From IMG/VR virus record IMGVR_UViG_3300049733_000392, positions 1 through 29,588 of that record: 29,588 nt of DNA; one strand, 5' to 3'. The position numbers were made by a program, and so were the translations under genes. The stretch comes from a virus. This document shows positions 1 through 29,588 of the stretch, piece by piece. Every line of letters starts with the position of its first letter. The first letter of the stretch is position 1. The notes under the pieces were generated by a model. It saw nothing but the letters and a program-made list of their open reading frames with translations, ran no database searches and was not told where the DNA came from.

Positions 1-194
1 TTTACGATCTCATCAATCGCTTGATTCATTGCAAGATTGTAGTCGTAATCAGAAATTTCATCTGAAACAACTGCAATTCTTGCCAACATTCCTGATGTGT
101 TGTAGCCAGCACGCATGTCCCAAGCAAGCCAGGCATCCCATTCATCAAACGGAGAGTGGGGGTTGTCAACAGTTGTGAGCATGGAGACGATCAT
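1..194 (-). CDS. Conserved phage protein, N-terminal part (runs off the window)
   Basis: The frame starts at ATG 194 and stays open to base 1, giving 64 residues. It lies three bases after the stop of the RNA-polymerase-like gene, and an AAGGAGAAGGAGAG ribosome-binding stretch sits inside the tail of that gene, so the two are probably translationally coupled. The visible part reads MIVSMLTTVDNPHSPFDEW and continues with an aromatic/acidic stretch and a helix ending in AIDEIV. From memory this resembles a small family found beside similar DFDGD proteins in phages of Gram-positive bacteria; its function is unknown to me. The C-terminus is missing because the window ends. Confidence 0.8.
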   Translation of the reverse strand, partial: MIVSMLTTVDNPHSPFDEWDAWLAWDMRAGYNTSGMLARIAVVSDEISDYDYNLAMNQAIDEIV

Positions 195-197
195 TGA

Positions 198-2972
198 TTA
201 CTCTCCTTCTCCTTCTCTGTTGTGCAATCCTCTATCAAGCGTAGATGTTGAAACACCAAGAGCTTCTGCAATCTCAGCCTGGGTGTACCCCAAACTGATC
301 ATGTCCTGGGCTCTACTCAACTTGGCGGGGGTCATAGCTACAGCTTCACGGGGGATGGCGTGTTGTTTGATGATGTCCATGTCTGCACTATCCAAGATGT
401 CACGGAGCTTTGTATCACTAATGGCGCCCGCTTGAATAGCATCCCACTCCTCTGAGGTGACCTCAATCTTGTCCCTGGCAGCGCCTGTTCTACGACGGGC
501 TTCCTCAAGTGCCTGGAACTTCACCTTCTTCTCTTCCTCTTTCGTCATTGCAGGATTCGCATTCTTCTTCTGCTTGAAGATTGCATTAGCCTGCGCTTGA
601 GCCCGTCTTTCACGGGGCTTGTTCTCTACGACGAGGGTGAGTTTTGCATTGAGGGAGGCTACTTCTTTTGCATAGGTCTCGGCAGCAGAGGCACTCTTTT
701 TGGTAGGGGGGAGCAAAAGAGATTGACGCCTAGCCTCATTAGCCATGCCCTTCAACGCATTGGAGTGAGTAGCATACACACCCTCAATTACAGAACCGGA
801 TGATAGGGTGAATGCATCCTCCGTCTCTGCCAACTTGTTGACCTTGGTGGTTCTAGGTACAACCTCTCCGGTCTTCTTATCGACTATGGTCCTTCCCGTT
901 TCTTGGTACATCTTCTTTCCGGTACGGGGGTCAATTGGACCACCCTGGGAGGAGAGTCTATCTTTCCTCTCCGGTACCATCTCCGTTGACTTCTTCCTTG
1001 AAATCAACGTTGCTGCACCAGCATCAGGCCTACCTTGGTACTTCTCCTTCAAAGCCCGGATACCATTGTCGGTTGCCGACTGCTTGATGTTCAAGCTATG
1101 CTTCTCAGAGTCGATGACCACCATTGAATGACGAACAGCCCTAGCTATCTCAGAAGTACTAGCACCTTTGATCGTCATGTCAGTAATCAGGTTTGAAATG
1201 TCGCCCATCTCTCGCTGCATTTGCCCTGGGTTTGGGCCCTTAGGTCCATACTCAACAGTTCTTTTTGCAGCGTTCCAATGTCCACCATCGACAGTCTTCA
1301 TTCCGTCATATGGGGGATAGGCATTCTTCGTATCGAAGTTCTTCAGCTCATGCAGAGGTGTGCCTGATCTGATTCTTCCCTGATTGTTGGGAATCACCAA
1401 TACTGTGTCGCCGTCAAAGTCGGCACCAGAAAGGTGTTGGGCTACTCGAGAGTTGATACCAATCGCATCACGAGGTTGGAGACCAACAGTGCGCCGTGAT
1501 TCAGCATGCTTGTTGTTGACAGTCAGCTCTGGGATCTCGAATGTTCCACCATGGGGGTATCTAATTAAAGCTACCGTCTCCCCATTGTTGAAGTGCGGAG
1601 CATACACTTCATGATCACCAAGAGATTCGATCGGCAAGATAACTTGCCAACGTTGACGAGGCAGCTGTGCAGCTTTGAGGTGTACTGCAGCAGCATCTGT
1701 CTCATCAGCAAACTGCAAAAGCAGCTTCTGCTTGACTGTTGGGTTTGTTGACGCCATGATCTTGTCATACTCAGCTTGCCGAGATTCATGGGTCATGTTG
1801 AGCTGTGTGCGAGCAATTTCTGGATCTTGCTTTGACAGCATCTGAGCCGAGATGGTCTTTGACCACTTGGTCCAGTCACCTTCTTCACGAAGGATGTTCA
1901 TCACAGATGAGACATTGCCGTCATCATCCAGAATTTGACGCTTGAGAACGGCTCCGAACGGGTTGTCCGGATCGATCTTGCCGTGTTCGTCCCGCATGTC
2001 CTTGAAGGCGTCATGCTTATTGCCAGTATCACTCTTGTTCGTGTTGAACATGAGATCAACACCATCAGGAAGATCGTCTTTGTAGACAGCCATTCCCTTG
2101 AGGTAGTGATGATCATCAACTTGAATACGAACTTGAGCGTATCTCGAGTTACCAAGAGATACATCGGTGACATCTGGACGAACATAGATAACGCCATCTG
2201 CCTCTGATCCACCTTGCTCGGCATAACGAACAGCAACACGCTTCGAAGAAATCGGGAGGGGGGTTTTAATCCCAAGAGCGGTCCGCCCACCATCATCCGA
2301 GAACTCTTGCATGGAACCGAATGTACCAGAGTCAACGTAAGGTTTGACATCGTGCCAACTCATACCAGGGGCAGCAAGAACTTGAAAGGTTGTCATCTTG
2401 CCAGTCCCAAGCTGCATGACCTTATACTCGTACTTGGTGTACCCATCTTCAGCTAGAGCAGAAATGGCGATGTCTTTCTTTTCTTTGCTGACGCCCATGT
2501 AGTTTTCCGTGCCAAACCCAACATCGACAACCTTGTCTTTGTCGACTTGAGCCTTCAACATTGCTGTTGTACCACGAATGGCGTTTTGTTTGTCAGCTTG
2601 AGATGCGGCAAGCAACGTGCGATATGTTGATTCTGGAATGCCCATCTCTTTGGCAGCAGCTACATTCGAAACACCTGCCTCACTGAGCCTGACAGCTTGA
2701 GCGACTTCAGCTTCCTTCTTCTCACTTTTGGCGATAGCCTTCGCCTCACGAAGCTTTTTGACAGACCCTTCGCCTGTGTAGTCGTCAATAAGCCCCATCT
2801 CTTTAGCTGCTTGCTTTTCGCTGAGCCCCCATTCTTTCATGTACTTTTCGCACATTTCAAGAAATGACATGCTTCGCTGGTACGAGTCGTCGCCAGACCC
2901 CCAAGGGTACCGCCCAGACCGCCGGAGGATTCCATAGTGCTCGAGATACACAGATTCGTCTAGGATCACCAT
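198..2972 (-). CDS. Two-barrel (DFDGD) RNA-polymerase-like protein, YonO-like
   Basis: This is a 924-aa protein. Residues 517-522 read ADFDGD (Asp518, Asp520, Asp522), the metal-binding signature of the beta-prime barrel in multisubunit RNA polymerases and of single-chain relatives such as SPbeta YonO. Upstream, YPHGGTFEIPEL (about 472-483) resembles the Arg/Pro-rich strand before that barrel. NTNKS (Lys313) and LKGMAVY (Lys292) lie where the first barrel, with its catalytic lysines, would be expected. Short HTH-like segments occur near 48-60, 95-121 and 890-915. The N-terminus holds YLEHYGILRRSGRYPWG, similar to the HYGIxGMKWG motif of phage head-associated proteins. The ATG overlaps the end of the nuclease gene and follows AAGGGGGG. 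The barrel signature is clear. RNA polymerase activity is inferred, and a virion location is speculative. Confidence 0.72.
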   Translation of the reverse strand: MVILDESVYLEHYGILRRSGRYPWGSGDDSYQRSMSFLEMCEKYMKEWGLSEKQAAKEMGLIDDYTGEGSVKKLREAKAIAKSEKKEAEVAQAVRLSEAGVSNVAAAKEMGIPESTYRTLLAASQADKQNAIRGTTAMLKAQVDKDKVVDVGFGTENYMGVSKEKKDIAISALAEDGYTKYEYKVMQLGTGKMTTFQVLAAPGMSWHDVKPYVDSGTFGSMQEFSDDGGRTALGIKTPLPISSKRVAVRYAEQGGSEADGVIYVRPDVTDVSLGNSRYAQVRIQVDDHHYLKGMAVYKDDLPDGVDLMFNTNKSDTGNKHDAFKDMRDEHGKIDPDNPFGAVLKRQILDDDGNVSSVMNILREEGDWTKWSKTISAQMLSKQDPEIARTQLNMTHESRQAEYDKIMASTNPTVKQKLLLQFADETDAAAVHLKAAQLPRQRWQVILPIESLGDHEVYAPHFNNGETVALIRYPHGGTFEIPELTVNNKHAESRRTVGLQPRDAIGINSRVAQHLSGADFDGDTVLVIPNNQGRIRSGTPLHELKNFDTKNAYPPYDGMKTVDGGHWNAAKRTVEYGPKGPNPGQMQREMGDISNLITDMTIKGASTSEIARAVRHSMVVIDSEKHSLNIKQSATDNGIRALKEKYQGRPDAGAATLISRKKSTEMVPERKDRLSSQGGPIDPRTGKKMYQETGRTIVDKKTGEVVPRTTKVNKLAETEDAFTLSSGSVIEGVYATHSNALKGMANEARRQSLLLPPTKKSASAAETYAKEVASLNAKLTLVVENKPRERRAQAQANAIFKQKKNANPAMTKEEEKKVKFQALEEARRRTGAARDKIEVTSEEWDAIQAGAISDTKLRDILDSADMDIIKQHAIPREAVAMTPAKLSRAQDMISLGYTQAEIAEALGVSTSTLDRGLHNREGEGE

Positions 2973-3526
2973 TCCCCCCTTACCTTGAAGTCTTCGATTG
3001 CTTGGTCAAACGCCACGATCTTCTCCATGATGCGAGCAATCACTTCAGGATATGGCTCAAACACCTTGATGCTGTCGTTTTGGTAGATGCGCAACTCAAC
3101 CCCGATATCATGTGGCGATATGATGTATTCGAGGCAGAATAATGCAGCATAGACCTCCAGTTGATGTTGGGATCCGTCTAACACACCGGTTTTCAGGTCG
3201 TGGACTCTCAGAAGATCACTACGGAAGCAGATGGTGTCTGCATGGCCATAACAATTCGGAGAGTAGTACAGCGGCTGCTCCACAGACATGTGATAGCCAA
3301 TAGCATCATTGACATACATGCTGAGAGTCTTCTGCTCGTCTGGTAGTCGAATTCCCAAACGAATAGCCTCATGAGCGAAGGCGTGGAGTTCGGTACCTCG
3401 TACAGAAGCACGATGCGCAACATATCGTGCCTCCAGCTTCTGTTCGTTGTAGTTGATCCAGTGGTAGTTGCTCGGACTTAGGAAGGCGTGCTTACCGTCC
3501 AAATCGGAATGTGTGTTGAAGTTCAT
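2966..3526 (-). CDS. PD-(D/E)XK nuclease (Cas4/RecB-like)
   Basis: A 186-aa protein with the ordered motifs of a PD-(D/E)XK exonuclease: GHAD at 94-97, HDLKTG with Asp110 and Lys112, and QLEVYA with Gln122, the usual GxxD / DxK / QxxxY series of the RecB/Cas4 group. An upstream ELHAFAHEA segment (47-55) supplies a candidate N-terminal helix with histidines. No cysteine cluster for an Fe-S centre is evident, so it is closer to plain phage exonucleases than to full Cas4. The start overlaps the end of the VRR-NUC gene, and its stop overlaps the start of the polymerase-like gene, implying one transcript. A likely role is DNA end processing in recombination or replication. Confidence 0.8.
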   Translation of the reverse strand: MNFNTHSDLDGKHAFLSPSNYHWINYNEQKLEARYVAHRASVRGTELHAFAHEAIRLGIRLPDEQKTLSMYVNDAIGYHMSVEQPLYYSPNCYGHADTICFRSDLLRVHDLKTGVLDGSQHQLEVYAALFCLEYIISPHDIGVELRIYQNDSIKVFEPYPEVIARIMEKIVAFDQAIEDFKVRGEW

Positions 3527-3788
3527 TTAGCACATCCTCTTCGATCTCTGGCCAGATGTATGATGCGAATGACATCTTGTCAAAGAGCTCGATGTAGTAG
3601 TCCTGATTCGGTCTTGTCGGTGCATTGGCACTGAGTTTGACTTCTAGCATTGCCCAGAATTCTCCACAGAGAACTATCAGGTCTGGCACCCCTTGAAGGT
3701 AAGCGGTGTCATTCTTGAGAACTATGCAACCAGGAAAACGGCGTTCAATCCTCTGGATCAGTTGGGCTTGGTAATCCCTCTCCCGCAT
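3492..3788 (-). CDS. VRR-NUC domain nuclease
   Basis: Called from ATG 3788 because GGAGG lies six bases upstream; the frame is open further (to 3878), but those residues overlap the preceding membrane-protein gene and look unrelated. The 98-aa product matches a minimal VRR-NUC domain: an N-terminal helix with Glu residues, KNDTAYLQGVPDLIVL with Pro35-Asp36, then LEVK (Glu49, Lys51) and NQ (Gln62). These are the catalytic residues of the PD-(D/E)XK superfamily in its VRR-NUC form, which in phages often acts as a Holliday-junction or structure-specific nuclease. It overlaps the upstream membrane gene by 44 bases and the downstream nuclease by 35 bases, so all three should be co-expressed. Confidence 0.82.
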   Translation of the reverse strand: MRERDYQAQLIQRIERRFPGCIVLKNDTAYLQGVPDLIVLCGEFWAMLEVKLSANAPTRPNQDYYIELFDKMSFASYIWPEIEEDVLNELQHTFRFGR

Positions 3789-4173
3789 GCTCAACCTCCA
3801 ATTCTCGGATCTCTCTCCGTTCTCGTCTCTCGGCATCCTGGGCATAGCGCAGTGCTTGGTACGTGGCAGACACAGCACCAGCTAGAGCGCCTATTCCAGT
3901 CGCTGCGAGAGTGATGAACTCCGAATCTCTGATGGCAACAGCGGCCAAGATTGACACGAGGCTGAGGACGGAGAGGGATAGTACGAGGCCTACTGGAGGT
4001 ACAAATTGGGCTGCCTTGAGTAATGCCCAGACAAAGACAAAAGTGATACCAACTGTCGCTCCAAGAAACAGCAGTAGCTGTGAATTCGTGAAGTCAAACC
4101 TGAACGTTGGCTGCAAATCGTCTTCGTTGGGAGGCACTGTCGTTGCCAGAATCACCCCCAGTTGTGAATACAT
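3745..4173 (-). CDS. Multi-span membrane protein of unknown function
   Basis: Called from ATG 4173, which is preceded by GGGAGGT with a four-base gap. A longer in-frame start exists at ATG 4212, but it lies about where transcription from the promoter at 4221-4245 should begin and has no ribosome-binding site. The 142-aa product has three hydrophobic segments, at roughly residues 32-53, 58-79 and 83-103, then a charged tail rich in Arg and Glu (ERRERREIRELE). A short N-terminal region precedes the first span. The topology would allow a holin-like role, but nothing specific supports that. It is the first gene after a shared-type promoter, like the small membrane-protein units at 17-22 kb. Confidence 0.75.
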   Translation of the reverse strand: MYSQLGVILATTVPPNEDDLQPTFRFDFTNSQLLLFLGATVGITFVFVWALLKAAQFVPPVGLVLSLSVLSLVSILAAVAIRDSEFITLAATGIGALAGAVSATYQALRYAQDAERRERREIRELEVEHAGEGLPSPTDPED

Positions 4174-4220
4174 CAGACCTCCCAAAAAATCAAAGGGATT
4201 GTCAAATGACATTCCCTATC

Positions 4221-4245
4221 ATTATAGGAGTTGTAGATCGTGCGA
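4221..4245 (-). promoter_or_regulatory. Shared promoter, copy 1
   Basis: Minus-strand TCGCA (4241-4245), 14 nt, TATAAT (4221-4226). It belongs to the 11-copy family with invariant spacing. It begins inside the gap just after the HNH gene stop and drives the 142-aa membrane protein and the nuclease/RNA-polymerase-like genes beyond. The next bases (GATAGGG) differ from most other copies. Confidence 0.75.
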
Positions 4246-4257
4246 CACAGTACGAGG

Positions 4258-4749
4258 TCAAATTAGAGTGTAGATGTCACCTGTGGGAAACACACCTCGA
4301 CCGCTGAGGGCCGAATTGTAGACCGATTCCCACAAAATGCCGTCTGCCATGCCAGCAAGCATGGTGCTGGGATAGCGAACTTTGGTGGTCTGATTGGCGA
4401 TCGGAATCCGATACTCGTGGGGTATGGGGCGGCTGAACTGATTGCGATACTTCCAGGCGTACCACCGTGGCCTCCAGGCGAGATTTAGGTAGTAATTGTT
4501 GTGCTGATGCCCATCCATGTGAATTGGGACGTCTGAGGGCATTCTAGGGCCCTCTGAGAAGGCCTCAGCTACCATCAGCGCCACAGAGCGTGTGAACGGG
4601 ACGCCATCTTGGAACATTGTGGCTTTTGTGACCCCAGATTGGTTGATTGAGAGCTTCAAACGGCGATTTGTGGTCTTGGAGAACACATCTCCGTGGTCTG
4701 AGATCTCGTAAGCGGGGAAATCTGGGATTCTAGCCCATCTTTCGCTCAT
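4258..4749 (-). CDS. HNH endonuclease with NUMOD4 motif
   Basis: A 163-aa protein. Residues 1-45 (ERWARIPDFPAYEISDHGDV and onward) match the NUMOD4 motif that precedes HNH nucleases in phage homing endonucleases. The HNH core is HMDG (His77, Asp79) followed by NN at 84-85 and NLAW at 89-92. The usual first histidine before VAEAF appears to be replaced, so catalytic competence is uncertain. The tail (about 112-163) could carry a DNA-binding segment. AAAGGAGGAGAA just upstream of the ATG is a strong ribosome-binding site. It sits between the SF2 helicase and a membrane-protein gene, flanked on the helicase side by a 23-bp imperfect direct repeat, consistent with a mobile free-standing homing gene. 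Confidence 0.8.
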   Translation of the reverse strand: MSERWARIPDFPAYEISDHGDVFSKTTNRRLKLSINQSGVTKATMFQDGVPFTRSVALMVAEAFSEGPRMPSDVPIHMDGHQHNNYYLNLAWRPRWYAWKYRNQFSRPIPHEYRIPIANQTTKVRYPSTMLAGMADGILWESVYNSALSGRGVFPTGDIYTLI

Positions 4750-4847
4750 TTCTCCTCCTTTGGACGGTTTGTGGTCATTTGGACGTTTTTAGAGTGCCAT
4801 ATATTCTTTTACAAAAACACGGGGGTTAGTACTAGGTGATACCACAT

Positions 4848-4870
4848 CGTACTATCCTCTGTTTGAAATT
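4848..4870. repeat. Imperfect direct repeat, copy A (partner 4948-4970)
   Basis: The two 23-base copies match at 21 positions and are exactly 100 bases apart. This copy is in the gap between the SF2 helicase and the HNH gene; copy B covers the last codons of the helicase gene. Both contain CGTACTATCCTCT. A shorter related stretch (CTCGTACTAT) occurs at 6106-6115, just before the helicase start. Confidence 0.7.
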
Positions 4871-4925
4871 AACTACAATAGAGTAGGAAATGTCCCTTGT
4901 TTTGTCCAAGAAAATGCCCAAAACA

Positions 4926-6095
4926 CTACCAATCAGCTATTTCACCTCGTACTATCCTCTCGTTGAAATTCTTCTTTTCCCGTAGAGACTGGGCAATTGA
5001 CCGATCGATCATTGCATCGCTTTGGAGGACGTAGTAGTACAAAGTGGCAAAAGGAGTGTCTAAACGATCAATTCGACCCAAACTTTGCATGAAATTCTTG
5101 TACGAGTACGTCAAACTGTAGTGTACCATTGCATTTGTGGCCACTGTTTCCCAAGCCTCAGCACCTGCCACATACTGTACCAAATACACCCAAGAGGCAC
5201 TATTTGGGATGGCTTCTTTGCGATGTCCGTTCCATTCAGCCACGTCCGTATCCTCTGCCAGCTTGCGCAGAATCTCCAGTTCGTAGTTGAAGTTGTAGAA
5301 GATAATCAGCTTCGGATGGCTCTTCAGAAGCGTCCGGATCATCTCCAAACGACTGGGATCGCTGTTGACAATCCTGCGCATCACCCGGAATAGTTCGGCT
5401 ACATCCCGGATTGGCGCATCCTCATAGACGTTCCAGCGGCTGCGTACGGCACGGTCCCAGAGCGCTTTGTCATACCCACAATCGAGGTAGTTGATGTTCC
5501 TCTCGGCATCTCTGAGATATGGCATCTCCACCAAGACTTCGTTGCGTAAACGCTCTAACTTCTCGACGTTCAGGTACCCCTTGATCAACGGGAACTTGAC
5601 TCGAGGCGCGTAGATTACATGCTGCATCCTGAAGTCAGTGATGTTCTTGTACCACCCGTTCGCTATGAAGATGGGGGCGTAATCGATCCAAGTGTCTCCG
5701 GGGGTAGCGCTAAGGAGAATCCAATGATTGCGCTTCGCAATCTTGAGGAAAAACCTGACCCAGGCTCCGTTACCAACCAGACGTTGCTCGTCGAAGATGA
5801 AGAACGCACCGTCATGGTCCACGTATCGTCCAATGTTGTTCCATGAATCGACAGTAAGAGTGCCAGCAAGCGAGACATCTGGTTCGGTCCCAATTCCAAA
5901 GTGAGCAGCTTCTCTGAGCCAATCCAAACTGTCACGTTTCTTTGCAGTGGTAATGACGATGATGTCACGTGGTGATTCTTTCTCCATGTAGTAACCCAAA
6001 GCAGTGAGAGATTTCCCACTGCCGACTCCGCCATACAAGACGCGCCCGTTTGCGAGCTGGGCGATAGCTTCTTTCTGATGCTCCATCAATTCCAT
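4926..6095 (-). CDS. SF2 (SNF2-like) DNA helicase
   Basis: Called from ATG 6095, preceded by AGGAGG with a six-base gap; the frame is open further upstream, but those residues are low-complexity readthrough of the neighbouring terminator and gene. The 389-aa product has the SF2 series: a Q-motif-like start (MEHQKEAI), Walker A GGVGSGKS at 22-29, Walker B-type DEQR at 102-105, motif III SATP at 129-132, and motif VI QSLGRIDR ending at 344. This is a compact helicase of the SNF2/DEAD-like type that phages often encode for replication or recombination. A strong terminator lies between it and the upstream gene. The HNH gene follows after 176 bases. Confidence 0.85.
   Translation of the reverse strand: MELMEHQKEAIAQLANGRVLYGGVGSGKSLTALGYYMEKESPRDIIVITTAKKRDSLDWLREAAHFGIGTEPDVSLAGTLTVDSWNNIGRYVDHDGAFFIFDEQRLVGNGAWVRFFLKIAKRNHWILLSATPGDTWIDYAPIFIANGWYKNITDFRMQHVIYAPRVKFPLIKGYLNVEKLERLRNEVLVEMPYLRDAERNINYLDCGYDKALWDRAVRSRWNVYEDAPIRDVAELFRVMRRIVNSDPSRLEMIRTLLKSHPKLIIFYNFNYELEILRKLAEDTDVAEWNGHRKEAIPNSASWVYLVQYVAGAEAWETVATNAMVHYSLTYSYKNFMQSLGRIDRLDTPFATLYYYVLQSDAMIDRSIAQSLREKKNFNERIVRGEIADW
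4948..4970. repeat. Imperfect direct repeat, copy B (within helicase 3' end)
   Basis: Partner of 4848-4870, lying in the final codons of the SF2 helicase. The copy in the gap looks like a decayed duplicate of this gene end, or a repeated site. Confidence 0.7.
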
Positions 6096-6137
6096 TGCCC
6101 ACCTCCTCGTACTATGTGGCAAAAAGAAAGGAATTGT

Positions 6138-6159
6138 CCCCGGAGCCGAAGCCCCGGGG
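6138..6159 (-). terminator. Rho-independent terminator
   Basis: Minus-strand hairpin with a nine-pair stem (one G-T pair) closed by a TTCG tetraloop, followed by a T-rich tract (TTCCTTTCTTTTT). It ends the 130-aa gene and separates it from the helicase. Confidence 0.8.
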
Positions 6160-6165
6160 AAATTC

Positions 6166-6558
6166 TCAGATTGTTGGGATGTGGTGACCCTCTTCCGCCG
6201 CCAACTCTGATTGGCGCTGGAAGTAGTCTGCGATGCGCAGAAGCTCTTCCCTGTTGTCTGCGTTCGGAGCGAGCTTGATCGCCATGACGATTGCCGCAGC
6301 GTATGACGCCAGAGCCGGTGAGGCGAACAGATCCTGACGCCTGATGACCACCGCGTCCTGAAGCTCTGTCGAATCGACCTCTCGTCGAACGTCTTCAGCG
6401 AACGGTGCAGCATCGATCTCTGTTCCGAACAGGTTGCCGTGCTTGTCCCTCCACGGCGGGAGTGCGAGCTTGCCCATCATCTGCATGAATTCGTCTCGCT
6501 TGAACACGATGTATTTGTCATCGCTGTCCGAGTATGTGGCTCCGATTATGATGTCCAT
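6166..6558 (-). CDS. Conserved phage protein of unknown function (130 aa)
   Basis: Starts at ATG 6558, preceded by GAAAGGCAACA. The N-terminal third mixes beta-like stretches (MDIIIGATY, KYIVFKR). The C-terminal half is helical: an Ala-rich helix YAAAIVMAIKLAP followed by ELLRIADYFQRQSELAAEEG and a short tail ending in HIPTI. From memory, the ADYF-x-QxxxAA pattern is common in small actinophage proteins of unknown role. No catalytic motif is visible. It stands as a single-gene unit: a perfect inverted repeat lies 33 bases upstream and a strong terminator immediately downstream. Confidence 0.75.
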   Translation of the reverse strand: MDIIIGATYSDSDDKYIVFKRDEFMQMMGKLALPPWRDKHGNLFGTEIDAAPFAEDVRREVDSTELQDAVVIRRQDLFASPALASYAAAIVMAIKLAPNADNREELLRIADYFQRQSELAAEEGHHIPTI

Positions 6559-6590
6559 TGTTGCCTTTCGCTTTGTTGATCAAGTGCTCA

Positions 6591-6610
6591 GTATTGACTT
6601 CTGTCAATAC
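6591..6610. promoter_or_regulatory. Perfect inverted repeat upstream of the 130-aa gene (operator-like)
   Basis: GTATTGAC, a four-base centre, then GTCAATAC. On the minus strand it contains TTGACA, a consensus -35 element. No convincing -10 follows at the normal distance (CTTGAT is the best at 17 bases). It could be a repressor site over a promoter. Confidence 0.45.
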
Positions 6611-6682
6611 CGTACTGTTTCCCAAGGGGGGTGGTTATCAGTTTTGAGGGAGGCCCTCCGAGCCAGAGGAATTCCCTTGTGA

Positions 6683-6961
6683 CTACACTCCCGTGTAGTC
6701 GTCCGGACCAGTCTCGTCATTCCGCCCGATGACGACCGACTTCCCGAATGTGACGAGCTCTTTCGCCTCGTCCCCCTCAAAGGAGCCTCCGCCGTGCTCC
6801 TCATGGATCCAAACGGATTTGGACCCGCCGCCGAAGTAGCCTCCGGCGACTTCTTCCTCGTCCTCATCCACCCAGACGATCTCACGATCGCCGAAGTAAT
6901 GATCACGAGACTCGTACCGCTTGTGGCGGCCGAGGAATTGCTTTGCTTCTTCGAGTGTCAT
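6683..6961 (-). CDS. Small acidic phage protein (92 aa)
   Basis: Its ATG overlaps the stop of the preceding membrane-protein gene (TAATG), so the two are coupled. The product starts MTLEEAKQFLGRHKRYESRD and contains an acidic stretch WVDEDEEEVAGGYF (about 30-43) followed by a GGG turn and a second beta-like stretch KSVWIHEE. A further Glu/Asp-rich segment and a short DDYTGV tail close it. It looks like a small globular beta-rich protein. I recall similar actinophage proteins, all without assigned function. No membrane segment, signal or metal motif is visible. Confidence 0.72.
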   Translation of the reverse strand: MTLEEAKQFLGRHKRYESRDHYFGDREIVWVDEDEEEVAGGYFGGGSKSVWIHEEHGGGSFEGDEAKELVTFGKSVVIGRNDETGPDDYTGV

Positions 6962-7251
6962 TACATCTCACCTTGAATTTTGAAGCGCTCTGGGTTGTTT
7001 CTGATTGCTGTTGGGCTGCAACCAGCAACTTCTGCCATACGGCGAATACTTGCTGTTTCTTCGCCTGTTTGCGTATCCAGGACCCTGAAACCTGGATGCC
7101 CTCGCCGAACAAGTGTCTGCACGCCGCCAGGGGACTTGTACATGATTTGCACATTCTGTCCATACGACATGACGCCAACGACCACCCCACCAATGGCTAA
7201 TCCAAGGTAGAATTTCTTGTTCCGTTTGAAGTGATCCCTTACTTTCTCCAT
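6961..7251 (-). CDS. Membrane-anchored protein with C-terminal HTH-like segment
   Basis: A 96-aa protein with ribosome-binding site AAAGGGATGAC. The basic N-terminus KVRDHFKRNKKFY (3-15) leads into one transmembrane span (about 14-30). The C-terminal half (48-92) has a beta stretch FRVLDTQTGEE then IRRMAEVAGCSPTAIRNN, a NUMOD1- or HTH-like pattern (x-Ia-x-Aa-x3-Gcsp-x-tI). The N-terminal anchor motif K-[VI]-x2-H-x2-RN-x3-Y recurs in two other proteins of the window (154 aa and 124 aa). The gene is driven by shared promoter copy 2 through a leader of about 110 bases with two similar hairpins. A membrane-tethered DNA- or RNA-binding role is possible but unproven. Confidence 0.75.
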   Translation of the reverse strand: MEKVRDHFKRNKKFYLGLAIGGVVVGVMSYGQNVQIMYKSPGGVQTLVRRGHPGFRVLDTQTGEETASIRRMAEVAGCSPTAIRNNPERFKIQGEM

Positions 7252-7300
7252 GTCATCCCTTTCTATTAGTTTGTGGAGAAGAAAAGAAGAATAGCATTTT

Positions 7301-7352
7301 CGTGTGGTATCTAGTACCTTTTACACGGATAGTGCTGTATCTAGTACCGCAC
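7301..7352 (-). promoter_or_regulatory. Twin leader hairpins with identical CTAGA loops
   Basis: In the transcript from promoter copy 2, two successive hairpins (7352-7332, then 7327-7301) each present GGTACTAGATAC: stem GTA/TAC around a CTAGA loop, closed by GTGC/GCAC in the first and CGTGT/ACACG in the second. The 12-mer copies are 30 bases apart. They could be RNA regulatory elements or paired DNA operator sites. Confidence 0.5.
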
Positions 7353-7369
7353 TAACTGCTATCCTTCTC

Positions 7370-7394
7370 ACTATAGGGCGTGTAGATCTTGCGA
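7370..7394 (-). promoter_or_regulatory. Shared promoter, copy 2
   Basis: Minus-strand TCGCA (7390-7394), 14 nt, TATAGT (7370-7375). It is the only copy whose -10 departs from TATAAT. It lies directly after the stop of the 27-aa gene and transcribes the 96-aa and 92-aa genes. Confidence 0.75.
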
Positions 7395-7396
7395 AC

Positions 7397-7480
7397 TCAC
7401 CAAATCTTGATGGTGATGAGCACAGCCATGACGGCTGTCACGCAATTCGCAAGCGTGTTGAGATTGATGTTGTCCGGCAT
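7397..7480 (-). CDS. 27-aa hydrophobic peptide
   Basis: A very short frame starting MPDNINLNTLANC and continuing into a hydrophobic stretch (about residues 11-24, VTAVMAVLITI) that could span a membrane. It is preceded by AAGGGGGTGAA directly before the ATG, a strong ribosome-binding site, and begins 10 bases after the oxygenase stop. Its stop lies just before promoter copy 2. The combination of ribosome-binding site, hydrophobic core and tight packing supports a real gene, but the length leaves room for chance. Confidence 0.5.
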   Translation of the reverse strand: MPDNINLNTLANCVTAVMAVLITIKIW

Positions 7481-7490
7481 TTCACCCCCT

Positions 7491-8072
7491 TCAGCGGAAA
7501 GAGGGCCCCCACCAACCCATGTTGATGGTCTGCCTGCACCCTGAAGTCACCGTGTGGACCTCATGTAGCATCCAGGCAGGGAACACCACGATCGTTCCTT
7601 GGCTACGAGGAATGTCGTAATATTCGGGCCATGGCAACATACGGAGTAGTCCGCCCTTGTAGGCAGTAGACTCTGACAGAATCGCTACTGCTGTCAGCTT
7701 TCTACTCTGCCCAGGCGTAGAATCCGTATGCATCCTGTAAGCATCTCCAGGCAGATATGTCTGCATGTATGCGCTTACCGAATTGAGTTGGAATTGGAAG
7801 TACTTGTCGTTGATTGCTCGTCCGAAATTCAGAATCGGGATGAGCGAATTCGGCATTACTTCATCTGGTTCCCGCGTTGTCGCATCACACCCAGGAAACT
7901 TGTGCGGCTTGATCTCCGTCATGTCATGGACGATGTGATCGCACTGTTCCTTGGATAAATGCATCTCTCTGTAAACCGCCCAAGGCATCATCGATGGCAT
8001 CATATGTTCTGGTGTTGCATCGTGAGCTTTTCTCAAGCGTGACTCAGTGGGGATTATCGTGTCTTGAAACAT
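7491..8072 (-). CDS. 2-oxoglutarate/Fe(II)-dependent oxygenase
   Basis: Called from ATG 8072 with GAGGAGAGAC upstream; the longer open frame upstream lacks a good site. The 193-aa product ends in the double-stranded beta-helix of prolyl-4-hydroxylase-type enzymes: HTD at 115-117 (iron ligands), GG at 140-141, FPAWMLH with the distal His170, and the SGCR Arg180 expected to bind 2-oxoglutarate. The N-terminal 45 residues are linker-like. Phage members hydroxylate proteins or modify bases; the substrate here cannot be inferred. It lies between the mucin-like secreted protein and a 27-aa peptide, so it belongs to an accessory segment. Confidence 0.85.
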   Translation of the reverse strand: MFQDTIIPTESRLRKAHDATPEHMMPSMMPWAVYREMHLSKEQCDHIVHDMTEIKPHKFPGCDATTREPDEVMPNSLIPILNFGRAINDKYFQFQLNSVSAYMQTYLPGDAYRMHTDSTPGQSRKLTAVAILSESTAYKGGLLRMLPWPEYYDIPRSQGTIVVFPAWMLHEVHTVTSGCRQTINMGWWGPSFR

Positions 8073-8193
8073 GTCTCTCCTCGGTCGAACATGGGTGGCC
8101 TGACAGGGGGGCGGCGCCCTCGCAGACTGTAAGCGCACGCAACCTATCCCGGCGGAATGGGATACGGTCCACGGTACTTAGCACCCACGATTG

Positions 8194-9108
8194 CTACCTG
8201 GTTGGTGGCAGCAATTGTGGCGTTGGTGTATCCGAGGTCGGAGGATTCGCACTGCACAAAGGTGTCGCAGGCGGATATCCAATCTCAGCGGTTTGTGATG
8301 GGTTGATCGAGAGAATCACTGTGACGTTGGGTCTCACCCAGTCCCACTCATCTCCCTCCACCCAGACCCCAGGTGATACTTCTGTCCATCCGGGCCAGTC
8401 CAAAGGCTCTCCACTCGCTGATACCTCCGCACCTGGCCAGAGGACTCGACCACCAAGAGGTAGGTCTGTGTAGACGAAGTCTGGACCCGACGGATTGACG
8501 AACGTGATGCTGCTGACCCTCGTCGCCGACCCGAAGCTTGCGGAATATGAGAGATAGGGGACATCTCCATCACAGACTGGCTCCAGGAAATCCACCGTCA
8601 ACTGTGGTGCTTCCGTCGTTGTCGTCGTGGACGAGCTCTCCGGTACCGAGCTCGAGGTGGGCGGAAGCGAAGAAGACGTGCTCGTTGTGCTCGATTGTTC
8701 TGGCGACGACGTGCTTGTGGACGATGAAGTGGTGCTGGGGGTCGTAGTAGTACTTGTCGTCGTAGGGGTGGTCGACGAGGTGGTCGATGTGGTTGTGGAC
8801 GAACTTGAAGTCGTGGTCGTAGTCGATGTGCTCGTCGTTGTTGTGGTTGTGTCCTCCGTCTTGCATGCTCCCAGGTAGTCCTGTTCATGCCCCGCTCGAG
8901 GCGTTCCGTTCTCGAAGAAATGCCCTGCAGGACCAAAGGCTGCCGGGTATCCGATAGTCAAGGTCTCGTAGTGCGTGGTTCCATCAAGGCCAGCAGCATG
9001 ACAAAGAGTGACTTTCTCCTGCCCATCCGCCGACGCATTGTTGTAGACAACCGCTGCGATTATGCTCACCACAATCGCAAGGATGGCTAGTCGTATCCAA
9101 GTTGCCAT
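8194..9108 (-). CDS. Secreted Ser/Thr-rich mucin-like protein
   Basis: Called from ATG 9108, which has AAAGGAAGCAC upstream. The 304-aa product begins with a signal or anchor segment (about residues 4-22, IRLAILAIVVSIIAAVV). A short Cys/His domain follows (KVTLCHAAG about 31-39, GAC about 79-81), then a stretch of almost pure Ser/Thr with Pro (about 83-170). The C-terminal domain (172 to 290) contains two Cys and patterns such as LPLGGRVLWPGA and DWVRPNVTV. Both terminal domains resemble, from memory, repeats in actinobacterial secreted or LPXTG surface proteins, but no LPXTG motif or C-terminal anchor is present. The long Ser/Thr stretch would be a likely O-glycosylation target. It looks like a host-derived accessory gene; the function is unknown. 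Confidence 0.78.
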   Translation of the reverse strand: MATWIRLAILAIVVSIIAAVVYNNASADGQEKVTLCHAAGLDGTTHYETLTIGYPAAFGPAGHFFENGTPRAGHEQDYLGACKTEDTTTTTTSTSTTTTTSSSSTTTSTTSSTTPTTTSTTTTPSTTSSSTSTSSPEQSSTTSTSSSLPPTSSSVPESSSTTTTTEAPQLTVDFLEPVCDGDVPYLSYSASFGSATRVSSITFVNPSGPDFVYTDLPLGGRVLWPGAEVSASGEPLDWPGWTEVSPGVWVEGDEWDWVRPNVTVILSINPSQTAEIGYPPATPLCSANPPTSDTPTPQLLPPTR

Positions 9109-9129
9109 GTGCTTCCTTTCGTTTTGGGG

Positions 9130-9158
9130 GCTGGGTTCCAGTGACGTAGTCACCCAGC
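9130..9158 (-). other. Stem-loop before the mucin-like gene
   Basis: Minus-strand GCTGGG and CCCAGC flank an inner GTGAC-TAC-GTCAC pair. No T-tract follows, so it is not a clear terminator. It lies between the 52-aa gene stop and the mucin-like gene start. Confidence 0.35.
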
Positions 9159-9174
9159 GAACCAACGTTGGAGA

Positions 9175-9333
9175 TCAGTAGGTCAGGGTCTCGTTGCGGA
9201 TCCCCTCCCCGAGCTGCTCCTTGTCCTCCGTGGTGAGGGCCTTGATGGCGTCCTGCGCCTCCTTGCCCTTGAGCTCGAAGAACTTGGCGATCAAGACCGC
9301 GTTGCTCTGCGTCTTGGTGATCGTGTCCGTCAT
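9175..9333 (-). CDS. Small conserved phage protein (52 aa)
   Basis: A short helical protein (MTDTITKTQSNAVLIAKFFE, then KGKEAQDAIKAL and ending RNETLTY). Its ATG overlaps the stop of the 119-aa gene as ATGA, and GAGGAGATGGA precedes it. The last residues (GIRN-x-TLTY) resemble, from memory, a small family seen in actinophages with no known function. Codon choice is consistent with a real gene (strong G/C at third positions). It is a soluble helical hairpin by appearance. Confidence 0.75.
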   Translation of the reverse strand: MTDTITKTQSNAVLIAKFFELKGKEAQDAIKALTTEDKEQLGEGIRNETLTY

Positions 9334-9689
9334 TCCATCTCCTCGTTGTGTTGGTTGTTGAGGTCATCTGAGTTTCCACCCAGAAACTCAACCCACGTCT
9401 TCACATTGGGTTGCATCTGGATGAACTGCTCCATGAAGACTTTCCTGCTGTAGGCACGAATGTGCCCATCCATCCGGGTCAGAAAGAAACCCGGATAGAC
9501 CTTGAAGATATTAGGGACTAGGTGACGGTCTACCGAAATAAACGGTGTTCCATCCTCCTTCTCCCTAAGCTCTCCAACATAGGTTGCAAGCACGTTCTTG
9601 ACGTACTCAGCCACCTCAGCTATGTTGTCTTCTGTTACCTCGACAGCCTCCACAACGAAAGGCTTCCGCACGAACTCGGTGAATTGCAT
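9330..9689 (-). CDS. Conserved actinophage protein of unknown function (119 aa)
   Basis: Starts at ATG 9689 with AAGGAGTAATC upstream. The N-terminus MQFTEFVRKPFVVEAVEVT is followed by an acidic helix. The central part contains LREKEDGTPFISVDRHLVPN and a YPGFFLTRMDGHIRAYS stretch, then KVFMEQF. The pattern resembles a family common in actinophage genomes; I do not know its function. It has mixed alpha/beta character, no signal peptide and no membrane segment. It follows the RHH gene within two bases and overlaps the 52-aa gene at ATGA, so all are cotranscribed. Confidence 0.78.
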   Translation of the reverse strand: MQFTEFVRKPFVVEAVEVTEDNIAEVAEYVKNVLATYVGELREKEDGTPFISVDRHLVPNIFKVYPGFFLTRMDGHIRAYSRKVFMEQFIQMQPNVKTWVEFLGGNSDDLNNQHNEEME

Positions 9690-9691
9690 GA

Positions 9692-9874
9692 TTACTCCTT
9701 GGTTAGTTTGAGTTCGATCTCTTCAACGGGTGGAAGCTTTGCGATGAATTCCTTCAAGGCTTGGTTTACCAACCAATTCATCGACACATCCAGCTTGTCG
9801 GCGATTTCTTGTAAGAGCTCGTAGTGCTCTTCGCTAGGCCGGAATGCGATATAGCCGGTCTTTTTGCGAGGCAT
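9692..9874 (-). CDS. Ribbon-helix-helix DNA-binding protein (Arc-type)
   Basis: A 60-aa protein: a basic start (MPRKKTGYIAFRPSEEHYE), the expected beta-strand (YIAFRPS), a first helix (EEHYELLQEIADKLDVSMN) and a second helix (NWLVNQALKEFIAKL). The strand-helix-helix order and length match small CopG/Arc-type regulators. A weak ribosome-binding site (GACGAGTAGC) precedes its ATG, which lies one base after the stop of the upstream gene. It is a candidate regulator of promoters in the window, such as those with inverted repeats, but the target is unknown. Confidence 0.78.
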   Translation of the reverse strand: MPRKKTGYIAFRPSEEHYELLQEIADKLDVSMNWLVNQALKEFIAKLPPVEEIELKLTKE

Positions 9875-9875
9875 G

Positions 9876-10172
9876 CTACTCGTCGACCACCGGGGACAAC
9901 TCAGCGATTGCCTTGTTACCCCACATGCACGTCTCTTCTAGGTGAGTCAGCGCAAGGCTCTTGGCCCGACCCTCAGGGAGAATCGAGTCGAGCGCACGAC
10001 CGAGCTCCATGCACTGTTGCCGCCACAACTGATGCGCATGTGCAGCGCTGTCACCGGCCGGCTTGTGGTATCCCATCCGGTGTCGGATTTCCATCGGCCC
10101 GAATGTGGTGTAGTCCCGCATCGTGTCGTATGGTCCGATCGTGTTGTCCTCGAGCTCTTCGTACTCAGCCAT
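9876..10172 (-). CDS. Internal-start Acb2-like short form (98 aa)
   Basis: ATG 10172 lies in frame inside the longer gene, preceded by AGGAGG with an eight-base gap, stronger than the site of the long form. The product is just the Acb2-like domain plus a 30-residue acidic lead (MAEYEELEDNTIG). Family members are usually about this size, so either the long frame is two fused genes or both products are made. Nested same-frame coding would explain the lack of any stop between them. Confidence 0.5.
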   Translation of the reverse strand: MAEYEELEDNTIGPYDTMRDYTTFGPMEIRHRMGYHKPAGDSAAHAHQLWRQQCMELGRALDSILPEGRAKSLALTHLEETCMWGNKAIAELSPVVDE

Positions 10173-10421
10173 GAATGAGACCTCCTCGGTGATCACTACT
10201 GTGGTTTCCTCGATGACTTCTCCCTGGAGAAATCCTCGGATGATGCGAATGGCGCATTCGACTGCGCCTTCGGACTGACTCGGCTCACCAGGCACCTCCT
10301 CCATGATGAACCGAGCCAGTTGAGCGATTTGCATGTCTGCAGGGTCGTGTGGGTTGGTGTCCTCGAACGACCACTCGAACGGTTTGTCCCTCTTCTCGAG
10401 AGGGATATAGTCGTCATTCAT
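9876..10421 (-). CDS. Phage protein with Acb2-like C-terminal domain (long form)
   Basis: The 181-aa frame begins at ATG 10421 (ATG 10433 is an alternative) and overlaps the end of the ssDNA-binding gene. The N-terminal 83 residues contain ARFIMEEVPGEPSQSEGA and an AIRIIRGF helix. The C-terminal part (about 114-176) reads YHKPAGDSAAHAH, then LPEGRAKSLALTHLEE and TCMWGNKAIAEL. This is the pattern of the Acb2 family (T4 Vs.4-like), which sequesters cyclic di- and trinucleotides used in CBASS immunity. A strong ribosome-binding site with in-frame ATG lies at the domain boundary, so a shorter product may also be made. The assignment rests on remembered motif similarity. Confidence 0.6.
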   Translation of the reverse strand: MNDDYIPLEKRDKPFEWSFEDTNPHDPADMQIAQLARFIMEEVPGEPSQSEGAVECAIRIIRGFLQGEVIEETTVVITEEVSFMAEYEELEDNTIGPYDTMRDYTTFGPMEIRHRMGYHKPAGDSAAHAHQLWRQQCMELGRALDSILPEGRAKSLALTHLEETCMWGNKAIAELSPVVDE

Positions 10422-10890
10422 TGTGCAGATCATCTCCCGCCATGGCGTACTTCTTCTCCAGGTCGTCTTCCTCGATGGTGACGAACATCGTCTGGAGATA
10501 CGCCTTGTATCCCGACTTCCCGCCGACTTCCCAGTAGAACGACCGCATGATGAGGTCTGCCACTGCGATTTCGGCGTAGTCGAGCACTTCCACCGTTGAC
10601 TCGTCCAAGACAGTGCGTGCCGTGGACGTGATCATCGTGATCCGAGGTGGGCGAATATCGAATCGCACCGCCACTTGGATGTATGGCGTGTCCTCTTCGC
10701 CCTCTTCCCGAGCTGCCAGGACTCGAACGTTCCAACCGTCTTCGATCATCCGCTCAGCAACCTCGGGGTCGAGAATGACTGCGAAGTTCCTGTGACCCTG
10801 TTGGTTGTATTGTCCCTCCTTCCCGGCGAAATTCTTGAAGATGAGTTGTGCGTTCTCGATCTTGACGGTCATGACTTCGTTACTTGGCAT
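10414..10890 (-). CDS. Probable ssDNA-binding protein
   Basis: A 158-aa protein: IENAQLIFKNFAGKEG (11-26), then RNFAVILDPE and GWNVRVL, then a beta-rich stretch VAVRFDIRPPRITMI and MRSFYWEVGGKSGYKAYL near 114-131. The pattern of short beta strands with conserved aromatic and Gly residues matches OB-fold-like phage ssDNA-binding proteins of Gram-positive phages as I remember them. The acidic tail (EEDDLEKKY ... GDDL) is typical of such proteins. It follows the polymerase fusion directly, which fits a replication role. Confidence 0.6.
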   Translation of the reverse strand: MPSNEVMTVKIENAQLIFKNFAGKEGQYNQQGHRNFAVILDPEVAERMIEDGWNVRVLAAREEGEEDTPYIQVAVRFDIRPPRITMITSTARTVLDESTVEVLDYAEIAVADLIMRSFYWEVGGKSGYKAYLQTMFVTIEEDDLEKKYAMAGDDLHNE

Positions 10891-10893
10891 GGC

Positions 10894-13800
10894 TTACCTT
10901 TCCATGAATTGTTCGTAGGAGCCGAAGTTGTTGATGGCATCGAGTGCTCGTTGCCTGAGGTGTTCGAAATATGCGTAGTCGACATTCAAGACTCCGTTGT
11001 CCTTTCGGAACAGCGCAATCTCTCGAGGTACCCAGTTGTATCCCTTTGTGCCAGCCACGGCATACTGTTTGTCGTCCTTGACTCTCCAGAGTTGACCTCC
11101 TCCATCGAGTACAGGGACAAAGCTGCCAGTGCGTCCGATATGAGTCATGATCGTTCCCTCGCCAGTTGGATTGGCGATTTCGAGATACATGACACCGACA
11201 GTGACGCTTCTGGTCTCACAGAGATCGTCGAACTCAATCTCTTCGTGAGTGAACAGGTTCTTGTAGACGTATGGATGTTGGAATTGCGTCCCAACAGCCG
11301 TCCACTTATCACCCTCTCGAGCAATATAGACAGCGTCGTTGACAAGACAGAACTTGTCATACACGCCCTCAAGCTCGAACTCGTAGCCGTACTCAGCACC
11401 GAACTCGACCACGAAATCGATGATCTCCTGCGTCGCATGAGGGATCTTGATCGAGTCGGTCTTGATGTGAGCTACTGTGAACCCACGATCTTGGACCGCT
11501 TGACGCAGATCGATCATGAATAGAGCGCCTCGTTTGGCAACAATGTTGTCCTTATTACGGTTATCCCGAAATTGGTTCTCAAATCGTGCACTAGTGAGTC
11601 CATAGACGATGTTGATGACGATCTTGAGTGCGTACGATAGAGCCGCAACACTGTCAGGCCGGTCTTCAGCGTCCACCAGATGCTTTTCGAGTTTACCGCC
11701 AAGGAGACTACGGGCATTCTCGTAGTCCTTGCGCTTAATTGCCAAACGTGCGTCTTTGAGGGCTGTGAAGTTGGCTGTGTAGTCTCCGAAGAGATGAAGC
11801 CGTTCGATACTCGTCGGATGCATACTCGCCACATCCAGAACGGTAACTTCCTCGTATATGCCTGGTTCGGCATACACATAACCCCCCTCACCAACGGTTT
11901 CTCCATGGTACGTACTTTCCTTTCCATCAAATCGGTACCCTGGGAATTGCTGGGCGAGATCGGTGTAGATGAACTTGCTCTGTGGGTTCTTGTCTTCACC
12001 GAAAATGATTCGTGCGGTGTGTTGCTGCGTGGTGTGGTTGACAGTGAGGCCCGAAATATCCGCAAGGATCTCTCGAGCCACGAAGTCCTGACGCCTCGAC
12101 TCGAAGACTGCTTCAGTCGAGATGACGTCATTGGCGCAGTACTCGATCACGACAGGCCACTTCTCCACAGGGACAGGCTCATCCCAAGGCAAGTCGAGCT
12201 CCAAGTGATAGATGCCCAACTCGATCTGGAATTTCTTGAGTCCCTGCTTCTTCGAACTGAAGTCGTAAATATCCGTGTAGGAGAGATTGTACGCTTCACC
12301 GAAGAGCGCACTTGACTTGTCGGCGATCAGGTCCTGACTGAGCTTGTACAACTGAGCATTGTCATACCCAAGGTAGCGCCCATAGAGAATGTGGTTGTCG
12401 TAGCGCCGATTGTTGAACCCAACCAACTTGAGGTTGAAGAGGGGCTCAATCTCCTGCGCTGACGGATTTACCATCTTCGCCACAGTTCCACCTGCAGGCT
12501 TCCAGCACACCACGAAGAGGTTCGGATAGACCTCCACATCGAAGAACACCAACGGACTGTCGTCATGTGTTGACGGCGCTGGCATGTCGTTCTTGCCGAC
12601 GAATTTCATCGTCTGCACGACCTTGATGCAGTCACTCGAGTGATGTGAGCTCTTGGCTGCAAACGCCAGAATCTTCGGGCGCATGTCCAAGATGTTGTAG
12701 CTCAGACCAGAGTCGTATGCCTCTTCGAGGATATGATGGATGAAGTCGACTGACGGCTTGGTACCTGGGTGGATCTCCTTGCGGAGATTCCTCTCAACGA
12801 GTTCACGAAGAGCCTTCTCGCTCTTCATGTTTTTCTCTTCAATCACTTTTCGCTCCTTCTTTGGAAGCCCCGAACTGATCTCGGCAATGTCGAGATCGTT
12901 GCATTTCGTGAGCTTTCTACGAAGCGACTGGTCCCCAAGCAGCGTCTTTACTTCGATTCCCACGTCGTAGATGTTGGACAGCTCGTGAACGTCCCCAGTG
13001 TAAATATAATGCAGGTGTACACCAAATCCACTCTGGGAGAGTTCTGTGTATGTTGGAGGCCACTTGGCTGCCTCCATGAGGTTCTGTTCGAGGTCCTTTT
13101 CCCCGTTCTCGTCGACCAAGTCGAAGTCGATTACAATATGGTTCTCAGGAACTTTCACCCAGTGTAACTGGGTTGTATCCAGATCCTCGAGGACCGTGTC
13201 CACTCGATTCCACTTGTATCCAGGGAACCCGCTGTCTTTGGCGTACTGAGCCGGTGCAGATGCGTATCCGTTGTTGAAGACGGAGTCAGTGTGCTCACTG
13301 AAGTCGTGCAGCTCAATAGAATATGGAGGCAGATGAAGTTCTACTGGTCTCATCTTGAACACATCCTTGTAGCCAGAGTACCAGTTACGATGACGCTCTC
13401 CCTCGACCGTTGCTCGTTCTTCTACGTGGTCGAAGTAGTTCTCCAACTCTGAGCGGAATTTGTACATAGGCCAGCGAGGAACACCTGACTCCTCGCAGTA
13501 CTGCTTGTACATCTCCCATGCCTGCTTCAATGACACGCCGTCCTGAGACTTGAAGACGTCGTGACACGATTCGACATAGTTGAAGAAGAAATCCGTCTGG
13601 TACTGCATCTTTGTTGGTGTGTAGTCGCTGTAGTAGTTCTTACCCAGCTTCTCATACACCTCGAGGCAATGATGTGCAATGCCTCCAAGCTCAAACTTGA
13701 CCTTGTTGAGAATATCGTGGTAGCGACCATTCTCGATCAAGCGCCCTGATGGCGTGACATCGATCAAACGTCGGATGACACCAGCTTTGGCGTTACGGAT

Positions 13801-14643
13801 TTTGACAGGCTCGTTCGTTCCGATGAAGAGAAATGCCCTCGGAATGATCGAAACAGGTTTCAGGTACTTCTCGTTGATCGAGATCTCTTCGTGTGCTGTG
13901 ATGGTGTTGAGAAGCGTGTTGTCTTCGATTCTCGACATGTCTCCATCGTGCTGAATCGCCACAAGCGGATTGTGCTTGAATGGTGCAGTAGCAAACGTGT
14001 TGTTGAGTCCTGTCAAATCCTTGGCGTTGAATATGGTCGAGTAGCCATCGAACAAGTCCTCAACAATGTTGAGAATAGTCGACTTACCGCTACCTGGAGG
14101 ACCATAGAAGACCAAGAACTTCTGAATATGCACAGAGTCACCAGAGACGATTGCTCCGATGGCCCATTCGATCTTCTCCCGTTCCTCTTCGTTGTAGAGA
14201 GTCCCTACAAGCTCGTCCCAAGCTTCGTAGCCGCTTGGCTCAAGAGAATATGGCAGACGATGCGTAGCATAGTCAGTCTTCTTGGTCTCCGTGTTTTGGA
14301 AGATAAGATGCCCGTCGAGGTCCCGCCTGTTTTCAGGCAGGCTCTCAATGAACCTCCGCACTCCAACCCACATCTTGGTGTCCCAGTTGCGCAGGTATTT
14401 CACCCACGTGTTGGCACCAGTCTTCTCTCGGTACTCACGATCGAAACGAGCAAGATCTGCATCGACAAGTCTTTGCAGATCATACTCGTCTTTCGACCAC
14501 AAACCCGTCACCTCATCCCAAACCGCCTGGAATGAGCCGTGGTTGACCAAGACATCTGTGATCCGTCTGTCAATGACCCACTCTGGGTATATGACGTGTG
14601 TTCCGTCCTTTTCACGAGCTATGCGGATATCGTAAAAGTCCAA
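10894..14643 (-). CDS. SF3 helicase - AEP primase - family B DNA polymerase fusion
   Basis: A 1249-aa protein with three enzymatic regions. Residues 170-300: D5-type SF3 helicase with Walker A GPPGSGKS (181-188), Walker B-like LVAIQHDGD (227-235) and sensor FIGTNEP (273-279). Residues 490-580: archaeo-eukaryotic primase-like core with IDFDL (Asp506, Asp508), QSGFGVHLHY (His543) and IEVKT (563-567). Residues 698-1240: family B polymerase with exonuclease motifs FDVE (Asp702, Glu704), FNNRRYD (743-749) and YCAND (835-839), then polymerase motif A DVASMHP (from Asp937), motif B from Lys1007 to YG (1014-1015), and motif C KTDS with Asp1063. The fold order is unusual: primases of this type normally precede the helicase. 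Its neighbour is a probable ssDNA-binding protein. This single chain would supply unwinding, priming and synthesis. Confidence 0.82.
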   Translation of the reverse strand: MDFYDIRIAREKDGTHVIYPEWVIDRRITDVLVNHGSFQAVWDEVTGLWSKDEYDLQRLVDADLARFDREYREKTGANTWVKYLRNWDTKMWVGVRRFIESLPENRRDLDGHLIFQNTETKKTDYATHRLPYSLEPSGYEAWDELVGTLYNEEEREKIEWAIGAIVSGDSVHIQKFLVFYGPPGSGKSTILNIVEDLFDGYSTIFNAKDLTGLNNTFATAPFKHNPLVAIQHDGDMSRIEDNTLLNTITAHEEISINEKYLKPVSIIPRAFLFIGTNEPVKIRNAKAGVIRRLIDVTPSGRLIENGRYHDILNKVKFELGGIAHHCLEVYEKLGKNYYSDYTPTKMQYQTDFFFNYVESCHDVFKSQDGVSLKQAWEMYKQYCEESGVPRWPMYKFRSELENYFDHVEERATVEGERHRNWYSGYKDVFKMRPVELHLPPYSIELHDFSEHTDSVFNNGYASAPAQYAKDSGFPGYKWNRVDTVLEDLDTTQLHWVKVPENHIVIDFDLVDENGEKDLEQNLMEAAKWPPTYTELSQSGFGVHLHYIYTGDVHELSNIYDVGIEVKTLLGDQSLRRKLTKCNDLDIAEISSGLPKKERKVIEEKNMKSEKALRELVERNLRKEIHPGTKPSVDFIHHILEEAYDSGLSYNILDMRPKILAFAAKSSHHSSDCIKVVQTMKFVGKNDMPAPSTHDDSPLVFFDVEVYPNLFVVCWKPAGGTVAKMVNPSAQEIEPLFNLKLVGFNNRRYDNHILYGRYLGYDNAQLYKLSQDLIADKSSALFGEAYNLSYTDIYDFSSKKQGLKKFQIELGIYHLELDLPWDEPVPVEKWPVVIEYCANDVISTEAVFESRRQDFVAREILADISGLTVNHTTQQHTARIIFGEDKNPQSKFIYTDLAQQFPGYRFDGKESTYHGETVGEGGYVYAEPGIYEEVTVLDVASMHPTSIERLHLFGDYTANFTALKDARLAIKRKDYENARSLLGGKLEKHLVDAEDRPDSVAALSYALKIVINIVYGLTSARFENQFRDNRNKDNIVAKRGALFMIDLRQAVQDRGFTVAHIKTDSIKIPHATQEIIDFVVEFGAEYGYEFELEGVYDKFCLVNDAVYIAREGDKWTAVGTQFQHPYVYKNLFTHEEIEFDDLCETRSVTVGVMYLEIANPTGEGTIMTHIGRTGSFVPVLDGGGQLWRVKDDKQYAVAGTKGYNWVPREIALFRKDNGVLNVDYAYFEHLRQRALDAINNFGSYEQFMER

Positions 14644-14655
14644 CGGAACCCCCTC

Positions 14656-15186
14656 TCATGCAGTTAGTTCTTGGTCTTCCAAATATGCGAAGAACTGATA
14701 CCAGACCTCCACCTTCGTTTGATCGTGATTCGTCTCACTCAAGGGAAACAACCCACCTTGACCAACAGCGTTGTACTGCCTCCACACGAATTTGTAGAGG
14801 ACGGCATCGACGTAATCGATGTCAAATACAGAATCACACTGCTCTTCAAGGCCGAGATTTCTCAAGAAATGCCAGAACCACCAGCTTACGGTGCGTCTTG
14901 CCTGAAACTCAGCTCTACGAGAGAGTGCAAGGAGCATCTCGAACACTGAACATTCGAAATGCTCCCAGCCTTCATCCCGTTCGAACCCTGACTCAAACAA
15001 GAATTCCTCTCGAAGCTCGATTCCATCCATGGCTCTGTTATCGTCTCCAACCAACAGCCAGACGTACTCAGTACTGAACAGGCGTCGAAACAATTTCCAG
15101 TATGTCGTGGATGGACTGTGAACTTCGAGGTATAGGACCTTTGCACAGAGCCAGTTGAAATATAGGTTTTCAAGCGGCTCGTCCAT
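14656..15186 (-). CDS. Conserved phage protein (176 aa)
   Basis: Called from ATG 15186 because AGGAG lies eight bases upstream and the preceding gene ends at 15191; the longer open frame upstream overlaps that gene. The product opens MDEPLENLYFNWLCAKV and is rich in Trp, Tyr and Phe, with motifs DDNRAMDGIELREEF, CSVFEMLLALSRRAEF and WFWHFLRNLGL. The stretch YNAVGQGGLFPL and an ending VEVWYQFFAYLEDQ complete it. I recall this family in phages of Firmicutes and Actinobacteria with no assigned role. It is soluble and helical and precedes the polymerase fusion by 12 bases. Confidence 0.8.
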   Translation of the reverse strand: MDEPLENLYFNWLCAKVLYLEVHSPSTTYWKLFRRLFSTEYVWLLVGDDNRAMDGIELREEFLFESGFERDEGWEHFECSVFEMLLALSRRAEFQARRTVSWWFWHFLRNLGLEEQCDSVFDIDYVDAVLYKFVWRQYNAVGQGGLFPLSETNHDQTKVEVWYQFFAYLEDQELTA

Positions 15187-15190
15187 GATC

Positions 15191-15982
15191 CTACTCCTGA
15201 CGGAACTTCCGAGGAGAGTGCTCATGCTTGACATCTGCCCTTCGAGCTCGCTCTTCAACCTGATTGCCCAAGACAATCATCTCGTACGAACCCGGATCTC
15301 TCAGTACCTCGTACTCTGCTTGCAGTCGCTCATTGCGAATATAGCAGACGTTGGCATCCTTTGATCCGTGTCCGAACTTGAGCTCCCCCACCACGGAGAC
15401 CCAGTCGTAAATTGGTACATCCTTCGAGTCGGTAAGGATCTTGTCGCCTTCGTACCAAGTCAACGTTGACTGGCTCTCCCACTCCATCTCATCCGCCATG
15501 AATTCGTCTATGTGAATCACATAAACAGATTGACGACGACGCTCGTTGAGTTCGATGGCGTAGTCCCATTCGTCTCCGGCTGTGTCGAAGACGTTTGTGA
15601 CAACTTTCGTGTCTGTGTCCGTCTCTTGTTCTGCTGTCTGGACGGCGTGCTCAACCTCCAAGAGCTCGGATGCAGCCTTTTCGACAACTCCCGTTCCGAG
15701 TCCCTTGACGCTTTCGAGGAATCGAAGTCCATTCTCCTTCAACTCCCTTGTGACCAAGGCTGCCTGCTGGATCTGCAGGTTGAATTCACGATCCTTCTCG
15801 GCTCGTTCGAAATCAAGCTCGAGTTGAACCTGATGTACCTCGGCGATCTCATCCTTGACTGTGCGAACCTTCTGTCTTGTGAGAAGAAGTCCGACGCCGA
15901 TTCCGAGTCCGACACCAGCCAGGAGACCGCCAGCAGCAGCTGTCCAACGGCTCTGACCCAGTTTGACGAGTGTTTCATTCAC
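15191..15982 (-). CDS. Conserved membrane-associated phage protein (263 aa)
   Basis: Starts at ATG 15982 after GAGGAGGGAAGGTGA. One hydrophobic segment (about 14-35, AAAGGLLAGVGLGIGVGLLL) anchors the N-terminus. Residues 40-125 form a long charged helix, possibly coiled coil (EVHQVQLELDFERAEKDREF and onward). The C-terminal part contains VYVIHIDEFM, TLTWYEGDKILTD, FGHGSKDANVCYIRN and LRDPGSYEMIVLG, a signature I recall from many Gram-positive phage proteins of unknown function. It ends HSPRKFRQ. It sits between a two-span membrane protein (286 aa) and a soluble conserved protein, with tight spacing. Confidence 0.82.
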   Translation of the reverse strand: MNETLVKLGQSRWTAAAGGLLAGVGLGIGVGLLLTRQKVRTVKDEIAEVHQVQLELDFERAEKDREFNLQIQQAALVTRELKENGLRFLESVKGLGTGVVEKAASELLEVEHAVQTAEQETDTDTKVVTNVFDTAGDEWDYAIELNERRRQSVYVIHIDEFMADEMEWESQSTLTWYEGDKILTDSKDVPIYDWVSVVGELKFGHGSKDANVCYIRNERLQAEYEVLRDPGSYEMIVLGNQVEERARRADVKHEHSPRKFRQE

Positions 15983-15991
15983 CTTCCCTCC

Positions 15992-16852
15992 TCAGATCTT
16001 GTTGATGATGACCCCGTCGACGTTGAAGTCGAGCAAGATCACCGGCTCATGACCGTTTACGAATTGGATTGACTGCGGATCGAAGATTCCGAAGTCGATG
16101 TAGTTGTCTCCCTCTCCGCCAAGGAGCCAACCAACAGACTGGCCAGCTACCGATCTGTTAATCCCCAAGGCGTCATACACCTCGTTGAGAAACACATGGC
16201 CTCTGGCCTGCAAGAGTTGATTGAAGTAGTTCTGCTGAACCTGAACAAATATCCGATTCCGTTCCGGATCCTTGTACCAATTCGCAGACCCCTGATCGAA
16301 GAAGCGAGCGTACGGAGACCACTTCGAAGGATCTGCGCTCTTGATCGTGAGCGCTCGACCTTTCTCGTCCGTCGTCTTCTCTTCGGTGACGCCGTAATAG
16401 AGCTCTCGCTCTTTGTCGACGCCGACCTCTGCACGGACCCGTTCACGGTATTCCATGTACGCCGTGTGCAGAGCAGAATATGCCAACGCAAGCGCCTGAT
16501 TGCGCTTGGCCAGCTGAACGTGTGAACACGTGAGAAGAGCAACCGAAGCTGCTCCGACACCGATCGCTGGTGAATATGCCTTCACCAAACGACCGGCGCT
16601 CCGGATGTACACATGGGCCACATCGCTACGAGTGACCTTTCCCTCCTGCTCCGGATCTCCGTCCTTCACAGTGTCGATGTCCTGCTGGATCTCGTCCAGC
16701 ATCTTCTCGACCTTGAGAGTTGCACGACACGCCAGCACCGCACTGCCGACGACACCAACGAGTCCGACACCGAACAGAATATGCGGGCTGTTCTGCTTGA
16801 GCGAGAGCTGAGTCCTACCCAAGGCAAGCGTCATTTTGTTTTTGATTGACAT
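15992..16852 (-). CDS. Two-span phage membrane protein, DUF6353-like (286 aa)
   Basis: The ATG overlaps the stop of the 212-aa gene as TGATG, with GAGGAGGT upstream. Two hydrophobic segments lie at about 24-43 and 93-111, with NSP (21-23) directly before the first. A helix AYMEYRERVRAEVG (131-144) follows, then a mixed C-terminal domain containing WSPYARFFDQGS, YFNQLLQARGHVFLNEVYDALG and VGWLLGG. It is paralogous to the 251-aa protein at 18214-18969: both have the NSP start, two spans, the Tyr-rich helix and a C-terminal VGW. I recall this as a phage family (DUF6353) without known function. Confidence 0.78.
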   Translation of the reverse strand: MSIKNKMTLALGRTQLSLKQNSPHILFGVGLVGVVGSAVLACRATLKVEKMLDEIQQDIDTVKDGDPEQEGKVTRSDVAHVYIRSAGRLVKAYSPAIGVGAASVALLTCSHVQLAKRNQALALAYSALHTAYMEYRERVRAEVGVDKERELYYGVTEEKTTDEKGRALTIKSADPSKWSPYARFFDQGSANWYKDPERNRIFVQVQQNYFNQLLQARGHVFLNEVYDALGINRSVAGQSVGWLLGGEGDNYIDFGIFDPQSIQFVNGHEPVILLDFNVDGVIINKI

Positions 16853-17490
16853 CAGACCTCCTCGGTCGGTGGCAGGTCGAGCAAATATCCATCACGGACT
16901 TGCCGCACCTCTGCTTGGTTGAGATACGTCCAGCCCCACTTGTTTTCGATGGGACTCACCGGCAGACCCATGAGCTGATGCAGGTCTGCAATGGACGCAA
17001 CTCCGTACTTCTCGATGATGTCCAACAGACGCTCGAGAACTGTTTCCGCCTCCTGCCTCGTGGACAGGACGTAATCGTTGGTCTCACGCCGCACCTGACG
17101 GTACGAGTGACGCTGATCCGGCAAGGCTGGACGTCCGTATCGAGGGTCGTCATACCTGGATGGTCCTGAGAGCGTGAACCTGGACCTGTAGTCCGTGTAC
17201 TGTGATGGACGCCGAGCACGAACCGTCTCTCCGTAGACGAGACGCTCCAGACCTCTGCTTCCGCTGTCGAAGACCATGTTGCGAAGGCCCGGCAGAAGCA
17301 CGTCCCTTGCAACGAAACTGAGAGCTGACTTGAACTCTCCGCCGAAGAAAATGGCTCGGACCTTGTGTCCGAATGACCGTTCCCTCTTGATCACCTCTCC
17401 GGTGACAACAGGTTCGATCTCCTTCTTCTTTTCTTCTTTGTCGGCCTCTTCCTTGGCCTTCTTGCTGTTGCCTGCATAATCCATACTCAT
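16852..17490 (-). CDS. Conserved phage protein with charged linker (212 aa)
   Basis: Starts at ATG 17490 with AAAGGAGCC upstream, inside the end of the previous gene. The first 35 residues are strongly charged (EEADKEEKKKEIE). Residues about 50-75 are a mixed helical segment with hydrophobic character (ALSFVARDVLLPGLRNMVF), then a basic, Tyr/Arg/Ser-rich disordered stretch (about 95-130). The C-terminal domain has LSTRQEAETVLERLLDIIEKYG, ADLHQLMGLP and NKWGWTYLNQAEVRQV, ending RDGYLLDLPP. I recall the same architecture in phages of Firmicutes and Actinobacteria; its function is unknown. Confidence 0.8.
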   Translation of the reverse strand: MSMDYAGNSKKAKEEADKEEKKKEIEPVVTGEVIKRERSFGHKVRAIFFGGEFKSALSFVARDVLLPGLRNMVFDSGSRGLERLVYGETVRARRPSQYTDYRSRFTLSGPSRYDDPRYGRPALPDQRHSYRQVRRETNDYVLSTRQEAETVLERLLDIIEKYGVASIADLHQLMGLPVSPIENKWGWTYLNQAEVRQVRDGYLLDLPPTEEV

Positions 17491-17493
17491 TGG

Positions 17494-17913
17494 TCAGGCT
17501 CCTTTCACTGGTGGTGGAAGTTGTGCAGCATCGATTCGCTTGATTTCGTCCTGCATGTCTTTGGGGAGAATGCCCTGGATGAACGTCGACATTGTTGTCT
17601 CGTTCGTGGCGAGTTGGATGAACAGTTCGTCGAACGCAGCCGACTGTTCGAAATCCTCTCGCAGTTGATCGTTCTTGATGAACCGTTTGCCGTCATCGGA
17701 CTTCTGTCCGTACGCCATCAACACGATCTGCTTGAAAAGTTTGATGAGCGCCTTGTGATCCTCCGTTTTGACGATCGTTCGGATGAACTCGTCCAGTCCG
17801 CCCTTTTCGACGTACTCCAATTCCACGATCTCAGCCCGTGTGAGGTTGAAGTAGAAGGTGTCCGTCTGTTCGTCACCGTTGAAGTCGGTGTATTTGATGT
17901 CTCGCTTAAGCAT
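17494..17913 (-). CDS. Phage protein resembling tail assembly chaperones (139 aa)
   Basis: Called from ATG 17913 (RBS AAGGAAAG); the open frame extends upstream, but that part is the terminator region. Residues 1-25 read MLKRDIKYTDFNGDEQTDTF in part, followed by FNLTRAEIVELE. The rest has KALIKLFKQIVLMAYGQKSDDGKRFIK and AFDELFIQLATNE. The order 'KxxIxYTDxNG...DxFYFNLTxAE' followed by 'YGxKSxDGxRFxK' is a pattern I remember from small phage proteins often labelled tail assembly chaperones. It is far from the tape measure gene, so the role is uncertain. It opens a block of overlapping genes after the 58-aa cassette terminator. Confidence 0.75.
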   Translation of the reverse strand: MLKRDIKYTDFNGDEQTDTFYFNLTRAEIVELEYVEKGGLDEFIRTIVKTEDHKALIKLFKQIVLMAYGQKSDDGKRFIKNDQLREDFEQSAAFDELFIQLATNETTMSTFIQGILPKDMQDEIKRIDAAQLPPPVKGA

Positions 17914-17948
17914 GTGACTTTCCTTGTCTGGTGAAAGAGAAAAGAAGA

Positions 17949-17965
17949 GAGCGCTTGTGGCGCTC
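17949..17965 (-). terminator. Terminator after the 58-aa gene
   Basis: Minus-strand GAGCGC / CACAA loop / GCGCTC, followed by TCTTCTTTTCTCTTT. The loop matches those of several other cassette terminators. Confidence 0.75.
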
Positions 17966-17985
17966 CCCTCTTGTTGGATCACTGA

Positions 17986-18162
17986 TCACTCAGTAATGCC
18001 CTTGTTCCGGTAGTTCCTGATCGCCGACAGTCCTCTCAGGTAGCCCTGCTCAGCACCCTTGCTTGCCACCATGCCTGCTAGTGCGCAGACGACGGTGATC
18101 GCAACGGTGTGAGCGATGACGCCCTTCGTTGAATTGCTGTCGAACAGTTCGTTCCGATCCAT
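17986..18162 (-). CDS. Small single-span membrane protein (58 aa)
   Basis: Starts at ATG 18162 after AAGGAGAATGTA. One hydrophobic segment (about 15-33, VIAHTVAITVVCALAGMVA) separates a short polar N-terminus from a basic C-terminus (LRGLSAIRNYRNKG). It is the only gene between shared promoter copy 3 and the terminator at 17949-17965, thus a complete one-gene cassette. The family is unknown to me. Small size, one span and a basic tail are shared with the other cassette proteins. Confidence 0.7.
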   Translation of the reverse strand: MDRNELFDSNSTKGVIAHTVAITVVCALAGMVASKGAEQGYLRGLSAIRNYRNKGITE

Positions 18163-18187
18163 TACATTCTCCTTGTTTGGTTCTCCT

Positions 18188-18212
18188 ATTATAGGGTGTG
18201 TAAATCTTGCGA
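18188..18212 (-). promoter_or_regulatory. Shared promoter, copy 3
   Basis: Minus-strand TCGCA (18208-18212), 14 nt, TATAAT (18188-18193). It begins right after the stop of the 251-aa gene at 18214 and drives the 58-aa gene. Confidence 0.78.
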
Positions 18213-18213
18213 C

Positions 18214-18969
18214 TTACTTCAGGAGACCCTCATAGAGAGGTCTGTAATAGTTGTACTCGAATGCAAGACACGGTCTTCCGTCCTCTGTCAGGACCGTTGA
18301 GAAGTGCAATTCGAGCAGTTTGTCGGACACCCACCCAACGTCCGCAGAGAACTGAGTGGGTTGCAGTCCGAGAAGGTAGTACAACTCGTCCATCGAGCAA
18401 GTATCCTGTTGGAGAAGCTGCTCATTGAGTTTGTTCACCGCCTTCCGCAAGCTCTCCATATCGCTGGTGAAGTATCGCCCTGTGTAGAGCTCGCAGCAGA
18501 GCACGTTCCCTGGCCCTGAAATCAGCATCGGAGGATTTGCGTGGACTTTGTCTTCGGCCAACTTGGCCCGGATAGCGGCTTCCTTCTTCTCCCCGATCTC
18601 CTCGATGACCTTCTCCTTGTACTCGGAATAAGCACGCTCGGTTAGCGCAAACGCAGCCTGTGCGGCGATTGCACGGTTGTGTCCGATACGTGTCGTCCCG
18701 ATAACGCAAGTAGAGGTCAAGACTACGGCAACAGCCGGCGGAATATAGCACTTCCATACCAACTTTGCGTGACGCTTGCGCCTGTCCTTCGGAAACTCCG
18801 CCGGTCCTCCTGGATGCCGGTTGTAGTCCGCCATGCGGATGATCTTGTCCGCCTTGAGTGCTGCTTTTCCCGACAAATATGCCGTTGCCAGGACTCCAAT
18901 CACAGATGCGCCTGTGAGCAGCGTTGGAGAGTTGTGACGTACGCTCCTGATGATCGGGTCGAGCTTCAA
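18214..18969 (-). CDS. Two-span phage membrane protein, DUF6353-like (251 aa, TTG start)
   Basis: The best start is TTG 18969, whose first three bases overlap the stop of the 42-aa gene (TTGA), with GAGGT just upstream. The earlier in-frame ATG at 19086 would read across the 42-aa gene and is unlikely. Features: NSP (13-15), spans at about 16-34 and 75-92, a helix ERAYSEYKEKVIEEIG (111-126) and a C-terminal domain with YFTSDMESLRKAVNKLNEQ, DELYYLLGLQP and VGWV. It is a paralogue of the 286-aa protein. It is cotranscribed with the 42-aa gene from promoter copy 4, and promoter copy 3 begins one base past its stop. Confidence 0.75.
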   Translation of the reverse strand: MKLDPIIRSVRHNSPTLLTGASVIGVLATAYLSGKAALKADKIIRMADYNRHPGGPAEFPKDRRKRHAKLVWKCYIPPAVAVVLTSTCVIGTTRIGHNRAIAAQAAFALTERAYSEYKEKVIEEIGEKKEAAIRAKLAEDKVHANPPMLISGPGNVLCCELYTGRYFTSDMESLRKAVNKLNEQLLQQDTCSMDELYYLLGLQPTQFSADVGWVSDKLLELHFSTVLTEDGRPCLAFEYNYYRPLYEGLLK

Positions 18970-19094
18970 CGGTACCTCATTTCCCGAACGAAGACCCAGA
19001 TGAGCCAGAGGCCGCAGGTGAACAGCGTCATGAAGCAGTCTCCCATGAAGTGGAAAAAGCCATAGCGACGCCGATATGGGTAACAATCTCTCAT
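18966..19094 (-). CDS. Small membrane protein (42 aa)
   Basis: MRDCYPYRRRYGFFHFMGDC is followed by a hydrophobic segment (about 20-36, FMTLFTCGLWLIWVFV) and a short basic end. GGAG lies eight bases before the ATG. Similar short RRRYG... membrane proteins occur in actinophages, as far as I recall. The stop overlaps the TTG start of the two-span protein, so it is translated together with it. It comes after a leader with terminator-like hairpin and two 17-bp repeats. Confidence 0.7.
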   Translation of the reverse strand: MRDCYPYRRRYGFFHFMGDCFMTLFTCGLWLIWVFVREMRYR

Positions 19095-19174
19095 GTCATT
19101 ACTCCTTTGCTTTCGACAGAGAAATAAAGAGAGCACTTGTGGTACTCTCTTTTGCCTTCCTGAGAAGTAGCCAT
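19091..19174 (-). CDS. Possible 27-aa leader peptide
   Basis: Open frame from ATG 19174 with GGGGGTG six bases upstream, ending in TGA that overlaps the start of the 42-aa gene (ATGA). Its middle crosses the hairpin at 19126-19153. The overlap and hairpin suggest a leader-peptide arrangement, but an open frame of this length is easily chance. Confidence 0.35.
   Translation of the reverse strand: MATSQEGKREYHKCSLYFSVESKGVMT
19126..19153 (-). terminator. Terminator-like hairpin in the 42-aa gene leader
   Basis: Minus-strand stem of 11 pairs (AAAGAGAGTAC / GTGCTCTCTTT with one G-T), CACAA loop, then ATTTCTCTG. It lies between promoter copy 4 and the 42-aa gene, so it would act as an attenuator rather than an end of gene. 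Confidence 0.6.
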
Positions 19175-19182
19175 TTGTTGCA

Positions 19183-19226
19183 CCCCCGTTTCCGTAAGAT
19201 GCAACTAAGCCCCCGTTTCCGTAAGA
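19183..19226. repeat. Two 17-bp direct repeats in the leader
   Basis: Identical CCCCCGTTTCCGTAAGA copies at 19183-19199 and 19210-19226, 27 bases apart, in the leader downstream of promoter copy 4. On the minus strand they end in GGGGG; the one nearer the start may serve as ribosome-binding site of the 27-aa frame. Confidence 0.8.
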
Positions 19227-19244
19227 CCGTTATGGCTTCCTCTC

Positions 19245-19269
19245 ATTATAGGCGTTGTAAATCTTGCGA
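19245..19269 (-). promoter_or_regulatory. Shared promoter, copy 4
   Basis: Minus-strand TCGCA (19265-19269), 14 nt, TATAAT (19245-19250), immediately beyond the stop of the 154-aa gene. It drives the leader, the 42-aa gene and the 251-aa gene. Confidence 0.78.
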
Positions 19270-19270
19270 C

Positions 19271-19735
19271 CTAGGAATGAATCCCGATTCGCTCGAAGAC
19301 CCGGTCTCCAGGAAGAGACCGTCCATGATTGATGTGCTTCGAGAAAGTCGAAGGATCTACGCCTGCATCTCGAGCCGCGGCTGCTTGGCTCAACCAGTAG
19401 TTGTCGGTTCCGACTTCACGGGTGATGTAGCTGAGCGCATCGTTGCCGATGTTGTTCGTGGTGATGTTGTTCGTCGTGTTGTTGATCGTCGGGTTGATGA
19501 TGTCCCGCCCAGCGTTCAACGCTGCGTTCTGCGTTCCGCCCTCGACCAAAGCCGTATTCACAGCTGACACGTGTCCGAAATGACGACCCACCTCGAAAAT
19601 CGCAATGGCAAGTGCTGTGCCACCGCCGACGGCGTACGCCCGCTTGTTCCGTGAAACGTGGCCTGACACCTTCTTCACGGCTTGGTTCTCCTCAACATTC
19701 TTCTTGAGGCGCTCCCATCTGTCTCTCATGGTCAT
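19271..19735 (-). CDS. Membrane-anchored protein with HTH-like C-terminus (154 aa)
   Basis: Starts at ATG 19735 with AAAGGAGAAATC upstream. KVSGHVSRNKRAY (22-34) leads into a span (about 33-49), matching the anchor motif of the 96-aa and 124-aa proteins. An Asn/Thr-rich low-complexity stretch lies at 79-98 (INNTTNNITTNNIG). The C-terminal part (about 100-154) contains WLSQAAAARDAGVDPSTFSKHI, an HTH-like helix-turn-helix pattern. It is driven by promoter copy 5 through a leader with two hairpins. Membrane-tethered nucleic-acid binding is plausible but unproven. Confidence 0.75.
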   Translation of the reverse strand: MTMRDRWERLKKNVEENQAVKKVSGHVSRNKRAYAVGGGTALAIAIFEVGRHFGHVSAVNTALVEGGTQNAALNAGRDIINPTINNTTNNITTNNIGNDALSYITREVGTDNYWLSQAAAARDAGVDPSTFSKHINHGRSLPGDRVFERIGIHS

Positions 19736-19768
19736 GATTTCTCCTTTGTAGTTAGTTGACCTGGGTGA

Positions 19769-19814
19769 GAAAAAAAAGAGGCTAGGAAACTCGGCCCATC
19801 GAAAACCGAGTTCC
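19769..19814 (-). terminator. Terminator-like hairpin ahead of the 154-aa gene
   Basis: Minus-strand stem AACTCGG / CCGAGTT with a 12-base loop, then TTTTTTTT after a short spacer. It lies between promoter copy 5 and the 154-aa gene start, so it should act as an attenuator. Confidence 0.55.
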
Positions 19815-19820
19815 AGGTGG

Positions 19821-19839
19821 GTAGGGATCTTCTCCCTAC
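19821..19839 (-). other. Leader stem-loop, seven-pair perfect stem
   Basis: GTAGGGA / TCCCTAC around GAAGA on the minus strand, seven bases before the terminator-like hairpin. It could compete with or assist that hairpin. Confidence 0.55.
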
Positions 19840-19863
19840 ACTTTCGTGTCTCACCTTCCTCTC

Positions 19864-19888
19864 ATTATAGGACGTGTAAATCTTGCGA
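19864..19888 (-). promoter_or_regulatory. Shared promoter, copy 5
   Basis: Minus-strand TCGCA (19884-19888), 14 nt, TATAAT (19864-19869), adjacent to the stop of the 77-aa gene. It drives the 154-aa gene. Confidence 0.78.
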
Positions 19889-19891
19889 CCC

Positions 19892-20125
19892 CTAGGAAAC
19901 GATCTGGATGAACTGCATTTCCTCCTTGACCATCGCCTTGATTTGTTCCGCCGTTAGATGCTCCTGTGACGCCCGCACAAGAATATCGCCCATCGCATTA
20001 GCCATCAGAGGCTGCGTTGCGATGATCTTCCGCCTTACCGACCTGTGGTACCACTTCGCCCCAATGACGAATCCAGTGGCAAATATGAGAATGCCACCGC
20101 CAACTATCAACGCTTCTTCTCCCAC
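19892..20125 (-). CDS. Small single-span membrane protein (77 aa, GTG start)
   Basis: The start codon is GTG at 20125, preceded by AAAGGATCAGGAACG, and it overlaps the end of the 45-aa gene by 19 bases. A hydrophobic N-terminal segment (about 6-23, LIVGGGILIFATGFVIGA) is followed by a basic turn (KWYHRSVRRK) and a helical tail with SQEHLTAEQIKAMVKEE. It has no obvious relative that I recall. It is the last gene of the unit begun by the 56-aa gene and precedes promoter copy 5. Confidence 0.7.
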   Translation of the reverse strand: MGEEALIVGGGILIFATGFVIGAKWYHRSVRRKIIATQPLMANAMGDILVRASQEHLTAEQIKAMVKEEMQFIQIVS

Positions 20126-20244
20126 CGTTCCTGATCCTTTCTTCTCTTGTTTTCTGTTTGGATCTTGAAGACTTCCCAGGCGACGTCGATGATCAACAGC
20201 CCGGCTAGGACGACAACAAGAAATTCCATTGCATCAGCACTCAT
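20107..20244 (-). CDS. Small single-span membrane protein (45 aa)
   Basis: Starts at ATG 20244 after GGAGGAACA. It has a hydrophobic segment (about 6-24, MEFLVVVLAGLLIIDVAWEV) and a strongly basic, charged tail (KRRKDQERWEKKR). It overlaps the 77-aa gene. No shared promoter lies directly before it; a terminator at 20264-20287 separates it from the 56-aa gene, so it probably depends on readthrough or a weaker promoter. Confidence 0.68.
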   Translation of the reverse strand: MSADAMEFLVVVLAGLLIIDVAWEVFKIQTENKRRKDQERWEKKR

Positions 20245-20263
20245 TGTTCCTCCAGGGAAAAGA

Positions 20264-20287
20264 TCAAAGCACTTGTGTGTGCTTTGA
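20264..20287 (-). terminator. Terminator after the 56-aa gene
   Basis: Minus-strand TCAAAGCAC / ACACAA loop / GTGCTTTGA, nine perfect pairs, then TCTTTTCCC. No promoter copy follows it, unlike the other terminators of this family. Confidence 0.78.
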
Positions 20288-20295
20288 CCGTAGAG

Positions 20296-20466
20296 TCATT
20301 TGTTGACTCGGTAATTGACCTGCTTGGCGTAAGCCCGACGGCCCTGCGCTGCGCTCAATGCATCGATCAGCTTCGCTGCGGCAACAACCGCAACGGAGCA
20401 GACTGCAATGACCTCAACGGGGTGCTCCTCGAACTTCTTCTTCAAGTTGGCCCATCCCTTTTTCAT
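20296..20466 (-). CDS. Small single-span membrane protein (56 aa)
   Basis: Called from ATG 20466, which is preceded by AGGAGGTATTGAA; the open frame extends upstream through the promoter but not in a way that makes sense. MKKGWANLKKKFEEHP is followed by a span (about 17-35, VEVIAVCSVAVVAAAKLID) and an Ala/Arg-rich tail. It is a one-gene cassette: promoter copy 6 before it and the terminator at 20264-20287 after it. The ribosome-binding site lies within the bases just after the -10 of the promoter, so the mRNA may start at or after it. Confidence 0.7.
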   Translation of the reverse strand: MKKGWANLKKKFEEHPVEVIAVCSVAVVAAAKLIDALSAAQGRRAYAKQVNYRVNK

Positions 20467-20479
20467 TTCAATACCTCCT

Positions 20480-20504
20480 ATTATAGGGGTTGTAGATCTT
20501 GCGA
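20480..20504 (-). promoter_or_regulatory. Shared promoter, copy 6
   Basis: Minus-strand TCGCA (20500-20504), 14 nt, TATAAT (20480-20485), preceded directly by the TTTTTT of the terminator at 20510-20531. It drives the 56-aa gene. Confidence 0.8.
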
Positions 20505-20509
20505 AAAAA

Positions 20510-20531
20510 CCAAAGCACTTGTGTGCCTTGG
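20510..20531 (-). terminator. Terminator after the 72-aa gene
   Basis: Minus-strand CCAAGGCAC / ACAA loop / GTGCTTTGG (one G-T pair), then TTTTTT, which merges with promoter copy 6. Confidence 0.8.
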
Positions 20532-20539
20532 CTTTGAGT

Positions 20540-20758
20540 TCAGCTTTCAAATGCCGCCGAATTGGCGACCATGAAACGTCCGTCTTCAGATGCCCAACCT
20601 CCGGTTGGTTCGTCCATCAACCGCTGGAGCTGGTCGTTGGTCATCGTGAAGATGTGCTGCCGCTTGTTTACGACAATCATCGTCCCAATGATTCCAACGC
20701 CAACGCCGACGGCCACTGGGGCCCAACGCTTGGCGATTCTCTGAATCTTGTCTTTCAT
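20540..20758 (-). CDS. Small single-span membrane protein (72 aa)
   Basis: Starts at ATG 20758 after AAGGAGAAGTC. A short basic N-terminus (MKDKIQRIAKRWAP) precedes the span (about 15-30, VAVGVGVGIIGTMIVV). The C-terminal part (IFTMTNDQLQRLMDEP ... SEDGRFMVANS) is soluble and polar. It is a one-gene cassette between promoter copy 7 and the terminator at 20510-20531. No known family comes to mind. Confidence 0.72.
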   Translation of the reverse strand: MKDKIQRIAKRWAPVAVGVGVGIIGTMIVVNKRQHIFTMTNDQLQRLMDEPTGGWASEDGRFMVANSAAFES

Positions 20759-20792
20759 GACTTCTCCTTCTTATGGTTTGAGTTCTTTCCTC

Positions 20793-20817
20793 ATTATAGG
20801 AGGTGTGAAAGTTGCGA
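20793..20817 (-). promoter_or_regulatory. Shared promoter, copy 7
   Basis: Minus-strand TCGCA (20813-20817), 14 nt, TATAAT (20793-20798). It drives the 72-aa gene and follows the terminator of the 54-aa gene. Confidence 0.78.
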
Positions 20818-20824
20818 GAAAAAA

Positions 20825-20846
20825 CCAAAGCACTTGCGTACTTTGG
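20825..20846 (-). terminator. Terminator after the 54-aa gene
   Basis: Minus-strand CCAAAGTAC / GCAA loop / GTGCTTTGG with one G-T pair, then TTTTTTC; the run leads into promoter copy 7. Confidence 0.78.
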
Positions 20847-20853
20847 CTTTGGT

Positions 20854-21018
20854 TCACTTTTCGTTCTTGTTCTTCCGAAAACCGACCTTGACCGTCACCA
20901 TGCGACGCACCGCAATGACCCCAAGTGTGATGGCAGCTCCGGCAATGACGCCTCGATGCCATCCATCCTTGTAGCCCAGCGTGTACGACGCAAGCAACTG
21001 TGTATGGTTGGATTCCAT
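20854..21018 (-). CDS. Small single-span membrane protein (54 aa)
   Basis: Starts at ATG 21018 after AAGGAGAACGAA. The polar N-terminus (MESNHTQLLASYTLGYKDGW) is followed by a span (about 23-37, GVIAGAAITLGVIAV) and a basic tail (RRMVTVKVGFRKNKN). It is a one-gene cassette between promoter copy 8 and the terminator at 20825-20846. Its family is unknown. Confidence 0.72.
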   Translation of the reverse strand: MESNHTQLLASYTLGYKDGWHRGVIAGAAITLGVIAVRRMVTVKVGFRKNKNEK

Positions 21019-21044
21019 TTCGTTCTCCTTTTTGTAGTTCTCCT

Positions 21045-21069
21045 ATTATAGGACGTGTGAATCTTGCGA
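21045..21069 (-). promoter_or_regulatory. Shared promoter, copy 8
   Basis: Minus-strand TCGCA (21065-21069), 14 nt, TATAAT (21045-21050). It drives the 54-aa gene. A TTTCTTTTT tract of the preceding terminator abuts TCGCA. Confidence 0.8.
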
Positions 21070-21077
21070 AAAAGAAA

Positions 21078-21095
21078 GAGCCCCCACAGGGGCTC
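21078..21095 (-). terminator. Terminator after the 124-aa gene
   Basis: Minus-strand GAGCCCC / loop / GGGGCTC, seven perfect pairs, then TTTCTTTTTC running into promoter copy 8. Confidence 0.82.
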
Positions 21096-21099
21096 AATC

Positions 21100-21474
21100 T
21101 CAATCATCATCATCCGTACGCCAATCTATATCTGGATGTGGTCCATGCCAGTCTTCTAGCCATTCATCAAAGTCTAGCGGTTCGGAGTTTTCATCAACCA
21201 ACGCATTTGTGCCATCGCCAACGTAAAACTCTTGTTCATAATCGCGATAGTACTCCATCGCCCATTCTCTTTCGGCTCTGTCTTCTTCAGCACAAAAGCG
21301 ATCAAACTCTAGTTTTTTGACGAAAGCTCTATACTTTGGGTATGCAATTCCGATCACGATAACCTTTGTTATGACCAGTCCTGTTACGACCGCATACCTT
21401 CTAGCATTACGCCTGAAGTGGTTCTTGATCTTGCTTACTCTTGTTTCAGCTCTTTCTTCTTCATTCTCGCTCAT
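21100..21474 (-). CDS. Single-span membrane protein (124 aa) with shared anchor motif
   Basis: Starts at ATG 21474 after AAGGAGAACGAA or similar. The acidic N-terminus leads into KIKNHFRRNARRY (15-27) and a span (about 28-45, AVVTGLVITKVIVIGIAY), the anchor motif also found in the 96-aa and 154-aa proteins. The C-terminal two thirds are acidic and aromatic with FCAEEDRAEREWAMEYY and an end of TDDDD. There is no HTH-like segment, unlike the other two. It is a one-gene cassette between promoter copy 9 and the terminator at 21078-21095. Confidence 0.75.
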   Translation of the reverse strand: MSENEEERAETRVSKIKNHFRRNARRYAVVTGLVITKVIVIGIAYPKYRAFVKKLEFDRFCAEEDRAEREWAMEYYRDYEQEFYVGDGTNALVDENSEPLDFDEWLEDWHGPHPDIDWRTDDDD

Positions 21475-21501
21475 TTCGTTCTCCTTTCTGAGCGTTCTCT
21501 C

Positions 21502-21526
21502 ATTATAGGAGGTGTGGAATTTGCGA
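21502..21526 (-). promoter_or_regulatory. Shared promoter, copy 9
   Basis: Minus-strand TCGCA (21522-21526), 14 nt, TATAAT (21502-21507). It drives the 124-aa gene. Confidence 0.78.
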
Positions 21527-21531
21527 AAAAA

Positions 21532-21553
21532 CCATAGCCCTTGTGGACTATGG
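21532..21553 (-). terminator. Terminator after the 64-aa gene
   Basis: Minus-strand CCATAGTCC / ACAA loop / GGGCTATGG with one G-T pair, then TTTTTT running into promoter copy 9. Confidence 0.8.
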
Positions 21554-21561
21554 CTTTTCTT

Positions 21562-21756
21562 TCAGTTCTCGATCAACTTCTGCAACCGCAGATACTCCAG
21601 AAACGCATCTGTGTCCTCGATTGTCCTCTTGATGCTGGCGATCCTGTTCTTGCGCGCCTTCCGAATCCGGTAGCGACGCATGCTTTCACGTCCAGCAATG
21701 AGCACTGCGAGTCCACCGACCGTTCCGATCAGTATCTTCTTGTCTTGATTGTTCAT
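21562..21756 (-). CDS. Small single-span membrane protein (64 aa)
   Basis: ATG 21756 follows AGGAGGTAATGAG, which is the stretch just after the -10 of promoter copy 10. A short N-terminus (MNNQDKK) precedes the span (about 8-21, ILIGTVGGLAVLIA), then a strongly basic segment (RESMRRYRIRKARKNR) and an acidic helix (TIEDTDAFLEYLR). It is a one-gene cassette. The basic tail suggests it faces the cytoplasm; the role is unknown. Confidence 0.72.
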   Translation of the reverse strand: MNNQDKKILIGTVGGLAVLIAGRESMRRYRIRKARKNRIASIKRTIEDTDAFLEYLRLQKLIEN

Positions 21757-21769
21757 CTCATTACCTCCT

Positions 21770-21794
21770 ATTATAGGAGGTGTAGATTATGCGA
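21770..21794 (-). promoter_or_regulatory. Shared promoter, copy 10
   Basis: Minus-strand TCGCA (21790-21794), 14 nt, TATAAT (21770-21775). The ATG of the 64-aa gene lies only 13 bases after the -10, so the mRNA would have a very short or no leader. Confidence 0.78.
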
Positions 21795-22006
21795 ATTGTT
21801 CTCTAGAAATCTCCCCCCGGGGATTTTTTGGCCTTGAAAACGGGAATTCCTTCGGAAAGGCCTCTGTAAGCCTCTAGGAGACGAGAAGCGAATTTTCCGC
21901 ACCCAACATACCCCCCAACCCTGTTTCGTCGCTTAGAACGCATTCTAGAGGGGTGTTTCTAACGAAAAGGGCAAAAAATATAAGAATTGACCGACAAAAA
22001 CAGAAA
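21795..22006. other. About 210-bp spacer without a recognisable gene
   Basis: It lies between the terminator at 22007-22035 and promoter copy 10. I see several short inverted stretches, such as TAGAA / TTCTA near 21930-21955 and a GC-rich hairpin near 21810-21830 whose T-run is on the plus strand, but no convincing gene, tRNA or known element. Confidence 0.6.
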
Positions 22007-22035
22007 GGCCATGCTGAATTCTCTTCAACATGACC
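22007..22035 (-). terminator. Terminator after the 95-aa gene
   Basis: Minus-strand GGTCATGTTGAA / GAGAA loop / TTCAGCATGGCC, 12 pairs with two G-T, then TTTCTGTTTTTG. Confidence 0.8.
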
Positions 22036-22076
22036 TCTCCGTCTTTGTTCAACCCTTTCGGTTGATCGTCCTCTTG

Positions 22077-22364
22077 TTACCTCGTTCTGAGGAACATCTG
22101 TTTTGCGTTGGACGTCACGACATGCTTCTGTTCGTAGGCGACCATGATGAGGATTCCCGCCAAGTTTCCCGCAACGATGGCCATTGTGTCGCTTGTTACC
22201 GGCTTCCGAGCATTCTCGCTCTTCATCCGGCTCAATCGTTCCAATTGATCCATCAGTTTCAGGAACTCTGGGTCTTCCACACCATAGGTGCGCATTCCTT
22301 CCAGAACCTTCTCGATCGGTTCATCGTAAATCGATGTCCGCTCCTTCTTCAGTAGCTTGAACAC
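22077..22364 (-). CDS. Conserved phage protein with one membrane span (95 aa, GTG start)
   Basis: The start is GTG 22364, with AAGGAG six bases upstream. The N-terminal two thirds are helical and charged: YDEPIEKVLEGMRTYG and PEFLKLMDQLERLSRMK. A hydrophobic segment follows (about 60-78, TMAIVAGNLAGILIMVAYE) and a short basic end. The pattern DEPIExVLExMxTYG ... MAxVAGNLxGILxxVAYEQKH is one I recall from many Gram-positive phage proteins of unknown function. It is driven by promoter copy 11 and ends at a strong terminator. Confidence 0.78.
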   Translation of the reverse strand: MFKLLKKERTSIYDEPIEKVLEGMRTYGVEDPEFLKLMDQLERLSRMKSENARKPVTSDTMAIVAGNLAGILIMVAYEQKHVVTSNAKQMFLRTR

Positions 22365-22387
22365 GACTCTCCTTTCTAGTTTCTCCT

Positions 22388-22412
22388 ATTATAGGAGTGG
22401 TGAAATATGCGA
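22388..22412 (-). promoter_or_regulatory. Shared promoter, copy 11
   Basis: Minus-strand TCGCA (22408-22412), 14 nt, TATAAT (22388-22393). It lies nine bases beyond the stop of the 119-aa gene and drives the 95-aa gene. It is the most upstream copy in the window. Confidence 0.78.
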
Positions 22413-22420
22413 AAGGCGAA

Positions 22421-22780
22421 TCAAACTTGCTGCTGAAGTACCTTGAACGAGATGCGCTCTTCGTCCGCCAACTCTTCCGGATCTGCGTGCAGCACGAGAA
22501 TATACCCGGCTGCACCACCACCATCCTGCTTCACGACGAATTCACCGTGCAGATCTCTGTCTGACGCCAAATATCGCTTCCTGCTCTCATGAACGAGCCA
22601 ACCATAGAGCAATGACAGGAGCGCAATGCCCCCGAGCACATACTTAACCGCTGGCAAGTCCACAAAGAGCGAAGTAGTGAAATATAGCGCTGAACAGACC
22701 GGAAGAATGAGCATGACGAACGTCTTGGTGAATTCGTACGCCTCGTTGGTGAGAATCGGCCTTTTTCCATCTGGACGCAT
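22421..22780 (-). CDS. r1t-holin-like membrane protein (119 aa)
   Basis: Starts at ATG 22780 after AAGGAGACATA. Two hydrophobic segments lie at about 19-37 (FVMLILPVCSALYFTTSLF) and 45-63 (KYVLGGIALLSLLYGWLVH), with ILP, LYF and LP patterns of r1t-type holins. The C-terminal soluble part (about 77-119) has DLHGEFVVKQDGG, YILVLHADPEEL and ISFKVLQ, a beta-like tail I recall from actinophage membrane proteins. Its position directly after the tail genes fits a lysis or virion role. Holin function is inferred from topology and the motif only. Confidence 0.6.
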   Translation of the reverse strand: MRPDGKRPILTNEAYEFTKTFVMLILPVCSALYFTTSLFVDLPAVKYVLGGIALLSLLYGWLVHESRKRYLASDRDLHGEFVVKQDGGGAAGYILVLHADPEELADEERISFKVLQQQV

Positions 22781-22789
22781 TATGTCTCC

Positions 22790-23902
22790 TTACGTTCCCA
22801 GAATTTCCAACGTCGGATGTGAGCTTTCTCCCGTTTCGTCCTCAATCTCCACATACTCCACAACCCGCATCGTCGCAATGGGGCCGTAACTGCTGTCAAC
22901 CGACACAATGTCGCCCATGTTGTAATCACGGCGATATGCATAAGTTGGCGTACGTGAAATATCGGTACGAGAGAGCTGGAGGCGCTTTTGGGCCTGTAGG
23001 GCCTGATTGCCTCGAGTGGTCATGGCTGTGCGTACTGACGTAAGGGTCGCTCCTGTCGGAATAACGTCGTACACGCCATCGATGTCTGATCCGTCAACGA
23101 GAAGGACTCGTCGATCGAGGCCGGTCTCCGGTCCATGCACCATTTGCTCGACATAGCGCCCTGAGACGAGAGCCGAGGTCTTGAGTTTCTTGATGGACCA
23201 GAGGTAATCGGCCGAATCGATGTCTCCGTTTTTGGTGGAGAAGACCACTTGACTACGACGGTCGTCACCGTCATGGATGAGAAGCGTCGCATTGGCTCCT
23301 GGCTGTGGCAGGCCGGCAACATTGTGAGGACGAATTCCCCGTAATCCAAGGTCGTTGACCTCGAGAATATCGAGAAGCTCTTTCATCACATTGTTGCGCT
23401 TGACAGTTCTCGCCTCACTGACACCTGTGCCGCTCACATCGTTCGCACCGACCAGAGACGGAATTCCATCACCAGCATTGATGACGGTGCCTACCCGAAT
23501 ATGATCATTGATGAGCGTTGTGCCCTGAATCCACGTGTAGTTGGCTGGCAGAGTGTAGAGCGAAACGCTGATGCTTGCAGGAGGAGCGGCCCAGTTGTTG
23601 TTCTGACCGACGATACGCCCCTCAAGAAGTGTCTGCAGGCTTCGACCAGTTACGGTCAGCAGTGGATCTTTGTCCTCCTCCTCGGCAATCTGGTGATTCT
23701 CCACCACCATGACCTCGAGAGTCTTGTGATGGGAAATAAGAGTACCGAGGGGGAGGAACTCACGCAGACCTGAGCTCAGTTTGGCCTTGATCTCGAATTC
23801 GCCAGGATCTCTGTACCTCTCCGTCCAAGAGGCACTGTCCCATTCGTCGATCGTTTGTCCACTCGTGAACGTGTTGGGGTCGTTGAATCGGAATAGATCC
23901 AT
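22790..23902 (-). CDS. Gp37-like tail protein (ReqiPepy6 type)
   Basis: A 370-aa protein. The opening MDLFRFNDPNTF, the pattern WTERYRDPGEFEIKAKL, VVENHQIAEEEDKDPLLTVTGRSLQ and the later RRDYNMGDIVSVDSSYG match the Siphovirus ReqiPepy6 Gp37-like family as I remember it. Members act in the tail tip or baseplate of Gram-positive siphoviruses. The start is coupled to the Dit-like gene (TAATG overlap, GGGGGGTGTA upstream). The order tape measure - Dit - Gp37-like is standard for a siphovirus tail module. No signal peptide or membrane segment is present. Confidence 0.82.
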   Translation of the reverse strand: MDLFRFNDPNTFTSGQTIDEWDSASWTERYRDPGEFEIKAKLSSGLREFLPLGTLISHHKTLEVMVVENHQIAEEEDKDPLLTVTGRSLQTLLEGRIVGQNNNWAAPPASISVSLYTLPANYTWIQGTTLINDHIRVGTVINAGDGIPSLVGANDVSGTGVSEARTVKRNNVMKELLDILEVNDLGLRGIRPHNVAGLPQPGANATLLIHDGDDRRSQVVFSTKNGDIDSADYLWSIKKLKTSALVSGRYVEQMVHGPETGLDRRVLLVDGSDIDGVYDVIPTGATLTSVRTAMTTRGNQALQAQKRLQLSRTDISRTPTYAYRRDYNMGDIVSVDSSYGPIATMRVVEYVEIEDETGESSHPTLEILGT

Positions 23903-24747
23903 TACACCCCCCAGTACGCCACGTCGAATCGCAGTTCCTCCCAGGTCATCGCTGCCAGATTCACGAAGTGGAATTCGTTGAATCCAGGGAAGATGAGTGG
24001 TTGAACCGATGTTGGGTCGATTCGGTCGAGAAGGTGCGTTGTCACACCACTTCGAACCATGTACAAATATCGATTGGTGAACTCGCTCGAGAAGTAGATC
24101 ACATCATTTGCCAAGAAGCTTGACGTCGGTGTGACCTTGAAGTCCCATGTCGGATTCGTTGCCTTGTCCTGAATCGTGAAGCTCGCAAGCGTGCTCTTGA
24201 TCTTGAACCGCATGGTGAATCCGTGAGGAGCCGTCGAGATGCTGTCTGCAATGACGATCGGGTTCGTTGTGGGAAGGTCATCCACACCCATGACGACTGG
24301 GTTGATTCCCCTGAACATCGGGTCATTGCATCGGATTGTGATCTGAAGTTCAGGTGTCTTCGAGAAATATGGCACCTCGAACTTGATCAGGTGGCCGTCG
24401 ATCTTGGCGACGGTAGCTGCACCAGAGATGAACTGGAGTGTGAGTTTCCCCGATCTCGTTGCCGAGATCACTCGGTACAAGTTGTCCCGAATATAGGAGA
24501 TGGACTCATTGAGGTTGAACCGAGGGTTCAAGACAATTCGAATGATGATGTCTCGAGCCTTCAGTCTGAAGTCGTAGAACCGATCCGACCCATCCTTGCT
24601 GAAGCCGTAGAACCGAGGAGTGATCTCCTCTGCATCCAGACCGACGATCGTCCGCACCATGTACGGCGACTGAGAAGACACATTCCGGAGATCGAAGCTG
24701 ATAGCCTCTGACTCATTGGAATATAGACTGACACTTGTCACTCTCAT
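23902..24747 (-). CDS. Distal tail (Dit-like) protein
   Basis: A 281-aa protein starting at ATG 24747 in ATGA overlap with the tape measure stop. Typical features of siphovirus distal tail proteins: an N-terminal beta region with SQSPYMVRTIVGLDAEEITPRFYG, repeated strands (FRLKARDIIIRIVLNPRFN), a GHLIKFEVPYFSKTPELQITIRC segment, and a second barrel-like C-terminal region ending with FVNLAAMTWEELRFDVAYWG. Dit forms the hub joining tail tube and tip. The gene order supports this call. The upstream ribosome-binding GGAGG is rather far, consistent with translational coupling. Confidence 0.78.
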   Translation of the reverse strand: MRVTSVSLYSNESEAISFDLRNVSSQSPYMVRTIVGLDAEEITPRFYGFSKDGSDRFYDFRLKARDIIIRIVLNPRFNLNESISYIRDNLYRVISATRSGKLTLQFISGAATVAKIDGHLIKFEVPYFSKTPELQITIRCNDPMFRGINPVVMGVDDLPTTNPIVIADSISTAPHGFTMRFKIKSTLASFTIQDKATNPTWDFKVTPTSSFLANDVIYFSSEFTNRYLYMVRSGVTTHLLDRIDPTSVQPLIFPGFNEFHFVNLAAMTWEELRFDVAYWGV

Positions 24748-27700
24748 GGGATTGCCAGCTCCTCCTTCGCCATCGTGATCTGATTACGGGTTTGCTTGTA
24801 GATGTCACCCGTTGACAGCTGCGTTGGGGCGTTGATCGTCTGATTGAATACGACATCACCACCAGGGGTGGCTCCTGCCTCTGCGGTCGGCTCCTCGACT
24901 GGAGTCGCTGTCCTGGCGATCGTCTGTGCCTGAATATACGCTGGATTGAACGGGATGCTGGCTGTTGGCATCATGCCACCGATCAATTGCGCATCTCGTT
25001 GCACCTGCGACAAATCAAGCACCGGCGTAATTGTCGGACTTGTGATCTCCACAGCGTTGACCATCTCACTGAATTTCTTCAGCTTGCTCTGAACGCTGTC
25101 TGTCATGGCTACGACTTGTGATACGGCTTGCTTCTCTGGGTTGCTGTTCTCCTCGATTCCAACAGCCATACCTTCCATCATCAGATCACCGATCTCCATG
25201 AACAACTTCGATGGAGAGCCAATGCCCAAGAAGCTGGCTACGCCACCAACAGCAGACCGAAGTCCACCGACAATGGATTGACCAACTCGAGCAACCTTTC
25301 CAGCGAGTCCGAACGTCATACCGTCGATGATCGCACCGACGAGACGAGTACCAGCGGACCGAAGTTCGCCAGAGTGAGACTCGACGGAGGAGGCCAAGCT
25401 GTCCACGAATGTGACAACTGTGTCCATCGCTGCGTCCGCAATATCAGAAGCAGCCTCACCAATACCGGTGATCAAGTCAATGATCATGTCGGTACCAGCT
25501 TGGATGATTCGCTGTGCTTCGGCTCCAACCGATGTGATGAACTTCGTGATCATCGTTCCGACAGCTGTGACGATCTTCTGCAGATTGTCCGTCATGCCTT
25601 GAAGGAACTTGACCAGGGCGTCTGTACCAGCCTTTGCCACCTTTGTTGCGTTGTTGCCAACAGCAGTGACGAAGCTGGAGATCATCGTTCCAACGGCATT
25701 CACAACCTTGATGAGATTGTTCGTGATACCGCTGAGGAATTGGATCAGTGCATTCACACCAGCCGTAACAATTCGTCCAGCGAGACTGGCAACTGTCGTC
25801 AGGAATGTTGTGATCATCGTGACGACGGCTGTCGCAACCTTTGCAAGGTTGTTGGTAATACCGCTGAGGAATTGGATGAGCAGGTTGATCGCTGCGTCGA
25901 TGATTCGTTGACGTGCCGCAGCAACCGTATTGATGAACGTGATGATGAGATTCAAGATCGCATCAACGTACTGGGGCATAGCCTCAGTGATACCGTTGAT
26001 GAAGTTGACAAGAATCTCGACGCCAACCGTGACGAACTGTTCGATGTTGTCTCGAATAGCGGTCAACAAGGCAAGAATCAAATCTATACCCAGCTGAACG
26101 ATGTTCGGGATCAGCGAACGAATCGTATCGATGATTGTTGTGAATATGGCGTAGAGAGCCTCGCCGATCTTTGGCATGACCTCAATGATGAGTTGCAGCA
26201 GTTCCAAGAGGAGCAGCTTGAGTGCTTCGACGAGAACCGGTAGACCCTCGACGAAGGTTGTGAGGAATTCCAGTAGCGCAAGAGCCATCTCCTGCGCCAG
26301 CAGCTGCATGCGCATGGACAGTCGATCTGCGAGATCCAACATTGTTGTGACAAACGTTGTAACGGTTCGCACAAGAATCTCCAGCGCCTTTGCAAGCGCC
26401 AAGATGCCGATGCCAGCCAAGGCCAAGCCCGCTCCAAGGAGCACGATTGCAACGCCCAGAGCGAGTAGTGCTGCGATAGCACCAGTCGCCATTATTGCGT
26501 ACGCAACCGCTGCAAGGACTGCCAAACCAGCAGCCAAAGCGACAATTGCGGTGATGATTTGCGCAATACTGAGCGAAGCCAACGTCTTGATGACTGCTGC
26601 TAGAGCCAAGAGCGACACAGATATGATGGCAATCGCAACCGCACCAGCAATAGCTCCACTCATTGCGTGTGAAGCAACTGCTAGCACGAGAAGCGCCAAC
26701 GCCATAGCCGTGATGCCCTTTGCGATTTCACCCCAGGACATGCCACCGAAACTCTGCAGTGCCTTTGCGATGATGTTGAGAGCAACGGACACCACAAGAA
26801 GACCTGCCCCGGTGAGGAGCAGATTCCCTGGCATCAGCTGCATTCCCAACGCAATTGCCACGAGTCCAGCGGCAACACCGGCAAGTCCCTTCCCCAACTG
26901 ACCCCACGACATGGCAGCAAATGCTTCGACAGCGTTTGCCAAGATGCGTAGAGAGGTGGCGATAAGGACCAATCCGACGCCCTGGAGTGCGATGTTCTTC
27001 GGCATGAGCCGCATGGCTCCTGCAATGATCATCAAACCGGTGGCAATACCGAGCATCCCCTTGCCCATCTCGCCCCAACTCATCGTCGCAAACACCTTGA
27101 CGGCGAGTGCGAGGATGTTGAGGGCAACTGCGATGGCAAGCAGTCCGACTCCCATCCGGATCATTCCACCGCTGGTCTTTGACATGATGGCTGTTGCTAC
27201 GGTTAGAACACCGAGCAAAACGGTTACACCAATTAACCCCCGGAGCAATTCTCCCCAACTCATTGTGGAAAGTACTTTGACTGCAACCGAAAGAATTAGC
27301 ATGGCGGATGCCAACAGGATGAGACCACCGGCGATAATTCCGAGCTTCGCTGCTGACATGGTGCTGAACCCGGCCTTGTTTAGCAGGGTAAATGCACCAA
27401 TCAGCTGACCGAAGCCGACAGCCAGAGCCGTCATTGCCTTGGTCAAAGCTGCAGAATCGATCATGGATAGGACGACTACCGAAGCGGTGAGGATGCCGAT
27501 CGCAATGGCGATCTTCATCAAGGCTTCTGCTTTGAGATTGGTCTGCATTGCGCCGAGAACACCGGTGAGCTGATCGAGGGCTTGTGTGATGCCCCCAAAT
27601 ATCCCTCCGGTGAGATCGATACTGAGACCGTTCTTCATGAAGTTGCGCAGGATGAGGACAAGACCACCGAGCAAGCCCGTATTGATCGTGTCCAATGCCT

Positions 27701-29489
27701 TGTTGAAGTCGCCTTCGCTGAATGCTTCTCTGAACTTGTCGCCAAGCTCACCGAGCCACTTGGATACCTGTTCCCAAATATCCCCGAGGACCTCACCGAC
27801 ACGACCGAACAACTTGCCGAGAACTTCACCGATGCTTCCGAGCGTCTGTCCGAGATTGTCGAATCGAGCAGATATGCGATCAACCGCTCCCTCTGCGCCG
27901 CTCTTTGCACCGCCTGTGAGGATGGCGAAGAACTCTCCGATGAGTCCAATCAACTCACGGACAAACTTGGCTGGGCCCTTCACTGCAGCGGTCAGACCTT
28001 GGAAGAACTTCTTGATTCCTCCGGCGTCGACAAGATGCTCTCGGAGCTTCGAGAAGAAGTCACCGATGTTCGCCAGGCCCTCCATGATCTTGCCTTCGCC
28101 CAGCCCCAGTAGCTCTGAGACCAGACTGGCAACGAACTTGACGCCTTCCTTGAGCACCTCCCATCCGATTCTCAGGATGGAGAAGAAGCCTGCGAACGCA
28201 CGTTGGATTTTCTCGAGTGTCTCGGCAGACGGCGTGAGCCTCTGCATCAAGTCTCCAAAAGCTCTTGTGAGCTCCATCAACCGCTCAGAGGTCATTGCAG
28301 GAAATGCTTCCCGCCATGCTGCTCCGATTGTGCGCATGATCTTGCCGAGGGCCTCGAATGCAGTCTTCAGGCCGATGATGAGACGGTCTCGACCGCCCAT
28401 GTCCTTCCAGCCTTGAAGGAGCTCGTTCCGAGCATCTGAAGAGCGCTTGACGAAGTCGCCAATCGATGCTCCGATGCCGCCCCACAGTTCCTTCGCCTCA
28501 TCAAAGTTACCGATGATGATCTCGAAGGTTTCCGACCATCCGGAGCCGATGGCTTCCTTTGTAGTCTGAATGAGCTGCGTGAACGTCTTGATGTCCTGAG
28601 CGGCTGCGAACGCCTTCTTACCAATCTCGGTCGTCTCATCGGCGTAGTCACCGAGGGTGTTGTTGAGCACCTCAGTAGTCAACCACTGATCGGTCAGAGA
28701 CTCGTTGAAGCCCTTCGTAGCAGAGAGAGCGTGACCACTCATGGTCACATACTCTTCGCCCTGCTTCGTCAATGTTCCTGCGGCAACTGCTGCATCGATG
28801 AGCTGCTGCTTGAATTCAGCAGTACCCATGTTGGCAAGTTCGATGGACTTCCAGTCAATCAACTGGACGTAGCCCTTCGACAGAGCCTGAGCGAAGTTGT
28901 ACATCGCTCGAGATGCTTCTTCGGTGTTTGCTCCGGAGACCGCCGCCACGTTTGCGATACCCTGGATTGACGAAACAGCCGTATCCAGGTCCACACCGGC
29001 GTTTGTGAACTTACCGATGTTCGTCGTCATGTCAGCGAACGAGTAAATGGTGCGGTCCGAATACTCGTTCAGCTCACGGAGCTTTTGGTTAACCACCTCA
29101 AGGCTCTCACCCGAGCCCGCCATGATGGTTTGAATCGATCCGAGCTTGAGCTCGTACTCCTGAAAGCCCTGGATGAGGGGGTCAAGAGCAAAGGCCTTGG
29201 CCATGCGGAGACCGGCATCGACGGCCTTGTTGACGATGTTGTTGATGACGGTGAATGCTGTTGCACTCAGTGCAGAGAACTTCTGACTGATGCCTTCGAT
29301 AGCGCTGGCCATGCCAGCCAAGCTGAACCTGTTGGCGTCTGCTTGGACTTTGTCCAACCCGTTCTTGGAGCCGACTTCGGAGATCGACTTGTCCAGCTTC
29401 TCGATGCTCTGGATTGTCGACCCCATCTTCCGTTCGAAGGAAGCGTTGTCGAACTCCATGCGTACGATGCGATCATCGATGCTAGCCAT
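24744..29489 (-). CDS. Tape measure protein
   Basis: A 1581-aa protein; ATG 29489 follows GGAGGAAGGTGATTA. Tail tape measure character: an Ala-rich helical N-terminus with FDNASFERKMGSTIQSIEKL and TMAGSGESL-type stretches, a long hydrophobic region (about 655-1040) with four MSWGE/Q repeats at 743, 803, 860 and 917, then four 44-residue units (1163-1338) with GITNN and TMI patterns. A GIGSPSKLF motif occurs at 1422-1430, common near the end of such proteins. It sets tail length and may contribute to membrane passage through its hydrophobic helices. The length would predict a tail of roughly 230-240 nm by the usual rule. Confidence 0.92.
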   Translation of the reverse strand: MASIDDRIVRMEFDNASFERKMGSTIQSIEKLDKSISEVGSKNGLDKVQADANRFSLAGMASAIEGISQKFSALSATAFTVINNIVNKAVDAGLRMAKAFALDPLIQGFQEYELKLGSIQTIMAGSGESLEVVNQKLRELNEYSDRTIYSFADMTTNIGKFTNAGVDLDTAVSSIQGIANVAAVSGANTEEASRAMYNFAQALSKGYVQLIDWKSIELANMGTAEFKQQLIDAAVAAGTLTKQGEEYVTMSGHALSATKGFNESLTDQWLTTEVLNNTLGDYADETTEIGKKAFAAAQDIKTFTQLIQTTKEAIGSGWSETFEIIIGNFDEAKELWGGIGASIGDFVKRSSDARNELLQGWKDMGGRDRLIIGLKTAFEALGKIMRTIGAAWREAFPAMTSERLMELTRAFGDLMQRLTPSAETLEKIQRAFAGFFSILRIGWEVLKEGVKFVASLVSELLGLGEGKIMEGLANIGDFFSKLREHLVDAGGIKKFFQGLTAAVKGPAKFVRELIGLIGEFFAILTGGAKSGAEGAVDRISARFDNLGQTLGSIGEVLGKLFGRVGEVLGDIWEQVSKWLGELGDKFREAFSEGDFNKALDTINTGLLGGLVLILRNFMKNGLSIDLTGGIFGGITQALDQLTGVLGAMQTNLKAEALMKIAIAIGILTASVVVLSMIDSAALTKAMTALAVGFGQLIGAFTLLNKAGFSTMSAAKLGIIAGGLILLASAMLILSVAVKVLSTMSWGELLRGLIGVTVLLGVLTVATAIMSKTSGGMIRMGVGLLAIAVALNILALAVKVFATMSWGEMGKGMLGIATGLMIIAGAMRLMPKNIALQGVGLVLIATSLRILANAVEAFAAMSWGQLGKGLAGVAAGLVAIALGMQLMPGNLLLTGAGLLVVSVALNIIAKALQSFGGMSWGEIAKGITAMALALLVLAVASHAMSGAIAGAVAIAIISVSLLALAAVIKTLASLSIAQIITAIVALAAGLAVLAAVAYAIMATGAIAALLALGVAIVLLGAGLALAGIGILALAKALEILVRTVTTFVTTMLDLADRLSMRMQLLAQEMALALLEFLTTFVEGLPVLVEALKLLLLELLQLIIEVMPKIGEALYAIFTTIIDTIRSLIPNIVQLGIDLILALLTAIRDNIEQFVTVGVEILVNFINGITEAMPQYVDAILNLIITFINTVAAARQRIIDAAINLLIQFLSGITNNLAKVATAVVTMITTFLTTVASLAGRIVTAGVNALIQFLSGITNNLIKVVNAVGTMISSFVTAVGNNATKVAKAGTDALVKFLQGMTDNLQKIVTAVGTMITKFITSVGAEAQRIIQAGTDMIIDLITGIGEAASDIADAAMDTVVTFVDSLASSVESHSGELRSAGTRLVGAIIDGMTFGLAGKVARVGQSIVGGLRSAVGGVASFLGIGSPSKLFMEIGDLMMEGMAVGIEENSNPEKQAVSQVVAMTDSVQSKLKKFSEMVNAVEITSPTITPVLDLSQVQRDAQLIGGMMPTASIPFNPAYIQAQTIARTATPVEEPTAEAGATPGGDVVFNQTINAPTQLSTGDIYKQTRNQITMAKEELAIP
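25476..26003 (-). repeat. Four 132-bp tandem units in the tape measure gene
   Basis: Residues 1163-1338 form four units of 44 residues (FINGITEA, FLSGITNN, FLSGITNN, FLQGMTDN openings). Unit three and four also share AVGTMI and AGTD patterns. Confidence 0.75.
26715..27332 (-). repeat. Hydrophobic repeats with MSWGE in the tape measure gene
   Basis: Residues 720-925 hold four copies of a roughly 57-60 residue unit containing MSW-G-[EQ] and a hydrophobic pair of helices. Confidence 0.7.
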
Positions 29490-29588
29490 TAATCACCTTC
29501 CTCCATACCTCGTTGGCCATCTTGTCAAATATAGGCCTTAGGGCCGGGTTGATGTAGTCTCGCCCAACGACGTAGCCGCCGGTGCCTG
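29482..29588 (-). CDS. C-terminal end of the gene preceding the tape measure
   Basis: Only 34 codons are visible (GTGGYVVGRDYINPALRP in part, then a helix ending EVWRKVING) before TAG at 29482-29484, which overlaps the tape measure start. The piece is too short to identify. Tail assembly chaperones usually occupy this place in siphoviruses, sometimes expressed by frameshift, but the fragment does not prove it. Confidence 0.65.
   Translation of the reverse strand, partial: GTGGYVVGRDYINPALRPIFDKMANEVWRKVING

Follow-up and report, generated by a model that had tools for sequence, protein, structure and literature searches.

A short sequence element repeated along one strand of the viral DNA analysed here (29,588 nt, hereafter the window) is almost certainly a promoter, and very probably serves a single-chain two-barrel RNA polymerase encoded by the phage itself. 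The case rests on the conservation of the element, on what lies directly downstream of it, and on its distribution among phages that do and do not encode this enzyme.

A repeated element on one strand

The exact pattern TCGCA-N14-TATAAT occurs ten times in the window, with one further TATAGT variant, always on the minus strand, and nine of these 11 copies lie within 18188-22412 (Table 1). When up to two mismatches were allowed, the window contained 15 matches, compared with 3.8 ± 1.9 (maximum 9) in shuffled sequences, while a matrix from which the window had been excluded recovered the 11 minus-strand elements and found none on the plus strand or in shuffles. An earlier note, made from the sequence alone, had counted 11 copies, nine of them in 17949-22412, and had described spacer letters that never change; both hold, the fixed letters in 11/11 copies being T at position 4, AC at positions 7-8 and CC at positions 13-14.

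Table 1. Features of the window. Positions are those of the 29,588-nt stretch; promoter activity and RNA structures are predictions.
Feature	Position	Strand	Details
Predicted single-chain two-barrel RNA polymerase	198-2972	-	924 aa, phrog_4291; proposed reader of the element
Exonuclease	2966-3526	-	polymerase operon
VRR-Nuc-like protein	3492-3878	-	polymerase operon; from position and tblastn to relatives' annotated VRR-Nuc proteins
Membrane ORF	3745-4212	-	first gene after element 4221-4245; 142 aa from a shorter start
Putative promoter element	4221-4245	-	upstream of membrane ORF and VRR-Nuc, exonuclease and polymerase genes
Membrane ORF	6961-7251	-	96 aa, after element 7370-7394
Predicted structured RNA	7276-7369	-	5'-3' pairing from first base, two GGTACTAGATAC repeats, then U tract
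Putative promoter element	7370-7394	-	TATAGT form; pattern, matrix scan
Terminator-like hairpin	17949-17966 (approx.)	-	with T-rich tract, ends last array unit, no promoter after; read from sequence
Small membrane ORF	17986-18162	-	58 aa
Putative promoter element	18188-18212	-	pattern, matrix scan
DUF6353 protein	18214-19086	-	PF19880; annotated start is the longest possible
Membrane ORF	18966-19094	-	42 aa, then DUF6353 gene
Predicted structured RNA	19162-19244	-	two TCTTACGGAAACGGGGG repeats, 5'-3' closing stem
Putative promoter element	19245-19269	-	pattern, matrix scan
154-aa ORF	19271-19735	-	hydrophobic segment near N terminus; C terminus resembles HTH by weak matches only
Predicted structured RNA	19770-19863	-	tRNA-like family, core 19813-19857
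Putative promoter element	19864-19888	-	pattern, matrix scan
Small membrane ORF	20296-20466	-	56 aa
Putative promoter element	20480-20504	-	hexamer then directly SD AGGAGG
Terminator-like hairpin	20510-20531	-	before element at 20504
Small membrane ORF	20540-20758	-	72 aa
Putative promoter element	20793-20817	-	pattern, matrix scan
Terminator-like hairpin	20824-20847	-	before element at 20817
Small membrane ORF	20854-21018	-	54 aa
Putative promoter element	21045-21069	-	pattern, matrix scan
Terminator-like hairpin	21078-21095	-	before element at 21069
Small membrane ORF	21100-21474	-	124 aa
Putative promoter element	21502-21526	-	pattern, matrix scan
Terminator-like hairpin	21532-21553	-	T tract runs into element at 21526
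Small membrane ORF	21562-21756	-	64 aa
Putative promoter element	21770-21794	-	hexamer then directly SD AGGAGG; start codon 13 nt on
95-aa ORF	22077-22364	-	GTG start, phrog_5818, weakly hydrophobic segment
Putative promoter element	22388-22412	-	pattern, matrix scan

Small proteins and structured RNAs behind the element

Each element in the window is followed by a short ORF, and 10/11 of these have a hydrophobic stretch (KD19 of at least 1.3), the 154-aa ORF being borderline (KD19 1.17); ORFs 20107-20244 and 19892-20125 come after the 56-aa ORF without a further promoter. Small hydrophobic proteins are also the commonest product of the element's units across relatives, where 55% reach a KD19 of at least 1.6, compared with 10% of shuffled sequences. 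The proposal that every unit is led by a small membrane protein was nevertheless too broad, since three of the 11 units (elements 19864-19888, 19245-19269 and 7370-7394) open with a predicted structured RNA of ~85-90 nt that precedes any ORF.

In the RNA at 19770-19863, a 5' GAGAGG pairs with CCUCUU ahead of a U8 tract. Only the core of its covarying tRNA-like family was modelled (MAFFT misaligned the full-length RNAs), and all of the family's genes detected, 18 of them at E < 1e-5, begin 5-26 nt beyond an element. Rfam contained no family matching the RNAs at its thresholds, with sub-threshold matches at chance level only.

The median distance from hexamer to start codon is 29 nt, and in three annotated genomes 30/30 sites are intergenic, mostly 22-57 nt upstream of an annotated start codon, although just ~7% of the Psst4 genome is intergenic. 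A terminator lies upstream of 98/251 sites, compared with 52/1040 random places. Direct abutment on a hairpin and T tract, which the earlier note had attributed to most units, is seen at only 4/11 promoters in the window (21526, 21069, 20817 and 20504); its wider view of repeated promoter-gene-terminator units under common control is supported.

The non-coding RNAs also indicate where transcription may begin. In 46 cases their closing stems start between -3 and +2, counted from the base that follows the hexamer, compared with ~4 in shuffled controls. Hence the RNA start probably lies close to this base (within ~3 nt, judging by the stems) rather than 6-8 bases past TATAAT, as had been predicted; the precision is only about 3-4 nt, because the estimate uses RNA folding and some stems reach into the AAT of the hexamer.

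A predicted phage polymerase accompanies the element

The product of 198-2972 is predicted to be a single-chain two-barrel (DPBB) RNA polymerase. It has a DFDGD motif at residues 518-522, matching the catalytic DxDGD signature, within an LSGADFDGD string that is invariant in alignments of 22 and of 42 relatives, and HTH domains at both ends, near residues 86-123 and 890-915. The nearest folds to its AlphaFold2 model (pLDDT 81.5, pTM 0.62) are QDE-1, RDR2 and P74 gp62 (E about 3e-8 to 5e-6; Foldseek gave 2.7e-8 for QDE-1 and 4.5e-6 for P74 gp62), and VIA Z scores of 13-17 over residues 238-757/865 agree with the fold of QDE-1 and the phage nvRNAP. A profile search of solved structures by sequence alone returned no significant polymerase match, whereas the fold search did. 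The window protein matches phrog_8308, the YonO family, over 81 residues (E 5.9e-4), and hhalign against YonO gave only a 20-column match at a probability of 3.8%. The window polymerase's own family is present in 250 isolated phage records of the collection searched, where annotations mostly call it a helix-turn-helix DNA-binding protein, a hypothetical protein or an RNA-dependent RNA polymerase, and the element directly precedes the polymerase operon in seven genomes.

Phage records were scanned with a leave-one-genome-out matrix at a threshold of 17 bits. The search of related phages that the earlier note had proposed found the element in all 20 polymerase-bearing records tested, 18 in the form seen in the window and two diverged. 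The 18 hold 4-34 sites each on the coding strand only, with 0 on the other strand and ~0 in shuffles, and the polymerase-free control CaiB has no element by matrix scan. The strict pattern is too narrow, because Mudcat, Argan, JoyLin, OhMyWard and Count had 0 matches to it and 4-11 sites each by matrix at 17 bits. The diverged sites keep the box spacing and belong to Lactococcus phage P078 (n=7) and Faecalibacterium phage FP_oengus (n=12), the latter having seemed negative until its sites came out by model-free counting of gapped words. With this apparent exception resolved into a diverged form, no relative was found that keeps the region and loses the element. The hexamer is CTTTAT in FP_oengus and mostly TTAAAT or TTATAT, also TAAGAT, in RosaAsantewaa, and both keep the other boxes where the hexamer drifts.

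The same association was evident in viral contigs. Polymerase genes were present in 36/48 contigs picked by the element, including 15/15 above 46 kb, but in 0/37 picked by the sigma-70 consensus, apart from one 51-residue HTH match; the 12 element-bearing contigs without the enzyme, of 23-46 kb, are probably fragments. A closely similar strict pattern had 4 matches in 257 Gb of bacterial genomes, compared with at least 119 in viral contigs, and 1.03 Mb of control loci contained 2 element matches. In these comparisons, the element is restricted to polymerase-encoding genomes, as expected of a phage-polymerase promoter, and among the readers suggested by the earlier note the phage polymerase is the best supported. 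The element-bearing phages, which infect both Actinobacteria and Firmicutes, nevertheless form one broad lineage with other core genes in common (exonuclease, VRR-Nuc, helicase, primase/polymerase, DUF6353 and tape measure), so co-occurrence does not by itself single out the polymerase. It is, however, the one transcription enzyme among these common core genes, and hence remains as the candidate reader.

Discussion

In the window and most relatives the hexamer matches the sigma-70 -10 box perfectly, but TANNNT is absent from the CTTTAT of FP_oengus and the TTAAAT and TTATAT of RosaAsantewaa. Across 251 sites, there is no information in the place of a -35 beyond the TC of TCGCA, and the bases before the hexamer are C-rich rather than TGn. 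Sigma-70 recognition would call for a -35 box 16-18 nt upstream or an extended -10, and neither is present. Given this, and the divergence of the hexamer, reading of the element by host sigma-70 is unlikely.

Instead, the polymerase would need no host sigma factor and would recognise three boxes, TCGCA, TTACA and CCTATAAT-GAGA, which lie on one face of the DNA at intervals of about 10 bp; its terminal HTH domains may serve in this recognition. RNA would begin at or near the first G past the hexamer, and the enzyme would transcribe the array of short units that follows the holin gene, in which every unit is a gene for a small, mostly membrane, protein or for a small structured RNA and many are closed by a hairpin terminator. 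With the element also ahead of the polymerase's own operon, positive feedback may result. The full combination, of a sigma-free two-barrel polymerase with its own HTH modules, a three-box promoter in which TATAAT at about -6 to -1 is a convergent look-alike of a -10, and single-gene or single-RNA units that include a previously undescribed tRNA-like RNA family without an Rfam match, seems on balance slightly more credible than not.

Other explanations account for parts of these data. The MotA-dependent middle promoters of T4 have TATAAT preceded by a phage box in place of the -35, and the host polymerase with sigma-70 starts 7 nt after the hexamer. The element similarly combines an upstream box with the lack of a -35, but its hexamer varies among relatives. 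Were the host polymerase to use the hexamer as a -10, with a phage activator on TCGCA/TTACA in place of the -35, the perfect TATAAT in the window and at most sites would be explained, and a missing -35 would be expected. Yet we regard this as rather improbable, because the hexamer is replaced in FP_oengus and RosaAsantewaa, the RNA appears to start at the end of the hexamer rather than 6-8 nt on, phages of Actinobacteria and Firmicutes have the same element despite different host polymerases, and the other conserved core proteins include none that is activator-like.

It is far less probable still that the element is not a promoter and chiefly serves, as stoperators do in cluster A phages, to bind a repressor or some other DNA-binding protein of the phage. 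Its repeated, asymmetric, intergenic copies in a single orientation would suit such a site, but its fixed short distance to start codons, its enrichment behind terminators and its place directly ahead of structured RNA genes with no other promoter would not, and neither repressor nor integrase was found in the window, which is a partial genome. Ordinary host sigma-70 promoters, alike only through duplication of cassettes, have the least to recommend them: the cassettes are indeed repeated and contain TATAAT, but the fixed TCGCA and TTACA boxes, the lack of both -35 and extended -10, the unrelated sequences of the downstream genes and the conservation across phyla all make this highly implausible.

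Recognition by the phage's own polymerase can be set beside known systems. Thermus phage P23-45 has a non-virion RNA polymerase, gp64 (gp62 of P74-26), with its own genome-wide promoters mapped by TSS sequencing (PMC10770324). It is likewise a single-chain two-barrel enzyme, and is the nearest phage structure to our model (8f5m, 8f72), but at ~590 aa it has no counterpart of the long HTH regions at the N and C termini of the window polymerase. Its promoters have been described as rich in GC and less well conserved, whereas the promoter proposed here is long, has three boxes and recurs along an array. YonO of Bacillus phage SPbeta, a proven DNA-dependent RNA polymerase that serves phage genes (PMC5467207), shares the single-chain two-barrel form with very weak sequence similarity, and its promoter sequence was stated to be unknown by Forrest et al. 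YonO starts one late operon, whereas the element fronts many short units of the middle region and no structural gene; the part of SPbeta searched, around yonO/yonK, contained no element array (best score 6 bits). Motifs of unknown function, repeated in one direction between genes, have been described in the actinophage CaiB (PMC9302106) and Microbacterium phage clusters EC/EI (PMC7302621), but their sequences differ from the element, and CaiB has neither element nor polymerase.

The literature searched on the promoter, on this group of phages and on promoters like that of YonO contained no description of the element, nor a start signal for polymerases of this type, which gives the signal its interest; the paper on the ReqiPepy6 genome (Summer et al. 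2011) may contain an earlier remark. If the proposed reading is true, the question left by the YonO study, of which sequence a single-chain two-barrel phage enzyme recognises and whether helpers are needed, could be put to a direct test using a compact polymerase and a defined sequence of 25-35 bp, and actinobacteria would gain a ready orthogonal pair of promoter and polymerase. For the phages themselves, it would mean that they have a transcription system of their own, whose promoter code can be read, and would point to many RNA genes that are absent from their annotations.

Conservation of the element

The proposed phage promoter, TCGCA-N14-TATAA/GT, occurs 11 times in the window, which is 29,588 nt of an IMG/VR virus record, on the minus strand only, and with up to two mismatches allowed it matched 15 times against an expected 3.8 ± 1.9. 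Nine of the 11 copies lie at 18188-22412, within the array interval drawn in the earlier note, and the spacer positions described there as constant are kept in all 11. The search of related phages that it proposed recovered the element in the small-gene arrays behind the holin of Psst4, RosaAsantewaa and AddiRose. A relaxed pattern was positive in 24 of the 32 tested records, with zero matches on the opposite strand in all 32, and zero for a reversed control pattern. A matrix of 82 sites, from which the genome under test was always excluded, found 4-34 sites per record in 18 polymerase-bearing phage records, on a single strand throughout, and zero in the polymerase-free phage CaiB.

The averaged logo (251 sites, 25 genomes) runs from TCGCA through an A/T-rich stretch to TTACA, then ssCC-TATAAT-GAGA-cCCC, with boxes about 10 bp apart; these sites showed no conservation at the -35 place and no TGn before the hexamer, TATAAT. 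All box spacings are unchanged in the diverged elements of the Lactococcus phage P078 (TTTTA..TTTTACATACCC-TATAAT-GAAAG) and the Faecalibacterium phage FP_oengus (ACGCG-AAAAATACAGCCTC-CTTTAT-GGAAAG). The FP_oengus form has 12 copies, on a single strand, where the pattern used would be expected to match 1.65 times. A strict pattern matched at least 119 times in viral contigs, and a nearly identical one gave only four matches in bacterial and archaeal genomes totalling 257 Gb. Single strong copies in two Clostridiales MAG contigs (L221, L223) and two Streptomyces contigs (L222, L224) possibly represent phage or prophage fragments.

A candidate polymerase for the element

The left end of the window encodes a 924-aa protein that belongs by its match to phrog_4291 (RNA-dependent RNA polymerase; E 0), carries DFDGD at aa 518, and has HTH domains at approximately aa 86-123 and 890-915, while LSGADFDGD is unchanged across 22 diverse relatives. 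The closest folds to an AlphaFold2 model built from 42 viral sequences (pLDDT 81.5, pTM 0.62) were QDE-1 (E 2.7e-8), plant RDR2 and the phage polymerase P74 gp62 (E 4.5e-6), with structural Z of 13-17 spanning residues 238-757 or 238-865. Hence family match, motifs, domains and modelled fold together identify a predicted single-chain two-barrel RNA polymerase extended at both ends by HTH-bearing regions; its sequence kinship to YonO is very distant at best. Relatives occur in 250 phage records, chiefly from Arthrobacter, Gordonia and Streptomyces phages, and further in those of Curtobacterium, Microbacterium, Rhodococcus, Lactococcus and Faecalibacterium. They are usually annotated as helix-turn-helix DNA-binding domain or hypothetical proteins, and in some records as structural or tail fiber proteins.

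Viral contigs selected by the element alone encoded the polymerase in 36 of 48 cases, and in 15 of 15 longer than 46 kb; those without it were 23-46 kb long, and may be fragments. Among 37 control contigs selected by TTGACA-N17-TATAATGAGA, none had the polymerase, save one 51-residue HTH match, and the element matrix matched the control loci twice in 1.03 Mb. In AddiRose, Qui, Shiba, Argan, ReqiPepy6, FP_oengus and a single viral contig, a copy of the element immediately precedes the operon of VRR-Nuc, exonuclease and polymerase genes; in the window, the copy at 4221-4245 is upstream of this operon. As element-bearing phages have other core genes in common, the link is made by elimination, the polymerase being the sole transcription enzyme in this core set.

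Genes and RNAs behind the element

In three annotated genomes, all 30 element sites are intergenic (approximately 7% of Psst4 is intergenic), nearly all 22-57 nt before an annotated start codon. Over all genomes, first ORFs have a median length of 76 aa and begin a median of 29 nt past the hexamer; 55% of them encode a clearly hydrophobic segment, where shuffled sequences give 10%. Of 251 sites, 98 have a terminator-like hairpin in the 70 nt upstream, compared with 52 of 1040 random places. Sites are grouped between the holin and replication genes and before the polymerase operon, with none at the structural genes of annotated relatives. We therefore infer that the element controls the array and probably also the polymerase, and that late genes must be read by other means.

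Closely spaced elements enclose structured RNAs in relatives, as do three window units. In these predicted RNAs, the GAGA.. just after the hexamer pairs with the 3' end, immediately before the U tract. Across 703 distinct sites scanned for stems of at least 8 bp ending at a U tract, 46 had their outermost pair at -3 to +2, counted from the base that follows the hexamer; shuffled controls gave about four. This indirectly suggests a start other than the one 6-8 nt downstream that is usual for sigma-70 promoters and that the earlier note expected. As the U tract can pair with the AAT of the hexamer, yielding stems that reach -3, this start would be placed to about 3 nt only. The predicted Shine-Dalgarno directly after the hexamer in two window mRNAs fits a start near the hexamer end.

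One RNA class is tRNA-like in its core. From five copies, a covariance model was built that excludes promoter sequence, and it gave 18 matches in selected loci (E < 1e-5), with both sides changed in 8 of 11 pairs and a covariation score attained by no shuffle; despite the promoter-free model, a hexamer lies 5-26 nt before the start of every copy. An Rfam search with this family gave no match. The T-loop sequence is a true one in some copies (L220 has UUCGAAU), and lone tRNA-like genes stand behind the element in ReqiPepy6 (NC_023735, near 41173) and P078 (NC_024215, near 23987). Other predicted RNAs carry the same apical hairpin or loop sequence twice, enclosed by a single 5'-3' closing stem (CATTGCG loops; two copies of TCTTACGGAAACGGGGG; two copies of GGTACTAGATAC).

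The neighbourhood is that of a tailed phage, also encoding a single-strand annealing protein, helicase, HNH and exonuclease. AddiRose has one protein annotated as cyclic nucleotide sequestering.

Features of the window (unless another record is named)
Feature	Position	Strand	Remarks
924-aa polymerase protein	198-2972	minus	left end
Array proteins	19271-19735; 6961-7251	minus	phrog_27818, E 2.6e-6 and weak E 0.005; look membrane-anchored, with C termini that are HTH-like by weak matches only
Double-hairpin/loop RNAs	19162-19244; 7276-7369; Qui NC_070877 85729-85873; Conley OR159671 38784-39029
2OG-Fe(II) oxygenase	7491-8138	minus	PF13640, E 9.3e-10
323-aa protein	8194-9165	minus	N-terminal hydrophobic segment and long linker rich in Thr/Ser; PHROGs and Pfam gave no family match
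Acb2/Tad1 hairpin-domain protein	9876-10433	minus	PF24729, E 1.7e-16; given this domain, possible cyclic-nucleotide sponge against host defence
Primase/polymerase	10894-14643
Two DUF6353 (phrog_2152) paralogues	15992-16852; 18214-19086	minus	hydrophobic N-terminal regions; in nearly all tested relatives
Predicted tRNA-like RNA	19770-19863 (core 19813-19857)	minus
Further tRNA-like copies (loci selected from searches)	L077:10563; L080:9837; L087:1347; L143:5119; L147:2995-3037; L220:5666; others
Approximately 280 nt between 95-aa ORF and element at 21794	21795-22076		several hairpins, without convincing ORF
Holin	22421-22780
Tape measure and minor tail proteins	22790-29489

Proposed mechanism

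Phage polymerases that use promoters of their own are already known, as in T7. P23-45 provides another example (PMC10770324), and the promoter of YonO is stated as unknown (PMC5467207). No published description of the element promoter was found in the literature searched, of which coverage was incomplete. The most likely course is that the phage polymerase, after its synthesis, binds the three boxes and begins RNA near the first purine past the hexamer, transcribing the unit and, in many units, stopping at an intrinsic hairpin. Its first copy would have to be supplied by host transcription or by the virion. Through the copy of the element in front of its operon the enzyme would then be amplified, and the small membrane proteins of the array might, at a guess, have a role at the host membrane.
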